Source: a virus. Taken from it: a DNA stretch of 61,732 nucleotides. The stretch covers positions 1-61,732 of IMG/VR virus record IMGVR_UViG_3300005466_000003. One strand, written 5' to 3'. The notes beneath the pieces are model-generated. The model saw only the letters and a list, made by a program, of their open reading frames with translations, had not been told where the DNA came from and made no database searches. Below are positions 1 through 61,732 of the stretch, in pieces; position 1 is the first letter of the stretch; each line of letters opens with the position of its first letter. The position numbers and the translations under genes are program-made.

Positions 1-110
1 CGACTTCAGGAGCGCAAGGCGGGCGCTGTCTATCGCCTGGACGACCTCCAGGTGCGCTTTCTTCTCATCCTCCGCTTTGCGTATCCGCTCCAGCACACTG
101 ACCAGATCCG
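1..110. repeat. Terminal redundancy, left copy
   Basis: These 110 bases are identical to the last 110 bases of the window (61623-61732). The reading frame of the tape measure gene is continuous across the joint, so the window is one full turn of a 61,622-bp circle. This may be an assembly overlap of a circular or permuted genome, or a short real terminal repeat; the sequence alone cannot separate these. Confidence 0.95.
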
Positions 111-2403
111 CCCGCCGCGCTGCCGAGAGAAGGTGATAGCGGGCGGCGACCTGGGCAGCGATGTTATCCTCACCCGCCAGCACCGATGAGAGCCGCGCCT
201 GCGCCTGCGCCAGCTCCTCGGCAAAGCGGATGCCTTCCTTCTGCTCGGCGGTGAGCTTCGGAGCGCGTGCCTTCTTGAGCGGATCGGCAAAGGGACTGAC
301 TCCGGTATAGGCGGGTCGAGGAACCGGAGGCGCGGGCGGGCGAGGACGAGGAGCGAAGGCGCCGGGCGGCACGTCCTGGTAATCAGCCAGCCCCCGAAAC
401 TGCTCGCGCTGCGTCCGCTCGGCCGCATTCTGTCCGAGCCGGTTGAACAGCATCCCGAACCCGGAAACCCCGCCGAGCGCTCCCTGCTGCGCCTGGCCGG
501 CGCTGCGCACTGCCTCAATCGCCTTGCGGCCCGCCGCGCTTCTCATGAGCGCTCCGGTCAGGTCATTGACCGCATCGCGCATCGCGTTGAAGCGGAGCAC
601 GAAGTTATGCCCGATGCTGGCCGCGCCCTCTCCAAACGCCGTGAGGATCGGCTTGACCGTTCCGTTCCACCACTCGGAGATTTCCCTGCCCAGCTCGACA
701 ACGGCGGTCTTCATTCCGCCAAGATCCGTATTCCAGGCGTAGGCCAGCGCCCCGATCGCCGCAATCGCCGCCGCGATCCACGGTCCGGCAACCGCTGCCT
801 GGGTCAGGACCGCCTGCGCAGCGGCCGACTGCATCATCAGCCGCACCGCGCCCCAGGCGCTGATCAGCTTCCCAATCGCGACGAGCGCCGGGCCCGCTCC
901 CGCCACAATCAGGAGCGTTGCTTCTGCCGCCCGCTGCACCGGGACGGGCAGCTTCAGGAAGCCGTCTATGAGCGCGGTGAGGCGTGGGACGTTGGCAGTA
1001 AGTGATTTGCCGAGGTTGTCGAGCGCATCCATCAGCCGGGAGCCTAAAGGCTGCAGCGCCAGCTCCACCTTGTTGCGGAGCACCGCGAACCGCTCCCCGA
1101 AGTCGTCGGTCTTCTTCGCCGTATCGAGGATCGTCCCACCGCCCGCCACCAGCGACCGCGCCAGGTCGTCAATCGCGAAGCGGCCTTCGCGGATCGCTCG
1201 CGCCATGTCCGTGCCGGCCCGCGCTCCGAATAGCTTGAAGGAGAGAGCGAGCGCGTCGGCGGGTGACTTCGCGGCCTGGATCGCCTTGATGGCCGCCTGG
1301 AACGCGCCGGGAATGTCCTGCACTCCTGCCTTCACCATCCGCGAGACGGCAATCCGGATCGAGGTCGCCACCTGCTCGGCGTTGACACCTTCCCGGTTCC
1401 ACTTCCCGAAAAGGGCGACCGACTGCTCCAGGGAGAAGCCGACTGTCCGCAGCGGAGCGCCGAACATCACCAGCTCGCGGGTGAGCTTCCCGAGGTTGAT
1501 GCCGGTCTGCTCGTGGGCGCGGCCTAACAGATCGAGGACGCGGGACTGCTGGCCGACCTTCACGCCCCAATCGCCAAAGAGCCGCGTCGTCTGCTCCAGG
1601 CTCTGCGCGAGATCGCCGCCCATCAGCCGTTGCATCGTCAGGAGTCGCCGCGTGAGCGCTTCGAGCGGGGGGCCGGTCAATCCGGTTCGGGTCGCGACCT
1701 CACCGACTGCTTTGCCCACGTCCGCGAGACTATTCGGGACGGTGCTGCCGACCGCTTTGAAGTCGGCTTGAAGCGCCTTCAAGCGCTGGCCGGTCGCGCC
1801 CGTCGCTATCTGGATCGCGTCCATCCCTTTGTCGACGTCCACGCCCGCTTTCAGGATACCGGCGCCGGCGGCGAGGATCGGCAGCGTCAGCGTCTGCGTC
1901 ATCTCGCGGCCGACCTGGGTCATCGCCCGCCCGATCATCCGCAGCCGCTGTGGCAGCCGCTCTGCTTCCGCGCCGAGCTTGGCGAGCGCCTTCTCCTGCG
2001 CTTCGTGGGTGGCGATAGCCTCTCGCGCAGCGGTCAGCTCCTTCTGTTCTTCGACGGTCATCTGCGCGTACTGGCTAATGACCTTCTGGGCAATCGCGCT
2101 TTCACCCTCGCGGATCGCGGTAAGGCGAGCATGGGCAGTGCTGAGGTCACGAGCGAAGGCAGCTTCGAGGCGCAGTGTTTCAGCCGATTTTTGTAACTGG
2201 TTGGCGAGCTTCTTTTCCGCCTCGGTGTGCGCGATGCAGTCAATGGTAGCCCGCGCTTCTTCGCTTCCGAACGCGGCGAAACGGGCCTTGGCGTCCCCTA
2301 GCAGATCACCAAGCTGCCGGGTCGCCTTGGCTGCTTCGTCGATACCCTTTTTGTAACCGCTGGCGTCAAGCGTGATCTCGCCGTGTATGGAGGAGACGTT
2401 CAA
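1..2403 (-). CDS. Tape measure protein, N-terminal 801 codons (continues at 61622)
   Basis: The tape measure protein sets tail length and is ejected with the DNA. This is the N-terminal two thirds; the frame runs off base 1 and continues in phase at the right end, giving 1240 residues (3723 nt). The likely start is TTG at 2403, since the frame has an upstream stop and no ATG; GAGGA lies 8 nt before the TTG, and the start sits 3 nt past the stop of the tail chaperone extension. Early residues are charged and alpha-helical. The middle holds a TP901/PblA-type core (motif GRAMTQVGREM near residue 165) and hydrophobic Ala-rich stretches near the middle that could cross a membrane. Position directly after the G/GT pair is diagnostic. 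Confidence 0.93.
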   Translation of the reverse strand, partial: MNVSSIHGEITLDASGYKKGIDEAAKATRQLGDLLGDAKARFAAFGSEEARATIDCIAHTEAEKKLANQLQKSAETLRLEAAFARDLSTAHARLTAIREGESAIAQKVISQYAQMTVEEQKELTAAREAIATHEAQEKALAKLGAEAERLPQRLRMIGRAMTQVGREMTQTLTLPILAAGAGILKAGVDVDKGMDAIQIATGATGQRLKALQADFKAVGSTVPNSLADVGKAVGEVATRTGLTGPPLEALTRRLLTMQRLMGGDLAQSLEQTTRLFGDWGVKVGQQSRVLDLLGRAHEQTGINLGKLTRELVMFGAPLRTVGFSLEQSVALFGKWNREGVNAEQVATSIRIAVSRMVKAGVQDIPGAFQAAIKAIQAAKSPADALALSFKLFGARAGTDMARAIREGRFAIDDLARSLVAGGGTILDTAKKTDDFGERFAVLRNKVELALQPLGSRLMDALDNLGKSLTANVPRLTALIDGFLKLPVPVQRAAEATLLIVAGAGPALVAIGKLISAWGAVRLMMQSAAAQAVLTQAAVAGPWIAAAIAAIGALAYAWNTDLGGMKTAVVELGREISEWWNGTVKPILTAFGEGAASIGHNFVLRFNAMRDAVNDLTGALMRSAAGRKAIEAVRSAGQAQQGALGGVSGFGMLFNRLGQNAAERTQREQFRGLADYQDVPPGAFAPRPRPPAPPVPRPAYTGVSPFADPLKKARAPKLTAEQKEGIRFAEELAQAQARLSSVLAGEDNIAAQVAARYHLLSAARRADLVSVLERIRKAEDEKKAHLEVVQAIDSARLALLKS

Positions 2404-2405
2404 AG

Positions 2406-2935
2406 TCAGGTTCCTCGGCTTGCGCGGTCCATCAGTTCCTTCTCAACGCTGTTCTCGGTCGACATCGCCAGGAGGGCCCGCTGCCGCCAGTAGTAGGGCA
2501 GATCCTCGAACTCCAGCGGGTTCATCCCGAGGTCTTTCATCGCCAGCCGGTCCAGATACCAGTCGGGTGCCGAGCCACGGCGACCTTCACTCAGGAGAAA
2601 GATCCGGAGCTGGTCGCCGTCGTCTGGTTTGGGAGGATGTCCTCGGTGATCGCGGTCAAGAGGGCCGAGAGAATGGACATCGGCACGTCTGCCAATCCTT
2701 CTTTCGTGATCGGGATTGGCTTCTTGCCATCATAGGTCAGATCCCAGATGTCAGCCACCATCAAGAGGTACTGAACGATGAACGAGTCGTCGGGGCTCTC
2801 GTTCTCCTGCCCTCTCTGAAGCCGATACCACTCGCCCATCGTCAGAACGTTCGGCTTATAGGTCACGGTGAAGGGCTCGCCGGATACCTCGCCCTTCACC
2901 GTGCGCGTTGCCTTTTTCGCCTTACTTAGATCCAC
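2406..2935 (-). CDS. Tail assembly chaperone GT-type fusion made by -1 frameshift
   Basis: The open frame after gene G (about 2406-2640) has no usable start of its own and overlaps G in the -1 frame. A C CCA AAC heptamer sits in the zero frame near the end of G. Slipping there reads on as CCC AAA and joins 103 residues of G to 73 new residues, 176 in all. This mirrors lambda G-GT, where the extended form recruits the tape measure protein and tail tube subunits during tail assembly and is absent from virions. The extension (motifs DWYLDRLAMKDLGMNPLEFE and YYWRQRALLAM) resembles the short T domains of other phages. Placement immediately before the tape measure gene fits exactly. Confidence 0.88.
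2591..2935 (-). CDS. Tail assembly chaperone, G-type
   Basis: A 114-residue acidic-basic protein starting at GTG 2935, which overlaps the stop of the upstream gene. It stands between the major tail protein block and the tape measure gene and carries a -1 slippery heptamer ten codons before its stop. These are the three marks of lambda gpG-type chaperones, which coat the tape measure protein before tube polymerisation. The ending after the slip site (TTATSSGSFS) is made only by ribosomes that do not slip. Confidence 0.88.
   Translation of the reverse strand: MDLSKAKKATRTVKGEVSGEPFTVTYKPNVLTMGEWYRLQRGQENESPDDSFIVQYLLMVADIWDLTYDGKKPIPITKEGLADVPMSILSALLTAITEDILPNQTTATSSGSFS
2627..2633 (-). promoter_or_regulatory. 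-1 programmed ribosomal frameshift site
   Basis: On the minus strand the heptamer is C CCA AAC in the frame of gene G, a canonical X XXY YYZ slippery site. After re-pairing as CCC AAA the ribosome enters an open frame of 73 codons. Any stimulatory pseudoknot or stem downstream was not resolved by eye. Confidence 0.87.
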
Positions 2936-3320
2936 TCTTCGTCTCTTTCTCGGCCACCGGCTCGAAGGAACCGTGCCCGGTCGGCTTCAGCTCCACCTTC
3001 GCCTCCTCAACCGGCTTCTCGATCTTCGGCGCGTCCTTACTCTTCGGCCGCTGGATCGCAGTGAGGAGCGTCTCCTTCACCGTGGGCGAAAGCGCGTGGA
3101 TCGAGTCGGCGTTCACCGGCAGCAGGTCGCCGTTCTCATCGGTCACATCCCAGGCCAGAAGCGCCGCTTCCAACTGCTCGCCCACGTTCCCGGTCGCTTC
3201 TTTCGCCCGCACCGGGTGATAGGTCAACCCTACCTTCCCGCCCGCTACCTCAATCCGGATCTCTTTCGGATCGGGCGGTAGTTCGGCGGCAGGTATCCGC
3301 GTCAGTGTCTCCAGTCTCAT
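2922..3320 (-). CDS. Tail-region protein, paralogue of its upstream neighbour
   Basis: A 132-residue protein of unknown biochemical role, ATG at 3320 with a GGAGAG ribosome site. It is clearly related to the 92-residue product at 3333-3611. Both begin MRL and share the block WD.(V/D)..G...P(V/I)NAD.I.AL followed by an Ala/Thr-rich helix. The extra C-terminus is Lys/Glu/Pro-rich and probably disordered. It lies between the major tail protein and the G chaperone, where tail-assembly factors usually sit, so a role as tail chaperone or tube accessory protein is inferred. Confidence 0.75.
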   Translation of the reverse strand: MRLETLTRIPAAELPPDPKEIRIEVAGGKVGLTYHPVRAKEATGNVGEQLEAALLAWDVTDENGDLLPVNADSIHALSPTVKETLLTAIQRPKSKDAPKIEKPVEEAKVELKPTGHGSFEPVAEKETKSGSK

Positions 3321-3332
3321 GGTTCTCTCCTC

Positions 3333-3611
3333 TTATGCGCCCGTGATCGCTTCAGCGACCGCCGCTCGCATCTGCGCGGCCAGTGCCTCGATCCCGTCGG
3401 CGTTGATCGGCTTCGGATTGCCGCTCCCGTCTACTTCATCCCAACCCCAGAGCGCCGGCTCCAGCGCGGCGGTCGAGCTGTCCGTCGCCAGCGGCTCGAT
3501 CCGATCCGGGTTGTAGACCACGGTGAGCGTCTCCCCGTCCCATTCCGCCGCCGCTGTGCCCGGCTCGCTCGTGCCGGGACGCGGCGGCTCCATCAAGCGC
3601 GACAGCCTCAT
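3333..3611 (-). CDS. Tail-region protein, shorter paralogue
   Basis: A 92-residue protein directly after the major tail gene. It shares the core motif GWDEVDGSGNPKPINADGIE with the next gene and evidently arose by tandem duplication. It lacks the charged C-terminal tail of the copy at 2922-3320. GAGGTGACCT precedes the ATG. Function unknown; by position a tail assembly or tube accessory protein. Confidence 0.75.
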   Translation of the reverse strand: MRLSRLMEPPRPGTSEPGTAAAEWDGETLTVVYNPDRIEPLATDSSTAALEPALWGWDEVDGSGNPKPINADGIEALAAQMRAAVAEAITGA

Positions 3612-3619
3612 AGGTCACC

Positions 3620-4897
3620 TCAGAGAGCTGCAATCGAGTTGTAAACGTCGGCCTGAAACCAGCCGGCGAAAACGCTGTCATACTGCAGCCCCAGGTTATA
3701 GGTATTGGTATACACCGCGTCGACGTCGCCCCGGTCGCTTTCGAGGAACTTGAACGGGAACGTCTCAACGATCATGTTCGGGTTGGCGTTGCCCGAGGTG
3801 GTTTCGATATTCGAGCCGATCGAGACGACGCGGCAGAACTTCTGGGCGCGGTTCCTCATATCCGCCATCAGCGCGGCGGAAGCGGAGTCATGCTCCAAGA
3901 CAATCTGCGCCGTCGGCTCCATCCCCTGGTCCACGAAGAACGAGAAGCTCGGGTCACTCTGGTTCAGGGTGAAGCCGTAGTTGTACTGATCGGGCAGGGT
4001 GATCTCAGCCGATGAGACGCGGGTCAGTTTAGTGAGCCCGCCCGGCGTTGTCTGTGTGACCGTCGGTGGCCCGCCGGTGAAACCGGAAAGGGTAAACGCG
4101 GAGACCTGGATGCCCGCTAGAGCACCCTGGAAGGTAATCGTGTAGGAGGTGCCGGGCGTGCCGGTCACCGCGACGTTGTTTGCGCCGATGTTGGTCAGCG
4201 CCGTCAGGGCGCTCTGCACTGCCGCTGTTGTTGCTCCTACCGCGAGCGCCGACGTGCTCTGGCCGTCATAGGTAATGACATACGTTCCGGTCGCAGCATT
4301 GATCGCGAGCGTCTGGACGTGGTTGGTGGTCGTGTTGTTGCCGACGAAGACGGAGACGGAGCGCGGGTCCACTGGGGCGGCAGCGATATCAGTCGGAGAG
4401 CCGGTCATGGTGATCGACTCGGTCAACGCCTGCCCCATCATCGCCGAGGTGAGCGCTGCCTCGGTGCGGTTCCAGCGCTGGGTCAGGTTCGTGAACATCC
4501 CGTAAGCGAACCGCTCCGCGCCGGCCGAGGAGCCTTTCTCCACGGTGTAGGTGGCGGGAGTGTCGGGAGCGAAGTTCGACGGCTTGAACGACCAGAGGCG
4601 GGTGAGGGTGGCACCGGCAGGGGTGCTCGGGGATATCTGCTTGATTAAACTATTGAGGATGTAAATGATCGAATTGTAGCCGATCACTCCCTCAACAGCG
4701 GCAGAGGCCCATTCCTTCTGGATAATCGCGGTCGTCGGTGCCACAGACCCCATCGGGCGGTAGGGGGTGAGCGGCACGTTCGGCCGCGCATTCACCATGA
4801 AGTCGAGAATTCTGCGATTGCCCGGAGTCACTGTTCCGGCCGTCGTTTCGACTCCTAGCTGGGTGGCCTGATAAACTGAAGCACGGTCGCCAGGCAT
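3620..4897 (-). CDS. Major tail tube protein
   Basis: A 425-residue protein with the N-terminal style of phage tail tube subunits (GDRASVYQATQLGVETTAGT, then an acidic-hydrophobic sandwich). It is placed between the tail terminator and the tape measure genes. Around residues 195-285 it carries an inserted beta-rich domain (ITYDGQST, TFQGALAG, FTLSGFTGG) that recurs in the tail tip protein at 52180-55530. The insert probably projects from the tube as an Ig-like or carbohydrate-binding decoration (inference). The N- and C-terminal parts form the tube fold. An ordinary ribosome site and ATG at 4897. Confidence 0.87.
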   Translation of the reverse strand: MPGDRASVYQATQLGVETTAGTVTPGNRRILDFMVNARPNVPLTPYRPMGSVAPTTAIIQKEWASAAVEGVIGYNSIIYILNSLIKQISPSTPAGATLTRLWSFKPSNFAPDTPATYTVEKGSSAGAERFAYGMFTNLTQRWNRTEAALTSAMMGQALTESITMTGSPTDIAAAPVDPRSVSVFVGNNTTTNHVQTLAINAATGTYVITYDGQSTSALAVGATTAAVQSALTALTNIGANNVAVTGTPGTSYTITFQGALAGIQVSAFTLSGFTGGPPTVTQTTPGGLTKLTRVSSAEITLPDQYNYGFTLNQSDPSFSFFVDQGMEPTAQIVLEHDSASAALMADMRNRAQKFCRVVSIGSNIETTSGNANPNMIVETFPFKFLESDRGDVDAVYTNTYNLGLQYDSVFAGWFQADVYNSIAAL

Positions 4898-4918
4898 TTC
4901 TTCAACCTAGTCCTTATC

Positions 4919-4933
4919 TGCCTGTTTTAGGCA
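4919..4933. repeat. Short palindrome upstream of major tail gene
   Basis: TGCCTGTTTTAGGCA is a perfect 5-bp-arm inverted repeat with a GTTTT loop, between the major tail gene start and the HNH gene. Partial copies of the CTGTTTTAGG core are at 28056-28066 (inside a gene) and TTGTTTTAGG at 48699-48708 (upstream of an early gene). Its role is unknown; it could be a short hairpin, an operator, or the HNH recognition site. Confidence 0.4.
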
Positions 4934-4950
4934 CAAATCCTGCTTGCTTG

Positions 4951-4970
4951 CGGTATAATAAAGAAGGGGG
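4951..4970 (+). promoter_or_regulatory. -10 box and ribosome site of HNH gene
   Basis: A TATAAT hexamer (4954-4959) lies just ahead of an AAGAAGGGGG ribosome-binding stretch, 7 nt before ATG 4978. No good -35 box is visible. The spacing would put the transcript start almost on the ribosome site, so this is only a candidate promoter. Confidence 0.35.
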
Positions 4971-4977
4971 TTGGCAA

Positions 4978-5790
4978 ATGGCATTTGTGATTGATCGCTT
5001 TGAAGCGAAGGTGAAAATAGGCGGGCCAGATGACTGCTGGGAATGGCAAGGTGCCAATTCTGGAGCGAGGCGCGGAAAGCCATACGGGCACATATTTTGG
5101 AACGGACGCCTTGAGAAGGCACACCGGGTTGCCTTTGCGTGGTTCCACGGCCGAGAGATCACGCCTGGCCTGGAAGTCATGCATACCTGCGACAATCCTC
5201 CCTGCGTAAACCCAGCACATTTGAAAGAGGGCACTCACCGACAGAACATGCTGGACGGGCACGCGAAAGGCCGCGTAACAACCGTCATCCCGACTCCGCA
5301 GAGCATGGCGAAACAACGCGCTAACACGCCTCGCGGCGATCAAAGCCCGATGAAGCGACCCGAGGTGCGCCAGAAGTTCAACGGTGAAGCGAACGGAAAC
5401 GGGAAGCTGACCCGAGAGCAGGTCAGAGAGATTCGCCGACTGCGTTCCGAGGAAGGGCTGACACTTACCGCGCTCGGCCAGCGGTTCGGCGTCAACCACT
5501 CGATGATCGGCTTTATCGTCAGAGGTGAAGTGTGGCCGGAAGAAGGAGATCTGCGTCAGCCAACGATTCGGCCGAAGCGGAACGTGCGCGTTGAAAAGCC
5601 GCTGACCATGCCGCAGAAGAGCCACAGAGGAGAGAGCAACGGGAACAGCCGCCTGACCTGGGAGGATGTGCGCGAGATCCGACGACTGCGTGCGGAAGAA
5701 GGACTGACGCAAGCGGCCATCGGTGCCAGGTTCGGCCTGCACCAGGCTAACGTCTCTCAAATCCTGCTCGGGCGTGTGTGGCGTGAATAG
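4978..5790 (+). CDS. HNH homing endonuclease with two C-terminal HTH repeats
   Basis: A 270-residue nuclease encoded against the direction of the surrounding tail genes, as a free-standing mobile gene would be. The N-terminal half holds an HNH_3-type core: WEWQGA, AHRVAFAWFHG, then MHTCDNPPCVNPAHL, with the paired Cys and His of the beta-beta-alpha metal finger. The C-terminal half holds two tandem 50-residue modules beginning GE.NGN..LT and continuing VREIRRLR.EEGLT...(L/I)G.RFG, which look like helix-turn-helix DNA-binding units. The first in-frame ATG is 4948, but ATG 4978 has the strong ribosome site. It presumably cuts phages lacking the insertion and spreads by repair. Confidence 0.9.
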   Translation: MAFVIDRFEAKVKIGGPDDCWEWQGANSGARRGKPYGHIFWNGRLEKAHRVAFAWFHGREITPGLEVMHTCDNPPCVNPAHLKEGTHRQNMLDGHAKGRVTTVIPTPQSMAKQRANTPRGDQSPMKRPEVRQKFNGEANGNGKLTREQVREIRRLRSEEGLTLTALGQRFGVNHSMIGFIVRGEVWPEEGDLRQPTIRPKRNVRVEKPLTMPQKSHRGESNGNSRLTWEDVREIRRLRAEEGLTQAAIGARFGLHQANVSQILLGRVWRE

Positions 5791-5990
5791 CCCCAACGCC
5801 ATCTGCTGCGGCATTGCGTTCGTCCCTCTGAGAGTGACCCGTAAGCCTGGATGGGTCACCGGAATAGATCAGATGCGCGTCCCGGAAAGGCTGAAGGAAC
5901 GCGGCTTTCCTGTCTCCTCGTCGTCTGCGATATAACCAGAGTGCGCGACCGAACCCGACCTTGCGTCCGGTGTAGGCCGCGCCTCTTTTG

Positions 5991-6446
5991 TCAGGAGAGC
6001 CTTTGCACCCGGCTCTCCAGTTCAACCCCAATCGTCGTGTAGACCATCGTCCCCTCTGTTTCAGGCGGAAGCTGTCTGACCGCCCGCCGGAACCACGGTC
6101 CCACGTAGTAGGTCTCTGCACCGATGCTGACGTTGCCTGACTTCCCCCGTAGCGCTTCATCAATCCGGTCCTGAAGCTGATAACCCACGGTCAGGTCACG
6201 GCCCTGCACCACCGCTCGCACCCAGTAGACCGGCATCGAGAAGATCGTCACCGTCGCCGGGAGCGCGTTCCGGTCCAAGAAAGAGAGCGGCCCGAACGAC
6301 ACGAACGGCATGACCGCGCTCTGCGGCACCAGAGAATCAGCGTAGAGCCGTGGCGCTGCAGAACCGCCGATCAAGGCGACCAGCGCCGTATCAGCGAGGA
6401 GCTTCTCGGTCACGAAGCGATCTGTGGCCCGCCGCTCGTTAGCCAC
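5991..6446 (-). CDS. Tail terminator / tail completion protein (DUF3168-like)
   Basis: A 151-residue protein following the HK97 gp10-like gene, the standard place of the tail terminator, which caps the tail tube and joins it to the head. The body (LLADTALVALIGGS, FVSFGPLSF, VGYQLQDRIDEALRG) has the DUF3168/gp17-like pattern of an N-terminal helix, beta strands and a C-terminal strand ending in VGVELES-like residues. GTG at 6446 is preferred because AGAGG precedes it; it overlaps the stop of the gp10-like gene. Confidence 0.72.
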   Translation of the reverse strand: MANERRATDRFVTEKLLADTALVALIGGSAAPRLYADSLVPQSAVMPFVSFGPLSFLDRNALPATVTIFSMPVYWVRAVVQGRDLTVGYQLQDRIDEALRGKSGNVSIGAETYYVGPWFRRAVRQLPPETEGTMVYTTIGVELESRVQRLS

Positions 6447-6792
6447 GGCCTGCCTCTTTCGCCGCCTCATTCATCGCTGCCGCTACCACGTCAGGCAGCT
6501 TCTCCTTCGCCTCTTCCATCGCCGGCGTCAGGAAGGGCTGCGGAGCGCGTCCCTTTGAGCCGTACTCGACGTGAGCCGAGTAATCCGCCTCGGAAACGAC
6601 GGCCCATCGCAGCTCGCCTTCCTGCTCCTTCGTGATGTGATCCCTGAGGTAGCCGGTGCGCACAGGCGCTAATCCCTGTGCCCGCTCGACTGTCTCCTGC
6701 GCCAGCTTCTCGGCCGCCTCGTCCAGCTTCCGGTCGGTCAGCTCGGCCAGGCGGTAGAGCGGCGCGGTATTCAGGACGAACTTTAAAGCCAT
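6439..6792 (-). CDS. HK97 gp10-like head-tail connector
   Basis: A 117-residue protein of the HK97-gp10 family. N-terminal helices are rich in Glu/Ala, then the family signature APVRTGYLRDHI, then YSAHVEYGSKGRAPQPFLTPA, where the 'Tyr-Gly-(x)n-PQPFL.PA' end is typical. It acts at the head-tail interface or tail completion stage. It overlaps the next gene by 8 nt and abuts the preceding stop, so it is translationally coupled in the head-tail block. Confidence 0.88.
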   Translation of the reverse strand: MALKFVLNTAPLYRLAELTDRKLDEAAEKLAQETVERAQGLAPVRTGYLRDHITKEQEGELRWAVVSEADYSAHVEYGSKGRAPQPFLTPAMEEAKEKLPDVVAAAMNEAAKEAGRG

Positions 6793-7640
6793 CAGTTGAC
6801 AGCCTCTGTAACCCTTCCACGGATGCGGATAATCCGCACCTGGAGCGTATGGATCTGTCCCAGCCCATCTTTTGCCTGCACGTCGATAAAGAACCGCTGC
6901 GGCGTTCGGAGGAGCTGCGTATCCTCGGCGCTAATGACCACGTGCCCTGTTCCAAGCGCCGTATCATCAAGCACGATCCCGCCGCCCGTGAGCGTTTTCA
7001 CGAACACCGCGTCGGCATCGCTGTCTCGCAAGGATCGCTTCAGCGAGGACCAGAACTCGATCCACGCGTCAATCGGCTGCGGGTCACCGTTAGTCTTCAG
7101 TACCTGAAAATCAATGATCTCGTCGTTCCCGGCGTGGATCTGTAACTCGGTAGCTTCGGGATAGCCGGTGATCGCCCGCCCGCGCACCGAGAGCGTAGCC
7201 TGGCTGTTCTGGCCGGACGCATCACCTACCAGGATCACCGTGCCAGTCCCAGCTAGAAGCTGCAGCGAGCCCGCGCCGGCAGAGAGCGCCGCAATCCCTG
7301 GCTCCAGGCTGGCACTGCCGCCCGCCAGCGTCAACGCCGCTGCAGTCGCCGTCAACGTACTGGCTCCCGGCGCGACCGCTGCCGTGCCGCCCTGAAGCGT
7401 CATGATCCCTGCCGTCGCCGTTAAGGTCGCCTGACCGGGGACTGCTGTCGCCGTGCCGCCCGCGAGGGTCATGACTCCGGCATTGGCAGTCAGGGTCTGC
7501 GATGGGAACGCCTCGGGGATCGCGCCCTTGATCAGCTCGCCCGCCTTGAAGTAGCTGAAGCTGACCGTCGGCGTTAGGCCCCGGTTATACGGGTACAGCT
7601 CGCCGCTGCCGAAGTAATCGAAGGTGCGCGGATCAGCCAT
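6792..7640 (-). CDS. Virion protein with four Ala/Gly/Thr-rich 23-residue repeats
   Basis: A 282-residue structural-region protein. Residues about 47-140 hold four tandem units of about 23 residues with the pattern LTATAG.MTL.GGTA...PG. The C-terminal half is a beta-rich domain containing DFQVLKTNGDPQPID and FFIDVQAKDGLGQIHTL, which resembles domains of phage baseplate or upper-collar proteins that bind other virion proteins (inference). It sits between the beta-helix protein and the head-tail connector, so it may be a whisker, fibre or head decoration. Not assigned to a known family. Confidence 0.7.
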   Translation of the reverse strand: MADPRTFDYFGSGELYPYNRGLTPTVSFSYFKAGELIKGAIPEAFPSQTLTANAGVMTLAGGTATAVPGQATLTATAGIMTLQGGTAAVAPGASTLTATAAALTLAGGSASLEPGIAALSAGAGSLQLLAGTGTVILVGDASGQNSQATLSVRGRAITGYPEATELQIHAGNDEIIDFQVLKTNGDPQPIDAWIEFWSSLKRSLRDSDADAVFVKTLTGGGIVLDDTALGTGHVVISAEDTQLLRTPQRFFIDVQAKDGLGQIHTLQVRIIRIRGRVTEAVN

Positions 7641-9142
7641 CAGGCCACTCCGAGCGTGTCATACCAGCACTTTCCAGAACCGCCCGCCGAGCGGCTCCTG
7701 AGCCGGAGCGTCACCCATCCCTTCGCGTTCGGCGTGAAGGCGGCAAAGGTCAGGGTCTCATAGGCCGAGCCGGCTGTCCCCGCCGCGGTGACCGTCTGCG
7801 TGGCGACGCCAATCTCACTCGTTGCCAGGAGGATCGCCTGCGGCTTGTTCGTATCGGCGTGGGTCGAGTCCCATTTGACCTTGATCGAGAGCGTCGTCGA
7901 AACCGCGTCGACCGGAATGAGGATTTCCTGATCGGCAGGCCCGGTCAACTCCAGCGCGACGCCGGTGCCGCCGTCGGCGTTAGCGGCGCTGCTCTTTACG
8001 GCGGTATCGTGGCGCTCCAGCGGTCCGACCGCGTTCAAGGTGCTGCTGCCGCCCGCCGGGCGAGGGCGGCTCCTGAAGTCGGTAGTGATCCCGACCGACT
8101 GGTTGCCAAAGCCAAGTGCGGGGCTGTCAAAGGTCGGCGTCATGAAGACGCGAGGGAGCCGCCCCTGCTGGTGCGCCTGGCCGACCTCAAAAAGGAACGC
8201 GGTATTGTTGTTCGTCTTCGAGTTCGAGCCGACGTTCACGTTCGTCCGCTGCGTAGCCGCCCAGATCAGGTTGTAGTCCTCGGTGATCTGTCCCAACGTT
8301 GCTGCCGCCAGCGCCGTTCCGAAGCCGTAGAAGACGTTGTTATAGGCCAGACAGGGAATGCTCGTCGCGATGTTGGTGGCGACGTTGATCCCCGCATTTG
8401 AGGGACAGAAGGAGAGGCTGTTATAGAACTTCAGGCCGCCCGCTTTAAACGAGTTCGCGCCCGAGGCGGAGACGTTGACGCTGCGGCTGCCGCCGTAAAA
8501 CTTGCAGTTGCGCACCTCGATCCCCATGTCGTAGTCGGCGACGGTACTGGTCGCGGCGACGACGTTCAACGCGCCCGAGGTCGAGCCGCCCACCAACAGG
8601 CACCGGTCGAGGATGAGATTGACCGCTGTATCAGCGGCGACGGCGACGTTGATCAGCGGCGCGGTCAGGGAAGCGTTAACGAGGTTGCAATCGGTGAGCT
8701 TGATTGCGGTGGAACCGGACGGAATATCCACGCAGTTGGGCGTGCCCGTCCCGCCGTGGAAGGTGATCTGCTGGAAGGTCAGATTATCGCGGGTCGCTAG
8801 AGATAGCAGGATCGAGGCGCTCGGGGCGCTCACGTCATTGGTCAGGTAGCCGGAATGGCGCACCTCGCCGGGCGTGAGGAGCACTCCCGATCCGTCTTTG
8901 AAACCCTGCCCGTTCTCGATATCGCCGATGACAAACGTCTCGGCCACCGCCGAGGTCATCGCGACCGTGACGATCTCACGGTAGACGCCGGGAGCGATGT
9001 AGACCGTATCGCCCGAGGCGATCCCCGCCGCGCCGAGCGCTTTCGCGATGGTCCGCCACGGCTTATTGCTGGCGTGGCTGGCATCCGGTCCCTGGCCGTT
9101 ATTGGCATCACTGCCATTTAGACTCACATAGAAGGTAGCCAC
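7640..9142 (-). CDS. Right-handed beta-helix virion protein (DUF1565-like)
   Basis: A 500-residue protein. It begins with a DUF1565/pectate-lyase-like N-terminus (FYVSLNGSDANNGQGPDAS, then PWRTIAKAL and GDTVYIAPGVYRE). Repeated short strands rich in Asn, Val and Ile follow, as in parallel beta-helix proteins. The last 120 residues (AAGTAGSAYETLTFAAFTP onwards) form a separate beta-sandwich-like domain. Such proteins in virions bind or cleave surface polysaccharides. No catalytic residues can be named with confidence, so enzymatic activity is open. It overlaps the next gene by one base. Confidence 0.8.
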   Translation of the reverse strand: MATFYVSLNGSDANNGQGPDASHASNKPWRTIAKALGAAGIASGDTVYIAPGVYREIVTVAMTSAVAETFVIGDIENGQGFKDGSGVLLTPGEVRHSGYLTNDVSAPSASILLSLATRDNLTFQQITFHGGTGTPNCVDIPSGSTAIKLTDCNLVNASLTAPLINVAVAADTAVNLILDRCLLVGGSTSGALNVVAATSTVADYDMGIEVRNCKFYGGSRSVNVSASGANSFKAGGLKFYNSLSFCPSNAGINVATNIATSIPCLAYNNVFYGFGTALAAATLGQITEDYNLIWAATQRTNVNVGSNSKTNNNTAFLFEVGQAHQQGRLPRVFMTPTFDSPALGFGNQSVGITTDFRSRPRPAGGSSTLNAVGPLERHDTAVKSSAANADGGTGVALELTGPADQEILIPVDAVSTTLSIKVKWDSTHADTNKPQAILLATSEIGVATQTVTAAGTAGSAYETLTFAAFTPNAKGWVTLRLRSRSAGGSGKCWYDTLGVA

Positions 9143-9144
9143 CG

Positions 9145-9405
9145 CTAGAACTCACTCTCGGTGCCGTCGTCCAGACCGGCCCGCATCATGATCAGCCGCC
9201 GGATCACCGACCGCAGCAGGGAGCGGCGCTGCTTCACGGTGAGCGTGCCGAGTGCTGCAGGAAAGACAACCGCATTCGCGCCGGTCAGGTCCGCGATCAG
9301 CGCGTCGGTCAGCCCCTCGGTGACGCGGCAGGAGACCTGAAAGCGGTTGACGGTGATCGCCGCGTCGGCCAGGTCGGTGATCGTCAGGTCGCGGATATTT
9401 GCCAT
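9145..9405 (-). CDS. Small virion-region protein of unknown function
   Basis: An 86-residue protein without a recognised domain. The N-terminus (IRDLTITDLADAAITVNRF) is a regular alternation of acidic and hydrophobic residues. The C-terminus (KQRRSLLRSVIRRLIMMRAG) is a basic amphipathic helix. It is in the middle of the head-tail operon with short spacing to both neighbours, so it is probably structural or a small assembly factor. Confidence 0.68.
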   Translation of the reverse strand: MANIRDLTITDLADAAITVNRFQVSCRVTEGLTDALIADLTGANAVVFPAALGTLTVKQRRSLLRSVIRRLIMMRAGLDDGTESEF

Positions 9406-9410
9406 ACCCT

Positions 9411-9857
9411 TTAAGTGATCTGCAGGACAATGCCTGATGTGAAATTAAGCCCAATATCCCCGCCATTAGTCGCCAGTCCCGTCGCGTGGACATCGAGCGC
9501 CGCGATCAGAGGAGAGGCCGCATCGGAGGTGATGTGCTTGTAGACGATGGCCCATTTGATCGTCGCGCCGGCCGCGAGCCCGGTCCAGGTCAGGTTAGCG
9601 GCGGTGAACTCGCCCCGATCGTTAGTGTCGTTCACTACGAACGCCTTCGTGCCCAGAGTCTTCCGTCCCGAGCCCGCGAAGCCCGGCGTGTAGCCGGTGA
9701 CGCTGATCTCGGACGCGGCCGGGGTATCGGCGAAGTCATCGTCAGCGTTGGGCGTATAGCCGGTCCCAACGAGCATGACCTTCAACGTGTCACTGGTTAA
9801 GTCCAGGGTTCCATCAAGTAAGAGACCCTTTGCCCGGTTGTAGACCGTATTCGCCAT
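9411..9857 (-). CDS. Phage structural protein (beta-rich, 148 aa)
   Basis: A protein of the type found in many phage structural cassettes: YNRAKGLLLDGTLDLTSDTL, then VMLVGTGYTPNADDD, a Gly/Thr-rich middle, and a hydrophobic end with GLNFTSGIVLQIT. The pattern suggests a beta-sandwich virion or decoration protein. No enzyme motif. A ribosome site (GGAGATAG) precedes the ATG. Confidence 0.78.
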   Translation of the reverse strand: MANTVYNRAKGLLLDGTLDLTSDTLKVMLVGTGYTPNADDDFADTPAASEISVTGYTPGFAGSGRKTLGTKAFVVNDTNDRGEFTAANLTWTGLAAGATIKWAIVYKHITSDAASPLIAALDVHATGLATNGGDIGLNFTSGIVLQIT

Positions 9858-9868
9858 GCTCTATCTCC

Positions 9869-10687
9869 TCACGCCAGCGCCCGCACAGCCGGCGCCCAGT
9901 ACCGTTCGGTGAACCGGACTGGCTGGTCGGGGTCCGGCAGGTTGTGCAGCCAGCGCGGATCGTTTCCGGTGGTGGTAAGCGAGCTACTGGTCACCGTCTT
10001 CCCGAACCCGGCCAGGTAGGTTACAACCCGATCCATGTGGGTCGAAGGAATGCGAGTGTCACCCTGATCGTGATACAGGAACAGCTTCCCGGTGAAATTC
10101 TCTAGCCCGGTCACCGGGAGGCGGGCGGCATAGTTGGCCGGGACCGCCGCCGGAGTGCCGCCAATCCGGCTCTCTAACAATGCCTGATCGGCCGCGCTCT
10201 CACTCCACCACGCCGCGTAGTCGGTCACGCCGAAATGATCGACGCAGACCTGAAAGACGGAAGGGAACCGGGACGCGCAGGAGATAGCGTTCCCGCCACC
10301 GCCTGAATAGCCGATGATCGCCGCGCCGGTGCGGCTGGCACCCGGATAGCGCAGTCGCGCCTCACTGACCGCATCAATGATGTCCTGAAGCTCATCGAGC
10401 CCCGCGTCTGCTGTTCCCGAAGCGCCATCCCTGCCCCGCATTCCCGGCACGACGACGAACAGGCCGAGGCGAGCGATCCGCTCCAGGGAAGCGGCGGTAA
10501 AATCGGACGCCTGCTGGTTCCAGCCGTGCATCAGGACCGCGACCGGACAGCCTGACGCTTCCGGGTAGACGACGCGGGCGAACAGGTTCGAGATCGCGGC
10601 AATCGTCGAGCTATACGTAAAGCTCTCGGCGCGGACCGCTCCGAAACCCCGCTGAGCGAACAGCCGCCGGTCGTGATAGAGCGGCAT
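9869..10687 (-). CDS. Alpha/beta hydrolase (esterase/deacetylase type) in structural operon
   Basis: A 272-residue serine hydrolase. The nucleophile elbow is GYSGGG with Ser128. HGW at 54-56 is the oxyanion hole. Asp210 in HDQGD and His248 in WLHN complete a plausible triad, as in dienelactone hydrolase or acyl-peptidase-like folds. There is no signal peptide. It lies between two virion proteins with 3 and 11 nt gaps, so it is probably carried on the particle, for instance to deacylate a capsule or surface polymer during infection (inference). The preceding gene ends 2 nt before its start. A metabolic role is less likely given its place. Confidence 0.87.
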   Translation of the reverse strand: MPLYHDRRLFAQRGFGAVRAESFTYSSTIAAISNLFARVVYPEASGCPVAVLMHGWNQQASDFTAASLERIARLGLFVVVPGMRGRDGASGTADAGLDELQDIIDAVSEARLRYPGASRTGAAIIGYSGGGGNAISCASRFPSVFQVCVDHFGVTDYAAWWSESAADQALLESRIGGTPAAVPANYAARLPVTGLENFTGKLFLYHDQGDTRIPSTHMDRVVTYLAGFGKTVTSSSLTTTGNDPRWLHNLPDPDQPVRFTERYWAPAVRALA

Positions 10688-10689
10688 CG

Positions 10690-11226
10690 TCAGTCCACCA
10701 GCAGCCGGGGCGTGAACTCCCAGATTTCCCCGGAGACGGGCGTGTAGGCGTTTTTCACCTGGATGCGGCCATACAGCTTCGTGTCAGCGGGAGCGCATTT
10801 GTAAAGGATGTTCAGCCCCGAAAGGTCATAGACGCAGTTGACCTCACTCCCCGACGCGCCCGCGCCGAGCGCGACCGAGAACGGCAGCACTGCCACCAGG
10901 GTGCGGTTCACGGTCGAGTTGGCGTTCCAGATCCCGTTATCAGCGAGGGGGGTAGAGGTCGTGTGATAGAGCCGGAGTTCGGCGGAAAGCTTGGTCGCGG
11001 GCGAGCTGGAACAGGTGACGAGCAGCCCGGTGATTGTCCCGCCCTGGCCTGGCGCCGAGGCGCAGCCGGCAAACTGGAGGATCAATCCCCCGGTGTCGGT
11101 CATCTCGTCGCCCACGGCATACGGCGTGACCGTGGCGGGCCGCGTCAGGGTCGCCACTGGCGTCGTGGTCGTGCTCTCGCCGCCGACGGCGATATCTGCC
11201 CGCCCCGGATTACTTCGCTGCGCCAT
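10690..11226 (-). CDS. Structural protein of unknown role (178 aa)
   Basis: A Thr/Ala/Gly-rich beta protein. It starts with a low-complexity segment (ESTTTTPVATLTRPATVTPY), followed by DTGGLILQFAGCASAPGQ and a C-terminal strand region with YGRIQVKNAYTPVSGEIWEF. Similar small beta proteins near the head-tail joining genes of other siphoviruses are virion components. I cannot name a specific family. Confidence 0.7.
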   Translation of the reverse strand: MAQRSNPGRADIAVGGESTTTTPVATLTRPATVTPYAVGDEMTDTGGLILQFAGCASAPGQGGTITGLLVTCSSSPATKLSAELRLYHTTSTPLADNGIWNANSTVNRTLVAVLPFSVALGAGASGSEVNCVYDLSGLNILYKCAPADTKLYGRIQVKNAYTPVSGEIWEFTPRLLVD

Positions 11227-11228
11227 GG

Positions 11229-11609
11229 TCAGTCCACCCTTCGCAAGCTCACCGCGATTACCGCGCTGTCAGTCGCGGCACCGCTATCATCCACGACCTC
11301 GTAGCGCACCTCATTGACCATCAGCGCGTCCTGGGGCCGCACGTCGGTCCCTACGGGCAGATAAGCAGTCCACAAGGTCACCGATACTACCCGCCCGCCT
11401 TCCGTCCGTTCACTGCCAATGGCCGAGGAAGAAGACTGCGCGGCCAGCCGGCACGGTACCGTCGCGACTACCGCCTCGGTCTCGGTCTGACCCCCTTCCG
11501 CGTTTGCGACTCGGGTCGTCCGCATCACCTCGGCGGTATCGGTATGAAACTGTGCCGCCTGGCCCTTCAGCCAGGTCAGGCGTCCTCTGGCAATCTGTGA
11601 GACAGCCAC
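11229..11609 (-). CDS. Head-tail adaptor / head closure protein
   Basis: A 126-residue protein with the pattern of the SPP1 gp16 / Phage_H_T_join family: Arg/Thr-rich early strands, a mid-region MRTTRVANAEGGQTETE, a loop with PCRLAAQSSSS, then LPVGTDVRPQDALMVNEVRYEVV. Proteins of this family close the head after packaging and provide the docking surface for the tail. It follows the gp6-like connector gene by 1 nt. Confidence 0.8.
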   Translation of the reverse strand: MAVSQIARGRLTWLKGQAAQFHTDTAEVMRTTRVANAEGGQTETEAVVATVPCRLAAQSSSSAIGSERTEGGRVVSVTLWTAYLPVGTDVRPQDALMVNEVRYEVVDDSGAATDSAVIAVSLRRVD

Positions 11610-11610
11610 G

Positions 11611-12030
11611 CTAGGCTCCCCTTCGGCCAGCGGCGAGCCAGAAGTGATTAGGCGGCAGAACCGCGCCTGTTGTGCTGGTGTTTAAGGCCAGCTCGGAGGC
11701 GGCCTGCGCCCGTAATTGCGCGGCTTTGGTGACCGGATCGAACTCCTTCAACTGGTAGCGCAGATCGCCTTCCTGAAAACTGGTCAGGTTCGGAAGCGCC
11801 GGGCACAATCTGGCCGCAGTCAGGAGGGCGACTGCATTTTGCGCCCGGCGCAGCTTCGCGTCGTCGGTGTAGGTCGCCGCCAAGGGATCGCGGGCGAGCA
11901 CCTCATCCGCCGCCGCATAGGCGTACTGCGTCTGAATGATCACCTCGTCGGGCAGACCCGCCGCGTCGAGCGAGGTATCTAGACAGGCGCGGACCTGTGC
12001 GTAAAGATCAGCGGTCAGCAGGTCTGCCAT
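11611..12030 (-). CDS. Head-tail connector, gp6/gp15-like
   Basis: A mostly helical 139-residue protein starting MADLLTADLYAQVRACLDTS. Helical arrangement, length and order (major capsid, small proteins, this, then head closure) match HK97 gp6 / SPP1 gp15-type adaptors, which form a ring beneath the portal. The central region TYTDDAKLRRAQNAVALLTA is a typical amphipathic helix. The C-terminal end extends as a flexible Asn/Thr/Ala segment. Confidence 0.72.
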   Translation of the reverse strand: MADLLTADLYAQVRACLDTSLDAAGLPDEVIIQTQYAYAAADEVLARDPLAATYTDDAKLRRAQNAVALLTAARLCPALPNLTSFQEGDLRYQLKEFDPVTKAAQLRAQAASELALNTSTTGAVLPPNHFWLAAGRRGA

Positions 12031-12031
12031 C

Positions 12032-12448
12032 TTACGCGACGTTCGTCCGCTTGACGGCTACGGTCACGCTCAGGTTCGAACCCGCCGTTCCGCTGCCGAT
12101 CTGATCCACGTCAATGGAGAGCCGGTCTCCAACAGCCAACGCCGTAACAGCCGGGAGTGTAGCTGTCGAAGCATTGCCTCCATCCGCGATGGTAGGCCGA
12201 GCGGCCTGACTCGTGAATGCCGTGGTTCCGTTAATGTTCACGTCCACGATAAACGTCGAGCCTACCGGCGCCGTGGTGATGTAGGCTCGCACGTCGATAA
12301 TGGTGCCGGGACAGCACACGAGAAACTGCTGCTTCAGCGTTCCGGTCGTCTGCGCTCCGGAAAGCCAGAAGGTGTATTCGTCCAGCCCGTTCGGAAAGAT
12401 CGAGCTACCGCCGATCTTCAGGCTGTCGAGGCCGGTTGCTTCAGGCAT
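12032..12448 (-). CDS. Small beta-rich virion protein
   Basis: A 138-residue beta-sandwich-like protein (FWLSGAQTTGTLKQQFLVCC, then FIVDVNINGTTAFTSQ, ending in a VTVAVKRTNVA strand). The alternation of Val/Ile with Thr/Gly resembles phage collar or decoration proteins. It lies between the capsid gene and the connector, separated by 1 and 12 nt from neighbours. Confidence 0.68.
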   Translation of the reverse strand: MPEATGLDSLKIGGSSIFPNGLDEYTFWLSGAQTTGTLKQQFLVCCPGTIIDVRAYITTAPVGSTFIVDVNINGTTAFTSQAARPTIADGGNASTATLPAVTALAVGDRLSIDVDQIGSGTAGSNLSVTVAVKRTNVA

Positions 12449-12460
12449 GATGTGCCCTCC

Positions 12461-12736
12461 TTACTTCCCGGCCTTCGGGGCGTCAGGCTTCCCCTCTTCC
12501 AGCGCCTTCGCCTCGGGGCTGCCGACGCGCACGATCCGCCCATCGGAGAGCGCCCGCAGCGCCTCCCCTGTCTCGGCAATCTCTACTGGGCGCGGCTCCT
12601 TGCCGCTGTCCGCATCCGGCGCGACCCACACCTCGCCGCCTGGGTGCTCGCGACTTCGCTCCCAGAAACCCACCTTTCGTCCCTCGGTCGCTGGCCCAGG
12701 CACAACTGAAATCAATTTCGGCTTCTCGTCTGGCAT
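12461..12736 (-). CDS. Small charged protein of head region
   Basis: A 91-residue protein starting at ATG 12736, with AGGAG 8 nt before it. A longer frame reaches further upstream but lies across the HNH gene and has no ribosome site. Pro-, Glu- and Lys-rich ends flank a compact centre (EVWVAPDADSGKEPRPVEI and ALRALSDGRIVRVGSPE). No family recognised. By position a capsid accessory or head-tail protein. Confidence 0.7.
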   Translation of the reverse strand: MPDEKPKLISVVPGPATEGRKVGFWERSREHPGGEVWVAPDADSGKEPRPVEIAETGEALRALSDGRIVRVGSPEAKALEEGKPDAPKAGK

Positions 12737-12851
12737 GTTTTTTGCTCCTATCAGGTAGGAAAACCGTGCCTGATTGTAGAAACTAGGTACAGAAATGCCC
12801 CGCGAGTCCTGGCAGACTCCGGGGCGCGGCAAGAGAAGGAAGAAGCTTCCC

Positions 12852-13517
12852 ATGCAACCCCATTCTACCAAACCTCGTGGTGCTCGTGTTGACTGTGTTT
12901 GCGCTACCTGCGGCGCCACGTTCTCCGCCACTCCCTCGAACATTGCCCGCGGCAACGCGAAGTTTTGCTGTCGCGCACACGTCCGCCAGAAGCCCGAAGA
13001 TCGCTTCTGGAAGAAGGTGGACAAGAATGGACCTGTGCAGCCTCACTGCCCCGAATTGGGACCGTGTTGGGTCTGGACAGCCTCCACGGCAGGACAAGGC
13101 TACGGACAGATGCCGAAAGGCCCGAAGGGCGCGGGCTGTGACGGAGCGCACCGATTCTCGTGGGAGCTCCACTACGGCCCGATCCCTCCTGGCATCGAGG
13201 TCTGCCACAAGTGCGATAACAAGCCCTGCGTTAGGCCGGACCATCTCTGGCTTGACGATCAGGGTGGGAATATCCAGGACATGCTCGCCAAAGGCCGAGG
13301 TGCCACGGGTGATCGCGCCGGTGCGAGAAAGCATCCCGAACGCTATCCGCGTGGAGCAACCCACCACAACAGCAAGATGACGCCGGAGAAGGTCCGCCTT
13401 CTGCGCCAGAGACGAGCAGAAGGCGCAACCTATTCCCAGCTCATTGCCGAGTTCGGCATCACGACTGGACCGTTGGCTGATATCCTGAAAGGTCGCACTT
13501 GGAAACATGTGATCTGA
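12852..13517 (+). CDS. HNH homing endonuclease between capsid and head-tail genes
   Basis: A second plus-strand HNH gene inside the minus-strand late operon. It opens with a zinc ribbon (CATCG...NAKFCCRAH), then WVWTASTAGQGYG, HRFSWELHYGPIPPG and the HNH finger CHKCDNKPCVRPDHLW. It ends with an HTH-like module (KMTPEKVRLLRQRRAEGATY). This is the same design as the HNH at 4978-5790 but with one HTH copy. ATG 12852 follows AAGGAAGAAG at good spacing; an earlier ATG at 12795 lacks one. It abuts the 3' end of the major capsid gene. Confidence 0.9.
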   Translation: MQPHSTKPRGARVDCVCATCGATFSATPSNIARGNAKFCCRAHVRQKPEDRFWKKVDKNGPVQPHCPELGPCWVWTASTAGQGYGQMPKGPKGAGCDGAHRFSWELHYGPIPPGIEVCHKCDNKPCVRPDHLWLDDQGGNIQDMLAKGRGATGDRAGARKHPERYPRGATHHNSKMTPEKVRLLRQRRAEGATYSQLIAEFGITTGPLADILKGRTWKHVI

Positions 13518-13518
13518 T

Positions 13519-14784
13519 CTAGGCGTTGGTTGTCATCGTTACTGTTGCTCGTTGATCCAAGACGTCGTAACCTTCGACCTCGCTCAGGCTCAACCCCTCG
13601 GTCTGCCGCTCAGCAAAGCGGATGATCTCCTGAATGTTCGCGCCAACTTCTACCACCCGCTCGACCGCGAAACGGCGGTCAAACGCCACCACCACATTCG
13701 CGGGCGCGTCGGCGGTGATCCCCAAGGCGACGTTATCTCGCAGTTCGGGGTTGATCGGCGTGAAGCCGCCGAAACCCGCCTGCGCCTGGATCGAGACCAG
13801 GGGGATGTTCGCGCTGCCGGTGGAGAGGAGCTGGAGCTTCAACGCGCCTGCCGACTGCGTGAGCGCGGTTGTCACCTGGTAGGGATTGAGCAACTTGAGC
13901 TTCAGCGCCAGCCACGCGGTCAGGGTGACGTTGTTCGCGGTGGTGGTGCTATCGAGCGTGGTCAGGTTGTAGTTTGTGGCCGCCGTGCCCGCGTTGCCGT
14001 CGCCGTTGACCATCACATCGATAATCGTGGCGAGCTTGTCGATCTCGCTCTGGATGGCGATGCGGGCAACGTGCAGCGCGATCAGGTCAATCCGCATCCG
14101 GCGCATGATCTCATACGTCGCTTCGAGGATACGGCCATACTTGTAGAGGCGGATCGTGCGGTCAGAGCCGGCCAGCTTGGCGCGGGGTAGTTCCGCTCCC
14201 TGCGCGACCCTGACGAGCCGCTCCTGCGCGGCGGTATCGGTCAGGTAGAAAGCGCGGTAGACATCCCCATCAATCGGGGTCGTGACCGCCACCACCTGAT
14301 CGATCGGCACCGCGGGGGCCAACTGCGCATAGCGCGGCATCCCGGTATCCTGAAACGGGGCCAGCACGCCACCGAGCGCGGAGTCGGTGGAGGCGTAGAC
14401 CGCCCGCTGACTGGACATCGTTGCCCGCTTCCACTGCCGGATGATGAACTCGGGAAACAGGCTGCGGCCTTCGGGGCTGTCGAAGAACTTCGAGCCTTCG
14501 TCGGCGTAGTAGCCGAAGCGCAGGTCGGAGTTGACGCGGATCTTCGCTTCTTTCAGGAGGCGAGAATAGGCGTCCATTCCGTCCCGGTAGCGGTCCTGCG
14601 GATCCACCTGCTCGAGGTAGGCCGAAAGGCCCATCCCGGCTTTCGCCGCCTCTTCGTAGAGACGCCCGCCGACCATTCGCTGCAACAGTTCGCGGCTCCG
14701 GGGCTGCTGGTTCGAGGTCACCGGCCCGGCTCCATTCGGAGCACCTGCCGCCGGCACAGGGAGAGTAGGATCGTGCGTCAGCAT
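13519..14784 (-). CDS. Major capsid protein (HK97 fold)
   Basis: A 421-residue protein immediately after the protease-scaffold and decoration genes, the invariable place of the major capsid protein. The N-terminal 80 residues are helical and charged. The body shows a P-loop-like and spine-helix arrangement, including LGGVLAPFQDTGMPRYAQLAP, a long Arg/Ile helix (IMRRMRIDLIALHVARIAIQ) and a C-terminal strand with ERVVEVGANIQEI. AGGAG sits 6 nt before the ATG. Whether the N-terminal helix is removed by the upstream protease cannot be seen from sequence. Confidence 0.9.
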   Translation of the reverse strand: MLTHDPTLPVPAAGAPNGAGPVTSNQQPRSRELLQRMVGGRLYEEAAKAGMGLSAYLEQVDPQDRYRDGMDAYSRLLKEAKIRVNSDLRFGYYADEGSKFFDSPEGRSLFPEFIIRQWKRATMSSQRAVYASTDSALGGVLAPFQDTGMPRYAQLAPAVPIDQVVAVTTPIDGDVYRAFYLTDTAAQERLVRVAQGAELPRAKLAGSDRTIRLYKYGRILEATYEIMRRMRIDLIALHVARIAIQSEIDKLATIIDVMVNGDGNAGTAATNYNLTTLDSTTTANNVTLTAWLALKLKLLNPYQVTTALTQSAGALKLQLLSTGSANIPLVSIQAQAGFGGFTPINPELRDNVALGITADAPANVVVAFDRRFAVERVVEVGANIQEIIRFAERQTEGLSLSEVEGYDVLDQRATVTMTTNA

Positions 14785-14793
14785 CAGTGTCTC

Positions 14794-15228
14794 CTAATCG
14801 AGCAGGATCTTGACGGCGGCGGTGTCCGTCGCGTCAACGATCTGGCCGCGGCCTTTGTTCAACTCGGCGGCGGTAGCGGAAGCCACCTCGCGGATATAGC
14901 CCTTCGCCGAGGACAGGAGCGCCCCGACGAACTTGAAGCCGCGAGTGAGGGTAGCGCCGGTGCCGCCCGGTAGGTTCGTATAACCGCCCACCTGGACGCT
15001 GCACTTGTTGTCAGCCTCGACCAGATCCAGGCGGCCGACAATCGCGTCCCCATCCGCCGCGAGCGCCACAGTGCTGGCAGCGGAGAAGGTCACGGCTTTG
15101 TTGAGCATCGTGGTGGCCGCGCCGCCGACCTTGGTGCCGTCGTAGACAATCGTCGAGTTATCGATAGCGAAGGTCGCGTATACCGCGTCAATCCCTTCGG
15201 TATCGGTCACATTTCGGGGGTTCGCCAT
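14794..15228 (-). CDS. Capsid decoration protein
   Basis: A 144-residue protein between protease-scaffold and major capsid genes. Size, position and composition (Ala/Val/Thr/Gly, a motif VGRLDLVEADNKCSVQVGGY, a C-terminal DTAAVKILLD strand) fit head-stabilising proteins of the lambda D / phage L Dec functional type. It would trimerise on the capsid surface after expansion. Confidence 0.78.
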   Translation of the reverse strand: MANPRNVTDTEGIDAVYATFAIDNSTIVYDGTKVGGAATTMLNKAVTFSAASTVALAADGDAIVGRLDLVEADNKCSVQVGGYTNLPGGTGATLTRGFKFVGALLSSAKGYIREVASATAAELNKGRGQIVDATDTAAVKILLD

Positions 15229-15243
15229 CTGCGTAGTTCCTCG

Positions 15244-15744
15244 CTATGCCTGGTAAGCGGCGTTAGGAATGGCCGGCACACCGTCTCGCCGGGTCGAAGA
15301 ATCAGGATCGCGGTCCGGGTCTGTGGTGGCCCTGCCGCCGGTCAGGCTCTGGGCAGCCAGAGTCCGGTTGAAATCTCGCTTGGCTTTGATCTGCTCGATC
15401 TCGGCGGCTTCCAACAGCTTCCGCTCCGTCTCGACCGGGTAGGCGTTCCCGAAGGCGCGGACGCACTCGGTGATCGTCTCCTCGATCAGATCGGCCTTGT
15501 AGACGCGCCCCATATCGGCCAAGGGAGCGAGCCGCTCGGCTTCCGCCTTGTGGGTGTCGCGCTCCTTCTCGGCCTCGTTGGCCCGCTTCTCGTGCGCGGC
15601 GGCCTGGTGCGCGGCGTCGGCCAATTCACGCAGGGAAACCAAGAGGTCGCTTCCGAGCGTCCACTTCGCTTCCTGCAAGGTGGAGCGGATCTGCTCCTCG
15701 CTGAACGTGCCGTCCCCGCCGGGGGCGGTCTGCTTGTTCGGCAT
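15244..15744 (-). CDS. Capsid scaffold protein from internal in-frame start
   Basis: A 166-residue protein made from ATG 15744 inside the protease gene, same frame and same stop. The start has an almost perfect ribosome site (AAGGAGG, 5 nt before ATG), better than that of the parent gene. The product is helical (RELADAAHQAAAHEKRANEA and following) with a disordered Asp/Arg-rich tail, as scaffolding proteins are. This reproduces the lambda C/Nu3 arrangement, in which the scaffold is the C-terminal part of the protease. Confidence 0.82.
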   Translation of the reverse strand: MPNKQTAPGGDGTFSEEQIRSTLQEAKWTLGSDLLVSLRELADAAHQAAAHEKRANEAEKERDTHKAEAERLAPLADMGRVYKADLIEETITECVRAFGNAYPVETERKLLEAAEIEQIKAKRDFNRTLAAQSLTGGRATTDPDRDPDSSTRRDGVPAIPNAAYQA

Positions 15745-16572
15745 TGCTGCCTCCTTCGTCTCGGTGTCAATGCCGGCCCAGGCGTGCCGGGCGGCGGGGA
15801 GATGAATGCGATACTGGACTTCGAGGAGGCGGGCGGTCTCGGGAAGGAGCGAGCCTTCCTCGGCGGCCCGCTGCGCTTTCAGGATGCCGGCGCCAGGGGT
15901 CGCGCCGTCGTAGACCGCGCTCACCTCGGAGAGCCGTGCGCCGTGGATCGTGGCGGTAGCGCGAACCATCTTCGCGCCTTCCTTCTCGCTCTCGGGATAG
16001 AGCATCCCCGGATAGTGGGCGCAGGTGCGGCTCATCACGTCGTTGCCGCACATATCGCAGACGTAGCGGCCCTCTTCGCCGAGGTAGAAGCCGACCGAGA
16101 CATCACGAACGGTCCCAGCCCGCATCTTGTTCACAAACGCCTGCGTCTCGGTATCGGACGGCACCGAGTAGAAGTCGCCCACCGTGCGCTGCACGCCGTT
16201 TCCGCCTGAACCGACATAGCGACCACGGAGGGAATAGCCGAGGTTCGAGGCGAGGCGGAAGGTGTTGTGGCTGTCCTGCAGGCTGCGGCCGGTGTTCAGG
16301 TCCTCCGCGAAGTTCTGGAGGCTGGTCCGATGCATTCTGGTAAAAAACGAGTCCAAGGCATTTGTAGAAACCGCAGCGGAGAAGAAGGTGGGCGGGAACT
16401 CGTCGAAGATAGCCGGATCGGACGCCTGGGCGCGGGCAATAGCGAGCAGCTCATCGTCGGAAGAAGCAGCCTGGGCTCGCTCCTCGACCGGCATGACTCG
16501 CGCCGGGAAGGCGAAAGCGTGGCCCTGTGGCTCGGTGGTGGAACCCGGTTCGCTGATCTCGTCTTCCGGCAT
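15244..16572 (-). CDS. Prohead protease with fused scaffold domain
   Basis: A 442-residue protein from ATG 16572, chosen because GGAGGGG precedes it; a longer frame to 16656 lacks a ribosome site. Residues about 60-230 look like a U35-type prohead serine protease: SHNTFRLASN with His102 and DVSVGFYLG with Ser159 are the likely catalytic pair, and ARLSEVSAVYDGATPGAGI is the family's closing strand. A Cys-rich insert (CDMCGN...CAHYPG) probably binds zinc. Residues 277-442 form a helical, Glu/Lys-rich scaffold. The protease would mature the capsid and digest the scaffold. Note the internal start entry. Confidence 0.86.
   Translation of the reverse strand: MPEDEISEPGSTTEPQGHAFAFPARVMPVEERAQAASSDDELLAIARAQASDPAIFDEFPPTFFSAAVSTNALDSFFTRMHRTSLQNFAEDLNTGRSLQDSHNTFRLASNLGYSLRGRYVGSGGNGVQRTVGDFYSVPSDTETQAFVNKMRAGTVRDVSVGFYLGEEGRYVCDMCGNDVMSRTCAHYPGMLYPESEKEGAKMVRATATIHGARLSEVSAVYDGATPGAGILKAQRAAEEGSLLPETARLLEVQYRIHLPAARHAWAGIDTETKEAAMPNKQTAPGGDGTFSEEQIRSTLQEAKWTLGSDLLVSLRELADAAHQAAAHEKRANEAEKERDTHKAEAERLAPLADMGRVYKADLIEETITECVRAFGNAYPVETERKLLEAAEIEQIKAKRDFNRTLAAQSLTGGRATTDPDRDPDSSTRRDGVPAIPNAAYQA
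15750..15756 (-). promoter_or_regulatory. Strong internal ribosome-binding site for scaffold
   Basis: On the minus strand the bases read AAGGAGG, fully complementary to the 16S anti-Shine-Dalgarno core, 5 nt before an in-frame ATG at 15744. It lies within the protease coding region, where such a match would not be kept by chance easily, and defines the nested scaffold gene. Confidence 0.82.
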
Positions 16573-16734
16573 CGCCAGAGCCCCTCCGGGCAGGTACGCA
16601 AAAAGCGCCCTCGCGGACGCTGCTCGGAGGCAGTCTGTCGTCCGAAGGGCGCTCATGGCGCTCTGGCGCTATTCAGTTGTGCAGAAATCTATCTATCGAG
16701 GATTATAACACCGGTTGCGGTTGGTTGCAACCTA

Positions 16735-17205
16735 TCAGCGCGTGCCCGCTGTTCCAGTGACAGTGATATAAGCGCTGTGCCCTGCCGCCTGGCACTCCTT
16801 GACGAACTGCACGAGCGCGGCGTTGTCCTCGTTCTGGACTCTCAAGCAGCCGTGAGTCGGAACCCACCCCTGGTGCAGCGCGTAGGGGTCAGAGAGACCC
16901 GTTCCGCCGCCGTGAATGCCGATCCCTGACCGCCCGCCCTTGTGCATCGGCCCGTCATGCGATAAGTCGAACAGCGGCGTGAACCACTCCCCATAGGCCG
17001 GCGCGTGAACGTGCGAGGGTGATCCGAGCAGATATTCGCCGCGTGGACACCAGCCCCACCGGAGGAACCAGCGGCGCACGGTGTCGTTTCGCATCTCGAA
17101 CTCAAGCAGGACGACATTCTGGGCCTGCTGTCGTTTGCGCCAGAGCACGGCCTTATTCGTCTCGTCATTGAAGAGGAGGTGCAGATCGTCGGGACCCAGG
17201 ATCAT
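16735..17205 (-). CDS. L,D-transpeptidase (YkuD-type) domain protein
   Basis: A 156-residue protein whose core is a YkuD L,D-transpeptidase. The signature is GIHGGG, then after about 20 residues THGCLRVQNED, giving the conserved first His, the catalytic Cys and the following Arg. Such enzymes form or exchange 3-3 cross-links in peptidoglycan. There is no signal peptide or membrane helix, so it must reach the wall by lysis, by the virion, or not at all. ATG 17205 overlaps the previous stop as ATGA. It lies between the zinc-ribbon mini-genes and the prohead protease, so it may be a virion or late lysis-related enzyme (inference). Confidence 0.87.
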   Translation of the reverse strand: MILGPDDLHLLFNDETNKAVLWRKRQQAQNVVLLEFEMRNDTVRRWFLRWGWCPRGEYLLGSPSHVHAPAYGEWFTPLFDLSHDGPMHKGGRSGIGIHGGGTGLSDPYALHQGWVPTHGCLRVQNEDNAALVQFVKECQAAGHSAYITVTGTAGTR

Positions 17206-17393
17206 CCTTCCGCCTCGCTCAGGTAGTCCCAAAGGTTGATGAGGACGGTCTCACCCTTCTTGCGGATCTCCAGAATACCGGCCGAAGAGATGCGAAAGAG
17301 CAGCCGCCCGGTCTGGTCGCGCACATCCGTAAAGCGCAGGCCGCGCTCTCGCGGGGACCGCTCGCGGGTTTCTTCTCTTCGCTCATCGGCCAT
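17202..17393 (-). CDS. Small charged protein upstream of transpeptidase
   Basis: A 63-residue protein (start MADERREE, ATG 17393; a TTG 9 nt upstream is also possible) with a highly charged N-terminus and a short beta segment (GRLLFRISSAGILEIRKKGE). It overlaps the transpeptidase gene by 4 nt and so is translationally coupled to it. No known family. Confidence 0.65.
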   Translation of the reverse strand: MADERREETRERSPRERGLRFTDVRDQTGRLLFRISSAGILEIRKKGETVLINLWDYLSEAEG

Positions 17394-17408
17394 CGTCAGC
17401 AATGAAAA

Positions 17409-17630
17409 CTAGTCTCCTGCCCGGCGCTGTCCGCTTCCATGACACGGACAGCCACAACTCTCCAGGCACTCATTCGCGCAGGCAACCGTGCGATGCTCGA
17501 CCATCTGCGCCAACCCACAGCAGCGGGGCACCGCGCCGCCTTCCGCAACCTTGAGTCGCTGCCCGCAGGCGCAGGCGACAATCGTGACGAGGAGCGAGCC
17601 GCGCAGATCGTCGAGACAGATCATCCTCAC
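17409..17630 (-). CDS. Cys-rich mini-protein, zinc-ribbon-like
   Basis: A 73-residue protein with ten cysteines, including CACGQRLK and a C-terminal CGCPCHG. GTG 17630 is the likely start because it overlaps the preceding stop as GTGA, the rule in this gene chain. The Cys spacing suggests one or two zinc ribbons. Function unknown. Confidence 0.6.
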   Translation of the reverse strand: MRMICLDDLRGSLLVTIVACACGQRLKVAEGGAVPRCCGLAQMVEHRTVACANECLESCGCPCHGSGQRRAGD

Positions 17631-17803
17631 AACGGCTTCATCTCCCGGTTAGCGACCGGCTCACAAACGTAAGCCGGAACCTTCTGACCGCCCATCAATA
17701 ATGCTGCGCGGTCGTAGCCAATCGAAGCTGTGAGATAGTGAAGGTGTTTAACTTCGATGAGCGTTAGCACCCGATTCCAACAGCAGGCGTATGTCTCATT
17801 CAC
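17627..17803 (-). CDS. Mini-protein sharing C-terminus with upstream gene
   Basis: A 58-residue frame from GTG 17803, overlapping the upstream stop as GTGA and the downstream GTG likewise. Its last 11 residues (EPVANREMKPL) nearly equal those of the upstream gene (EPVGNREVKPL), and the DNA is also similar there, so the end was copied by a local duplication. It has no intact CxxC pair. It is too short to assign. Confidence 0.58.
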   Translation of the reverse strand: MNETYACCWNRVLTLIEVKHLHYLTASIGYDRAALLMGGQKVPAYVCEPVANREMKPL

Positions 17804-17979
17804 AGCGGCTTCACTTCCCGGTTCCCGACCGGCTCCTGCAGACGCGGATCAACCGGCTTCTCCTCGCGGGAGATACGCCCGACGCTCATCATCCCGCCGC
17901 ACGCGGGGCACTGCATCGTCGGCACCTGTCGCCATTTGTAGCACGTGGAACACCATCGCCATTTGAGCTTCTCGCTCAT
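17800..17979 (-). CDS. Zinc-ribbon mini-protein
   Basis: A 59-residue protein, ATG 17979. It holds CSTCYKWR followed 11 residues later by CPACGG, a rubredoxin-type zinc ribbon. It overlaps both neighbours by 4 nt. It may bind nucleic acid or another phage protein; no family named. Confidence 0.7.
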   Translation of the reverse strand: MSEKLKWRWCSTCYKWRQVPTMQCPACGGMMSVGRISREEKPVDPRLQEPVGNREVKPL

Positions 17980-18122
17980 CGCTTCACCTTTTGCCGCTCC
18001 GTGAGCTTCCTCTCGTCCACGAGCGCTCCTCCGCACACCGGGCAGGCTTCATCCTCCAGCGCTTTTAGCCGCCGCGAGCAGTCCGCGCAGATCCGCCAGA
18101 CGTAGTGGCAGATGGCGCTCAC
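17976..18122 (-). CDS. Zinc-ribbon mini-protein (48 aa)
   Basis: Starts at GTG 18122 overlapping the preceding stop as GTGA. Contains ICADCSRR and then CPVCGGALV, one complete zinc ribbon, with a basic C-terminus. It would be missed by length filters, but the coupling with both neighbours supports it. Confidence 0.65.
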   Translation of the reverse strand: MSAICHYVWRICADCSRRLKALEDEACPVCGGALVDERKLTERQKVKR

Positions 18123-18331
18123 TCCACGACCTCCTCGACTCTCGCCTTGCCAATCTGCAGCGGTCGTCTGCACTGTGGGCACTTCCGCAGTTCCGGTTCC
18201 GGCTCCACCTTGCCGAACTCGCTTCCCGAGAGCGACATGCGGCCGTGAGTATCCACGATGATCCAGGCGCTGCCGTTCCACGCGCAACGACAGCCGCAGT
18301 GCGGGCATTTGTGCTCTTTGGGTACGGTCAT
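18119..18331 (-). CDS. Double CxxC zinc-ribbon protein
   Basis: A 70-residue protein with CPHCGCRC near the N-terminus and CPQCRRPL near the C-terminus, which together make a split zinc ribbon. The middle (WIIVDTHGRMSLSGSEFG) is a short beta segment. Overlaps neighbours by 4 nt on both sides. Confidence 0.72.
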   Translation of the reverse strand: MTVPKEHKCPHCGCRCAWNGSAWIIVDTHGRMSLSGSEFGKVEPEPELRKCPQCRRPLQIGKARVEEVVE

Positions 18332-18543
18332 CGCTTCCTCTTCACCCTTTCGGTGTTAGGTGTTCGGTGTTGGATGTTCGGTGTCGTCGCTTCCTCGGAG
18401 AATGGGATAATATCCAGGTCAGCTTGAGCCCTCCCGCTGCCGGAACAGGCGTCGCAGTCAGTGAGGCCGGGGAGACCAGGGATCGGGCGACGACCGCGGC
18501 CACCGCACACCGGACAGGAACGAAGCAGCATCGGCGGTGTCAT
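18328..18543 (-). CDS. DnaJ-type zinc finger mini-protein
   Basis: A 71-residue protein, ATG 18543 overlapping the upstream stop. It carries CPVCGGRG and CDACSGSG, the paired CxxCxGxG units of the DnaJ central zinc domain. Its last 18 codons are made from a degenerate tandem repeat (see 18352), which gives the odd ending TPNIQHRTPNTE. A stray repeat may have replaced the original C-terminus. Confidence 0.72.
   Translation of the reverse strand: MTPPMLLRSCPVCGGRGRRPIPGLPGLTDCDACSGSGRAQADLDIIPFSEEATTPNIQHRTPNTERVKRKR
18352..18384. repeat. Degenerate tandem repeat inside coding tail
   Basis: Units such as GGTGTTAGG, TGTTCGGTGTT and GGATGTTCGGTGT follow one another on the plus strand. Read on the minus strand they encode TPNIQHRTPNTE. 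I recall comparable repeats as common intergenic elements in some Planctomycetota and Verrucomicrobiota genomes, but I cannot confirm this here. Confidence 0.5.
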
Positions 18544-18800
18544 GGGCGCTCTTTCATGATGAAGTCCTTGATGATCTTCTGGCATTGAGCCGTCACTTCC
18601 GGGTCACCGAGCGGCTCCTGGTGCTTTAACCACTCTTCCAGATACGCGACCCGGCTCTCGATCTGCTGCTGCCACGGCGTGAGCGGCTCCTCGACAACCT
18701 CGATAATCCCGGTCTCCGAACAAGCCTCGCAGGCTTCAACCTCACCGAGCCAGCGGAGCTGCTTCCCGGTTCCGTCGCATTGCTTGCACGGTTTCGTCAT
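18540..18800 (-). CDS. DnaJ-type zinc finger protein with helical tail
   Basis: An 86-residue protein starting at ATG 18800 whose A is shared with the preceding stop (TGATG). CKQCDGTG and CEACSETG form a DnaJ-like zinc pair; the rest is an amphipathic helix (QQIESRVAYLEEWLKHQEPL). The longer open frame upstream has no start signal and covers other genes. Confidence 0.72.
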   Translation of the reverse strand: MTKPCKQCDGTGKQLRWLGEVEACEACSETGIIEVVEEPLTPWQQQIESRVAYLEEWLKHQEPLGDPEVTAQCQKIIKDFIMKERP

Positions 18801-18886
18801 CACCAGAACCTCGTCCAGCGCAGCCCGACGACCACCAACACCACCAGCACGGCCGCCGCAACCGCCAGCGGCCACAGTTCCCTCAT
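18800..18886 (-). CDS. 28-residue single-pass membrane peptide
   Basis: ATG 18886 overlaps the upstream stop as ATGA, and the stop overlaps the next ATG as TGATG. After MRELWP the peptide is an uninterrupted run of about 18 Ala, Val and Leu, then a basic-aromatic end (GLRWTRFW). It is a transmembrane mini-protein, possibly a holin-like or lysis-timing peptide. The double overlap is the main support. Confidence 0.6.
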   Translation of the reverse strand: MRELWPLAVAAAVLVVLVVVGLRWTRFW

Positions 18887-19047
18887 CCCCGGCTTTCTTC
18901 CATCCGGCCGGTGCTCTCCAGCGTGTAGCGCGGATCTTCCCAGACACCCTGTGACCGCGCTCGCGACCAGTGCCGCTGCTTCTGCACGACGCCAGCAGCT
19001 TCAAGCTGTCGTCTCACCTCGGCGGCGAACCGCTCCTCATCGCTCAT
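18883..19047 (-). CDS. Small charged helical protein
   Basis: A 54-residue protein (MSDEERFAAEVRRQLEAAGV...). ATG 19047 overlaps the upstream stop. The amphipathic N-terminal helix and basic middle suggest a small nucleic-acid or protein binder. No family recognised. Confidence 0.65.
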   Translation of the reverse strand: MSDEERFAAEVRRQLEAAGVVQKQRHWSRARSQGVWEDPRYTLESTGRMEESRG

Positions 19048-19196
19048 TCCGCTTTCTCTCCCCACTTCCACACCTTCACGTCCACGGAGCAGGAAAGCCG
19101 GTGCTTCTCGCAGTACTCCATCAGCTCCTCAATCCTGGCGTCAATGGCTTCTTCGATCATATCCGCCAGCTTGTCTTTCGCCTTACTGCGCCTCAC
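19044..19196 (-). CDS. Small helical protein (50 aa)
   Basis: Starts at GTG 19196, overlapping the upstream stop as GTGA, and its stop overlaps the next ATG. The sequence (KDKLADMIEEAIDARIEELM...) is one long acidic helix followed by a short beta end (SCSVDVKVWKWG). Supported by coupling and coding-like composition. Function unknown. Confidence 0.62.
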   Translation of the reverse strand: MRRSKAKDKLADMIEEAIDARIEELMEYCEKHRLSCSVDVKVWKWGEKAE

Positions 19197-19498
19197 GGCA
19201 CCATCCCCAATTCCCGCCAAAGCCCGCAGTTGCAGTCGTTCGCGTGATCGTGAATGCAGCCAGCGAGGTGGCAGCCAAAGGAGAGCGCCACGTCTGCCAT
19301 GCGCTTCTTCTCGTTACGCTCGGCGACGATATCCTGCTCCAAAGAGGCAATCCGTGCCCGCAGCCCGCGCACTTCTGCCTGCCAGTTCCGACGCTCGTGC
19401 AGCCACGTTTCGCCTCGGGGTAGTGCTTCCTCAGGATGCAGTCCCCATTCCGCGCAGAGCCGAGCCAGTTCTTCATCCGGCGCAATGCACTCTTTCAC
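19193..19498 (-). CDS. Coiled-coil protein with Cys/His tail
   Basis: A 101-residue protein from GTG 19498, overlapping the upstream stop. The centre is a coiled coil (WQAEVRGLRARIASLEQDIV...). The C-terminus has GCHLAGCIHDHANDCNCG, a Cys/His cluster that could hold zinc. No known family. Confidence 0.68.
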   Translation of the reverse strand: MKECIAPDEELARLCAEWGLHPEEALPRGETWLHERRNWQAEVRGLRARIASLEQDIVAERNEKKRMADVALSFGCHLAGCIHDHANDCNCGLWRELGMVP

Positions 19499-19833
19499 GG
19501 CTCCTCCTCCCGCTTCAGCTTCCCGCTCCCACCGCACACGCTGCACTGAACGAACATCAGGCAGTGCAGGAAGGAACCCGCACCCTCACAGCAGGGACAG
19601 GGCATCACTCCTTCGGCGCTCTCCTGCGCGGAAAGCGAGGCGGCCAGCTCGTTGATCCGGTCGAAGGTATAGAGGAGCGCCGCTCTCGCGCCTTCCGTGC
19701 GGGCTTTGAGCAAGCTCTCGGAGACGATCCCTGCTCGGCGCACCAGCTCGTAGGGAACCACCTGCCCGGTGTGGCGGTTGACATAGCCGCCGCGATATTC
19801 GTCATACTTCCAGTCGTAGACACTACGGCTCAT
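19495..19833 (-). CDS. DnaJ-type zinc finger protein (112 aa)
   Basis: ATG 19833 overlaps the upstream stop. The N-terminus is a basic YDWKYDEYRGGYVNRHTG segment, then a helix. The C-terminal half has CPCCEGAGS and CSVCGGSG, another DnaJ-like CxxCxGxG pair. It is the largest of the mini-gene chain between portal and transpeptidase. Confidence 0.74.
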   Translation of the reverse strand: MSRSVYDWKYDEYRGGYVNRHTGQVVPYELVRRAGIVSESLLKARTEGARAALLYTFDRINELAASLSAQESAEGVMPCPCCEGAGSFLHCLMFVQCSVCGGSGKLKREEEP

Positions 19834-20042
19834 CCCACCTGTATTCCCCGGCTAATTACCCGGTCAGCAGCAGCCCGCCGTCTTTGCCACTCCGCTTCGC
19901 AGCGAGGGCAGAGCGGCAGGGTCGGGTCCTGATCCTTCTCTCGGGTCATCGCGTCGCCGCGCTCGTAGCGGTCGCAGAAGGTCCGCGATCCGGTGACACC
20001 ATGACCGCGAATGTCGCTCTCGAACAGGCAGCGATAGCTCAT
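19830..20042 (-). CDS. Small zinc-binding protein after portal
   Basis: A 70-residue protein, ATG 20042 overlapping the portal stop as ATGA. It holds one CPRCEAEW motif and an upstream CDRYE. It is the first member of the mini-gene chain. Unknown role. Confidence 0.66.
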   Translation of the reverse strand: MSYRCLFESDIRGHGVTGSRTFCDRYERGDAMTREKDQDPTLPLCPRCEAEWQRRRAAADRVISRGIQVG

Positions 20043-21628
20043 TCGTGCTTCCCGTTCCCATTTCCGTTGGCAGCAAAGAGCGGGCGGCTTCCGAGCCGGT
20101 GCTCCTCTAGCGCCGACTTCAGTTCCTCCCAGTCACCGTTCCCCTTTTCCTCCGGCTCCTCCAGCCACCGATCTACCAGAGCCAGCACCCGGTTCGAGCC
20201 CGGTTCCGCCTGCACCGCCTCCGGGTTCGTCGCACCACCACCGCCACCACCTTGAATACCAGCGGTCGGGATGCGGGGCGCTTCCTGATCGGCCTTCTCG
20301 CGATCAAGCGCCATAGTCGCCGCTTCGTCTTGACTCACGTAACCGAGCGCGTACGCCAGCGCTGCGTTCTGAAGTCGCAGCTTGGCAACTTGGGTATCGC
20401 GTAACATTTCCGCCGCCCGGTTTTCAGAGAAGCGCCACTCAACCGTAGCCTGGATACCCTGCGCTCGGAGGCCCAACTCCATCAGGTATTCCAGCAGTCC
20501 TTCTGCCAAATGCTGGACTGCCTTGATTCCTTGGATGTGAAATTCGTACACTCTGTTGGCGTGAGTTTCCGAGCCCTGCTCTGCCAGTCCCATTAGCAAG
20601 TTTGTGCTCTTGATCCCCCGCACGCACATCCTTTCGAGCATGTTAATCAGCCCGTCTACTGCGCCAAGGCTGGAGGAGTCGACGGTGCCCACAGGGGAAC
20701 CAAACGAGGTGGCGCTTGTATGGATGTAACAATCATCCGGTTCGAGAACTTTGTAAGCGTCACCAACGCCACGTGCTACGTCATCGAGCCAGGCCCGCAG
20801 CTTGTCGGAGTCGCCCATCAGATCGGCAGGCGCGGTTTTGAGGAGCTGCTCCAGGTCGAGGATGATCTCCAGGCGCGGCCAGCCCTGCTGCTGTACTACC
20901 CGTCGCAGATCGTGGAGCATCCCCAGGGTGAAGATCGTCACATGGAGAGCGGGTGAGGCGAGAGCGCGGCCGTAGGGTGAGCCGGGCAGCGGGTCAATCG
21001 GCACGTAGCGCACGGTCGGCTTATCAATCCGCACCTGCTCCGATCCCTGCCACTGGTACGGGACCCAGACTGCGCCCCGATCGGGATCAATCTCGCGGCG
21101 GAACTGGAGCCAGCGAGCATCGGGCGTCGCCAGGTCTATCGGCATCCGGCCCGCCTTGTCGAGGACGATCTCCGCGAAGAACCCGCCGCGCATCCAGGCG
21201 TTGATATACATCCTTGCGATCACCACGTCAATCGAGCCGTAGAGGTCGCCGAGAACCGTCAGGAACGCGTCTAGGGCGGCCTGGGCGCGGGTATTCACCT
21301 TCGTCGTGCCGGGCGTGTAGGCTTTCACGTCGAAGCCGGGGTTGCAAAAGCGGTTGAACTGCCAGAGCGCGAGGCTGATCTCGGGCGAAAGGTCGGCCAA
21401 AAGCTCCAAGAGCCGCGCTGGCGGCATCTTGTCGAGCGTGTTGGCGTCCAGCTTCCCGGTGCGCCAGGTGCTCTCGCTGTCGGGCGGCGCGAGGTAGGTG
21501 AGCCCGGCCAGGACGCCCGCGAGCGGATCATCCTGGGTGACGCGCAGGCGCTGGCCGTAGAGGGCCGAGGGCGGCCGGTGCGGAGCGCGGGCGGCGCGAG
21601 CTTTGCGGTTGTAGGTGACCGTTGGCAT
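20039..21628 (-). CDS. Portal protein
   Basis: A 529-residue protein directly after the large terminase gene. Its content fits phage portals of the DUF935 / SPP1-like group: ISLALWQFNRFCNPGFDV, WMRGGFFAEIVLDKAGR, a stretch VRYVPIDPLPGSPYGRAL, and a long helix with LINMLERMCVRGIKSTNLLM. It forms the dodecameric ring through which DNA enters. The last 100 residues are Gly-, Asn- and Glu-rich and probably disordered. It ends in a 4-nt overlap with the zinc mini-gene chain, not with a protease or minor head gene as is usual. Confidence 0.9.
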   Translation of the reverse strand: MPTVTYNRKARAARAPHRPPSALYGQRLRVTQDDPLAGVLAGLTYLAPPDSESTWRTGKLDANTLDKMPPARLLELLADLSPEISLALWQFNRFCNPGFDVKAYTPGTTKVNTRAQAALDAFLTVLGDLYGSIDVVIARMYINAWMRGGFFAEIVLDKAGRMPIDLATPDARWLQFRREIDPDRGAVWVPYQWQGSEQVRIDKPTVRYVPIDPLPGSPYGRALASPALHVTIFTLGMLHDLRRVVQQQGWPRLEIILDLEQLLKTAPADLMGDSDKLRAWLDDVARGVGDAYKVLEPDDCYIHTSATSFGSPVGTVDSSSLGAVDGLINMLERMCVRGIKSTNLLMGLAEQGSETHANRVYEFHIQGIKAVQHLAEGLLEYLMELGLRAQGIQATVEWRFSENRAAEMLRDTQVAKLRLQNAALAYALGYVSQDEAATMALDREKADQEAPRIPTAGIQGGGGGGATNPEAVQAEPGSNRVLALVDRWLEEPEEKGNGDWEELKSALEEHRLGSRPLFAANGNGNGKHE

Positions 21629-21629
21629 A

Positions 21630-22997
21630 TTACGCTCCTGGGTTGGCCCACTTACTTTTGGCGCCCATCGTCAGCACCATGCCTTCGAGCGGGTTGGGTG
21701 GCTCCTCGTCGAGGTTGAATAGCTCGGTCATTCCCCACACTAGCGCGTCGAGGCGGTCTGGCGACTTCTCGCCCGGCACCCACCCGCAGAGCTGATCCTC
21801 CAGCGCCGCGAACATCCCGACGTGATGGACCTTCCCTTGCTCGTAGAGCGAGACCACCGGCTCGGCGCGGGCCACCTTGTTCCGGCTGGCGTGGACCCCT
21901 TTGAAGGCGATGCCCGGCTTCACGGTGCGCAGCGTGTTCTCAATCAGGTCGCCGCCTTGATTCTTCTCGCCGACGATCAGGTTGGCGCGGTGGCGGCTGT
22001 AAGCGGCCACCACCTCCCGCGACCAGTTGAGCGGGCTCTCCGACAGGCTGCGGTCGTCCAGCACATAGCCGTGCCCGTCGGTCCCTTTGCCGCAGACGAT
22101 GATGCCCGTCTCTGCCGCGTTCTCTCCCTCGGATACAGCCGGGTCAACCGCGACCACCACTCGGACCATCTGTGGCGTCTCGTGGGTTCGGTACTGCTCG
22201 AGGAGATCGCGGGTCCAGAGCGCCCCTTCAACGTCCTCCAGAAGTTCTCCAGCCAACTCCTGACGCCCAAGGCGAGTATCGGCGTAAAGAGCACGCAGCC
22301 GATCGAGATAGGTGGCCGGCAGGTTCTCCGCGTTCTCGAAACTATGACCGCGAGTGACGGCGCATGACGGATCAGAGAGCAGTCGGCGCAAGAGCGGCAG
22401 CGGGCGCGGCGTCGTGGTCGCCACCGCCTGGGGCTGCTCTCCCAACCGCAAGCCCATCTCCATGTTGTCCCACGCCTCGGTGAGATAACGCCATTTCGCA
22501 GGCTCATCGGACCAGCAAGCATGGTGCTGCGGGCCTCGGAGCTGGTCGGGACTATCGCCCGAATAGGTATGCGCTTCCGTGCCGTTCGGCCACACCAACA
22601 GCCGCATACTCGGATTGTAGATCGGCCGGAACCACGGCGGGCTGACCGCCAGGATGCCGCTCTCGCCGCGGATCATCACGTCGCGGACATCCGCTGCCGT
22701 CTGCCCGATCAAAGCGAACCGCGCTCCCGGCATCGCTTCCGCCTTGGCACGCACCCACTCGGCCGCGAGCCGTGTCTTGCCGAACCCACGCCCGGAGAGC
22801 ACCAGCCACACGCGCCAGTCACCGGGCGGCGCGAGCTGGTTCGGGCGGGCCCAGAGCGGCCAGTCCCACAGGATGCGTTCAGCGGTCGCCTCCGGTAGCT
22901 CCCGGATCATCGCTGTCCGCTCGTCGTCTGGCAGCGCGAGCAGCGAGTCGAGCAGCAAGTTCGGCTCGGGTATCGTGGATCTCGATAGCACCTCCAT
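21630..22997 (-). CDS. Terminase large subunit
   Basis: A 455-residue packaging motor from ATG 22997 (start MEVLSRSTIPEPN); the frame stays open to 23069. The ATPase half shows Walker A GRGFGKTR, the adenine/arginine region and HACWSDEPAKW as Walker B with its catalytic acid. The nuclease half begins with VVAVDPAVSEGEN, an RNase H-like first Asp. It overlaps the small terminase by 119 nt. It cuts concatemers and drives DNA into the prohead using ATP. The group resembles headful (pac) terminases but the packaging type is not decided by sequence alone. Confidence 0.92.
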   Translation of the reverse strand: MEVLSRSTIPEPNLLLDSLLALPDDERTAMIRELPEATAERILWDWPLWARPNQLAPPGDWRVWLVLSGRGFGKTRLAAEWVRAKAEAMPGARFALIGQTAADVRDVMIRGESGILAVSPPWFRPIYNPSMRLLVWPNGTEAHTYSGDSPDQLRGPQHHACWSDEPAKWRYLTEAWDNMEMGLRLGEQPQAVATTTPRPLPLLRRLLSDPSCAVTRGHSFENAENLPATYLDRLRALYADTRLGRQELAGELLEDVEGALWTRDLLEQYRTHETPQMVRVVVAVDPAVSEGENAAETGIIVCGKGTDGHGYVLDDRSLSESPLNWSREVVAAYSRHRANLIVGEKNQGGDLIENTLRTVKPGIAFKGVHASRNKVARAEPVVSLYEQGKVHHVGMFAALEDQLCGWVPGEKSPDRLDALVWGMTELFNLDEEPPNPLEGMVLTMGAKSKWANPGA

Positions 22998-23487
22998 CTT
23001 TGCCGGTCCATTCCTCGCGCTTCGGTGCGTCCAATCCCCAGATCGTGCGCACATCGGACATGGCGCCACGGGCCTGCGCCAAAAGCGACGCGTTACCGCT
23101 CTGGCCCACCACGGTTCGGGTCACCTGGGCGCGGCTCTCATCCTTGTCGCCGCTTCCCTGCGCCTTCCCGCCTTTGCCGGTCACCTTGCCCTTCACGGTG
23201 ACCTCGGTCACAGCATCCTCGCAGGAACGACGCCACTGGGTCAGCGCTTCGTCGGTGACGACTTCGAGAATGGCGGTCTGCCGAGCCTTGATCTCGGCAG
23301 CCTGCTCTTTGAACTGCTCGGCCAGCTTCTTCTCGATACGCGAAAGCATCAGGTCTACCGCCTGATGCGTCACGCCCAACTGATCCGCGATCCGCTGCTG
23401 CGTCCATCCGTGCTGGCGCAGTCGCCACGCTTCGCGCTCTCGTTCCTTGCTGACCTCTTGTGACACCCTTCCCATTTGCAAGTCCAT
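22879..23487 (-). CDS. Terminase small subunit
   Basis: A 202-residue protein with an N-terminal helix-turn-helix (REREAWRLRQHGWTQQRIAD, then QLGVTHQAVDLMLSRI) and a helical oligomerisation middle (LAEQFKEQAAEIKARQ). It lies just before and overlaps the large subunit gene. It would recognise the packaging site and load the large subunit. A Lys/Gly-rich segment (KGKVTGKGGKAQGSG) lies between the two halves. Confidence 0.87.
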   Translation of the reverse strand: MDLQMGRVSQEVSKEREREAWRLRQHGWTQQRIADQLGVTHQAVDLMLSRIEKKLAEQFKEQAAEIKARQTAILEVVTDEALTQWRRSCEDAVTEVTVKGKVTGKGGKAQGSGDKDESRAQVTRTVVGQSGNASLLAQARGAMSDVRTIWGLDAPKREEWTGKDGGAIEIHDTRAELAARLAARAARRRADSDDPGATGGDR

Positions 23488-23504
23488 GACTCAAGTATTC
23501 GCGC

Positions 23505-24773
23505 CTACGCGCTCCGTGCCAGCAGCTTCCCCTCGCGGCCAGTCGCCCTTTGCCAACGCTCGACAGCGATGTCCATGTATTCAGGCGACAACTCCGCTCC
23601 GATCAGCCGCCTGCCGATCTTCTCCGCTGCGATCAGGCTCATGCCGCTCCCGAGGAACGGATCAAAGATCGTGTCGCCCTCTTTGCCGTAGGAGGTGAAC
23701 ACCCACTCGGCCAGCGCGACCGGCTTCTGGGTCGGATGGACGCGCTTCTCGCCGCGCTCGCTGTCCTTCATCAGCCCGTTCCACATGTGGCGGAAGATGC
23801 GCACCGCTGTCTTCTGGTTGGTCCAGGCCAGCTCGGCATCAGCGAAATTGCCGGTGTTCTCCTTGTCCCAGACCAGCCAGCAGGACGAAGGCGGCAGCGC
23901 GTTGGCGTAGTAGTTACCGCCCCACCAGACCTGCACTGCATCGGGCCAGAGAGAGGCGCAGAGCGTGCACGCGGTCACGGCGGTATCGGTCGTCTCGTCC
24001 CCAATGATCGGGGCGTACTTGCCCACATCAATCAGGTTAGAGGCTCCGACGGAGCCTCTAACCGCTCCGGAGCCAAAAGGCTTCGCGGCACCGACGGTGC
24101 CGCGCTTCCCGTTCTTTACGCCGCCGAAGGCATAGCCGTACTTATCAGGATCTCGCGTGCCAGCGGAAACTTGAACGATGTCGACGCCATAGGGCGGATC
24201 AGCGAACACCATCCCCGGCTTATCATCGGCCACCAGCCGCCGCACCTGCTCCTCATCCCGCGAGTCCAGGCAGCCGATCCGGTGCCAGCCCAATTCCCAG
24301 ACGTCGCCCACCTGGCAGCGCGTCTGGGCGTCTTCGGGAATGGCGTCTTCGTCGGCTCCCTCGACCAGTCCCGACCCGCCGCCCTCCTCCTCCAGCTCGC
24401 CCAGCAGCCGCTCCAGGTCGGCGTCGTTGATCTCGGCGATGAGCCGGTCGAGCGCCTCGGTGTCCTCGTCGGCCATGGCGCCGATCTGGTCGAAGGCTCG
24501 CAGGATGCGCTTCTCCTGCTCCTCGGGCACGTCAATGACGCGGCAGGGAACGGTCGCCTGTCCTTCCGACAGCGCTAGCTCAACGCGGGCGTGACCGTCA
24601 ATGATCCGCATCCCCGTGCGCCGGTTCACGATCGGTGCAGACAGCCACCCGTGCTCCTTGAGCGAGGCGTCGAGTGCCGTTCGCTGCGGAGCCGAATGGC
24701 GTCTGAAGTTCAGTCCGTGCGGTGATAGGTCGCTCGGATCGAGGAACTCCACCGTGAAGTCAGGCTGCGCCAT
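23505..24773 (-). CDS. ParB-like domain fused to DNA methyltransferase
   Basis: A 422-residue protein. Residues 1-110 are a ParB/Srx-like nuclease-type domain (RTALDASLKEHGWLSAPIV, then IIDGHARVELA). Residues 150-420 are a DNA methyltransferase with catalytic motif DPPYG and, further on, FDPFLGSGMS as the AdoMet-binding motif, which is the beta-type order for N4-cytosine or N6-adenine methylation. No partner restriction gene is near. It may shield the phage from host restriction or act in packaging-linked marking. Two palindromes sit inside the target-recognition region. Confidence 0.88.
   Translation of the reverse strand: MAQPDFTVEFLDPSDLSPHGLNFRRHSAPQRTALDASLKEHGWLSAPIVNRRTGMRIIDGHARVELALSEGQATVPCRVIDVPEEQEKRILRAFDQIGAMADEDTEALDRLIAEINDADLERLLGELEEEGGGSGLVEGADEDAIPEDAQTRCQVGDVWELGWHRIGCLDSRDEEQVRRLVADDKPGMVFADPPYGVDIVQVSAGTRDPDKYGYAFGGVKNGKRGTVGAAKPFGSGAVRGSVGASNLIDVGKYAPIIGDETTDTAVTACTLCASLWPDAVQVWWGGNYYANALPPSSCWLVWDKENTGNFADAELAWTNQKTAVRIFRHMWNGLMKDSERGEKRVHPTQKPVALAEWVFTSYGKEGDTIFDPFLGSGMSLIAAEKIGRRLIGAELSPEYMDIAVERWQRATGREGKLLARSA
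24037..24061. repeat. 25-bp perfect palindrome inside methyltransferase gene
   Basis: Arms TTAGAGGCTCCG and CGGAGCCTCTAA are separated by one A. It falls in the variable stretch between the DPPYG motif and the C-terminal half. It shares the CCGACGG centre with a second palindrome 23 bp away. Confidence 0.8.
24084..24104. repeat. 21-bp perfect palindrome inside methyltransferase gene
   Basis: Arms CGCGGCACCG and CGGTGCCGCG around a central A. Together with the 24037 palindrome and a GCTCCGGAGC palindrome between them, this makes a cluster of stem-forming DNA within one coding region. Confidence 0.8.
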
Positions 24774-24775
24774 CG

Positions 24776-24958
24776 CTACTCCAACCGCCTCATCTTGTGC
24801 TCATCTACCTGCCAGAGCTGCTTCCCGACCCGCGTCCGCACGTTGGGGATCACGACCTCATCCCCTACCTTCGCGTTCTTCGCCGCCTTGAAGCGGTCCA
24901 CCACCTCCTCGATCACCGTTTCGTAATCGAGGAGGCGGCGGATATCGCCGAACTTCAC
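24776..24958 (-). CDS. Small protein preceding methyltransferase
   Basis: A 60-residue basic protein (GTG 24958 overlapping the upstream stop as GTGA). A helical first half (DYETVIEEVVDRFKAAKNAK) is followed by a small beta unit (VGDEVVIPNVRTRVGKQLW) resembling an SH3/KOW-like strand pair. Unknown role. Confidence 0.65.
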   Translation of the reverse strand: MKFGDIRRLLDYETVIEEVVDRFKAAKNAKVGDEVVIPNVRTRVGKQLWQVDEHKMRRLE

Positions 24959-25503
24959 TTGCGTCGGCTACCCGGCGCGGGCTCCGGTCCCGGCTCAGGC
25001 GCGGGCACCGGCTCGGGCGCGGCGTCGGCAATGATGTTCGAGACGTTCTGCGCCTGCTGGTTCACGTTGTCACGCATCCCCGTCACGCGGTTGATCACCG
25101 GTCCCAGGTCGATGTTCGGGTTCTGGTTGTTCAGCCGCTCCAGCTCGGCCAGGACCTGCTGCGTCTCGTTAGCGACGGCCTGCGCGAGGCCAGTCACGGC
25201 GCTATCTACCTCGTCGAGTGCCGAATTGAGGCTTGTAAGCTGCTCCGACATGTGTTTAAAGCTCCTCTCCTGGGCTTTGCCCAAGCACTGCACCTCCTCG
25301 CGGAGGCATTTCAGGTTGTCGTTGATGATCTGTCCGTAGGCGCCCAGTTGCTGCCCGTAGGCTTTCCACTGGGCGACATCCTCCTTGAGCGTGGCGTTCT
25401 GATGCAGCAGCTCAAGGTTATCCGCCTTCTCGCGGGCCAGCTCCCGCTTCAGGCGCTCGTTCTCCCGCTGGAGACGGAGGTCCATGCCGAAGATCCCGCT
25501 CAT
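24955..25503 (-). CDS. Coiled-coil protein with Pro-rich tail
   Basis: A 182-residue protein starting at ATG 25503 (TAATG overlap with the upstream membrane gene). Nearly all of it is heptad-like coiled coil from LQRENERLKRELAREKADNL to the VNQQAQNVSN region. It ends with PEPVPAPEPGPEPAPG, a rigid Pro-Glu linker. The gene is in the small membrane-protein cluster near terminase. It may be a spanin-like periplasmic rod or scaffold, but lacks an obvious lipobox or transmembrane segment of its own. Confidence 0.7.
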   Translation of the reverse strand: MSGIFGMDLRLQRENERLKRELAREKADNLELLHQNATLKEDVAQWKAYGQQLGAYGQIINDNLKCLREEVQCLGKAQERSFKHMSEQLTSLNSALDEVDSAVTGLAQAVANETQQVLAELERLNNQNPNIDLGPVINRVTGMRDNVNQQAQNVSNIIADAAPEPVPAPEPGPEPAPGSRRK

Positions 25504-25772
25504 TAGCCGAGCCTCACATCCGAAGGACCGGCGGCGGGAAGGTCGCCGCGGGCTGCCGCTCGAGCCTGGGAGTTCTCCTCGTGAACCGCGACCTGTGCGG
25601 AAATCTGGTCGTTCTGCTTCCTCAGGTAGGAGTTTTGCCACGTGTTGAACCCGAGCCACATCGCGCCGATAACTCCCACCAATACGTCGCGCCATTCCTC
25701 GGCGGTCCACGCCTGCGCGTTCGCGTTCGCCGCGTGCGCCACACTTGGCGCTACCTGCCATATCCAGAGCAT
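25503..25772 (-). CDS. Small membrane protein, holin-like
   Basis: An 89-residue protein. It starts with a hydrophobic, secretory-like N-terminus (MLWIWQVAPSVAHA). A transmembrane helix follows (VLVGVIGAMWLGFNTW), then a charged tail with coiled-coil propensity (YLRKQNDQISAQVAVHEENS). One or two membrane passes and a charged end fit holins. Its stop overlaps the coiled-coil gene start. Confidence 0.6.
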   Translation of the reverse strand: MLWIWQVAPSVAHAANANAQAWTAEEWRDVLVGVIGAMWLGFNTWQNSYLRKQNDQISAQVAVHEENSQARAAARGDLPAAGPSDVRLG

Positions 25773-25773
25773 C

Positions 25774-26007
25774 CTAACCTCTCTTCCCTGCCAGCCAGTC
25801 TAACCGCTGCGTTAGGGTCAACAGCCGTGCCTGTTCGTCCTCTCGCGGCACGCCCCGCTGGTCGAGTGCAGCGTGGAACCACGCCACTTCGATTCTCGAA
25901 GCCATCTGTCCCCGCAGGGTATGCTCCGCCTCTCTCATCCGCTCGATCTCCGCTTCGAGGAGGCTGATCCGCTCCCGCAAGGCCCGCATCTCCGAGTCAA
26001 CGCGCAC
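25774..26007 (-). CDS. Coiled-coil mini-protein
   Basis: A 77-residue helical protein (MRALRERISLLEAEIERMRE...), GTG 26007 or ATG 25989 as start. It is predominantly charged heptads. It overlaps the end of the membrane mini-protein upstream. Likely part of the membrane/coiled-coil cassette. Confidence 0.63.
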   Translation of the reverse strand: MRVDSEMRALRERISLLEAEIERMREAEHTLRGQMASRIEVAWFHAALDQRGVPREDEQARLLTLTQRLDWLAGKRG

Positions 26008-26176
26008 GAGTGCCCTGCCGCTCGATCCGCTGGAGCATTCCCTGCTGGTGCCAGAGCGCGACGATGACGGCGAGCAGGATGAGGACCGTGACGCCGTTCA
26101 GATACTCGTTGATATTGAGCATCCGCTCGATTAGCTTCTGATGCGCGATCAGGTACTCGGTCAGATGTGCGGTCAC
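25997..26176 (-). CDS. Single-pass membrane mini-protein (59 aa)
   Basis: GTG 26176 overlaps the preceding stop as GTGA. Residues 28-42 form a membrane helix (VTVLILLAVIVALWH), preceded by an acidic/aromatic N-terminus and followed by a basic Arg-rich tail, a typical N-out or N-in one-pass arrangement. A candidate holin or antiholin. Confidence 0.65.
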   Translation of the reverse strand: MTAHLTEYLIAHQKLIERMLNINEYLNGVTVLILLAVIVALWHQQGMLQRIERQGTRAR

Positions 26177-26544
26177 AGGTCATCCAGCCCTTCCGGCCGT
26201 TCGGGCAGTTCCACGCCCCGCCGGCCGCAGTTCGTTTCTAACCGCCGGACGTATTCCCTGAAGGTATAGATCGCCAGCCGGCGGTTGCGCTCGATTACCT
26301 CTAGCTCCGCGAACCGCCGCTCCAGGTGCTTGAGCTTCTCCTCGTGCTCTTTGCGCTGCTGGCGGAAGTTGTGCAGCTCCTCATCTTTTCTTTTTAGCTC
26401 ATCGCGGACGTAAGCCAGCTCGTCGCGCACCGCTTTGATCGCCTGCTGCGTCGCCCAGGTGCGGCCATTGGCCGCGAGCGCCACCACGCCAAAGAGCGCC
26501 AGTAAGGACGCCGCGAACGAGACCAGCTTTCCTGCGAGTTCCAA
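26173..26544 (-). CDS. Membrane-anchored coiled-coil protein, spanin-like
   Basis: A 123-residue protein starting at TTG 26544 (AGGAAAA before it; the frame has no ATG). Residues 7-25 form an N-terminal membrane anchor (LVSFAASLLALFGVVALA). A long coiled coil of charged heptads follows. This is the layout of an inner-membrane spanin or tail-anchored lysis protein. No outer-membrane partner was identified. Confidence 0.64.
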   Translation of the reverse strand: MELAGKLVSFAASLLALFGVVALAANGRTWATQQAIKAVRDELAYVRDELKRKDEELHNFRQQRKEHEEKLKHLERRFAELEVIERNRRLAIYTFREYVRRLETNCGRRGVELPERPEGLDDL

Positions 26545-26547
26545 TCA

Positions 26548-26850
26548 TTATTTTCCTGGGAACGGCTCGTCACCGTTCTGCTCGCTTTGCCTGGAAAGAT
26601 GGTCCACCTGTGATTCCAGATCGTCCAGACGCTCGGACCAGCGGTTCAGGTCCCAGCGGGTCATGATCTCGCCGACCAGCGCCGGGGGCAGCTCGTGCTT
26701 CATCTCCTCGACGATACCCAACAGCCGCGCCGAAAGAACAGGCCGGGTCTTGTAGAACCAGTACATCAGCGGCACCAGCGAGACGAGCACCGCGACCAGG
26801 ATGAACAGGTTCACCGCCGGAAGCCAATCGGGTGCCGGCACCAGGCGCAC
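26548..26850 (-). CDS. Membrane protein with C-terminal coiled coil
   Basis: A 100-residue protein, GTG 26850 adjacent to the stop of the papain-CAP gene. A membrane helix (LFILVAVLVSLVPLMYW) near the N-terminus is followed by a charged helix that ends in DDLESQVDHLSRQSEQ. It belongs to the run of small membrane genes after papain-CAP. Role in lysis inferred from location. Confidence 0.66.
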   Translation of the reverse strand: MRLVPAPDWLPAVNLFILVAVLVSLVPLMYWFYKTRPVLSARLLGIVEEMKHELPPALVGEIMTRWDLNRWSERLDDLESQVDHLSRQSEQNGDEPFPGK

Positions 26851-28758
26851 CTAAGGAGCGGCCTTCGTCGAGCTGCCACGGTGTATCCCTTGTGTCGCTG
26901 TCACGGTGACCTCCTGACCGCTCGATACGCCTGAAAGCCGCCCCCAGACCTGCCCCCCGTTCACCAGCACCTGTGCCGGGAGCGTCCCACCCACGTCCCA
27001 GGAGAGCGTCGCCGGGATCTCTTCCGCACCCGTCACCTTCACCCCCGCCAAGAGCCCGCGCCTCGGGTCACGGATCAGCGATAACTCGACCGTCAGATCA
27101 CCTGGCGTCGGGTTCGGCTCGGGCTCCGGTCCCGGCTGCGGCTGTGGCTCGGGCTCGGGGCCTGGGTCCGGGTTCGGGCCCGGCGTCACGTTCTGCACCA
27201 GCAGCGTGCCCGTAAAGCCGCCACCGACAGCGGTCAGATTGAGACCCGGCTTTACGAACTCCAGCCCGCCACCTGCCAAAGAGCCCACCACCGTCACCGA
27301 GGAAGGAGGGGTCGGTGACGGGGTGGGAGTCGGTGTAGGAGTGGGCGTAGGCACAGGAGTCGGTGTAGGCGTTGGGAGCGGCTCCGGGGTCGGCTCTGGG
27401 GTCGGTGTGCTGTCCGGTAGCCTGACGAAATCTACGGTCCAATAATTGACGTATTGTGAACCGGGAACCTGGGCGTATCCGACTCCGAAGTGAGTGAAGG
27501 CAGGAAAGAGGATATTCGCCCGATGTCCAGGGCTGTTCATCCAGTCGGTCATCGAACCGCCAGGAGCCTGGTGCTGTTGCTGGTCCTCGTCCGGCGTCAG
27601 GATCACGCCGTTCTGGATCGCACTCACCTGCCAGGCCCCGGTCTTACCGGGTGCCGCGCTCGGATCGGACTGCCCTGCCGCGATGTTCTCACCCCAATTC
27701 GTCCAGCCGCTCGGTAGTCCCGCTGCCGTCATTCGCTGGATCGGCGTCGATCCGTCCGGTCCCTCGTGGCCGTAATGGTTCTTCTGGCCCATCAGGAGCG
27801 CGTAGTCCTGCGCGGCTTTGGTGAGCGCCGGGTGGAGCTTCAACGGCTGAAGTCCTGCCTGCGTACGTGCGGCGTTCGTGAGGCGCAGGACCTCGGAAAC
27901 GAAGTCGGGATTGGGCATAGGGTTTGGCGTCGGTGTTGGCGTTGGGGTAGGTGTGGGCGTAGGAGTGGGAGTCGGGATCGGCACCGGATTCGGCGTTGGC
28001 GCGGCCCGCTGGTCTACCGGGACGACCACGACACAAAGGCCGTTTTGAAAATTCGCCTGTTTTAGGTAGGCATCCGGCACCCAGCAAAGCCCGTTATGAC
28101 CGAAGCCACTGCCCCAGGAGTTGAAACAGAGCTTCGCGCCTGGACGCCAGCCGACGATCAGGTTCTCATGATACCCCTGCGTCATATCCCCGGAGCATTC
28201 CCATGAGTAGTTCGAGGGGATCAGAAACGAGAGCCAGGGTGGCTTCCCGGCCATCAACGCCGCGATGATCGTCGCATCCCACAGGGCATCTTTGTTCACA
28301 TACGCCCAGGCTTCGACGAAGAACCGCTGCTCGCCGTTAGCAACCGGAAAGCCCCGGTCGCGGCCGTATTTCAGTACGTCCTCGGGGAAGCGCCCCTGAT
28401 TGATCGGGCCTGTCTCGGAATGGATGCGCGGCGCGTCGAAGTAGCGCCAGATGCCTTCCTCTTCCTGCTGGAAGACCGACTGACCGTGCGCGGCGGTATG
28501 CGAGCAGCACGAGCCAATCGCGCCCTGATTGAGCGGAGCGCCCTTGATGTATTGCAGCAGGTCGCCTGACTCGGGAGCGCCGACCATCAGGTTCTGGGCG
28601 ATCTTGGGATCGCGGTGCGCTTCCCAGTCGCGGGGATCGGGAGGACGAGGCACGACGCCGGTCAGGAAGTCAGGAACAGGCGACGGTGGCAGCATCTTTC
28701 GCCACGCGTCGATAGCTGCCTGCCATGCCAATCGGTCGTCGAGCGGAGTCGGATGCAC
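26851..28758 (-). CDS. Papain-like protease fused to CAP/SCP domain
   Basis: A 635-residue multidomain protein from GTG 28758 (GGAGAGA before it). Residues 60-245 are a C1-type cysteine protease: NQGAIGSCCSHTAA gives the oxyanion Gln78 and nucleophile Cys84, HENLIVGW holds His197, and FNSWGSGFG holds Asn213. A Pro-Thr linker (about 255-285) leads to a CAP/SCP domain (about 290-450) with VLRLTNAARTQAGL, NWGENIAAG and MNSPGHRANIL. A second long Pro-Thr linker and a beta domain with Pro-Glu-rich loops end the protein. No signal peptide was seen. It precedes membrane genes, so it may act in lysis, in tail fibre or in surface proteolysis. This fusion is unusual. Confidence 0.87.
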   Translation of the reverse strand: MHPTPLDDRLAWQAAIDAWRKMLPPSPVPDFLTGVVPRPPDPRDWEAHRDPKIAQNLMVGAPESGDLLQYIKGAPLNQGAIGSCCSHTAAHGQSVFQQEEEGIWRYFDAPRIHSETGPINQGRFPEDVLKYGRDRGFPVANGEQRFFVEAWAYVNKDALWDATIIAALMAGKPPWLSFLIPSNYSWECSGDMTQGYHENLIVGWRPGAKLCFNSWGSGFGHNGLCWVPDAYLKQANFQNGLCVVVVPVDQRAAPTPNPVPIPTPTPTPTPTPTPTPTPNPMPNPDFVSEVLRLTNAARTQAGLQPLKLHPALTKAAQDYALLMGQKNHYGHEGPDGSTPIQRMTAAGLPSGWTNWGENIAAGQSDPSAAPGKTGAWQVSAIQNGVILTPDEDQQQHQAPGGSMTDWMNSPGHRANILFPAFTHFGVGYAQVPGSQYVNYWTVDFVRLPDSTPTPEPTPEPLPTPTPTPVPTPTPTPTPTPSPTPPSSVTVVGSLAGGGLEFVKPGLNLTAVGGGFTGTLLVQNVTPGPNPDPGPEPEPQPQPGPEPEPNPTPGDLTVELSLIRDPRRGLLAGVKVTGAEEIPATLSWDVGGTLPAQVLVNGGQVWGRLSGVSSGQEVTVTATQGIHRGSSTKAAP

Positions 28759-28779
28759 AGGCTCTCTCCACTCCCAACG

Positions 28780-28809
28780 AAAAAACGGCCTTCCCCTGCA
28801 GGAAGGCCG
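28780..28809 (-). terminator. Rho-independent terminator before papain-CAP gene
   Basis: On the minus strand, arms CGGCCTTCC and GGAAGGCCG enclose a 6-nt loop and are followed by six T. It ends 21 bp before the GTG of the papain-CAP gene, leaving no room for a promoter between, so readthrough or antitermination is implied if that gene is expressed from upstream. Confidence 0.85.
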
Positions 28810-28880
28810 CCCATGCGAAGGGGTTCATAGAACGATGGTTACACTCAACCCCCAATCTACACGGCAACATTCGGTAAACG

Positions 28881-29084
28881 TCAACCTGTCTTTTTGTAGC
28901 GCTTCTCCGTGACCACTCTCCAGAGGGTCGGAATGCTGCACTGAAGCTCCAACCGCGCCTTGATCTGCTTCAGCGTGTGGTCCTCCTCCGCCCACAACCG
29001 CCGCGCTTCTTCCGCCTGCGCGTCGGTGAGCTTCGCGTTATAAGCACGCTCTCCCCGGCGGGTGCGCGGCGAGTAGAACCCCAT
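28881..29084 (-). CDS. Orphan HTH protein related to homing-nuclease tails
   Basis: A 67-residue basic protein, ATG 29084 overlapping the upstream stop as TGATG. It reads NAKLTDAQAEEARRLWAEED and on to a helix-turn-helix with IPTLWRVVTEKRY. The LT.(E/D)...(E)(I/A)RRL..EE pattern matches the C-terminal HTH modules of the HNH proteins at 4978 and 12852. It may be a separated DNA-binding module or a small regulator. Confidence 0.72.
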   Translation of the reverse strand: MGFYSPRTRRGERAYNAKLTDAQAEEARRLWAEEDHTLKQIKARLELQCSIPTLWRVVTEKRYKKTG

Positions 29085-29725
29085 CACCGGCGCGGTGCGC
29101 CCACTCGCGGCGACGGCAGGATCGTCAGAGTGCCGCCGCTGCCAAGCAACTGCCACTGACCCGCTTGCTGCCTCCACACGGAGAATTTTCCGGTGACTGG
29201 CGCGGTGAGCGTATCGCTGAAGGTATTTGGGATCGAGAACATCACTGAGGTATGCGTCCACGCGCTCACGATCAGGCTGTGATCGGCAATCGAGAGGCGC
29301 AGCGAGGAAGGCGACACGGGCGGCACGTCGCTCGTCATCGGGAAGCCCGCGCCTTTGAGGAACAGCACCTTGCCTGCCGTCGCCTGCGTTACCGGCGTCC
29401 CAAAGCTGTCCACGATGCCGCCGAACGTAATCCCGACCGGCGGTGGCACCGGAACCGGCGAGGGCTCGGCCAACTCCAGATGGACGGTTCCCGAGATCGT
29501 CAGCCGCCGTCCGATGCTATCGAGCACCGAGCCCGAGATCGGTACATCATAGCTCGAAGCGGCGGAAGGAGCAGCAGACCCCTGCGGAGGCTGTGAGCGG
29601 CTTCTAGTGGCCTTGCTCGCGCTGTTTGCGGCGTCGACGCTGATGAAACGCTCGCCCCAGAGAGATCCCAGGAGCAAGGCACCTGCTAACACGATGCATA
29701 GGTTCAAGTCGGCTTTTCTGATCAC
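29084..29725 (-). CDS. Exported protein with IPT/TIG-like domain
   Basis: A 213-residue protein with an N-terminal signal or anchor (LNLCIVLAGALLLGSLWG), a Ser/Ala/Pro-rich spacer, and a C-terminal beta domain (ITFGGIVDSFGTPVTQATAG, VLFLKGAGFP, WTHTSVMFSIPN) that has the look of an immunoglobulin-like IPT/TIG module. It should be exposed outside the cytoplasm. Candidates are lysogenic conversion, adhesion or lysis accessory. Its stop overlaps the HTH gene. Confidence 0.7.
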   Translation of the reverse strand: MIRKADLNLCIVLAGALLLGSLWGERFISVDAANSASKATRSRSQPPQGSAAPSAASSYDVPISGSVLDSIGRRLTISGTVHLELAEPSPVPVPPPVGITFGGIVDSFGTPVTQATAGKVLFLKGAGFPMTSDVPPVSPSSLRLSIADHSLIVSAWTHTSVMFSIPNTFSDTLTAPVTGKFSVWRQQAGQWQLLGSGGTLTILPSPRVGAPRR

Positions 29726-29728
29726 TCC

Positions 29729-29959
29729 TCATTCCTCCTGCCCGCCAGACGCTGTCTCAATTCCTTTGAGATGCGCGATCTTCTTGATATCGACGGCGGT
29801 ATCAGGGTGGACCGTCTCCGCGAATGGATAGTCAGGCCCGAAACGATCCGTCGCGGCTTTCGCCTTGTTGCGCAGGTGATGCGTGAACGGCCGCGTCGGC
29901 GGCAGATCGCTGGAGATAGTGGCCCAATCCTGGGCGCGATAGACCAGGTGCTCGCTCAT
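29729..29959 (-). CDS. Small protein of unknown function (76 aa)
   Basis: Reads MSEHLVYRAQDWATISSDLP..., charged and without Cys. ATG 29959 overlaps the stop of the gene upstream. No recognised family. The ending SGGQEE recalls the Gly-Gln-Glu-Glu ending of the neighbouring gene. Confidence 0.65.
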   Translation of the reverse strand: MSEHLVYRAQDWATISSDLPPTRPFTHHLRNKAKAATDRFGPDYPFAETVHPDTAVDIKKIAHLKGIETASGGQEE

Positions 29960-30258
29960 GCGTCCTCCTCCTGCCCACCTGGCGGGGCGGTAGGCGCTGC
30001 GGTAGGCTCCAGGGCTTTTCGCACCACGTCGCAGAGACCTTTAGTGGTGGGCTCGGCGCAGCCGGTTAGCCGGTCCCACTTCAACTGCTGTTGCACACCC
30101 CACGGACCCGCAGAGTGGAACATCAGCACTGCCTCCAATGCATCCCGAAGACGGCGCACCTTGGCCTTGAGTTCGAGGTTCTCTTTGAGCAGATCAGCCC
30201 CGGTCTCAATCGCAGCGTCGTATCTATCAGCGTCTGTCAGCGGTTCAGGGATCGGCAT
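29956..30258 (-). CDS. Paralogous small protein, copy A
   Basis: A 100-residue protein with a coiled-coil N-terminus (LLKENLELKAKVRRLRDALE) and a conserved block AVLMFHSAGPW, LKWDR.TGCAE and TTKGLCDV. It shares this block with the gene at 30492-30770. Each copy has the same 26-bp sequence just upstream. The role is unknown. A good AGGAGAG ribosome site precedes the ATG. Confidence 0.75.
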   Translation of the reverse strand: MPIPEPLTDADRYDAAIETGADLLKENLELKAKVRRLRDALEAVLMFHSAGPWGVQQQLKWDRLTGCAEPTTKGLCDVVRKALEPTAAPTAPPGGQEEDA

Positions 30259-30276
30259 AGTTCTCTCCTTGGCAGC

Positions 30277-30302
30277 TATTTAACCAGTCAAGTTCCGATA
30301 AC
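30277..30302. repeat. 26-bp direct repeat, copy A
   Basis: TATTTAACCAGTCAAGTTCC plus GATAAC, identical to 30797-30822. On the minus strand it lies 18 bp upstream of paralogous gene A. Confidence 0.9.
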
Positions 30303-30312
30303 TCAGGTTATG

Positions 30313-30495
30313 TTACGGGGACGACTGTAAGCTGTCGCCCGTCAACCGTGGCTTCGCGCCGCCCTTGCTTTCGTCTCCCCAACACTGGCCGAAGCACTCG
30401 CCGCGCTTTGACCACCCGCAGTCACACTTCTCTTCTGGCTTGAGCGAGTCAAGGAACCGCAGGTGTCCGAGTTGCTCGTCATTGAAGTAGCTCAT
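30313..30495 (-). CDS. Cys-rich small protein between paralogues
   Basis: A 60-residue protein (MSYFNDEQLGHLRFLDSLKP...), with KCDCGWSKRGECFGQCWG holding four Cys. It overlaps copy B's stop by 4 nt. Unknown. Confidence 0.65.
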   Translation of the reverse strand: MSYFNDEQLGHLRFLDSLKPEEKCDCGWSKRGECFGQCWGDESKGGAKPRLTGDSLQSSP

Positions 30496-30770
30496 TCCGC
30501 CTCCAGCGCCTTCCGCAGCACGTCACACAATCCCTTGGTAGTGGCCTCCGCGCAGCCGGTATGTCTATCCCACTTCAGTAGCTTCTGCGTGTCCCACGGG
30601 CCAGCAGAATGGAACATCAGGACAGCCTCAACTGCATCTCGCAGGCGGCTAGTCTGCTTTAGGGCTGTATCCCGCTCGCGAGTTAACTCCATCAGTCGCA
30701 CGGCCATATTACCTATGGTGTCAAGGATGGGGTGGCCGCAGTCCTCGACTACCTCTGTTTCACCCGTCAT
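30492..30770 (-). CDS. Paralogous small protein, copy B
   Basis: A 92-residue protein. Its C-terminal 55 residues match copy A (AVLMFHSAGPW, LKWDRHTGCAE, TTKGLCDVLRKALE) while the N-terminus differs. The duplication therefore covered the conserved domain and the upstream 26-bp segment. Unknown function. Confidence 0.75.
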   Translation of the reverse strand: MTGETEVVEDCGHPILDTIGNMAVRLMELTRERDTALKQTSRLRDAVEAVLMFHSAGPWDTQKLLKWDRHTGCAEATTKGLCDVLRKALEAE

Positions 30771-30796
30771 TTTGTGCTAGCCCCTCGCTTGCTTTG

Positions 30797-30822
30797 TATT
30801 TAACCAGTCAAGTTCCGATAAC
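30797..30822. repeat. 26-bp direct repeat, copy B
   Basis: Identical to 30277-30302 and 26 bp upstream (minus strand) of paralogue B. It holds TTGACT on the minus strand, but no -10 box is at the right distance before either gene, so an operator or part of a duplicated leader is more likely than a promoter. Confidence 0.9.
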
Positions 30823-30827
30823 GCGCA

Positions 30828-31043
30828 TTACGTCAGCCACAACGGCGCCTGGCCTAACCAGCTAACCCAGTCTTCGGGGTCTCTATCGTAGCCGTCGTCA
30901 TCATCCCGGCCTACCTCGTCGTCACCTTCATCCTCTGCCCCGTATAGCACCTCGTGCGCCCAGAGGTTCATCTCCTGGCAGTGCGGGCACAGATCCTCGC
31001 GGAAGCCCGCACAGGTGCATTCTCCCGCAGGAGCCGCTCTCAT
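30828..31043 (-). CDS. Small acidic Cys-containing protein
   Basis: A 71-residue protein from ATG 31043 (ATGA overlap). CTCAGFREDLCPHCQEM is a zinc-ribbon-like half, followed by a very acidic run (DEGDDEVGRDDDDGYDRD). Unknown. Confidence 0.66.
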   Translation of the reverse strand: MRAAPAGECTCAGFREDLCPHCQEMNLWAHEVLYGAEDEGDDEVGRDDDDGYDRDPEDWVSWLGQAPLWLT

Positions 31044-31294
31044 TCCGCCTTCCGATCCCAGCTCCACAGGAAGCTCTCGTGGGGCATCCGGCCATCCTCC
31101 ACGAGTGGCCTCCACTCTCTCGATTTCAGTACGGGGCAGGCAGGATGATGCTCATCCAAATCCGCCTTGGTGCGTTCCTGGCCGTCTTTGAGCCAGCGAG
31201 TGCAGATGCACTGCCTCGGGTCAGCGTCCAGGCTTCGCCTACAGTAATCAGTGATCATGTCGAGAACGTGCTTGTCGCTTATTCGCTCACTCAC
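31040..31294 (-). CDS. Small Cys/His protein (84 aa)
   Basis: From GTG 31294 (MSERISDK...). It has CICTRWL and HHPACPVL, possibly one zinc site, a helical start and an aromatic end. It overlaps both neighbours. Unknown. Confidence 0.66.
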   Translation of the reverse strand: MSERISDKHVLDMITDYCRRSLDADPRQCICTRWLKDGQERTKADLDEHHPACPVLKSREWRPLVEDGRMPHESFLWSWDRKAE

Positions 31295-31306
31295 CCCTCA
31301 CCCCTC
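31284..31306. repeat. 23-bp leader repeat, copy 1
   Basis: CGCTCACTCACCCCTCACCC plus CTC, identical to 31474-31496. On the minus strand it supplies the stop of one gene and the ribosome region (GAGGGGTGAGGGGTGAG) of the next. Confidence 0.85.
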
Positions 31307-31473
31307 TCACCTGACCCGTGCTCTTTCTGTTTTTGGACGGCCAACATCCAGTCGAGATTGGCTAACTCCGCCTGTTCCTTCCAGTGGTCGCGCTCCTTCG
31401 CCAATCGGTCGGCTAACTCGCGCAGTTCTTCTATCGTTCCAAAGTTGATCAGGTCGGACTCCTCTCTAGTCAT
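31291..31473 (-). CDS. Small coiled-coil protein
   Basis: A 60-residue protein (MTREESDLINFGTIEELRE...) with a helical body and a Gly/Glu end. ATG 31473 lies just after the 23-bp leader repeat. Unknown. Confidence 0.64.
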   Translation of the reverse strand: MTREESDLINFGTIEELRELADRLAKERDHWKEQAELANLDWMLAVQKQKEHGSGERGEG

Positions 31474-31496
31474 CGCTCACTCACCCCTCACCCCTC
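31474..31496. repeat. 23-bp leader repeat, copy 2
   Basis: Second copy of the sequence at 31284, 190 bp away. It suggests that a gene-boundary cassette was duplicated. Confidence 0.85.
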
Positions 31497-31679
31497 CTCG
31501 GCGCTCTCCACCAGTGCCCGCGCTGCAAGCTCCTCTCGGAAATGGGCTGCTTTCCATTCGCTGTCAGTGTTCGCCAGCCACATTTTTAGCTGCCACGTCG
31601 GGATGCGCCGTATATCTTCGCGGTGCTTGGCTCTCGCCTTTTTCCACTCCTCCTCGTTCATCGGGGCTACCTTTGGCAT
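31488..31679 (-). CDS. Small helical protein
   Basis: A 63-residue protein (PKVAPMNEEEWKKARAKHRE...) from one of two consecutive ATGs at 31682 and 31679; GGAGG precedes both. Mostly helical. Unknown. Confidence 0.66.
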   Translation of the reverse strand: MPKVAPMNEEEWKKARAKHREDIRRIPTWQLKMWLANTDSEWKAAHFREELAARALVESAEEG

Positions 31680-31710
31680 CATCGCTCCTCCGCCAGCGCC
31701 TGCGCCTGGC

Positions 31711-33276
31711 CTATCCCTTGACCACCACAAACGCCGCTGCACCGTAGCTTCCTACCGGAACCGCGAGCCCCTCGGCAGGCACCTTCCCCGCGAAGATAGG
31801 AGCCCCCCACAGGTCAGTAGGATCGAGTAAGCGCACGCTCTGCCCTTCCCACCCGGTGAGCTGCGCCTTCACCTGGCCCGTCTTCTGCCAGTCAGTGACG
31901 ACCAGATGCGCCCGGTTCGTGTCGTACTTGTTCGGCCGGAACGAGACAGTCGGCGTAGTCGGCTTCGCCGAGGGCGGCACGATCAGGTTCCCGTCCACGA
32001 TCTGCCCGCTCCCATCGCCCACGATCTCCAGCGTTCCGTTGAACCAGGTGTTGCGGCTGATCCTGGCCGGCGCCACCGGCGAGGAAGCCACTTGCACCCG
32101 CCCACCCGCGAACAGGTTCCCGATCAGCTCGTGACCCGCCGACGGTGAGGAAGAGAAGCCATCGCTGAACAGGCTCGGCTCGCCGCCGATGACGACGTTC
32201 CCTTCGGCGGTGATATTGCTCAACATCGGGCTCTCGCCATAGATGTGGAACTGGTAGCGGCCCGCCGCGTAGCTGCGCGTGTTGCGGTGGCAGAAGATGT
32301 TCTCTCGAGCATACTTCCGGTAGCTGCCAGGCGGGTTCTGCATGTAAGCGCCGTGGCCGTGGCCTCTGTCTGTCCCGACCCAACCGTTATCACCGATCCA
32401 GCAGCCGTACATCTCGAACTCCCTGGACGGCTGCCAGATCGACGCTCCCTGCCGGTTGCCCTTCCCCTGCTGATCGTTCTGTGCGCCGAGCAAGCAGTTG
32501 ATGCACTTGTTTCCTGCCCCACCCGAGTAGACGTGGATACCGCCGCGAGGACTGCCTGCCGGTGACGGGTTGCTCCCGCTCGTGCCGAACGGCTTCGCTT
32601 CCGAGACGATGAACTCTAGATCCTGCAGCCACACGTCATGACTGCCGCCCCACCACGCCAGCCCGCCGTCAATGATCGCTCGAGCGCCTGGCGCGGCACG
32701 GAACACGAGCGGCTTCGCGGGCGTGCCCGAGACAGTCATCAGGTAGCCGACGCCTTCGCTGTCGAGCTGCGGCGCGTGGTAGGTGCCCGGCAAGAGGTAG
32801 ACGGTGCCGCCCGCCGCAAGCTTTGAGGCGAGCTTCCCGGTCAGCGCGTCCATGATCGTCCAGGGGTTATCCTGCGCTCCGGTGCCGGTTGACTTGGCGT
32901 CGAAGGCCACATAGCCGAGCGTGCCCTCGGGCGTCGGCGTCGGCGGGACTGGGCCGGGAGTAGGGGTCGGGACCGGCGTCGGAGTAGGCGTCGGTGTTGG
33001 GATGGGCGTAGGAACCGGCGTCGGGGTCGGTGCGGCGGCTGGCTCACCCACCAACTCGCAGTAGCCGCCGGTGACGACGGTTTCGGTGAGCACCTGGCGC
33101 GGGACGTTCAGGTTGGGGCGGGTCGTGACCTGCACCTTCCACGACCCCGAGAGCCAGCGGCCGTGCCACTGCTGGCCGGCTCCCGGCGCTTCCGCTCCCG
33201 GCGCGGTCTCCTCGGTCTGGAGCGACGCCAAGACCGGCGCTTCTTCGTTATGGCCGTGGGTTGACTGCTTGTTCAC
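31711..33276 (-). CDS. Beta-helix protein with Pro-Thr linker
   Basis: A 521-residue protein from GTG 33276 (AAGGAG 11 nt before); the frame extends further but into a HNH gene. Domain order: N-terminal segment with WHGRWLSGSWKVQVTTRPN, a Pro-Thr linker of about 40 residues, then a parallel beta-helix from YVAFDAKSTGTGAQDNPW through PGTYHAPQLDSEG and repeated Asn-rich turns, ending in a small beta domain. It resembles polysaccharide lyase or tailspike folds. It shares the Pro-Thr linker style with the papain-CAP gene. Catalytic residues are not identified. It lies outside the tail gene block. Confidence 0.8.
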   Translation of the reverse strand: MNKQSTHGHNEEAPVLASLQTEETAPGAEAPGAGQQWHGRWLSGSWKVQVTTRPNLNVPRQVLTETVVTGGYCELVGEPAAAPTPTPVPTPIPTPTPTPTPVPTPTPGPVPPTPTPEGTLGYVAFDAKSTGTGAQDNPWTIMDALTGKLASKLAAGGTVYLLPGTYHAPQLDSEGVGYLMTVSGTPAKPLVFRAAPGARAIIDGGLAWWGGSHDVWLQDLEFIVSEAKPFGTSGSNPSPAGSPRGGIHVYSGGAGNKCINCLLGAQNDQQGKGNRQGASIWQPSREFEMYGCWIGDNGWVGTDRGHGHGAYMQNPPGSYRKYARENIFCHRNTRSYAAGRYQFHIYGESPMLSNITAEGNVVIGGEPSLFSDGFSSSPSAGHELIGNLFAGGRVQVASSPVAPARISRNTWFNGTLEIVGDGSGQIVDGNLIVPPSAKPTTPTVSFRPNKYDTNRAHLVVTDWQKTGQVKAQLTGWEGQSVRLLDPTDLWGAPIFAGKVPAEGLAVPVGSYGAAAFVVVKG

Positions 33277-33283
33277 GTTACTT

Positions 33284-33725
33284 TTAACTCCTTTGCTTTC
33301 GTGCACGAGGCGATTGGTTGCGCATGCAAGTCCGGCAGCGGCGCAAGCCCCCAGGGGTTCGGTAGGTATTAATTTCGTCGTACGCATGCCCGTTCACGCA
33401 GTGCGCACGACGCCATATCCTTGGGCTTAATCGAACTCCCCAGTTATCGTGCAGCTTCGGATGCTCTGATCGGGTCGTCCAAATCAGATGCTCAGGATTG
33501 ACACAGAGTTTGTTCTCACAGGTGTGATGCGCTATCTTTCCTGGCGGAAAGGCTCCCTTGAGAAACATCCAAGCCCACCGATGAGCGCAATCTTGAACAC
33601 CTCGGTTGTGACCTCCGCTGACATAAGAGCCATATCCGCCTTTGATCCCCCGCCTGCCATAGCCAGCAGCCCGTCGGCTGGACAATAAACTTGCTTTCAA
33701 ATCGAGCCCAGGAGTCTTTTCTCAT
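33284..33725 (-). pseudogene. HNH endonuclease with a frameshift
   Basis: The N-terminal part reads MRKDSWARFESKFIVQPTGC with WLWQAG in one frame. The rest (GGYGSYVSGG, CAHRWAWMFLKGAFPPG, HHTCENKLCVNPEHL, then NGHAYDEINTYRT) reads in another frame. Removing one base from the run of five G on the minus strand (near 33650) restores a normal HNH_3-type nuclease. It is either an inactivated gene, a sequence error, or a frameshifted gene. It overlaps the next upstream gene by 4 nt. Confidence 0.78.
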
Positions 33726-34186
33726 GACTGCTCCTTTACTTGCAACGGTAAACGCGGCTGAATCGCCGCTAATCGTTTCTCGCGGTTTCGGCGGGCGACC
33801 CGCTGGTGCATCTCCACGTCATGCCGCAGGTGGTCATACTGGCAGAGCGCCCGAAGGTTTGAGTCGCGACAATCCATCGGCCGGTGATTGAGGTGGGCCA
33901 CCGTGAGTACAATCACAATCCCTCGCTCTCCGTTCGGTCCCAGGCCATCACAGCACTCGTTGAGATGCTTCACGCCTGACAGAGCCTCGGCATAGGGCAG
34001 TTCTCCCATCGCTGCCTTGTCGTGCCACTCATTGCCTCCGGTGATGTGAAACCGGCCCGCTGCGTCCCTCCAGCCGACGCTGTAGTTCCGCACCCCACAG
34101 CGTTCGCAGCGGTTCTTCGCCCGCTCAAGGATGCGCTGGCGGATCTGCGGCCACGTTTTTGGATACAACTCCCGCTTGAACGCCAT
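33722..34186 (-). CDS. HNH endonuclease
   Basis: A 154-residue protein of the classical HNH pattern: CERCGVRNYSVG, a mid loop with NEWHDKAAMGELPYAEA, then VLTVAHLNHRPMDCRDSNLR and LCQYDHLRHD, giving metal-binding Cys and His. It could be a homing nuclease or a packaging-associated HNH. It overlaps the zinc-knuckle gene by 65 nt. A GTGAAGG site precedes the ATG. Confidence 0.87.
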   Translation of the reverse strand: MAFKRELYPKTWPQIRQRILERAKNRCERCGVRNYSVGWRDAAGRFHITGGNEWHDKAAMGELPYAEALSGVKHLNECCDGLGPNGERGIVIVLTVAHLNHRPMDCRDSNLRALCQYDHLRHDVEMHQRVARRNREKRLAAIQPRLPLQVKEQS

Positions 34187-34757
34187 CCTTCACCTGCAAC
34201 TTCCTCCGTCGCTTGATCCGGCCCAGGAGCCGTGCCGCCGCATCGCCCTGCTGATAGGCTTTCCTCCAGGCAGTCCGCATCGAGTTACACGACCGGCAAT
34301 AGGACATAGTTTTCACGCGGGCACGCACACCGCAGCGAGCACAGGGCGCCTGGTTGCGGTTGGCAGCCCGGTGCTGGCGCAGGCAGTCCGTGCAGCGCTG
34401 GTTCATGCGCCCTTGCGGCAATGGCTGCGAGCAATCCCGGCACAGACGCGGCGCAGCGGCTAGCAGGGCGCGGCAGGTGTCCTCGTAGACCAGATGCCGG
34501 CATTCTCCACAGCGGCTCTGTCGCCACCCGGCGGCCAGCGGTTTGCGGCACAGGTAACAGAGGCGGCCACTCCGAGCGAAATCGATCTCATGCCGGACGC
34601 GATGGCAGTCGGTACAATGGCGTCCCGCTCTTGGTCGGTCCATTCGCACTCCGCACCGCTGGCAAAACCACGGCAGGCAAACGCTGCAGACCTGATGCCG
34701 GCTATTCGAGCTTGCCGGCTTCCCGCACTCGCGGCAAGGCGGTTTAGCGGCTGGCAT
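34125..34757 (-). CDS. Multi-zinc-knuckle protein
   Basis: A 210-residue protein built from about five C-x2-C ... C-x2-C zinc ribbons: CRECGKPA/CSVCLPW, CQRCGVRM/CTDCHRV, CYLCRKPL/CGECRHL, CRDCSQPL/CTDCLRQ, CARCGVRA/CRSCNSM. The C-terminus is Arg/Lys-rich. Each ribbon is 25-30 residues. It overlaps the sigma factor gene by 14 nt at its start, and so is co-expressed. It could bind DNA, RNA or the transcription machinery. The HNH gene at 50706 has the same ribbon series. Confidence 0.82.
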   Translation of the reverse strand: MPAAKPPCRECGKPASSNSRHQVCSVCLPWFCQRCGVRMDRPRAGRHCTDCHRVRHEIDFARSGRLCYLCRKPLAAGWRQSRCGECRHLVYEDTCRALLAAAPRLCRDCSQPLPQGRMNQRCTDCLRQHRAANRNQAPCARCGVRARVKTMSYCRSCNSMRTAWRKAYQQGDAAARLLGRIKRRRKLQVKDGVQAGVVSKNVAADPPAHP

Positions 34758-35421
34758 AGCTGCCCTCCCACCCTGACAGCCAGCTCCGGAGCTGCGAGAG
34801 CGTCTCCTCGTGGACCTGGTGCGCTCTGGACTCCGAGAAGCCGAGCCGCTCGCTGATCACGCGGAACGACTTGTTCTCCCAATAGTAGATGTGGATGAGC
34901 TTCTTCTGCCGCCGGGGCAGAAAATCCACCAGTCGGCCGACGACCGCCCGCGCTATCGCGATGGTCGCCTCCTCCTCGGTGTCCGCGTCCGGATCAGCGA
35001 GGCGCTCCGAGAGCGGCAGGTCATCGCTGCCGGCCGGATCAATCATCGCGTCCTCAAGCGAAACGACCTCAATCAACTCGACCTCTTCCCCGGCGCGGAT
35101 CTGCTGGCGCACCGAGCGCGGCACCCAGTCATCCCGTCTGAGCCATTCGAGCATCCCCCCCCGGATGTGCTGAAGCGCGAACGTCATGAACAGCACCCCC
35201 CTCGCCGGGTCGTACTTGTCCACGGCTTTGCAGAGCGCCAGTCGCCCCTCTCCCTCTATCTCGTCCCAGAGTGCCTCTCTGACGGCTTTTGCGACGCGTT
35301 TCCGGGTGATGGGAATGAGATAGGCATAGGCCAGGATCAGGCGCTCACGCGCCTTCTCGCAGCCGTTCTCTTTGAATTGCCGCCAGAGGACCGCCTCCTC
35401 GGCCCTGGTGAGCCGCGTCAT
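34744..35421 (-). CDS. RNA polymerase sigma factor, FliA/WhiG-like
   Basis: A 225-residue sigma-70-family factor from ATG 35421 (overlapping the upstream stop). Region 2: RERLILAYAYLIPITRKRVA, then EGEGRLALCKAVDKYDPARG, FMTFALQHIRGGMLEWLRRD with the -10-recognition end. A short acidic linker replaces region 3 partly. Region 4: LPRRQKKLIHIYYWENKSFR, ISERLGFSESRAHQVHEETL as the -35 HTH. Region 1 is missing, as in alternative sigma factors of the flagellar/sporulation group. It should redirect host RNA polymerase to late phage promoters. Confidence 0.9.
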   Translation of the reverse strand: MTRLTRAEEAVLWRQFKENGCEKARERLILAYAYLIPITRKRVAKAVREALWDEIEGEGRLALCKAVDKYDPARGVLFMTFALQHIRGGMLEWLRRDDWVPRSVRQQIRAGEEVELIEVVSLEDAMIDPAGSDDLPLSERLADPDADTEEEATIAIARAVVGRLVDFLPRRQKKLIHIYYWENKSFRVISERLGFSESRAHQVHEETLSQLRSWLSGWEGSYASR

Positions 35422-35609
35422 ATCTCTCCCTCGTCCTTCCACCGATCCAAAATCTCAAGCAGCTCATCTCTGCGTTCGGCGGGCAGCGTGGTCTCGATCC
35501 GCAGATACCCGGAAGCGTCCTGCCGCTCGCTCCCGCACAACTCCAGGCGCAGCAGGTAGTGGTCCCGCTCGCGAGCGAGAATGCGGATGGCACGTTCAAT
35601 GCGGATCAT
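35418..35609 (-). CDS. Small helical protein before sigma factor
   Basis: A 63-residue protein (MIRIERAIRILARERDHYLL...), ATG 35609 overlapping the upstream TGA. Arg/Glu-rich, with TTLPAERRDELLEILDRW at the end. It overlaps the sigma gene by 4 nt. It might be an anti-sigma or co-factor by position (inference). Confidence 0.65.
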   Translation of the reverse strand: MIRIERAIRILARERDHYLLRLELCGSERQDASGYLRIETTLPAERRDELLEILDRWKDEGEI

Positions 35610-35725
35610 CCGAAGCAGACCCATTCGACATGCCAGATCGTCGCTTCAGGATGACTTTCTTCTGCCGCTTCAATCCATGCCAGCAATTCGTCGAGATCCT
35701 GCGGCTGGAACGCTCTACTCTTCAC
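35606..35725 (-). CDS. 39-residue peptide
   Basis: GTG 35725 overlaps the preceding stop as GTGA, and its TGA overlaps the next ATG. Sequence KSRAFQPQDLDELLAWIEAA and then an aromatic HVEWVCFG. Support is by overlap on both sides. Unknown function. Confidence 0.55.
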   Translation of the reverse strand: MKSRAFQPQDLDELLAWIEAAEESHPEATIWHVEWVCFG

Positions 35726-35934
35726 TCGTCGCACCGCGCATCGGCGATGCAAACCTCGTTTACGGCATCCGGCCGCACCCCAAGGCCCACGTCCAGGTAG
35801 TAGAACACCGCGCTCAATTCATCGCCGCCGCCGAAGTCCTGGCCGACCGTGACGGTGTGCATGATCCGCCGTTCAGCTAGCCATGGCACGCCCAGCACCG
35901 CGTTGACCTGCTCGACGAACTCCTTGACCGTCAT
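35722..35934 (-). CDS. Small protein (70 aa)
   Basis: Starts MTVKEFVEQVNAVLGVPW at ATG 35934; ATGA overlap with the next gene upstream. Contains QDFGGGDELSAVFYYLDVG. Alpha-beta, no known family. Confidence 0.66.
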   Translation of the reverse strand: MTVKEFVEQVNAVLGVPWLAERRIMHTVTVGQDFGGGDELSAVFYYLDVGLGVRPDAVNEVCIADARCDE

Positions 35935-36149
35935 CGTCGCCTTCCTTTGTGCTCGATCAGCCGCTGCCGTAGCGCCATTTCCCGGCGTATCCACTCCCGC
36001 CGCTCATCCGGCGGATAGACGTGAGCCATCGCCTCCGCGTGCTCGGTCCAATCCTGGTAGGCCGCTGCGCTCCGCTCACGCCGATTGAGCCGCTCCAGCA
36101 CCCGGCCAAAGAGGATACTTTCCTCGTCAGAGAGTAACGGCTGCATCAC
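35931..36149 (-). CDS. Small Arg-rich helical protein
   Basis: A 72-residue protein (SDEESILFGRVLERLNRRE...), charged and helical, start at ATG 36149 or 36146. Overlaps both neighbours. Unknown. Confidence 0.65.
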   Translation of the reverse strand: MMQPLLSDEESILFGRVLERLNRRERSAAAYQDWTEHAEAMAHVYPPDERREWIRREMALRQRLIEHKGRRR

Positions 36150-36433
36150 TCGCGCTTTCGTTCTCGGATAGCCGCCAGCCGGACCAATCGCCCCGTCGTG
36201 TACTCAAGCACCCCGCCATCAGGACGGACAGCCTGCCATGACTTTCGCGCTTCCTCCATCCTGCGGCCCACCTCATCCCAGAGCCGCCTTCTCATCCAGA
36301 GCGTTTGACTGCCGCCCGGCTCTTGGATCAGTTCCTCGGCAGCAGTCACCGCGTGCCGAAGATCGTCCAGCATCTCCTCTAACAGCCGTTTCTCCTGTAG
36401 GTAGAACTCTTCGAGGTGCTCTTCTCGGGTCAT
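36146..36433 (-). CDS. Coiled-coil protein (95 aa)
   Basis: Reads MTREEHLEEFYLQEKRLLEE with a long helix, a Gly/Ser break, and a C-terminal basic end. Overlaps neighbours by 4 nt. Unknown. Confidence 0.65.
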   Translation of the reverse strand: MTREEHLEEFYLQEKRLLEEMLDDLRHAVTAAEELIQEPGGSQTLWMRRRLWDEVGRRMEEARKSWQAVRPDGGVLEYTTGRLVRLAAIRERKRE

Positions 36434-36894
36434 CCCGTCTCCAGCAGCAGTCCGCGTGGCGTCACCTCCTCGCCGGTGATCTCCTCGACGGCCAGTAGCG
36501 CCTTCCGGAAGGCACCCTCGGCCAGGCGGGTAGCAGTGGCATCATAAGCGTCCCGTTCAAGCACTGCCTTTCGGCGGGCCTTCCACTCGGGGCTTTCCAG
36601 ATACCGATTGTAGAGCCGCCACCAGTGGTCGGTATCCTGCTGGCGCAATTCCTGAAGCCGCGCCGTCATCTTCGCCTGATGTGCTTCTCGCAGTCCCTGG
36701 TCGAACTCGGCTAGCCCCCGGAGGAGCTGCATCCCTGGGATTGTCTCCTTCTTGACGAACCCGCAATTGTGCCCGCACTGAAGACACTGTTTCGCGTACT
36801 GAACCCGACCGCCCGCAACGATCATCTTGCGGATCTCAACCGCCTCATGGTTGCAGGCAAACTCCTCCTGAACGACCTCCCATCCTGTGGACAT
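36430..36894 (-). CDS. Zinc-binding protein with HNH-like remnant
   Basis: A 154-residue protein. N-terminal half: FACNHEAVEIRKM and CLQCGHNCGFVKK, a zinc ribbon. The C-terminal half contains YLESPEWKARRKAVLERD, the leader typical of HNH nucleases ('YL.SPEW..RR..VLERD'), but the CxxC and the HNH motif that should follow are absent. It may be a degraded or repurposed nuclease, or a similar fold without catalysis. It is the first gene left of the AT-rich island. Confidence 0.68.
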   Translation of the reverse strand: MSTGWEVVQEEFACNHEAVEIRKMIVAGGRVQYAKQCLQCGHNCGFVKKETIPGMQLLRGLAEFDQGLREAHQAKMTARLQELRQQDTDHWWRLYNRYLESPEWKARRKAVLERDAYDATATRLAEGAFRKALLAVEEITGEEVTPRGLLLETG

Positions 36895-37137
36895 CCCCTC
36901 ATCCCTTCGTCGCTTTTGCGCTCTTTTTGGCGCCTTGAATTGTGTAGATACTGTAGAGAGGTCCTTATGTCTTCAAATGTGGGCTATTCTGTACAGCCAC
37001 ATGATCAACTATGTTTTTAATTTAGTATATTGTGTATATAGAGAGCGAGCATATCCGATGACCTATACTCTTATGTCTGCTCCCTATCTACAAAATCTAC
37101 AAAGGCGGTCGGCCGTGCCTGCGAATATATGGATACG
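36895..37137. other. AT-rich island with inverted repeats, candidate replication origin
   Basis: A 243-bp non-coding stretch clearly richer in A/T than the rest of the genome, next to the DUF3987 primase/helicase gene. It holds TGTAGATACTGTAGA, ATCTACAAAATCTACAAA and short runs such as AATTTAGTATATTGTGTATA. One arm of a 21-bp inverted repeat begins it; the other is in the end of the primase gene. Six TGTAGA/TCTACA units occur within 230 bp, like iterons. The plus-strand open frame here (36887-37141) is judged a shadow. Confidence 0.6.
36937..36957. repeat. 21-bp inverted repeat, left arm
   Basis: GAATTGTGTAGATACTGTAG followed by A. It pairs perfectly with 37148-37168 across 190 bp of AT-rich DNA. 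Confidence 0.9.
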
Positions 37138-39504
37138 CTAGAAGGCATCTACAGTATCTACACAATTCGCGGGAGCGAAAATTGCCGGGTTGACTTCAAA
37201 GATCGGTGACGGCGCACGACCTGCGCCGGGCTTCCGTTCGACGGGTACAACGCGCAGATAGCCGTGGTCAACCAGAGCCTTGAGCGGCCCTTCCAGCTCC
37301 TCTACTTTCTGGAACGTGCCTTGCATTCCGTTGTGGATCTCGCGCATCGTCAGTTGCTCGACGTGCTTGCGCTTCAGCCAGCGCAGAACCCGGCGGGCCC
37401 CCAGAATAGCGGGGTCCGATCCAATCAGGCGGAATGCGGCTTTGGCGTGAGCGAGAAGGTAATGACAGATCACGACCGACCGGGCGACGACTGAAGCGTC
37501 GACGCGCACTTCCCATGGATGCTCGTACTCTGCCAGGTCACCCAGGTGGAGGAGCGCGGCAATACGGACGAGCGCCCCGCCGAGCTTTCCTCCCCAATCC
37601 GCCAGATAGCCCAGTTCAGCACCTTCCGCAAGGAGAGGTTCAAGCCAGGTCCTGAAGGCGGTTATCTCTGACTTCGCGGCCTCGGTAAAGAGCAGCACGT
37701 GCGGACACGGCTCTCCCCGGCTATCGCTATCGGCCGGGATCTCCAGCAGTCGCTTCAGCGCGGCGTCGTAGGTTTCGCGGATCGCTCCTGGAATTGAGTC
37801 CGGTTCGATGATTCGCCGGCCCACCCAGGACTGCGGAATACAGAAAAGGAAGCGGGCCAGTAGACCTCGCTCGCGGAACTCCTGCTGCTCGGCCAGGCGC
37901 ACCAACACGTCAGGCTGTGCGAGCAGTCCCATGGTGATTGCCGGTCGGCGGATCACAAGCGTCGGCCGAGCTACCCGGTCTACCCGGATATCGTCGCCTG
38001 AATGGCCTTTGAGGTAGATCGTGAAGTTTGTCTGGCCGGAGGAATAGCGACCCGCCATGATCTCGAAGGCGTTCGCCTCGGGGCTCATCACACTGATGCG
38101 CCCCTCCTGCTCCGAAAGGAGGATAGCCAGCTTCTCGGGAGTCGCGTCGTCGGCCAGAAAGCGCGGCGTTGAGACGACCCGACGACCGGCGAGCGCCGAT
38201 GCCAGCTCGACTGCCTCCTCGCGAAGGCGATCCCGGTCAAACGGGTTGGTCGCCTTCATCGCCTGGTCTTTTAGCCGCTTGATTCGTCCTTCGGTAATCT
38301 CCCGATCGAGTCGGGCACCTTCTACCTCGGCTCGCATGTCTTCAGCGACCTGCATTTCGTACGCTGAGACAGGCCCAACCATGTGGTTGTAGACGCCGCT
38401 CTTGACGTTGCCCGAAGCGAGCGCGGTTACGGTGAACAGCGACAACGGCTCGGTCCAATCCTGCCGCGGCGACGCCTCAACCCGCTTCTGTGCGGCCGTC
38501 GCTAGGACACTCAGGCCCAACATCGCCGCCAGGTCGGCGGGCGTCTGCGTCGCTGTTCCTACTGCTTCGACGTGATCCGCCATCCATTCCGGCAAGGCTC
38601 GCACAGGAAACGGTGGAAGGTCGGCTAACGCCAGGTCGACGATCTCGTCCCATGGCTCGGCCGATACTTCTTGGATCTCATCAGGCTCAATCGCCGGATG
38701 GACGCCGTTGCTCTTTGGGACTGCTGGAACCTTCCATGCCTCGCGTTTTCCCCGTCCGAACGCCTTCCTGACCGTTTCCAGCCATTCATCCTCGGTATAG
38801 AGGTCCACACGCCCCGCCGGATCGCGCTTCTCAGCGGGCACCTCAGTATGCCATCGCGCCTGCTCGGCCTCGGTCTGCGTGTAGCCGTTGTCACGGAGCT
38901 GGCAGGCCAACCACATCCCGGCTGTATTGCGCCCGTTTCCCAGCTCTCCCTTGGCACGCTGAACGAGCAGGTCGACAGGCGGCCGGATGAAGTCTCGCGG
39001 GTCGAGCCAGTCGCCCTCCTGCATCATCGCGTCCCGCTCGGCGTCTGGCGGACAGGCGGGAAGATAGTAGATCCGCGACGCGTCCTTGCATGACGCGTCG
39101 ACCGAGTTGCCGCCGAAGCGCCGCACCAGGCGATCCCAGGCGTCAGGCCACTCTGTCGCGGCTACTGGTTGAAGCAGCGGAAAAACTACCCGCCACCTCT
39201 GCGCCTCGGCACTGTGTTGGTAGGTCGAATGCATCACGCAGGTCAGGCCGTCCCACGAACGGCTGAACCGTTCAGGACCGTCTCCATTGTCGAAATCAAG
39301 CACAAGGCAGGAGACCGAAACAACATTCGCCTTAGCGCGAGTTGTGCCGGGCTGATAGAGCGTCGGCGACCAGAGCGGCCCATCTTTCTGTCCGCGCTCC
39401 TTGTGGCGCATCAGCAGATCGGAAAGTTTGTCCCATGGTGCATGCTGCTGGCGCGGCTGGTTGTCGAGCTTGTTATTGAAGAACGCAACGGCAAGCTTTG
39501 TCAC
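37138..39504 (-). CDS. Primase/helicase, DUF3987-type
   Basis: A 788-residue replication protein. The N-terminal 200 residues resemble an archaeo-eukaryotic primase-like or primase-C-terminal module (VSCLVLDFDNGDG with acidic pair, RWRVVFPL, then ARWHTEVPAEKRDPAGRVDL). From about 290 on it is a DUF3987/YfjI-type helicase-like domain: LPEWMADHVEAVGTATQTP, LFTVTALASGNVKSGVYN as P-loop-like element, RPAITMGLLAQPDVL, ERGLLARFLFCIPQ, then a winged-helix end. The 3' end carries the TGTAGATACTGTAGA repeat giving NCVDTVDAF. Likely the sole phage replication enzyme, using host polymerase. Confidence 0.84.
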   Translation of the reverse strand: MTKLAVAFFNNKLDNQPRQQHAPWDKLSDLLMRHKERGQKDGPLWSPTLYQPGTTRAKANVVSVSCLVLDFDNGDGPERFSRSWDGLTCVMHSTYQHSAEAQRWRVVFPLLQPVAATEWPDAWDRLVRRFGGNSVDASCKDASRIYYLPACPPDAERDAMMQEGDWLDPRDFIRPPVDLLVQRAKGELGNGRNTAGMWLACQLRDNGYTQTEAEQARWHTEVPAEKRDPAGRVDLYTEDEWLETVRKAFGRGKREAWKVPAVPKSNGVHPAIEPDEIQEVSAEPWDEIVDLALADLPPFPVRALPEWMADHVEAVGTATQTPADLAAMLGLSVLATAAQKRVEASPRQDWTEPLSLFTVTALASGNVKSGVYNHMVGPVSAYEMQVAEDMRAEVEGARLDREITEGRIKRLKDQAMKATNPFDRDRLREEAVELASALAGRRVVSTPRFLADDATPEKLAILLSEQEGRISVMSPEANAFEIMAGRYSSGQTNFTIYLKGHSGDDIRVDRVARPTLVIRRPAITMGLLAQPDVLVRLAEQQEFRERGLLARFLFCIPQSWVGRRIIEPDSIPGAIRETYDAALKRLLEIPADSDSRGEPCPHVLLFTEAAKSEITAFRTWLEPLLAEGAELGYLADWGGKLGGALVRIAALLHLGDLAEYEHPWEVRVDASVVARSVVICHYLLAHAKAAFRLIGSDPAILGARRVLRWLKRKHVEQLTMREIHNGMQGTFQKVEELEGPLKALVDHGYLRVVPVERKPGAGRAPSPIFEVNPAIFAPANCVDTVDAF
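37148..37168. repeat. 21-bp inverted repeat, right arm
   Basis: TCTACAGTATCTACACAATT followed by C, inside the last codons of the primase gene, where it encodes NCVDTVD. Exact reverse complement of 36937-36957. Confidence 0.9.
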
Positions 39505-39629
39505 CGCTCGTTATCCGGCCCCCAGGCAACAAAACCGTGATATATTACGTGTAGCACAGAAGCGATTTGAGAAATATTTGAGGGCATCTCGGTATAGGTC
39601 CCCTGTCACGGTCGGTCGTTCTGAAACCA

Positions 39630-39661
39630 AACGGCTGGAGGGCACCCACCCTCCAGCCGTT
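39630..39661 (-). terminator. Terminator-like hairpin after 39669 gene
   Basis: Perfect 13-bp arms (AACGGCTGGAGGG with its complement) around a 6-nt loop. On the minus strand it comes just after the stop at 39669 and is followed by TTTGGTTT. It also separates the primase gene from the genes upstream. Confidence 0.8.
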
Positions 39662-39668
39662 CTCACGT

Positions 39669-39995
39669 TTACCTGAAAGCTTGCGGTGTCTCCGCGTTCT
39701 CATCGTCTCCGAGCGGCAACTCCAGCATCTCCGCCTCCTTCGCCTTCATCGCCTCCGTCGCGTCCATCGCCGCCCGCACGAAGAGCTTGCCCACCACCGC
39801 CTGCTGCCGCCTGAGCCGCTCGATCCGCTGCCGCAGCGTATCCTCCATCGGGTCGAACTGGAGCAACTGCAAGAGCAGCTCCGCCGTCTCCGCGCAGCAC
39901 TGTCCGTATTGCAGCATCCGCCGCGTCGTCGCCTCGAACGCAGCCGGAAACTCCAACGCCCGTTCTACCTCGGGAGGTCTCTCGGTCTCAACCAC
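39669..39995 (-). CDS. Small helical protein (108 aa)
   Basis: Starts at GTG 39995 with GAGGAG 7 nt before; it overlaps the stop of the gene upstream. Sequence is Glu/Leu/Arg-rich and helical (RRMLQYGQCCAETAELLLQL, MEDTLRQRIERLRRQQAVVG). Could be a replication or recombination accessory. Unknown family. Confidence 0.68.
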   Translation of the reverse strand: MVETERPPEVERALEFPAAFEATTRRMLQYGQCCAETAELLLQLLQFDPMEDTLRQRIERLRRQQAVVGKLFVRAAMDATEAMKAKEAEMLELPLGDDENAETPQAFR

Positions 39996-40434
39996 GGGAA
40001 AGCTCCTCGTATTCCTTCCAATCCGCCAAGAGCGCGTGTTTCGTCCGCTGGAGGACCGCTGCTTCATCGGGTCGGCTTGGATACCGCGCCAGATGGCCCA
40101 GGAGCAGGGCGCAGACCGAGACGAGCCGCCCCAGGAGTACGTCCTGCGCCGATCCGTTGCCCTCTGATGTGAATGGATCGGGCGGCACCTCGGCCGTGAA
40201 CGGATCAAACGGCTTCTCTCTCACCGGCGGCGGAACGGGCGGCAGCACCGCAGCATCGAGCTTCGCCGCGAGGCGCATCAGGTCAGCGCGAACGTGCGTC
40301 CGCTCGAACTCCTCCTCGATCCGCTGCGGGAGCGGTAGATCGAGCATCAAGGAGATCGCCCGGTGAATGGTCCGGTGATACTGCTCCGCTTCCTGGGGGG
40401 TGAGAACCAGCTCGAACGAGGTCTTCTGAATCAT
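39988..40434 (-). CDS. Helical protein of early/middle region (148 aa)
   Basis: MIQKTSFELVLTPQEAEQYH opens a helical protein with a Pro-rich centre (VLPPVPPPVREKPFDPFTAE) and a C-terminal helix (LLGRLVSVCALLLGHLARYP). Overlaps the next gene by 8 nt. No known family. Confidence 0.7.
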   Translation of the reverse strand: MIQKTSFELVLTPQEAEQYHRTIHRAISLMLDLPLPQRIEEEFERTHVRADLMRLAAKLDAAVLPPVPPPVREKPFDPFTAEVPPDPFTSEGNGSAQDVLLGRLVSVCALLLGHLARYPSRPDEAAVLQRTKHALLADWKEYEELSRG

Positions 40435-40513
40435 CTTCTGCCATCCTGATCATGCGGGCGATCAAAGCGTGGAGTACCTGCCGGCCTTCAAGGGGAATGT
40501 CGAAGACATCCAT
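40283..40513 (-). CDS. Possible small gene overlapping its neighbour
   Basis: ATG 40513 overlaps the preceding stop as TGATG and opens a good N-terminus (MDVFDIPLEGRQVLHALIAR). It then overlaps the next gene by 152 nt in another frame, where its sequence becomes low quality. Either a true short gene whose end is out of frame by a base change, or a chance frame. Confidence 0.35.
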   Translation of the reverse strand: MDVFDIPLEGRQVLHALIARMIRMAEDDSEDLVRAGSHPPGSGAVSPDHSPGDLLDARSTAPAADRGGVRADARSR

Positions 40514-40950
40514 CAGCCGCCCTCCGCCGGGAAAGAGCCGGCCCGCTCCCAGGCTTCGCGAGTTCCCGCGCCGCCGCAGCCGATGCAAGGCAGAGGAGAG
40601 AGGTCCACCTCGCCCGTGTGAACATCCACGTAGCGCACGCTGCCGTTGGGAACGTGAAGCGCCCGCGCACCCCAACACACCGGACAGAGAGTGAGGCGCT
40701 GGAGATAGGCGGCGACGGCGCGAAGATGGAAACAGTGACGGTGGTACTCGTGGCTTTTGCATTCACACGACGGCAGCTTCCGCCGCTTATAGCTCCCGGC
40801 AAACACCTCGTAAACGGTCTCCGTTCCCTTGCACCAGAAGTAATCTGGCCGACCAGGGATGGGAAGGACCGTTCCGCGTGGCGCGGCAAGCAGGTAGCCT
40901 GCTGGGTCGGCGCTCTGTTGAAGGTTTTCCGACGAGGCTTGTAGAACCAT
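40513..40950 (-). CDS. SWIM-type zinc finger protein
   Basis: A 145-residue protein with CECKSHEYHRHCFHL, the CxCx(n)CxH arrangement of SWIM zinc fingers, followed by a second pair CPVCWGAR and CIGCGGAG (DnaJ-like). N-terminal half contains PGRPDYFWCKGTETVYEV. SWIM fingers bind DNA or protein. It lies beside the regulator switch. Shares the SWIM fold with the early gene at 46725. Confidence 0.78.
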   Translation of the reverse strand: MVLQASSENLQQSADPAGYLLAAPRGTVLPIPGRPDYFWCKGTETVYEVFAGSYKRRKLPSCECKSHEYHRHCFHLRAVAAYLQRLTLCPVCWGARALHVPNGSVRYVDVHTGEVDLSPLPCIGCGGAGTREAWERAGSFPAEGG

Positions 40951-40967
40951 AGCGGTAGCTTACTCGG

Positions 40968-41198
40968 TTAGCTTGCGGACCCAATCGGTTCGGCGATACT
41001 GTCCGAACCGAACTCCACCGTCCGCACCGTCCGGATGTTGAGCTGCCGCCGCCAGTCATTCATCGTGGCGTACGGCACACCCATGCTGCGGGCGATCTCA
41101 ACCCAGTTCATCCCGCGCTCCACGCCGTCGCGGATCGCGTCTTCGAGCGGCTGGCCTAACTCGATTTCCTTGAGCCTCATCAACGGGGTCTTCTGCAT
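40968..41198 (-). CDS. Cro-like small HTH regulator
   Basis: A 76-residue protein with a helix-turn-helix (GMNWVEIARSMGVPYATMND). ATG 41198. It faces away from the CI-like gene across a 95-bp operator region and is driven by a consensus promoter there (41234-41262), which makes it the likely lytic-side regulator. It could equally be a homeodomain-like phage factor of another type. Confidence 0.8.
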   Translation of the reverse strand: MQKTPLMRLKEIELGQPLEDAIRDGVERGMNWVEIARSMGVPYATMNDWRRQLNIRTVRTVEFGSDSIAEPIGSAS

Positions 41199-41293
41199 GG
41201 GTTCGCTGTCTCCGTTAGAATTCCTACTCGGCTATACTAACAAATCTAACGGCAGTCGTCAAGCGTTATACGCTACGATTTCTAACGGAGGAT
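41199..41293. promoter_or_regulatory. Divergent operator/promoter region of the switch
   Basis: Between the Cro-like and CI-like genes lie CCGTTAGA (41214), TCTAACGG (41245) and TCTAACGG (41281), plus a palindrome AGCGTTATACGCT (41262-41274). The middle TCTAACGG falls inside the leftward promoter spacer, so a bound repressor would block it. The rightmost lies across the ribosome site of the CI-like gene. Confidence 0.78.
41234..41262 (-). promoter_or_regulatory. Leftward sigma-70 promoter for Cro-like gene
   Basis: On the minus strand: TTGACG, 17-bp spacer, TAGTAT. The spacer contains CCGTTAGA, the presumed repressor half-site. The predicted start is about 28 bp before the ATG at 41198. Confidence 0.82.
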
Positions 41294-41827
41294 ATGAATA
41301 CTGCTAGCAGTCTGGGGGTAGCCTTGTCGGAGGAACGCCATCTAACGCCTCTCTCAATTCGGCTGAAAGAGGCCAAGCGTGTTCGGTCCTTGACGGCTGA
41401 TCTGATCGCTGAGGCGCTCGATTGTAGTCCCAGCACGGTGCGGCATTGGTGGACAGCCCGCAGCGAGCCGTCATTCGATACGCTAGAGCGATACGCGGGC
41501 CTATGCGGGGTTTCGGCCTACTGGCTCATCACCGGCAAGCCAGATCAGCAGGACGTTGTAGCGCGACTTTACAAAGCACTGGGGGAGTTCCGGGTGGCCG
41601 TAACGGCAGGAGAGGCCCCGCTGGCCGCGTGGGAAAGAATCCTGGGCCGGAGCGACGTACTGACCGACGAGGACCGACAGCGGCTGACAGCCGATCCTGG
41701 GGGAATGAGAGCCTACCTCACAAGTCTCGACGGCGTTGAGTGGGTTTCGCTGACGCAGGAGCAGCACCGCTTGGTGCAGGAATTGGTCCAGATGCTCGGT
41801 CGCTATGCCGCACAGGAAGGGCAGTAG
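41294..41827 (+). CDS. CI-like repressor
   Basis: A 177-residue regulator with an N-terminal HTH_3/Cro-CI domain (SIRLKEAKRVRSLTADLIAE, ALDCSPSTVRHWWTARSEPS, LERYAGLCGVSAYWLITGKP) and a helical C-terminus. It has no LexA/S24 peptidase domain, so induction would not go by RecA-driven cleavage. ATG 41294 follows CGGAGGAT closely. Divergence from the Cro-like gene and proximity to the integrase support a lysogeny repressor role. Confidence 0.84.
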   Translation: MNTASSLGVALSEERHLTPLSIRLKEAKRVRSLTADLIAEALDCSPSTVRHWWTARSEPSFDTLERYAGLCGVSAYWLITGKPDQQDVVARLYKALGEFRVAVTAGEAPLAAWERILGRSDVLTDEDRQRLTADPGGMRAYLTSLDGVEWVSLTQEQHRLVQELVQMLGRYAAQEGQ

Positions 41828-41909
41828 CCTCTGCCGCCTCCTTTTCTAGCATCCTCAGGAACGAACGCACCAACACTCCCTGGACCTCATCCCATTCGCG
41901 GTCGGTCAT
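41718..41909 (-). CDS. Possible small protein antisense to repressor end
   Basis: Frame MTDREWDEVQGVLVRSFLRM and then Ala/Pro-rich; GAGG lies 5 nt before ATG 41909. The second half overlaps the end of the CI-like gene in antisense. The first half looks like protein, the second less so. Weak support. Confidence 0.4.
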   Translation of the reverse strand: MTDREWDEVQGVLVRSFLRMLEKEAAEATALPVRHSDRASGPIPAPSGAAPASAKPTQRRRDL

Positions 41910-42036
41910 AGAAACCTCAAGCCAGTCAAACAACTGTTCGCATTTTAGCGCCGTTGTTCTGGTTATACCAGAGGTTGAGGTCTCCGTGCAAGTTCTTGGT
42001 CGTTTTTCGACTATGACAGCAGATGTCAGGGGAGCG

Positions 42037-42474
42037 TTAGTTTCCGATCAACTCTCCCAGCTCGTAGCGCCAGACACCGCCCTGCTTGAAGCTGACCGCC
42101 TCGAACCGCCAGCGGGCGCCGACCTTGAGGTTCGCCATATTGGCGAGCGCCGTGTCGACCTGCGCCCCACTCTTGTCGAAACCGGTGAAGCTGATCTGCG
42201 CATAGCCAATATCGCGGCCGGTGTTGTTGGTCACCGTGCCGACGATCTTGACTGTGCCAAAACCAGAAGGGACGTACTTCCAATCGTTCGAGAGGACCAG
42301 CCCGCCCTCGGGCTCGACGGTCTTTGCCGGCTTTGCCTCCCAGGCGTTTTCCGCGCTTGTCGCGGGCGCTGCCGCGCTCACTGCAGTCTCGGTGCCCTGC
42401 ACCGGACCTCGGTTGAAGATAGCTCCAAACACGATCATTCCTACCGCTACCAACACCCACTTCCAGGTTTCCAT
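42037..42474 (-). CDS. Exported FxLYD-domain protein
   Basis: A 145-residue protein, ATG 42474 with AGGAGGAGAG before it. The N-terminus is a membrane anchor or signal (WKWVLVAVGMIVFGAIF). A linker follows, then a FxLYD domain: GTVKIVGTVTNNTGRDIGYA, ISFTGFDKSG, LANMANLKVGARWRFEA. Such domains face the outside. A moron gene next to the integrase and expressed from its own promoter, it may alter the lysogen surface or exclude other phages (inference). Confidence 0.82.
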   Translation of the reverse strand: METWKWVLVAVGMIVFGAIFNRGPVQGTETAVSAAAPATSAENAWEAKPAKTVEPEGGLVLSNDWKYVPSGFGTVKIVGTVTNNTGRDIGYAQISFTGFDKSGAQVDTALANMANLKVGARWRFEAVSFKQGGVWRYELGELIGN

Positions 42475-42493
42475 TGCTCTCCTCCTGCCTCCT

Positions 42494-42522
42494 AGTCTAA
42501 TGCTTGCCCTATCGGTAGTCAA
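42494..42522 (-). promoter_or_regulatory. Sigma-70 promoter for FxLYD gene
   Basis: On the minus strand: TTGACT, 17-bp spacer, TAGACT, then 20 bp to ATG 42474 including a strong ribosome site. This allows expression separate from the late operons, for instance in the prophage state. Confidence 0.75.
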
Positions 42523-42531
42523 GCGTTCTTT

Positions 42532-42546
42532 CTCTAGGGGTATCTT
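42532..42546 (+). promoter_or_regulatory. 15-bp element shared with excisionase-like promoter
   Basis: CTCTAGGGGTATCTT, identical to the minus-strand sequence of 45632-45646, where TATCTT is the -10 box of a promoter. Here it stands 70 bp before the integrase start, without a proper -35 box. It may be the integrase promoter -10, an activator or excisionase site, or part of attP. Confidence 0.65.
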
Positions 42547-42616
42547 CTTGTCAGCCGAATGTCACAAAGGAGCATGATTCAAGCACCGCCAACCTCCGCG
42601 CAAGGAGGGAAGCGAA

Positions 42617-44173
42617 ATGTGGATCGGTAGCTATGGCAGGAAATCCCGCGCTCTCGGCGATCCGGAGAATATCGACGTCGTCGCGCACCAGCTCCGCAAG
42701 TGCGATCAGATGGCCCGCGAGGATGGCGTGACGATCCCGCCCGAGAACCGCATCGCGGAGATCGGCAGCGGCGAGAGCCTCGACCAGCGTCCGCGCTTCG
42801 CCCAGTGGCTAGAGCGGTTCGAGCAGTCACCGCCCGTCGGCGGCGGTATCCTCTACTGCCCCGAGGTGTCGCGGCTCTCGCGGGCAGAGTTCGAGGAGAT
42901 CGGCCGCATCGTCCGGGTACTCCGCACCGCCGGTATCAAGATCCGCGTGCCCGGCCACTGCTACGACCTGACGCTCCCGCACGACGAGATGTTCTTCGGC
43001 TATCAGGCGCTGCAGAGCCGCTGTGAGGTGCAGGTGTTCAAGCAGCGGATGTCGGTCAAGCGGGAGGAGCAGCTCGCCAACGGCGATGTCCGTCTCGGCG
43101 CTAAAGCCTGGGGTTATCTCTGGCTCTCGCTGGAGCGGCGGCTCATCGCGCATCCGGAACAGTTCCCGATCCTCGTCGCCTGCTGTGAGGAAGTGCTGAC
43201 GACCTCGATCTATCGCCTCGCGCACCGCCACCACGTTCCGGTGGCGACCTTGTGGACCGCGCTGACCAACCCGACGATCTGCGGCTGGCCCTCTATTCAC
43301 TGGGGCCCGACTGACGTTCCCACGCGCTATCGCCGCTTGTCTCGCGCCGACTGGACCTGGTGCGGGCGGCAGAATGAGACCTACCCGCACGCCTGCACAC
43401 GCGGGCAGTTCGACCTCATTCAGGAGGTGCTGGCGGCACGGAAGGCGAGAGGGCTGAAGACCTCGGGCGTCGGCGGCTGGTGCCGCGATGTCGTCTCCTT
43501 TCCCGAGGCGCCCGGCCCGGTGCGTATCTCCTCCTGCCGCATCGGCACCTATCCGGCGACCTCCGGAGAGGCGGTCTATGAGCGCCGTAGCGCCGAGAAG
43601 AAGCGGGTCGCCTATATCGAGCGGGAGAAAGTCCACGAAGCGGCCTTGCCCGAGGTCAGGGCCGTCCTGAACGATCCCTCCCGCGCCCGGTTGGCCCTCC
43701 AGGCGTACCTGATCCACGAAGCCGAAAGGCAGGCGGCAGACAGCGGCCGGCTCTCGGGTGTGACCGGACGACTGGCTGGCGCGAGGACACTTTACCAGCA
43801 GGCGGTCGACGCGGAGTTCGACGCCAGTGATCTGCTACGCGGGGCACTAACAGCGCGGCGTCTGCGCCTGGAGGAAGAGATCCGCGACCTTGAACAGGAA
43901 GCGCGGCTGCTCCAGAGCCCCGACCGCCACCGGGAGGAGCTGCGCCGCTTGAGCGAAGCACTTCCGGCCGTGGGCGGCACCTTTGATCGGGTCTGGGATG
44001 CGATGCCGGAAGGAGAGCGCCGGCAGGTCATGCGTTGGACGGTCGAAGCCGTGGAGGTGCGCTGCGGTCGGTCGGCGGGCGGAAGGATCAGGGTGCGGGA
44101 GGTAGAGGGAGTACGGCTACAGCCCTGGTTTTCCTTCGACGCCGCCTCTAACCCTTGTCAACTTGACCAGTAA
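42617..44173 (+). CDS. int: Large serine integrase
   Basis: A 518-residue site-specific recombinase of the large serine family. N-terminal catalytic domain: SYGRKSRALGDPEN with Ser10-type nucleophile in YGRKS, GSGESLDQRPRF, then CPEVSRLSRAEFEEIGRI with the conserved SRLSR. A recombinase middle and a zinc-ribbon-like and coiled-coil C-terminal half follow (LLRGALTARRLRLEEEIRDL). Catalysis is by Ser-linked double-strand breaks with no need for host IHF. It makes the phage temperate. GAGGGAAGCGAA precedes ATG 42617. Confidence 0.9.
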   Translation: MWIGSYGRKSRALGDPENIDVVAHQLRKCDQMAREDGVTIPPENRIAEIGSGESLDQRPRFAQWLERFEQSPPVGGGILYCPEVSRLSRAEFEEIGRIVRVLRTAGIKIRVPGHCYDLTLPHDEMFFGYQALQSRCEVQVFKQRMSVKREEQLANGDVRLGAKAWGYLWLSLERRLIAHPEQFPILVACCEEVLTTSIYRLAHRHHVPVATLWTALTNPTICGWPSIHWGPTDVPTRYRRLSRADWTWCGRQNETYPHACTRGQFDLIQEVLAARKARGLKTSGVGGWCRDVVSFPEAPGPVRISSCRIGTYPATSGEAVYERRSAEKKRVAYIEREKVHEAALPEVRAVLNDPSRARLALQAYLIHEAERQAADSGRLSGVTGRLAGARTLYQQAVDAEFDASDLLRGALTARRLRLEEEIRDLEQEARLLQSPDRHREELRRLSEALPAVGGTFDRVWDAMPEGERRQVMRWTVEAVEVRCGRSAGGRIRVREVEGVRLQPWFSFDAASNPCQLDQ

Positions 44174-44185
44174 CGGACGCAACAA

Positions 44186-44219
44186 GAAAGCGGAGCGCCA
44201 TCCCCTGCGCTCCGCTTTC
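44186..44219 (+). terminator. Hairpin terminator after integrase
   Basis: Arms GAAAGCGGAGCG and CGCTCCGCTTTC with a 10-nt loop, starting 13 bp after the integrase stop. The pyrimidine end gives a weak U-tract on both strands, so it may act in both directions, separating the integrase from the leftward genes beyond. Confidence 0.78.
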
Positions 44220-44295
44220 CGCGTGGCTGTATGCAGTTATCCGCTACGAGAGGTCATCCCAAGCCTTCTACCCGCTCTCACCGCGTCTCAAACCC

Positions 44296-44481
44296 TTACG
44301 GCCCCGGAGCCCGGCGCGTGCGCTCTGTGCCCGTCTGGGGCGTCTTCCCTGGGCTCTGGCGCTGCTGCCACTCCTCGGGGCTGGCTGCCTTGAGCTTCTT
44401 CCCACAGTCGGGACAGCGCGGCTTCTTGCCTTCCTCGGTGACGTAGTAGCGAACGCAGTGCGGACAGGTTGAGAGCGCCAC
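44296..44481 (-). CDS. Zinc-ribbon protein with hairpin-masked ribosome site
   Basis: A 61-residue protein from GTG 44481. STCPHCVRYYVTEEGKKPRC and PDCGKK make a complete zinc ribbon; the tail is Gln/Arg/Pro-rich. AAGGAGG stands 6 nt before the GTG, and most of it is paired in the hairpin at 44490-44520. Unknown function. Confidence 0.76.
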   Translation of the reverse strand: MALSTCPHCVRYYVTEEGKKPRCPDCGKKLKAASPEEWQQRQSPGKTPQTGTERTRRAPGP

Positions 44482-44489
44482 TGTGAGCC

Positions 44490-44520
44490 TCCTTGCTAAC
44501 GAGAAATCGGTTAGCAAGGA
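44490..44520 (-). promoter_or_regulatory. Hairpin sequestering a ribosome-binding site
   Basis: Perfect 11-bp arms TCCTTGCTAAC and GTTAGCAAGGA with a 9-nt loop. On the minus strand the 3' arm contains AAGGA of the AAGGAGG site for the GTG at 44481. The stem would hide the ribosome site until melted, bound, or traversed by translation from upstream. No T-run follows, so it is not a normal terminator. Confidence 0.75.
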
Positions 44521-44567
44521 GAGCGTTGGTCATCAGGCGAAAGGTTCCTCCGTATGTGGCTGCTCGG

Positions 44568-44957
44568 TTATCGGCTGCCGCGCTTCGGCTCGCTCTCCTT
44601 GATCCAGCCCTCTTCGCGGCATCGCCGCACGAGCGCGTGGAACTCCTCGGACATGGGAAACTGACCGCCGCCGCCCATGAAATACTGCCAATACCAGCCA
44701 ATCGTCATCTCTCGCGCTTCCTCCCGTTCCCGATAGAGTCGCGCCATAGCGAGCTGCACCGAACGCGGAAGCCCGCGCACCGGCCGCCAGACAACGGTCG
44801 TTAGGGGCACGGTCTCTGAAGGTGGAGCGTCGAGCGGCCAGCGGCGCGGCTCCAGGCGGGCCTCCTGAACCGTCTCTGCTCTGGCGTGTTGAGGGAAGGA
44901 GCGGATCTCGCCTTCCTCGTTGACGAATAGCGTCTGCGCCAGGTCCAGGTCATCCAT
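44568..44957 (-). CDS. Middle-region protein (129 aa)
   Basis: MDDLDLAQTLFVNEEGEIRS begins a protein with a basic-helical C-terminus (EFHALVRRCREEGWIKESEP). No family recognised. It lies left of the excisionase-like gene in the same direction, likely one operon. Confidence 0.7.
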   Translation of the reverse strand: MDDLDLAQTLFVNEEGEIRSFPQHARAETVQEARLEPRRWPLDAPPSETVPLTTVVWRPVRGLPRSVQLAMARLYREREEAREMTIGWYWQYFMGGGGQFPMSEEFHALVRRCREEGWIKESEPKRGSR

Positions 44958-44960
44958 CGC

Positions 44961-45134
44961 TCATCGCCTCACCCATTGCTGCTCGGTAATCGTCACCTTA
45001 CGCGCCTGCCACGTCGGGTCGGGTTCGCAGCGGGTGGGAGGGATGCCACGACCACAAGCGCGGCACTTCCCGTTGCGGGTGCTCTTCTTGAGGCGAAGGC
45101 TGGTGCCGCAGAAGGGGCACATTGGATCAGTCAC
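44961..45134 (-). CDS. Zinc-ribbon mini-protein
   Basis: Starts at GTG 45134 (GTGA overlap). MCPFCGTSLR and CRACGRGIPP form a zinc ribbon. 57 residues, basic. Coupled to both neighbours. Confidence 0.7.
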   Translation of the reverse strand: MTDPMCPFCGTSLRLKKSTRNGKCRACGRGIPPTRCEPDPTWQARKVTITEQQWVRR

Positions 45135-45334
45135 GGCGCTATACCTACGTCCCAATGATTATACTCTTCGCCTGCGTCCTCATCATAAGCACGCACCCAC
45201 TCCTCATACTGATCGGCCAGGAGGCAGCGCAGCATTCGGTCAATGAGCCATTGCTTGTGGTGACCGCCGTCGATACCGCCGTACTGCTCGACTAGCAAAA
45301 GAGCCTGGGCGATGCGGTCAACTCCCTCGGCCAT
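45131..45334 (-). CDS. Small helical acidic protein
   Basis: A 67-residue protein, ATG 45334 (MAEGVDRIAQALLLVEQYGG...). It overlaps the excisionase-like gene by 17 nt. Contains DRMLRCLLADQYEEWVRAYD and an acidic end. Unknown. Confidence 0.66.
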   Translation of the reverse strand: MAEGVDRIAQALLLVEQYGGIDGGHHKQWLIDRMLRCLLADQYEEWVRAYDEDAGEEYNHWDVGIAP

Positions 45335-45614
45335 TCTCGCTCTCCTCCTGCTTCGCCTGGGGGCGGCGACCACGGCGCCGGACGGGCTGCTCTACCGGTG
45401 CCGGAGGCTGCTCGCGCTTCTTGGGCTGGTTGCCGCCGCCGCGCTTCTTGCGATCCCGGTAGTGCTCCACGTCGCTCCGAGCGGCGAGCCAGACCTTACC
45501 GTACTGCTTCGCCGGCAGCCAGCCCTCGCGCATCGCCTTGAGCACATTGTTGCGGTGGATACCCAGTTCATCCGCTATCTGGGCTGCGGTCATCAATTCT
45601 GCCGATCCTCCCAT
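45318..45614 (-). CDS. Excisionase-like HTH_17 protein
   Basis: A 98-residue protein with a MerR/excisionase-type DNA-binding domain: MTAAQIADELGIHRNNVLKA, then EGWLPAKQYGKVWLAARSDV. The basic C-terminal tail (Lys/Arg/Pro) suits DNA binding and bending. It is expressed from a consensus promoter right before its start, opposite to the early operon. Candidate recombination directionality factor for the serine integrase, or an early regulator. A 15-bp part of its promoter recurs before the integrase. Confidence 0.8.
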   Translation of the reverse strand: MGGSAELMTAAQIADELGIHRNNVLKAMREGWLPAKQYGKVWLAARSDVEHYRDRKKRGGGNQPKKREQPPAPVEQPVRRRGRRPQAKQEESENGRGS

Positions 45615-45631
45615 GAACTCTCCCTGAAGAC

Positions 45632-45660
45632 AAGATACCCCTAGAGGGTTGCTCTGTCAA
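45632..45660 (-). promoter_or_regulatory. Leftward promoter of excisionase-like gene
   Basis: On the minus strand: TTGACA, 17-bp spacer, TATCTT, then about 18 bp to ATG 45614. The spacer includes CAACCC, also present in the early promoters. CTCTAGGGGTATCTT within it is duplicated before the integrase. Confidence 0.83.
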
Positions 45661-45670
45661 TCTTATCGTC

Positions 45671-45695
45671 GGTAGAGTTACTTTTCTATTCTACC
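45671..45695. repeat. Inverted repeat between divergent promoters
   Basis: GGTAGA and TCTACC arms separated by 13 bp, between the leftward promoter of the excisionase-like gene and early promoter 1. Could be a regulator site. Confidence 0.5.
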
Positions 45696-45704
45696 GAAAA
45701 AGGA

Positions 45705-45733
45705 TTGACAACGCAACCCTATAATGCTATACT
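45705..45733 (+). promoter_or_regulatory. Early promoter 1
   Basis: TTGACA, 17-bp spacer, TATACT. The -35 lies inside GGATTGACAACGCAACCC, an imperfect copy of a palindrome with arms GGGTTG and CAACCC. Drives 45775 and possibly the genes beyond. Confidence 0.85.
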
Positions 45734-45774
45734 CTAGTTGCAAGCAGGGACGGCAACCTAGAGGAGAGACGAGA

Positions 45775-45936
45775 ATGAAAACCCCGATGCAGATAGCCTT
45801 CACCGCAGACAAGATTGGCCGTCCGGTTGCCTACCGCTGGTGCCTCATCCAGCACCGCTGGTTTCGGATCGGACTGGACGACGCGAAGATCAAGATCGCA
45901 ACCGGAACCGCCCGAGAGGTGCGCTACGCGAAGTAG
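45775..45936 (+). CDS. Small early protein (53 aa)
   Basis: Starts MKTPMQIAFTADKIGRPVAY at ATG 45775 with GAGGAGAGACGAGA before. Aromatic-basic centre (CLIQHRWFRIGLDDAKIKIA). First gene of the early transcript. A small inhibitor of a host function is typical of such genes, but this is inference. Confidence 0.72.
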   Translation: MKTPMQIAFTADKIGRPVAYRWCLIQHRWFRIGLDDAKIKIATGTAREVRYAK

Positions 45937-45980
45937 GGCCCGCAGTTAGACGCCAAGTCGCTTGAAGAGGAGAGAAGAAG

Positions 45981-46196
45981 ATGATCGGTGGGATGACCTG
46001 GGAAGAGATCAAAGAGAAGTGCTCCACGACTACGCACCCGGAAGGCTGGCTGAGCGTGAAGACAGTCTTCCGATCTTCCGTCCTGCGCGGTATCAGGATC
46101 AAGGCGGCGAACAACGGCTTCGAGTGGCGGCAGGTCGAGAACGAGGATGGCAGCAGTAGCCTTCACCTTCGGTTACCTAGTAAATTAAAGGGTTGA
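45981..46196 (+). CDS. Small early protein (71 aa)
   Basis: MIGGMTWEEIKEKCSTTTHP opens an alpha-beta protein ending in SSLHLRLPSKLKG. A purine-rich ribosome site precedes. It ends at the start of early promoter 2. Unknown. Confidence 0.72.
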   Translation: MIGGMTWEEIKEKCSTTTHPEGWLSVKTVFRSSVLRGIRIKAANNGFEWRQVENEDGSSSLHLRLPSKLKG

Positions 46197-46221
46197 CAAC
46201 GCAACCCATTCACGCTATACT
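46190..46221 (+). promoter_or_regulatory. Early promoter 2 with perfect operator
   Basis: TTGACA (46193), 17-bp spacer, TATACT (46216). The -35 is in the perfect palindrome GGGTTG-6-CAACCC (46190-46207), a likely repressor site. Confidence 0.87.
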
Positions 46222-46269
46222 GAACCTGTAAGCAAATAGAGCTTACCCTTCTCCGAAAGGAGCCGACCG

Positions 46270-46596
46270 ATGAGCACCTCAACCACCGATTTCGAGATGA
46301 CCCAGGGCGAAGCCGTTGAGATTGACCGGGCGGCGAAAGCGGTGAAGGCCAAGGCCGAGGGAGCACACGCGCAGTATCCCCAGTATGCCGGCCACTGGGA
46401 CGGCGCGGAGTGGATCGCGGTTCGGATCAAGCGGAACGTCACCACGAAGATGGGGCTGGCGTTCGAGGCTGGCGAGATCACCATCGCCAAGCAGCCGTTC
46501 CGCTACGGGCTTTACTTCGGCGACTTCTACACTGCCTATAGCGTCAAGAACGAAATTGATACGAGCGTCCATTTTTCCGACATCGAGGTCCTCTGA
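46270..46596 (+). CDS. Early protein (108 aa)
   Basis: MSTSTTDFEMTQGEAVEIDR opens an acidic-helical protein with a beta end (PFRYGLYFGDFYTAYSVKNE). Only gene between promoter 2 and a terminator, so made from its own transcript. No family recognised. Confidence 0.74.
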   Translation: MSTSTTDFEMTQGEAVEIDRAAKAVKAKAEGAHAQYPQYAGHWDGAEWIAVRIKRNVTTKMGLAFEAGEITIAKQPFRYGLYFGDFYTAYSVKNEIDTSVHFSDIEVL

Positions 46597-46622
46597 AAGG
46601 GAGGGGCAGTTGCCCCTCCCTT
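46597..46622 (+). terminator. Rho-independent terminator after 46270 gene
   Basis: Arms AAGGGAGGGGCA and TGCCCCTCCCTT with a tiny loop, just after the stop, followed by CTT and an A-run. A strong stem with a short U-tract in the rightward direction. Confidence 0.78.
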
Positions 46623-46657
46623 CTTAAAAAAAGAACTTCTTGCTGCGCCTAAAAGGG

Positions 46658-46686
46658 TTGACAATGCAATCCTTAACCGGTATACT
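46658..46686 (+). promoter_or_regulatory. Early promoter 3
   Basis: TTGACA, 17-bp spacer, TATACT, with GGGTTG-6-CAATCC around the -35, one base off the palindrome of promoter 2. Begins the transcript of the 46725 gene and probably everything to about 50.4 kb. Confidence 0.86.
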
Positions 46687-46724
46687 ATAACCAGTTAGCC
46701 GCTTGATTGAGAGGAGACACGAGA

Positions 46725-47168
46725 ATGGCCTGCACGAAGATCGCACCGGGGATCTACTCGATAGACAGCTTCAACGACGAGACGGTGAGCTACCGGGTTG
46801 ACCTGAACAGCGGGACTTGCTCTTGCCCTCACTACACCAAGCGGCTGGCGGGCACCTCGGGCCAGTGCAAGCACCAGAAGGCCGCTGCCGCCCACCGCTT
46901 CCAGCAGATCGAGGAGACGGCCAAGAGCCTGTCCACCGAGCGCCTGGAGGAGCTGAAGGACAAGTACTTCGGCAAGGACGGCAAGATCTGGCTGGCGATT
47001 AAGAACGAGCTTTGGACCCGCTACCACACCGAGACGGTCGAGCAGCTCCGAGCGGACCGCGTGAAGGCAGAGGAGCAGACCCGCCAGCGACTGGCATCCG
47101 AGCGAGCCCGCGAGCTGGTCGCCAACCGGCCGCTGTCGCAGGATGAGTTGAAGCAGATTTTCGCTTAA
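46725..47168 (+). CDS. SWIM-type zinc finger early protein
   Basis: A 147-residue protein: YRVDLNSGTCSCPHYTKRLA and CKHQKAA form a CxCx(n)CxH SWIM finger. A long helical tail follows (YHTETVEQLRADRVKAEEQT...). ATG 46725 follows GAGAGGAGACACGAGA. Likely binds nucleic acid or protein. Relative of the 40513 gene by motif only. Confidence 0.8.
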   Translation: MACTKIAPGIYSIDSFNDETVSYRVDLNSGTCSCPHYTKRLAGTSGQCKHQKAAAAHRFQQIEETAKSLSTERLEELKDKYFGKDGKIWLAIKNELWTRYHTETVEQLRADRVKAEEQTRQRLASERARELVANRPLSQDELKQIFA

Positions 47169-47201
47169 TTAGCCGCACCTAGAGCAAGAGAGGAAACGAC
47201 C

Positions 47202-47417
47202 ATGACCAACACGCAGAACAAGCAGCTCGATTACCTCCGCCGGTCGGAAATGCGCGAAGCGATGGGCTCACCTTATACCTTTTACTCGACCTGCAAGGAT
47301 TGCGACGTTAGTCATACTCATCACTCCTGCGAGGGAGCCCGCTGCTTTATCAAGCTGCACGAGGGGCACCGGACCTGGATCGAGAGCGGCGGGCGCGTCA
47401 AGCCGCAGACTGCCTGA
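47202..47417 (+). CDS. Cys/His-rich early protein
   Basis: A 71-residue protein with CKDCDVSHTHHSCEGARCFI, a likely zinc site. Ribosome site GAGAGGAAACG. Unknown. Confidence 0.7.
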   Translation: MTNTQNKQLDYLRRSEMREAMGSPYTFYSTCKDCDVSHTHHSCEGARCFIKLHEGHRTWIESGGRVKPQTA

Positions 47418-47472
47418 AAGCGATGACGAGGGGCTCCCGGTTAGACCGGGAGCGCGGACACGAGAGACGACG

Positions 47473-47655
47473 ATGAAGCAAGAGGGAACGACGATGGAAG
47501 CACAGATCAAGCGGATGCTGGCGAAGTCGGCCGAGAACCGGGGGTGGGAGATGCGCCGGGACGGATACGCGAAAGAGGAGTGCCCGTTCATTGAGCAGCA
47601 TCTGCGGAGCGCCTGGAAGTTTGGTTGGGACAAAGCGAACAAGGTGATCTTTTGA
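47473..47655 (+). CDS. Rmf/CrpP-like small protein
   Basis: A 60-residue protein whose end, GYAKEECPFIEQHLRSAWKF followed by GW, has the Cys-Pro, Trp and Gly-Trp spacing of ribosome modulation factor / CrpP-like proteins. It may interact with ribosomes or RNA. ATG 47473 or the internal ATG 47494. Confidence 0.6.
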   Translation: MKQEGTTMEAQIKRMLAKSAENRGWEMRRDGYAKEECPFIEQHLRSAWKFGWDKANKVIF

Positions 47656-47873
47656 GCGAGCACCTGCAGAACCGCCCGAACGACTGGGCGAGCGCGACGG
47701 ATGACGAGTGGACGGCGGCTCTGCTGGACACGCCGCCGCTGATCTGCCCGTTCTTCATGTCATACGCCCAGAACCACCGGCCGCAGTGCTTGCGCCGAGC
47801 GCTGTTGCTGCACAAGGACACGGGTGGATACCTGGGAGCACCGGCCCGCCGCTGGTTGAAGGGGAGCCGCTGA
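47652..47873 (+). CDS. Small early protein (73 aa)
   Basis: Starts at TTG 47652 overlapping the previous TGA. NDWASATDDEWTAALLDTPP and SYAQNHRPQCLRRALLLHKD are compact alpha segments. Its stop overlaps the next ATG (TGATG). Unknown. Confidence 0.66.
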   Translation: MSEHLQNRPNDWASATDDEWTAALLDTPPLICPFFMSYAQNHRPQCLRRALLLHKDTGGYLGAPARRWLKGSR

Positions 47874-48064
47874 TGGAAGTGCCGCTGAACGAAGAGAACG
47901 TGCGCCGCGTCGTCCTGGCCGCGTTCCAGGGAGTGAACCCAGGTGCGTTCTATCTGCGGCTGGCGATGCGGGAAGCGGAGAAGATCCGCGAGGAAGTGAT
48001 CGCCGAGTTTGTGGCGACGATGGAGCGCGACTATGCGCACGAGCTGACAGGAGAAGAATCATGA
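47873..48064 (+). CDS. Small helical early protein
   Basis: MEVPLNEENVRRVVLAAFQG to the Glu-rich end. 63 residues. Overlaps neighbours at both ends. Unknown. Confidence 0.68.
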   Translation: MEVPLNEENVRRVVLAAFQGVNPGAFYLRLAMREAEKIREEVIAEFVATMERDYAHELTGEES

Positions 48065-48306
48065 TCAATCCGCACGCCCTCGACCGGCACTTGACGGGCT
48101 CCTGGGGAGAAGACAGCTTGCCCGATCCCGATCCCGACGAGCCTGACTTCACGGTGACGCATCGCTGCGGCCACGAGATCAGCTACTGGCAGAAAGATGA
48201 GCCAAGCGCCGATCAGCCCTGCTCCACCTGCCGCGAGTGCCCCGGCTGCGGCAAGGCGGGGTTTGCCTGCGAGTGCCCGTTCGTGGACCCGTTTGAGAGC
48301 GTGTAA
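48061..48306 (+). CDS. Zinc-binding early protein (81 aa)
   Basis: HRCGHEISYW, then CSTCRECPGCGKAGFACECP, a dense Cys/His cluster suggesting two zinc ions. ATGA overlap with the previous gene. Confidence 0.72.
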   Translation: MINPHALDRHLTGSWGEDSLPDPDPDEPDFTVTHRCGHEISYWQKDEPSADQPCSTCRECPGCGKAGFACECPFVDPFESV

Positions 48307-48683
48307 TGGAACACACCAAAGACTGCCTGAACAAGAAGGAAGCGCGGAAGCGAGCACAAGAGCGGTGGCGGGAGCGGTGGCCGAATGCCTGCCGGTTCTG
48401 CAAGGCGAACACCGATTGCGAAACACCGTGCCCGCACTGCCTGATGGAACTGACCTGTCCGCGCTGCGGGACGCCGGATGCCATGCACCCCGAAAAGGGC
48501 GAGGTGCCTTGCACGGCTTGCGGATATGTCGAAGGCGACGGCTGCCCCGACGATTACGAGTGCCAATGCCGCGTGTCCAAAGCTGAACAACTGGCCCGCA
48601 AACGGCGGCAGGTAGAGAATCAACTCGCCGATATCAAGATCCAGGAGCGCCGACTTCGGCGTGATCTAGAGAACCTGATCTAA
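48306..48683 (+). CDS. Cys-rich early protein with coiled-coil tail
   Basis: A 125-residue protein with CRFCKANTDCETPCPHCLME, then CPRCGTPD and CTACGY: two zinc ribbons. The tail (RKRRQVENQLADIKIQERRL) is a basic coiled coil, likely nucleic-acid-binding. Confidence 0.74.
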   Translation: MEHTKDCLNKKEARKRAQERWRERWPNACRFCKANTDCETPCPHCLMELTCPRCGTPDAMHPEKGEVPCTACGYVEGDGCPDDYECQCRVSKAEQLARKRRQVENQLADIKIQERRLRRDLENLI

Positions 48684-48695
48684 TATCTTAAAGTC

Positions 48696-48730
48696 TGCTT
48701 GTTTTAGGGAATAATATAGCTATAGGTTGG
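48696..48730 (+). promoter_or_regulatory. Possible promoter upstream of 48752
   Basis: An AT-rich stretch with TTGTTT (48699), TAATAT (48712) and TATAGG. TTGTTT to TATAGG spacing is 16 bp. It includes the TTGTTTTAGG motif resembling the palindrome at 4919. Weak compared with the early promoters. Confidence 0.4.
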
Positions 48731-48751
48731 TTGGTTGAGAGGAGATACACC

Positions 48752-49276
48752 GTGGTTGATCCCAAGTTCGTTATCAATCTCAAAGGAAAGGATTACCCGA
48801 CCTGGCCTGGCATCCTCGATGCAGCCACAAAGGCGGGCCTGCGATCCCTGACGACGAAGCTGCTTCAGGCACCGTCTCCCGAGAACAACCACGCGGCCAT
48901 TGTCCTGGCTCGCGCCGAGTTCGAGGACGGCCGCGTGTTCGAGGATCTGGGTGATGCCAGCCCCGCGAACTGCTCCGCGCAGATCGCAACAGCGGCTATT
49001 CGGATGGCGAGCACAAGGGCAAAAGGGCGCGTCCTGCGCGACGCCATCAATGTTGGACAGACGATGTTTGAGGAACTGCCAGACCTCAACGGGCGCAGCG
49101 AGGAGTATGGCGGAGGAGCCGCAGCAGAGCGCCCCGCCCGTCCCAGCAGCGACGGTAGCCCAATCGGTTGTGAACAGTGCGGGCAGGTGATGACCGCCGC
49201 GCAGAGCACCTTCTCACAGAACAAATGGCAGAAGAATCTCTGCCCCTCCTGCCAGAAGGGAGCGGTCGCAGGATGA
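48752..49276 (+). CDS. Conserved early protein, possible DNA-recombination factor
   Basis: A 174-residue protein from GTG 48752 (GAGGAG before). The block EFEDGRVFEDLGDASPANCS followed by IRMASTRAKGRVLRDAINVG resembles a family common in phages and actinobacteria, where it accompanies replication or recombination genes; I infer a single-strand DNA or annealing-related role, without certainty. It ends in a zinc ribbon (CEQCGQVM...CPSCQKG). Confidence 0.68.
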   Translation: MVDPKFVINLKGKDYPTWPGILDAATKAGLRSLTTKLLQAPSPENNHAAIVLARAEFEDGRVFEDLGDASPANCSAQIATAAIRMASTRAKGRVLRDAINVGQTMFEELPDLNGRSEEYGGGAAAERPARPSSDGSPIGCEQCGQVMTAAQSTFSQNKWQKNLCPSCQKGAVAG

Positions 49277-49479
49277 CCCGGATTGAGATGCCCGAGGAGA
49301 CCGCGAACCGGCTCCTCGGGGAACGGTGGGCCACGCCGCTCGTCCCTAATATCTGCGGCCAGTGGTTCTACAATTCCATGACCCGTAAGACGGTCTTTGT
49401 GGCCGAGGTGCCCGACCAGCTTGCCGCCGAGTTCATTGAAGGCATCCGCCGGCTAGAAGAGGGCCAGGAGCGAGGATGA
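49273..49479 (+). CDS. Small early protein (68 aa)
   Basis: MTRIEMPEETANRLLGERWA, ATGA overlap. Contains CGQWFYNSMTRKTVFVAEVP. Alpha-beta. Unknown. Confidence 0.68.
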   Translation: MTRIEMPEETANRLLGERWATPLVPNICGQWFYNSMTRKTVFVAEVPDQLAAEFIEGIRRLEEGQERG

Positions 49480-49616
49480 GCGAACACCGCGTTGAATCTA
49501 CCACCCGCCGTGGTGCCCAGGCCAAAGGCAAGCGCCGTGCCCGCTCGGCCTATCGGTCACCGAAGGCGCGGGAGGTGCGGGCAGAGCGGACGGGAGAGGT
49601 GAGGGAGAAGGAGTGA
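49476..49616 (+). CDS. 46-residue basic peptide
   Basis: ATG 49476 overlaps the previous stop as ATGA. Extremely rich in Arg and Lys (TTRRGAQAKGKRRARSAYRS), so likely bound to nucleic acid. Short, but coupled. Confidence 0.55.
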   Translation: MSEHRVESTTRRGAQAKGKRRARSAYRSPKAREVRAERTGEVREKE

Positions 49617-49647
49617 GCGCAGGACTTGAGCACCTAAGGAGGAAACG

Positions 49648-49935
49648 ATGAACGAACCGCTGTACAGCCTGTCGCTATCCGTCGCACTGCCCGACGAAGA
49701 TCGGCAGAAGATCGAGACGCTGGTGCGAGAACTGGTAGAACTACGGACGGCTGCCAGGATCGCTCTCCAAGAGCCAGCTATCAGGAACACCCTGGCCTCT
49801 ACGGTTTTGTGGAAGGCGCTCAATAGGATTGAAACAGACGACCAGGGCAATGTCAGCCGCTGGGGGAACTTCGAGCAGCCAGACCCTGCGAAACGGCCGC
49901 GGCTGGTCGAACGGGAGCGCCCGAGCGATGAGTGA
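49648..49935 (+). CDS. Early protein (95 aa)
   Basis: MNEPLYSLSLSVALPDEDRQ; a perfect AAGGAGG ribosome site. Helical middle. No family. Confidence 0.72.
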   Translation: MNEPLYSLSLSVALPDEDRQKIETLVRELVELRTAARIALQEPAIRNTLASTVLWKALNRIETDDQGNVSRWGNFEQPDPAKRPRLVERERPSDE

Positions 49936-50218
49936 CCGCGACCCGATGCCCTGGATCGAACAGCCTGTCTGGTGGCCGCAGAAGGTGGACGACTTCCGCA
50001 CTGCTGTCCAGAAGGAAGGCGGGCCCGAGCTTTCGACCGATCCCGAGGAGGCGTGGCTACAGCTTCTGTTCTGGGAGTGGGAGGAGGCGGGCCGGCGCCT
50101 GAAGACCGATCCGGCGCACCTGAAGCGGGTGGCAATGATCGAACGGATAGCGCGGGGCTACTGGCATGAGCGGATTGACCTCGCGATTGCGATGCTGACG
50201 GAGGAACGGGGTGAGTGA
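49928..50218 (+). CDS. Early protein (96 aa)
   Basis: Starts MSDRDPMPWIEQPVWWPQKV at ATG 49928 within the end of the previous gene. Trp-rich helices (LLFWEWEEAGRRL). Unknown. Confidence 0.7.
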   Translation: MSDRDPMPWIEQPVWWPQKVDDFRTAVQKEGGPELSTDPEEAWLQLLFWEWEEAGRRLKTDPAHLKRVAMIERIARGYWHERIDLAIAMLTEERGE

Positions 50219-50444
50219 CTGGGAGGCCGGAAACCGCGCCGCTTGGCGTTCCATCCTACAGCAAGCGCTGCGCGAGCTGGGTGCGGAAGGGCACACGGTC
50301 GAATCACTCGTCGCAGAGCGAGAGGCGGCCATCGCTGCTCTGCGGCACCTCTGCGATGCGTGGGGAGATAACGACTGGGATGAGAGCCTGCACCTGGCCG
50401 ATATCATCGAGAAGCATCTCGCCCGGCACCTAGAGGAAGAGTGA
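50211..50444 (+). CDS. Early protein (77 aa)
   Basis: GTG 50211 overlaps the previous stop. Helical Ala/Glu-rich (SLVAEREAAIAALRHLCDAW). Last gene of the rightward early run before a leftward gene. Confidence 0.68.
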   Translation: MSDWEAGNRAAWRSILQQALRELGAEGHTVESLVAEREAAIAALRHLCDAWGDNDWDESLHLADIIEKHLARHLEEE

Positions 50445-50445
50445 C

Positions 50446-50661
50446 CTAACTCCCCGCCTCCCGCTCCTCCGCCACGGCCACCGCCTCACGGATCGCCTCC
50501 TCGACCAGTGCGCCGAAGCCGATGACCCGACCGCTCTCCTCCACCTGGGGCCAGATCACCTGCTGCTCGGTGACCTCCTCGCCGAGCTTGACGCCGTTGA
50601 TCCGCTTTGCTATCGCGATCTGGATGCCGATGCGCTCGGGCACGAACTCTGTTTTGCTCAT
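50446..50661 (-). CDS. Small leftward protein (71 aa)
   Basis: MSKTEFVPERIGIQIAIAKR, then GVKLGEEVTEQQVIWPQVEE. ATG 50661. Convergent with the early run and divergent from the HNH gene. Alpha-beta, unknown. Confidence 0.64.
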   Translation of the reverse strand: MSKTEFVPERIGIQIAIAKRINGVKLGEEVTEQQVIWPQVEESGRVIGFGALVEEAIREAVAVAEEREAGS

Positions 50662-50705
50662 TGGTTGCTCTCTGGGTAGGAAATGGCACGCTTTGTGGCT
50701 AATCT

Positions 50706-51659
50706 ATGGTTATGGGACAAGCGATAGACCGGGTGCAAGTGCAGTGCAAAGAGTGTGGCAAGGAATGGCTGAAGCAGCGAGACTCCGTTCGGCGGTGGAC
50801 TGGTCTCTGCATGTCCTGCGCCTGCAAGAAGCGGCCAGCGCAGTATAAGGTTCTTGTCATCTGCATGCGCTGTGGCGCGTTAGAACCGGTCGCTAAGCGA
50901 GTGCTCCCCCAGTCCAGCACTTTGTGCAAGAGCTGCTTCTCCAAGCCTGTCCGTGTGCAGTGTTCGGACTGTGGAAAGGATTACACCAAGGTTCGCCATG
51001 GTCTCTACGGCTGGACCGGTAGGTGCGCGGAGTGCGGGAACAAAAAGCGCCGCGGAATGAAGCACCGTCAGGTTCTTCTGATCTGCATGGAATGCTGCGC
51101 ACTAGAACCTTTTCCTCGGGCTCATCTTCAGAGGGGCACTGCCCTTTGCGCAAAGTGTCACGGTCGAAGAAACGTCATCCGTTTCTTTAAACGACGGGCT
51201 ATCACGCTTCCTTGCCTAGAATGTGGTTGGGTTTGCCAGATCCGCCCGCAGTATCTTCCTAAATGGCAGGGCCGGTGTCATCAGTGCGCTAACACCTTAA
51301 AGTGGTACTCAATGCCAGAGGAGAAGCGAAGGCAGATCCTGGAGCGTGCCAAGTGCTTCCAGTTCGCCAAAGGCCACCAGCCGGCAAATTGGAAGGGGGG
51401 AATAACCCCAATAATGGCTCGTATTCGGACTAGCCAGCCTTACCTCAATTGGGCGCGGGCGGTAAAGAAGCGCGACAACTTCACATGCCAGATGTGCGGC
51501 ACTCGCGGCGGGCGGCTTCACTCGGATCATATTCTCCCGTTCGCGACGCATCCGGAATTGCGTCTCGATCTCGATAACGGTAGAACCTTATGCGCTCCTT
51601 GCCACCGCGCCCGCCACAAGAAGGAAGGGAAGCCACGAAAGAAGCCGGTCAAGGAGTAA
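50706..51659 (+). CDS. HNH endonuclease with five zinc ribbons
   Basis: A 317-residue protein. Five zinc ribbons occupy residues 10-200 (CKECGKEW/CMSCACK, CMRCGALE/CKSCFSK, CSDCGKDY/CAECGNK, CMECCALE/CAKCHGR, CLECGWVC/CHQCANT). The C-terminal 80 residues are a classical HNH: FTCQMCGTRGGRLHSDHILP, then NGRTLCAPCHRARH. The ribbons likely give DNA target recognition. It stands alone on the plus strand between early genes and the tail fibre gene, whose end it overlaps by 11 bp, as mobile nucleases do. Confidence 0.9.
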   Translation: MVMGQAIDRVQVQCKECGKEWLKQRDSVRRWTGLCMSCACKKRPAQYKVLVICMRCGALEPVAKRVLPQSSTLCKSCFSKPVRVQCSDCGKDYTKVRHGLYGWTGRCAECGNKKRRGMKHRQVLLICMECCALEPFPRAHLQRGTALCAKCHGRRNVIRFFKRRAITLPCLECGWVCQIRPQYLPKWQGRCHQCANTLKWYSMPEEKRRQILERAKCFQFAKGHQPANWKGGITPIMARIRTSQPYLNWARAVKKRDNFTCQMCGTRGGRLHSDHILPFATHPELRLDLDNGRTLCAPCHRARHKKEGKPRKKPVKE

Positions 51660-52167
51660 CGGCCGTATCTGCGGTGATGCGGGTGACATTAGTCCCCGAT
51701 TTCAAGATTGCCCTCCGGTTCGAGGCGACGACAATCCCTGTCCCGGCCGCAGTCTTCACCTGGACCCCGAAGGTATTATTGTTCGTGATGACCAGCAAGC
51801 CGCCCGTGGTCGCCGGGACAATAAGATTGCGTTGCACGGTGATCACTCCATTGCTGATGATGATAAAGACTCCCTCCACCTCGGTCGCAACGGTCGTGCC
51901 CAGAGTATAGTCGCCGTCCGTGGCAAAGCTGATCGTTACCTCTTTAAGCGGTAGCAGCGTGCCGCTCCCTCCCACCGCTCCGCTGAATTTGCTCGCCCCG
52001 GTGAAGGTGCTCGTGTTGCTGAAGCTATTCGCCCCGGTGAAGGCGTTCGTGAGCGAGAGGCCGGCGATAGCCGCATCTATCGAGTTTAGCGCGTTGTCAA
52101 TCACAGTCTCCTTGGAGGTCTGACCGACCTCAAGGAGCGTGATGCCTAAACGAGTCGTTGTCGCCAT
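51649..52167 (-). CDS. Tail fibre-like protein
   Basis: A 172-residue protein: TRLGITLLEVGQTSKETVID then LNSIDAAIAG resembles the N-terminus of phage fibre proteins (DUF2793-type). Repeats with FTGANSFSNTSTFTGAS follow, then a beta domain with VFIIISNGVITVQRNLIVPA. Follows the tail tip gene. Likely host-contact or fibre component. Confidence 0.78.
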   Translation of the reverse strand: MATTTRLGITLLEVGQTSKETVIDNALNSIDAAIAGLSLTNAFTGANSFSNTSTFTGASKFSGAVGGSGTLLPLKEVTISFATDGDYTLGTTVATEVEGVFIIISNGVITVQRNLIVPATTGGLLVITNNNTFGVQVKTAAGTGIVVASNRRAILKSGTNVTRITADTAVTP

Positions 52168-52179
52168 CTCTCTCTTCCT

Positions 52180-55100
52180 TTACACGTTCCCGATGAATGG
52201 GTATCCGCGAGCGCCCGCGTCATTGAGCTGATAGAGCGCGATGCTAATTGAGGGCTGCGGGCTGCCGAAGTCCGTGGTCTGGTTGGCTGCACTGTAGCTC
52301 ACCGAAGGCGAGGTTGTGCTGATCGAGCGGAGCGGTTTCCGCACCGTGCCGCCGCTCGTATAAGGCTGATAGCCTCGTGTATCGCGGTCAATCACAAACG
52401 AGGTGCCCGATACCGAGACCACCGTGAGCGTCTGACCGTTCAGGCTCGTCATGCCAGCGATCCCGGTAAAGTAGGCGCTGTCACCAGCAACTAGGCCGTG
52501 CCCTGCCGCTGTCACCGTCGCCTGGGCTGCCTGGGTGATCGCGCTGATATTGGTCCCTGCCCCAGGGAGGATCTTCGTCTCGTAGCGCTCCAGCGCGAAG
52601 TCCAAAGGCACGTCCTGATACGGCTGCAGGTCGTTGTTCTTCCGGGCGCGGCGGTAAAAGGTGATCGTCAGGTTGTTCGAGCCGTCGCGAGCACCGGCCA
52701 CATTCACTGGCGACCACGCGAACAGCTCCCGCCCGAAGACGTAGGCCGTAACAGGCGACACGTCCGCGAGTGTCTGCCCGCTGGCGACTGCCTTCAAGAG
52801 CATCGGAGCGCCGCCGCCGATGCTGCCGGTCAGGTTGACGCGGGTGATCCCGCCGTTATCGAGCGCGACCCGCTCCCCGATCCGGTGCTCGTCCCAGAAT
52901 GTATCCGTGCCGCGCTGCCCGCGCAGGAGGTGCGCGAGCCGGTAGGAGTCTCCTCCGAGGCTCGTGACGGTTCCATAGCGGATCATCTCATCACCTACGA
53001 ACGCGCCGTTAGCACCGCCGAGCACATCGGCGTCGCTCATCGAGACGGGCGGCACGTCGATTCCGGCGGTCAGGGTAATATCCACCGTGTTAGTGTCGTC
53101 AAAGACGCCGGTCGTCGTCCCGGCCGCCAGGACCGAGGTCGTCGTCCCGAAGGTGGCCGCGTCCGCGAGCGTCGTGTTCTCCTGGTAGGACGCGCCATTG
53201 TCGAGCGAGGTATAGAGCACCGCTCCTTCCCAGACGCCCGCTGTCGCCCCGTTCGCCGCCACATACAGCCCGATACTATCCGCATCAGCGTCCCTGCCTG
53301 CGTTGCCGTTCCACGCGATCAGCGCCGTATTGGTGACCGGCGTCGTGAACGAGACCGGCCCATTGACCGCGCCGCCCGGCACAACCTGGGTCAGCACCGC
53401 CGCGTCATCGAGCACCAGGCGCAAGGCAATCGCGCCCGGCAGCCCGAGGGTCATCTCGGCAATCCGGCAGCGGAAGGAACTGCTCCCCACCGGCAAGGTA
53501 ATCACATCGCCCGGCGTCAGCCAGAGATAGGAGAGCGGCAGGGAAATCTCAATCGTCTCCCGCTCCACCCACGCCTGATACAGCAGCCGCTCGGCCACTA
53601 GGCGGGCATCGTTCTCCGCAAACACCAGCGGCGCCGAGAGCGTGATCTGCTCCTGCAGGTGCGCCTTCGTATAGCGCAAGGCCCGCTGCGAGGACTGCTG
53701 GTAGCCGTTCTGCGAGGAGATGAACGCGAAGTCGACCGAGAACGGCAGCTCGAACTCCTGCAGCCGCCGCGTCAGGACGGTCGGCTTGGGCTCCAGATCG
53801 CTGCCGGGCTCTACCACCTCGGCCCCGAGGTCGAGCGCGTCTACGGTCACGACAGACGCCCCGCCGCGCTTTACAAAGACGATCTTCCCGTCATACTCGA
53901 CCAGATCGGCAAAGTAGACGCTCATCAGCCCTTCGATCACGCCTCTGGCCTCGCTCCGGTCGCTGATCGCAAAGCCGTTCACGATATCGGTTGCGGCCGA
54001 GACATCGTACTGGTTGGCAGTGAGCCCGCACTCGCTGAAGATGTCCGCGAGGATCGTCGCCAGTGTGGTGGTGCCGTCCGAGACCGTGCTCGCGCTCCAG
54101 TCGTCTACCTGTGCATCCGCCTCGGCGCTCCAGCCATGCTTCGTCTCGGTCTGGTTGAATGTAGAGGTCGTGTCGATCACCAGAGCGTTGTTCACGTAGC
54201 ACTTGATCGAGGTCGAGTTCGCAATGACCTTGATGACATCGCCATGGGCGGCAGCGACGGAAGCGGTCGCGAGGTTAGTGTGGGAGCCGGCTTGCTTTTT
54301 CAGCAGTTCATAGAAGCCAGGACCGAAGCCCTGCCGGTCACCAAAAGAGAGGTAATTGTTGTCGTCCAGAAGCCGGAAGACGATGAAGCCCGAGCCAGTG
54401 ATCGGTGAGCCCTGGAATACCTGCGTGAGCTGAACTTCGACATCCGACTCGCCGCACTCGATATACGCCGGGTTGTTCGGCGAGCTAGTGCTCTCGCCCG
54501 AGTTGCTGTCGATCTGCGGCTGGACGGTGAACCACTGCCAGGTATGACCCGAGGAGGAGATGCCGGCGTTGCCGTCGGGCCGGTTGAAGTCGTCATACGC
54601 CAGGCTAACACCGGCCGCATTTTCTACCTCGAAGGAGAAGTTGGGGAGGCGGTTGCCCCATGGCGTGAGGTCAAGGTCGTTGATATAGACACAGGCGCGA
54701 CCCCGGTAGGCAGAGACGTGCTCGCCGCTTTTGGCGAGCTGCTGGTCGTCCATATCGCTAATGACGCTCTGCGTGGCGGTGCCATAGCGGAACGTGATGT
54801 CATACGGCGTGCCGCCCTGGAGAAGCGTGGTGATCCCTTCGCCGGTGCCACCAGCCAGGGTGAACTCGTCCATGTCCATTCGCGGCACATTCTGCCCGGA
54901 AAGCGCCCCCTGGAAGGTCGCCGTCCACGGCCCCCCCGCACTGCCCGTTACCGAGATATTGCCGGGGCCGATAGAAGTCAGCGCCTCCAGCGTGGACTGG
55001 ACCAGACCCGCCGCCGAATTGTAGGCCAGCGTTGCCGTCTGATAGCCCCGGAAGTTAATCTTGAAGAGGCCTGAGGTATTGGTGCCGACACTGATGAGCT

Positions 55101-55530
55101 GGCTTTCATTGCTGCCGCCGCCGGTCGAGTCCCAGAGGACCAGATCCTCGCCGTAGACTTTTCGGATCGCGGTAATCGGTCCACGGCACAGCATGAGCAT
55201 GACATCAACACTGTAACTGAAGACCTGCTGCCGTGTGCCGGTGGCTTTACTTCCTTTCTTGCGCGAGGTTTCGCGGAGATCGGACCACCAGACCAGTTGA
55301 CTGCCGAGCCGCCACCTCCCCCACACCCATGGGATCGCTGATCCGTATTGGCTGGTCGTGACGCGGAGGTCCGAGAGCCGCCCGACCTGCTGCGGGCGCT
55401 GGTGAGCCGCGTCGATGAGTCCCCCGGCCAGGGTGCCGGCGGAAAAGCCGAGCTGGATAGCCTGCGGATCGCCTCCGGTGACTACCCCGCCGATGATGGC
55501 GCCAACGACGCCCAAGGCGACGGTCGCCAC
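52180..55530 (-). CDS. Tail tip / host-specificity protein (J-type)
   Basis: The largest single-frame protein (1116 residues; GTG 55530). The N-terminus (VGAIIGGVVTGGDPQAIQLG, then YGSAIPWVWGRWRLGSQLVW) is that of phage tail-tip / GTA TIM-barrel type proteins; a 'phage-tail_3'-like body follows. Inserts: a beta domain near 150-240 like that in the major tail protein; a concanavalin-like domain near 320-480 (YDDFNRPDGNAGISSSGHTW); and near 1015-1075 a ubiquitin-E1-FCCH-like module (VTAAGHGLVAGDSAYFTGIA). It should form the tip and bind the host surface. Confidence 0.86.
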   Translation of the reverse strand: MATVALGVVGAIIGGVVTGGDPQAIQLGFSAGTLAGGLIDAAHQRPQQVGRLSDLRVTTSQYGSAIPWVWGRWRLGSQLVWWSDLRETSRKKGSKATGTRQQVFSYSVDVMLMLCRGPITAIRKVYGEDLVLWDSTGGGSNESQLISVGTNTSGLFKINFRGYQTATLAYNSAAGLVQSTLEALTSIGPGNISVTGSAGGPWTATFQGALSGQNVPRMDMDEFTLAGGTGEGITTLLQGGTPYDITFRYGTATQSVISDMDDQQLAKSGEHVSAYRGRACVYINDLDLTPWGNRLPNFSFEVENAAGVSLAYDDFNRPDGNAGISSSGHTWQWFTVQPQIDSNSGESTSSPNNPAYIECGESDVEVQLTQVFQGSPITGSGFIVFRLLDDNNYLSFGDRQGFGPGFYELLKKQAGSHTNLATASVAAAHGDVIKVIANSTSIKCYVNNALVIDTTSTFNQTETKHGWSAEADAQVDDWSASTVSDGTTTLATILADIFSECGLTANQYDVSAATDIVNGFAISDRSEARGVIEGLMSVYFADLVEYDGKIVFVKRGGASVVTVDALDLGAEVVEPGSDLEPKPTVLTRRLQEFELPFSVDFAFISSQNGYQQSSQRALRYTKAHLQEQITLSAPLVFAENDARLVAERLLYQAWVERETIEISLPLSYLWLTPGDVITLPVGSSSFRCRIAEMTLGLPGAIALRLVLDDAAVLTQVVPGGAVNGPVSFTTPVTNTALIAWNGNAGRDADADSIGLYVAANGATAGVWEGAVLYTSLDNGASYQENTTLADAATFGTTTSVLAAGTTTGVFDDTNTVDITLTAGIDVPPVSMSDADVLGGANGAFVGDEMIRYGTVTSLGGDSYRLAHLLRGQRGTDTFWDEHRIGERVALDNGGITRVNLTGSIGGGAPMLLKAVASGQTLADVSPVTAYVFGRELFAWSPVNVAGARDGSNNLTITFYRRARKNNDLQPYQDVPLDFALERYETKILPGAGTNISAITQAAQATVTAAGHGLVAGDSAYFTGIAGMTSLNGQTLTVVSVSGTSFVIDRDTRGYQPYTSGGTVRKPLRSISTTSPSVSYSAANQTTDFGSPQPSISIALYQLNDAGARGYPFIGNV

Positions 55531-55531
55531 G

Positions 55532-55639
55532 TTACTCTTTTCCTCGGTGAATGACGACCAGGATCAGGACAATGAGCAGGAAGACGAAGGCAACTTCCCG
55601 CAGCAATATCCCCTGGTCAATCATCAGCAGCTCGTTCAT
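55532..55639 (-). CDS. 35-residue membrane peptide
   Basis: ATG 55639 overlaps the preceding stop as TGATG; the TAA ends 1 nt before the tip gene GTG. MNELLMIDQGILLREVAFVF then LLIVLILVVIHRGKE is a single membrane helix with a basic end. Too short for most gene finders. Confidence 0.6.
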   Translation of the reverse strand: MNELLMIDQGILLREVAFVFLLIVLILVVIHRGKE

Positions 55640-55785
55640 CACAGCGGTCGTCGTCTCCCGAGCAGATCGAGGATAAAGAGGATCACGGCCACGACCAAGA
55701 TCAGGTGAATGAGCCCTCCGAAGGCATAGCCACTGATCAAGCCCGCCAGCCAGAGTAGAAACAGGATCAATACGAGTGCTGTCAT
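55639..55785 (-). CDS. lmo0937-family-like membrane protein
   Basis: A 48-residue protein: LLWLAGLISGYAFGGLIHLI followed by LVVAVILFIL and a basic end. It matches the plan of the small bacterial lmo0937-type membrane proteins (two helices around a GY..GG.IH turn). ATG 55785 overlaps the zinc gene's stop. Why a phage keeps it in the tail operon is not known. Confidence 0.7.
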   Translation of the reverse strand: MTALVLILFLLWLAGLISGYAFGGLIHLILVVAVILFILDLLGRRRPL

Positions 55786-55979
55786 TCTTCCTCCTCCTTG
55801 ATCCGCCGCGCCTCTTTTCGCGTCGCCTCGGATCTGATCCGCACGATGCGGGACTGCACGATTATCTCATCATCATCACCGGCCCGCAGGCAGCCGGCGC
55901 AGTACAGCTTGCCGTGGTGGAGGTGCACCGGCTTCTGTTTCCCGCAGGTCGCGCAGTGGGGCTTAACACGGCCAGCCAT
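55782..55979 (-). CDS. Zinc-ribbon protein in tail operon
   Basis: A 65-residue protein, ATG 55979. CATCGKQKPVHLHHGKLYCA and GC complete a zinc ribbon, followed by an acidic-basic helix. It overlaps the NlpC/P60 gene by 17 nt. Confidence 0.72.
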   Translation of the reverse strand: MAGRVKPHCATCGKQKPVHLHHGKLYCAGCLRAGDDDEIIVQSRIVRIRSEATRKEARRIKEEEE

Positions 55980-56382
55980 CGGCGAGTGCCTTCCATCGCC
56001 ACACGCCAAGGCAGCACTCCTGCCAGCGGTCATCAATCCGGCTCTCCCGCACGCCTGCCTTGCTGTTGCAGTGGAGCATCGTTCCCGTCCCGGTCAGATA
56101 GGCGAGATGATACTTTCCTCGCCGCACCTCAAAGAGCCCGATATCGCCCGGCTCCATCGCCTCCTCAACCGCAACGCACTCCTCGGCCAGCGCGGGGAGG
56201 AGGATCTCGGCTCCTTCGCCGGGCGAGTAGTTCGGCGGGACAAAGGTCGTCACGCCGCAGCGCCAGGCGGGGAGCAAGATCAAACCGGCGCAGTCAACGC
56301 CGTGCTCCCAGGATCGCCCCGCGTGAAACCACGGAACACCGACCAGGGTGCGGGCTTCGACGATCAGGGAAAGGCCGGTCAT
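55963..56382 (-). CDS. NlpC/P60 peptidase, tail-associated
   Basis: A 139-residue cysteine peptidase from ATG 56382 (overlap with the DUF2163 stop). HGVDCAGLILLPAWRCG holds the nucleophile Cys in D-C-A-G-L. GDIGLFEVRRGKYHLAYLTG holds the catalytic His. Lambda K-type genes in the same tail position cleave peptidoglycan cross-links for DNA entry. This is the most likely role. Confidence 0.88.
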   Translation of the reverse strand: MTGLSLIVEARTLVGVPWFHAGRSWEHGVDCAGLILLPAWRCGVTTFVPPNYSPGEGAEILLPALAEECVAVEEAMEPGDIGLFEVRRGKYHLAYLTGTGTMLHCNSKAGVRESRIDDRWQECCLGVWRWKALADGWPC

Positions 56383-57278
56383 CGTCGGCGTCCCACTCGA
56401 AGGATGGCATCGGTGCCCGGCAGTTGCGCCTCTCCAGCGTGGTTCACGAAATTCTTGAACCTGCTCGTACACTGACTCAGCGTCCTATCGCAACCCCACT
56501 CCAGCGTCGCCACATCTCCCACAGCAACCACGAATGGAAACGGCTCTTGCAGGGTGATAACCGCCGTTGACCCGCCGCCCTGCGTGTGCTCCTTCACTTC
56601 CCTGGACTGGCCGATATTGAGGCCGGAAGTAAATGTCACCATGCCGTATCGGTAGAGAGTCGAAGCGCCGGCATCGCCGCTGAAGGTGATCTGCTTCGTC
56701 GAGTTCACGACAGAGACGGTGCGCGAGGGACGACACCCTGCCGGGGTGATCGTTCCGTTCGCGGTTCCCTCATTTGAGCCGTTCGGCATACAGCGAGAAT
56801 CAAAGAGCTTGCGCACCCGGCATAAGGGCGAGGTCAGCTCCACGAACTGCTGCGAGAGCCTTTGTGAGAGGCTTCTAATCTCGGCGGTGAACTGCCCGCC
56901 GTCCTCGGTGATCTCGCCCAAGGTGCCGGTAAGAAGGACTATCCGGCCCAGGGAAGGGTTGTCGAACGGCCAGAAGAACAGTTCGACCTTCGCGCCGTCC
57001 CAGAGGCCAGCCAGCAGCTCGGTTTCCTTCACCTTGGTTGAGGAGAGCAGCGCGACTACGTTCAGGTTGTCGACTCCGCTACCGACCTGGCTTGCCAGCT
57101 CGCTCGCGTCCACACTTGTCCAGGCAGAATAGGTCAAGCCTTCGATGGTCACGTCCACGTCGAGCGAGGTAAATCCTGAAATCTGGCCGTCGAGGCGCGT
57201 GATCTTCACGCAATTGGCGAGCGAGATCATCGAGCCGGCCAGGTAGGACTTCAGCGAGACAGAGAAAGCGCGGGCCAT
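56379..57278 (-). CDS. Baseplate hub / distal tail protein (DUF2163, BR0599-type)
   Basis: A 299-residue protein. Start RAFSVSLKSYLAGSMISLAN, YSAWTSVDASELASQVGSGV and LLTGTLGEITEDGGQFTAEI match DUF2163. The C-terminus CDRTLSQCTSRFKNFVNHAG with Cys pairs matches the BR0599-type hub end. It joins distal tail, NlpC/P60 and tip in GTA-like tails. Confidence 0.86.
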   Translation of the reverse strand: MARAFSVSLKSYLAGSMISLANCVKITRLDGQISGFTSLDVDVTIEGLTYSAWTSVDASELASQVGSGVDNLNVVALLSSTKVKETELLAGLWDGAKVELFFWPFDNPSLGRIVLLTGTLGEITEDGGQFTAEIRSLSQRLSQQFVELTSPLCRVRKLFDSRCMPNGSNEGTANGTITPAGCRPSRTVSVVNSTKQITFSGDAGASTLYRYGMVTFTSGLNIGQSREVKEHTQGGGSTAVITLQEPFPFVVAVGDVATLEWGCDRTLSQCTSRFKNFVNHAGEAQLPGTDAILRVGRRR

Positions 57279-57481
57279 CAGTCCTTGGCCTCCTCGGGCG
57301 GCTCGAACGTCTCAACTACCTCCCACTCCGAGAGCTTCCATTCCGTCTTCCAGAAGACGATTGCCTCCTCTGCGAGCACCGTCCAGACCTCGGGCGGCTC
57401 TTTCGAGCGGCAGAGGCAGTAGGGACGGCGCAGGATGCTCGCGCTGTATTGCGCCAGCTCGCGGGCGGTAGATCGGGTCAC
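57278..57481 (-). CDS. Small paralogous protein, copy 2
   Basis: A 67-residue protein from GTG 57481. Pattern AREL...(A)S.L..PY...RSKEPPEVWTV, then W..W..(V/Y)..PPE, shared with the gene at 57478-57675. Overlaps neighbours. Unknown role in the tail operon. Confidence 0.7.
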   Translation of the reverse strand: MTRSTARELAQYSASILRRPYCLCRSKEPPEVWTVLAEEAIVFWKTEWKLSEWEVVETFEPPEEAKD

Positions 57482-57675
57482 GCCACCACCTCTGGCGGCT
57501 GATAGGTCGCCTCGATCTCCCACCCTTCCTCGAACCACTTTGCTGTGATTGCAGCGGCGTCCTCAAAAACGTTGTAGAGGTCCGGCTGTTCCTTGGAGCG
57601 AACCACCGAGTAAGGATAACCGAGCATCTCTGCGGTAGCCTTTGCCAGATCGTGCGCCTCCTCGCGGTTCATCAT
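57478..57675 (-). CDS. Small paralogous protein, copy 1
   Basis: A 65-residue protein: EEAHDLAKATAEMLGYPYSV, RSKEQPDLYNVFEDAAAITA and YQPPEVVA. Its relation to copy 2 shows a tandem duplication. ATG at 57675 or 57672. Confidence 0.7.
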   Translation of the reverse strand: MMNREEAHDLAKATAEMLGYPYSVVRSKEQPDLYNVFEDAAAITAKWFEEGWEIEATYQPPEVVA

Positions 57676-58508
57676 GCCACCACCTCCACCAGCCTGACGC
57701 CAGAGACCGCCCGCACCTGCACATCCTGCAGCTCAATCTCCAGCTCGGTCTGGTCGAACCTCGCGGGCCAGTTGTGCTCCCCGCTCCAGTCAATCACATC
57801 AGAAGCTGCGATGTATTTCGTCGCAGTGCCACCCGAGACGAAAGCGCCGAATCCGGTACTGTTCACCGCAATTCTAATGGAGTTCGCAGGTGAATTGATA
57901 GCTAGCACCGTTCCCGCCAGTCCGTTCAAGCCCACTGTGCCCACGACCCCCGAAACATAGATGACATCTCCCACCGCGAACGTGTGCGCCGAGCCGAACT
58001 GGATCAAGGTCGTCGTGCCGGTCGTGATCCCGGTAAACGGTGTCTTCGAGAGCACCGAAGGCAGGGTCACAATCCCGGTTGCGTAGTCAACCGAGATGCC
58101 CACGAGGTTCGCTCCGTTCCGCCGCAACGTCACCGTCGCGGAGATAGGGGCGTAGACGTTCCGTGTGCGCGTTTGCCCTCCGTTGGAGTAGTTCCGCCTT
58201 AACTGCACGGTCGGCCCGCCAGAAGGCGCGAGAAGCTCATTGGTGGCGGTGTGCTCGCTCCAGTCATAGTAACGGAAGGCCCGCACCGGCCCATCCCGCG
58301 CCTCCCAGAATGCCAGCAGCGCCGCGCCTTCCGTGGGCGTCTTCGCCTCGAACTCGATCTCCCACCTTTTGGGCGAGAGACTCCACAGCTTGACTCGCTG
58401 CTCACTACCGCTGGGCATCGGCAGGAAGCGCGAGAGCTTCACCGTGCCGGCCGTTGCGCCGCGAGAGATTGTCCTATCGAGTTCCACGTCATCGAATGTT
58501 ACCGCCAC
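57672..58508 (-). CDS. Distal tail protein (DUF2460), copy 2
   Basis: A 278-residue protein of the DUF2460 type: SRFLPMPSGSEQRVKLWSLS, LAFWEARDGPVRAFRYYDWS, NYSNGGQTRTRNVYAP. An inserted FCCH-like module (FAVGDVIYVSGVVGTVGLNG) lies in residues about 170-230. It ends with ARFDQTELEIELQDVQVRAV. The paralogue at 58726 shares all three blocks. One or both make the distal tail ring. Confidence 0.86.
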   Translation of the reverse strand: MAVTFDDVELDRTISRGATAGTVKLSRFLPMPSGSEQRVKLWSLSPKRWEIEFEAKTPTEGAALLAFWEARDGPVRAFRYYDWSEHTATNELLAPSGGPTVQLRRNYSNGGQTRTRNVYAPISATVTLRRNGANLVGISVDYATGIVTLPSVLSKTPFTGITTGTTTLIQFGSAHTFAVGDVIYVSGVVGTVGLNGLAGTVLAINSPANSIRIAVNSTGFGAFVSGGTATKYIAASDVIDWSGEHNWPARFDQTELEIELQDVQVRAVSGVRLVEVVA

Positions 58509-58729
58509 TATAAGTCAAAGCCCATGGCTCGTAGCGACCGAAGGTCTTCCGAGTACAAGTCTCGCGGATAGTCAGTGGCGGCGAGCTTACGTCGAAGACA
58601 GGCCGGACAGCCGCAGTTCTGCCGTGCGTGGATCAGTCCGTCCTTACCGAGCACTGGTTTGAAGCTCCGATACCTGGACCGGCTAGTTACTTCTCCGGCC
58701 GTCTTTCCTCGCCTCAATTCCCTGATCAT
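58508..58729 (-). CDS. Cys-containing protein between DUF2460 genes
   Basis: A 73-residue basic protein with CGCPACLRRK, a zinc-knuckle half. It overlaps both DUF2460 genes by 1-4 nt. Unknown. Confidence 0.68.
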   Translation of the reverse strand: MIRELRRGKTAGEVTSRSRYRSFKPVLGKDGLIHARQNCGCPACLRRKLAATDYPRDLYSEDLRSLRAMGFDL

Positions 58730-60303
58730 AGTTCAAAGAAGCTCCTGAAAAACGCCACCACCGCGTTCCGCGTCGCCGCGTCGTGCGCCCGCGAGAACAG
58801 CAGCATCGCGCCCATCCCGCCCAATAGCCCGCCGTTTCCCGACGTGCCGCCGATGGCATAGCTCGTGTTCGGACTGCTGTTCCAGGGGTTCGGCCCCCCG
58901 ATCTGGTTCCCGTTCAGATAGAGGAAGCTCTGCCCCGAGACGCCGGTCGGCGGGTTCTGCACCAGCACCAGCGACTGCCAGCCGGTCTGCAGCGCCGTCC
59001 CGGTGGCGACGTGAGTGTTACTCGCCTGGTTCGATCCAAAGCCGTAGTTCGTGTCAGACGAGTAGCCGAAGCCCGCCGAGCCTCGAGCGAAGACCTCGGT
59101 ATAGTTCCCGATGGTTGAGCCCATCACGTACTGACCGACGAGCGCAGAGACGCCGATCGTGTTGATCCGGTAGAAGCAGTACCAGGTAAACCCGAGGCTG
59201 GTGCTCAATGGCGATCCCGGCAGCGAGCCGCTCATCTCTTTCGCTGTCGTGTTGAACTCGATCAGCCGCTTCCCGTTCGGGGAGAGGTTCGTCGTCACGC
59301 GTAAGACCGGCTTATTGCCTGCCGTCGCCTGCGCGGCGTCCCGGCCGTTGCCGCTGATATCCGCCCACGCCGCGACCGCATCGCCTTCATTGCCGGATAC
59401 CTGATCGCTGCGGAGATAGACCTCCAGCCCCGCCAGCGTCACCGGGTCAATCGTCTCCACCTCGCCCGATCCCTGCGTGACCTCGATCAGCGGCACGCTC
59501 CACGAGCGAATAAACGCGTCATCGTGGACCATCTCCTGCTGGATCGCCTCGAAGCGGGCCACATAGTCATGCGTGCCCGTCCAGGTCAAGGTATCCATGG
59601 TGGTCAGGTATTTGGTGGCGGTCCCGCCGCTCGTGTAAGCGGTAAAGAGCGTCGAATCGATGTTGACGGTGATCGTGGTTGCGGCAGTCGCGGTCACGGT
59701 GCCGACCAGCCCATTCGCCTCTACCATCCCGCTGATCCCCGAGAGGTAGACCTTATCGTTGACCGCGAAGCCGTGCGCCGCGCCCACCGTCACGACCGCC
59801 GAGGCTGCCTGGCTGATCGCGGTGATACTCTTCTGGAGGATGACCGGGAGCGTCACGACGCCCGATGTGTAGCTGACCGCCGCCGGGGTGATCGTGCCGC
59901 CGTTCTTCTTGACCACGATAGAGGCGACCGGCGCGAAGATGTTCTTCGTGCGCGTCTGTCCGCCCGAGGAGTAGGTCCGCACGAGTTGCACGTAGGGCGA
60001 GCCATCCGGCGCGAGTGCCTGATCGGTGACGCTGTTCTCGGAGGGATCGCGGAACCGGAAGGCTCGCTGCCCGCCGTCTCTGGCTTCCCAGAAGGCGATG
60101 AGCGTGTCAGCCTGGGAGAGGGGCCTCTGCTCAAACGGGAGCGTCCAGCGCTTCTTGGAGCCGCTCCAGAGCTTGACCCGCTGCTCGCGGCCACTGGGCA
60201 TCCGGATCAAGCGGGAGGGCTTCATTGAGCCCGATACCGCGTCCCGGCTCAGGTCTTGTGGTACGGACACGTCATCATAGAAGGGTGGAGAAGGAAGCGC
60301 CAT
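58726..60303 (-). CDS. Distal tail protein (DUF2460) with LamG-like domain
   Basis: A 525-residue protein. Residues 1-280 are DUF2460 (SRLIRMPSGREQRVKLWSGS, IAFWEARDGGQRAFRFRDPS, SSGGQTRTKNIFAP) with an FCCH-like insert (VTVGAAHGFAVNDKVYLSGI). Residues 300-525 are a concanavalin/LamG-type domain: YLRSDQVSGNEGDAVAAWAD, ISGNGRDAAQ, then a beta sandwich ending in LLFSRAHDAATRNAVVAFFR. That part likely binds sugars on the host. It overlaps the tape measure stop by one base. Confidence 0.88.
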   Translation of the reverse strand: MALPSPPFYDDVSVPQDLSRDAVSGSMKPSRLIRMPSGREQRVKLWSGSKKRWTLPFEQRPLSQADTLIAFWEARDGGQRAFRFRDPSENSVTDQALAPDGSPYVQLVRTYSSGGQTRTKNIFAPVASIVVKKNGGTITPAAVSYTSGVVTLPVILQKSITAISQAASAVVTVGAAHGFAVNDKVYLSGISGMVEANGLVGTVTATAATTITVNIDSTLFTAYTSGGTATKYLTTMDTLTWTGTHDYVARFEAIQQEMVHDDAFIRSWSVPLIEVTQGSGEVETIDPVTLAGLEVYLRSDQVSGNEGDAVAAWADISGNGRDAAQATAGNKPVLRVTTNLSPNGKRLIEFNTTAKEMSGSLPGSPLSTSLGFTWYCFYRINTIGVSALVGQYVMGSTIGNYTEVFARGSAGFGYSSDTNYGFGSNQASNTHVATGTALQTGWQSLVLVQNPPTGVSGQSFLYLNGNQIGGPNPWNSSPNTSYAIGGTSGNGGLLGGMGAMLLFSRAHDAATRNAVVAFFRSFFEL

Positions 60304-61732
60304 CAGCCGCTCCCGTTCCGCCGCTGCTGACGAGACAGCTCTCTCCCGATCTTCTGCGCCATCGCCGAGGCGTTCTGCCGCGCTGCGGGAAGGTGCTCGC
60401 CCTGGACGTTCACCGTCACATTGAAGGTATGACCGCCCGCGCCCGCGAGCTGGTTGTGTGGCACGATCATCCCGCTACTGCGGGGCACGAATAGCTCCGC
60501 GCCTTCCTCGCCCACCATGATCGGGCGTCCTCCCTGCACCGAGCCGCCCATGGCGAACCCACCGCCCCAACCGCCGCCGGAAGGCACCGCGCCGCCGCCA
60601 CCTCCTCCCCCGCCGCCGGTCGCCGCGCTGATCAGTGCCGTGAGCCCCTTCAGCACCACCTGCTTCAATTGGCTGGCGAGATACTCCGCGGCCATCTTCA
60701 TGAGGAGCTGCCGGAAGCCCTGATAGATCCCCTGGAAGAAGCCCTTAAAGCCCCTGGAGAGCCCCTCGAAGGCGTTCTCGAAGATCCCTTCCATCCCGTC
60801 CGCGAACTCTCGGACGCTGCGCATTAGCTCCCGCTGGCGGAACATCTGCCTGATCTGCGCGAGCTGCTTCTGCTGCTCGACGGTCAGCACCCGGTGGCTA
60901 CGGATGAGGCGGTTGATCGCCCGCGTCTGCTCCGGTTCCTTACCGGTGAGCTGATCGTATTCGGCGGACAGGTCGGCCATCGTGTTGGCGAGGAGGTTGT
61001 CGATCTTCTCCTTCTCGCGGGCTGCCGCTGCCGCCGCTTTCGTGGATGCCTCGAGCTGCTCGTTCGCGTCTACCATGGTCAGGTAAGCCTGCACGAGATC
61101 GAGCACCGCCGGATCGGTCAGATCGAGCTGCATCGCCAGCAGCTTGAAAGCGTCCACCTGCGCGTCGGTGGCGCCTTTCAATTCCATGTTCTTCGCGGTC
61201 GCCTGATCGAGAAGCTGGCCAAGGTTGTCGAATGCTTCTGCCTGCTGCTTGACCAGGGTCACTGACGCTTTGTGTGCGGCATTGACATCCCTGATGTTCA
61301 GCTTCATCTGGAGCGTCTGCGCGGCGAGGATCTTCTCATCCTCGGTCAAGGTGCCCCAGTGCCGGTGGAGGTCGGTAGCGACGAACCGCTGGATCTCGGT
61401 CGCGGCGGTCAGCCCCTCGTATTCGAGCTGGAGGTCGGCGAGGCTCTTTTTGAGGTTGTCGACCTGCTCCTTGCCCTGGTCAATCCCCTTCTGCTCGATC
61501 TTCCACTTCAGGATTTTGTCCGTCGCGCCTTGCTGCTCTTTGGAGAGGTCGGCCCACTTCTTTTTGAACACGTCGAGCGCGACTGCTTGCCGGCTGAACT
61601 CACCTGCGCCGGCTGCTGCCCGCGACTTCAGGAGCGCAAGGCGGGCGCTGTCTATCGCCTGGACGACCTCCAGGTGCGCTTTCTTCTCATCCTCCGCTTT
61701 GCGTATCCGCTCCAGCACACTGACCAGATCCG
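60303..61732 (-). CDS. Tape measure protein, C-terminal part
   Basis: C-terminal portion of the 1240-residue tape measure protein, read in the same frame as the piece at the left end of the window. It is strongly helical and coiled-coil-like for about 330 residues. It then carries a Gly-rich run followed by the motif RPIMVGEEGAELFVP, a signature seen at the C-terminus of many siphovirus tape measures, and a basic Gln/Arg tail. At about 1.5 angstrom per residue the protein predicts a tail of roughly 185 nm (inference). The stop is adjacent to the start of the DUF2460 distal tail gene. Confidence 0.94.
   Translation of the reverse strand, partial: DLVSVLERIRKAEDEKKAHLEVVQAIDSARLALLKSRAAAGAGEFSRQAVALDVFKKKWADLSKEQQGATDKILKWKIEQKGIDQGKEQVDNLKKSLADLQLEYEGLTAATEIQRFVATDLHRHWGTLTEDEKILAAQTLQMKLNIRDVNAAHKASVTLVKQQAEAFDNLGQLLDQATAKNMELKGATDAQVDAFKLLAMQLDLTDPAVLDLVQAYLTMVDANEQLEASTKAAAAAAREKEKIDNLLANTMADLSAEYDQLTGKEPEQTRAINRLIRSHRVLTVEQQKQLAQIRQMFRQRELMRSVREFADGMEGIFENAFEGLSRGFKGFFQGIYQGFRQLLMKMAAEYLASQLKQVVLKGLTALISAATGGGGGGGGGAVPSGGGWGGGFAMGGSVQGGRPIMVGEEGAELFVPRSSGMIVPHNQLAGAGGHTFNVTVNVQGEHLPAARQNASAMAQKIGRELSRQQRRNGSG
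61623..61732. repeat. Terminal redundancy, right copy
   Basis: Exact copy of bases 1-110. It lies inside the tape measure gene. That is an unlikely place for a packaging site, which favours an arbitrary break in a circularly permuted or circular assembly over true physical ends. Confidence 0.95.

Follow-up and report, generated by a model that had tools for sequence, protein, structure and literature searches.

What does a phage do with a papain-like protease that is fused to a CAP/SCP domain? The question is raised by a single gene in the window, i.e., the whole stretch of 61,732 nucleotides analyzed here, which corresponds to the IMG/VR virus record IMGVR_UViG_3300005466_000003. The termini of this record consist of an identical repeat of 110 bp and the tape-measure gene runs in frame across the join, so that the record, with a genome size of about 61.6 kb, is very probably complete. 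The genome also encodes a GTA-like siphovirus tail module, a terminase, a portal protein and a serine integrase. Relatives of the terminase and the capsid proteins are found in phages of unrelated hosts, including Microcystis, Brevundimonas, Caulobacter, Achromobacter and others. Within the tail region an ORF for a prolyl-oligopeptidase or esterase-like enzyme was observed (9869-10687, minus strand; PF00326, E 5.8e-14).

The GTG start codon of the papain-CAP ORF is preceded by a GGAG-type ribosome-binding site, GGAGTGGAGAG. In codon usage, all three parts (papain, CAP, C-terminal) resemble the phage core genes and lie far from antisense or shifted frames, so that the ORF is a real gene. The same codon usage does not support a host-derived passenger with foreign composition. 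The positions of all features are compiled in Table 1.

Table 1. Features of the papain-CAP locus and further genes of the window.
Feature	Position	Strand	Remarks
Papain-CAP fusion gene	26851..28758	-	635 aa, GTG start
Papain-like (C1) domain, residues 1-250	28009..28758	-	jackknifed profile, invariant columns, fold match
Pro-Thr linker 1, residues 251-285	27904..28008	-	sequence
CAP/SCP domain, residues 286-446	27421..27903	-	PF00188, alignment
Pro-Thr linker 2, residues 447-486	27301..27420	-	sequence
C-terminal part, residues 487-635	26854..27300	-	weak single-sequence prediction
100-aa protein	26548..26850	-	N-terminal membrane segment and coiled coil, hydropathy 2.48; holin/spanin-like candidate
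123-aa membrane and coiled-coil protein	26173..26544	-	hydropathy 2.42; Rz-like candidate
59-aa single-pass membrane protein	25997..26176	-	hydropathy 2.02; holin candidate
77-aa coiled-coil protein	25774..26007	-	
89-aa protein, hydrophobic N-terminal half	25503..25772	-	below the membrane-segment threshold used
YkuD-fold protein	16735..17232	-	PF03734, E 8.2e-8; candidate alternative or partner lysis enzyme
Serine integrase	42617-44173		
Tail module	about 1-12000 and 51600-61700		

The papain domain was not detected by Pfam with PF00112 alone, and single-sequence searches of viral contigs found nothing closely related to either the full-length protein or this domain. A jackknifed profile of 22 relatives from viral contigs and genomes, with the papain-CAP protein left out, was run against 2,924 sequences, namely ORFs of the window and shuffles. 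The papain-CAP protein was recovered with an E-value of 3.1e-21 (73 bits) and the next-best match had an E-value of about 4. A second profile, derived from 13 of the phage relatives of Mufasa8 gp26, ranked the protein first of the 2,924 sequences, albeit weakly (E 7.6e-4). A mixed alignment of papain and CAP sequences was excluded, because the two domains were mis-joined. The C1-type relative lineage matches C1 enzymes of the PDB at 1e-18. Gln78, Cys84, His197 and Asn213, which had been named as catalytic residues from the single sequence, are invariant in the alignment of 23 homologous sequences and follow the C1 catalytic order; in a set of more distant phage sequences, two have Gln in place of Asn213. 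An alignment-guided AlphaFold model of residues 1-252 is of moderate confidence (mean pLDDT 66, pTM 0.67). Its top Foldseek match is xylellain (3OIS, E 7.9e-10), followed by cathepsins and mite proteases, with TM values of about 0.5-0.6 to 3OIS and many cathepsins. Profile and xylellain-like predicted fold agree with the papain call of the original prediction, and the N-terminal domain can firmly be assigned to the papain family (C1) as a predicted protease.

Two unusual arrangements were observed among the papain-like proteases. In the viral contig L022 (312-2585; contig shared with L159) an intein-like insert interrupts the protease immediately in front of the active-site Cys (GSC / VHN-CTAN); splicing would thus have to precede any activity. 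In L035 (5122-6177, on a contig of 512 kb) a Pro-Thr repeat is inserted within the catalytic domain.

The assignment of the CAP domain is certain from sequence comparison: PF00188 matches residues 291-444 with an E-value of 3.9e-21 and 76.5 bits, compared to a curated cut-off of 21.1, as the initial CAP/SCP call had implied. The cavity residues His331, Glu357 and His412 are invariant among four aligned phage CAP domains, and ahead of the SPGHR motif the protein carries about 35-40 extra residues relative to the other three. The Pro-Thr linkers proposed at the outset are present on both sides of the domain. For the third, beta-type domain postulated downstream, the outcome is divided. Residues 487-635 are probably beta-rich, as strands are weakly predicted from the single sequence (pLDDT about 50), but their status as a domain is unproven: Pfam gave no family match, a comparison with the other proteins of the window gave no convincing one, and a Pro/Glu-rich stretch (residues 528-553) lies within this part. 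An alignment-free structure prediction for the entire protein was of low quality (pLDDT 35). Phages frequently carry CAP domains: they occur in 18 deposited records, and viral contigs gave 135 candidate places, 80 of them retrieved.

Hydropathy analysis confirms that small membrane and coiled-coil genes follow the fusion gene. The gene order runs from papain-CAP over three membrane proteins of the single-pass type, of which two bear long charged or coiled-coil tails, and coiled-coil proteins to ParB/methylase, small and large terminase and portal. Putative lysis genes ahead of the terminase are reminiscent of Mu-like phages, which we regard as a lead. The 123-aa protein has a weak Rz-like PHROG match (E 0.004), the 100-aa protein none. 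Neither holin, spanin nor endolysin was recognized with confidence in this genome by Pfam and PHROGs. Pfam found no lysozyme, amidase or glycosidase endolysin over nearly all ORFs of the complete genome, and there is no standard endolysin among the PHROG matches listed for the remaining ORFs; divergent lysins can escape Pfam. Peptidoglycan-related domains occur in a tail NlpC/P60 protein and, outside the tail, only in the YkuD-fold protein, for which tblastn returned no phage relative and which could be the true lysin. The papain-CAP protein itself has neither a signal peptide nor a membrane segment. The same leftward gene run contains a beta-helix-like protein with Pro-Thr linkers (31711-33387, minus strand).

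The gene neighborhoods of the papain relatives were compared. The first direct link of the papain domain is Mufasa8 gp26, annotated as cysteine protease, whose relatives are stand-alone papain-like proteases in 58 deposited phage records. In Mufasa8 the lysin A gene lies three genes from the papain gene and a neighbor is annotated as membrane protein/holin. The Gordonia phages Mareelih, GMA2, Aleemily and Lilbeanie show the order lysin A, protease, holin, two of them with lysin B. In four IMG/VR contigs (L016, L028, L151, L157) the papain gene has an endolysin or transglycosylase gene nearby, in L151 with an Rz-like gene on the other side. Papain genes away from lysis genes were found in mycobacteriophages, Streptomyces phages and jumbo phages. 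By gene order, they lie between terminase and portal in three contigs (L015, L018, L020). In L155 and L156 they belong to tail-fiber clusters, in L155 with large structural-looking proteins. In L156 (4738-6438) the papain domain is fused to collagen-like repeats and a tail-fiber-like end (PHROG tail fiber, E 9e-36).

The original prediction had proposed a search for the same domain pair in other viruses, and no other papain-CAP protein turned up in any record searched. A second fusion in one ORF was absent among 160 loci, as well as among the best matches from 386 genomes of one phylum (seed: a cyanobacterial MAG) and from 396 genomes of another (seed: Streptomyces); in these 782 genomes the best three candidates per genome were scored, so rare fusions could be missed. 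Four Streptomyces genomes (L123 to L126), three of them close relatives, carry a separate secreted papain-like gene adjoining a sigma-factor-CAP gene. A comparable plan with a different protease occurs on two putative viral IMG/VR contigs, which encode subtilase-CAP proteins (L053, 3348-5354; L088, 3450-5360) with an Amidase_2 gene at a distance of about 2-3 kb. The protein of L088 has an apparent signal peptide and may therefore be secreted rather than released by a holin. On a further contig (L090) one protein combines lysozyme-like, LysM, PG-binding and chitosanase-like domains with CAP. On these three putative viral contigs CAP thus appears to recur as a C-terminal module of envelope-directed enzymes.

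We infer that the papain-CAP protein serves as an accessory lysis protease which is released via a holin and in which CAP is the module contacting the envelope; we assign this reading a probability of about 0.5. The enzyme, a papain-type cysteine endopeptidase, would be synthesized in the cytoplasm at a late stage of infection and, as it has no signal sequence, be retained there until its release by one of the small membrane proteins whose genes immediately follow. Once across the membrane, it would be held to the envelope by the CAP domain on its flexible Pro-Thr tethers, and there the papain domain would cut envelope proteins or peptide cross-links. No other reading accounts as well for the absence of a signal sequence together with the order of the genes and the relatives. 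It is supported by the papain relatives within annotated lysis cassettes, by a complete genome in which no standard endolysin was found, by the recurrence of the protease-CAP pairing with an unrelated protease near Amidase_2, and by the joining of CAP to lysozyme-like, LysM and PG-binding domains in L090 and to LysM in phage Slash (PMC3861416). It is weakened by the lack of a confidently recognized holin, spanin or endolysin, by the papain relatives at terminase-portal junctions and in tail-fiber clusters, by the apparent signal peptide of the L088 protein and by the candidate YkuD lysin. To our knowledge, the function of CAP in bacteria is moreover poorly understood, which weakens the reading as well. 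With other papain relatives not located beside lysis genes, it is favored but unproved. The lysis protease of the original prediction hence stands as the best-supported reading through the cassettes of the relatives and the gene order, with a role in the virion as a less probable alternative.

Such a virion-associated protease, which would belong to a fiber, spike or decoration of the particle and cut or bind a surface protein at entry, is the main competitor, though we consider it unlikely. The papain-collagen-like tail fiber of L156, the structural-looking surroundings of L155 and the nearby beta-helix protein with Pro-Thr linkers are in its favor; however, the papain-CAP gene lies outside the tail module, ahead of the small membrane genes and the terminase, and no trimerization, collagen-like or tail-attachment domain was found in the protein. 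Improbable is a moron whose secreted or released product would provide the lysogen with a protease, at the surface or outside the cell, that has no part in lysis. Most CAP proteins are secreted, the genome encodes a serine integrase and Streptomyces genomes carry adjoining separate CAP and papain genes, but the missing signal peptide and membrane segment do not fit, and the gene is read in the same direction as those that lead up to the terminase, with a codon usage like that of the phage core.

An intracellular protease for capsid maturation or host takeover, as the papain genes between terminase and portal on three contigs might suggest, is very improbable, since CAP and the Pro-Thr tethers suit extracytoplasmic work and the sole tie to capsid genes in this genome is the upstream position. 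We hold it for equally hard to believe that the protein is the sole endolysin, its C1 domain cutting stem peptides or cross-bridges of peptidoglycan in place of a normal lysin. In its favor, no standard endolysin was found, lysin A proteins of mycobacteriophages contain N5 domains of the papain family (PMC3314691) and weak fold matches to Lysin A of MOOREtheMARYer and the endolysin of OneUp were obtained. Known cassettes, however, pair a C1 protease with a separate peptidoglycan hydrolase, and here a YkuD gene is present and a divergent lysin may have escaped Pfam.

The expectation of a new lysis strategy as such exceeds the evidence, as papain-like proteases of phage lysis cassettes are already annotated or published, among them the N5 domains (PMC3314691) and a cysteine-protease-like endolysin in the lysis cassette of phage BetterKatz (PMC4982276). 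Papain-CAP is rather a new combination of known parts, each half of which is already known in viruses. A broader notion, to which we give little credence, is that several phage lineages independently built protease-CAP lysis effectors, in which CAP would target the protease to the envelope and release would rely on the digestion of envelope protein, in place of or in addition to that of peptidoglycan. If the lysis reading is right, phage lysis gains a step in which protein is digested by an enzyme with its own envelope anchor, phage CAP domains, which lysin surveys currently treat as unrelated annotations (PMC13237592), obtain a testable role, and protease-CAP modules become a searchable class of antibacterial enzymes. 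Even if the lysis reading is wrong, an intact and unusual predicted papain-CAP enzyme in a complete phage genome remains.

Several known systems resemble the protein in part. It shares a homologous papain domain and the invariant Gln, Cys and His with the phage-encoded stand-alone cysteine proteases, e.g., Mufasa8 gp26, Mareelih gp109 and XacN1 ORF382, which are often part of lysis cassettes; these differ by their size of about 210-270 aa, their single domain without CAP or Pro-Thr linkers and an identity of 16-24%. Xylellain of Xylella fastidiosa, the C1 protease with the best solved fold and sequence-profile match, is in contrast a bacterial single-domain enzyme. Cwp84 of Clostridioides difficile, a C1A protease which matures the S-layer protein SlpA (PMC5842191), likewise contains a papain fold in a multidomain surface protein (4CI7; a weaker fold match at rank 16), but it is a secreted host protein with lectin-like and cell-wall-binding domains and without CAP. 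Cwp84 demonstrates that S-layer proteins can be substrates of papain-type enzymes; by analogy, the S-layer target suggested in the original prediction is possible for the papain-CAP protein, but at most that. On the CAP side, Bacillus phage Slash gp103 (LysM/SCP) has a phage-encoded CAP domain with 33% identity, but LysM as partner instead of a protease and a position outside the lysis cassette (PMC3861416). The subtilase-CAP proteins of L053 and L088 share the plan of a protease followed by CAP with an amidase gene nearby, but their protease is a serine protease of the S8 family and unrelated to papain.
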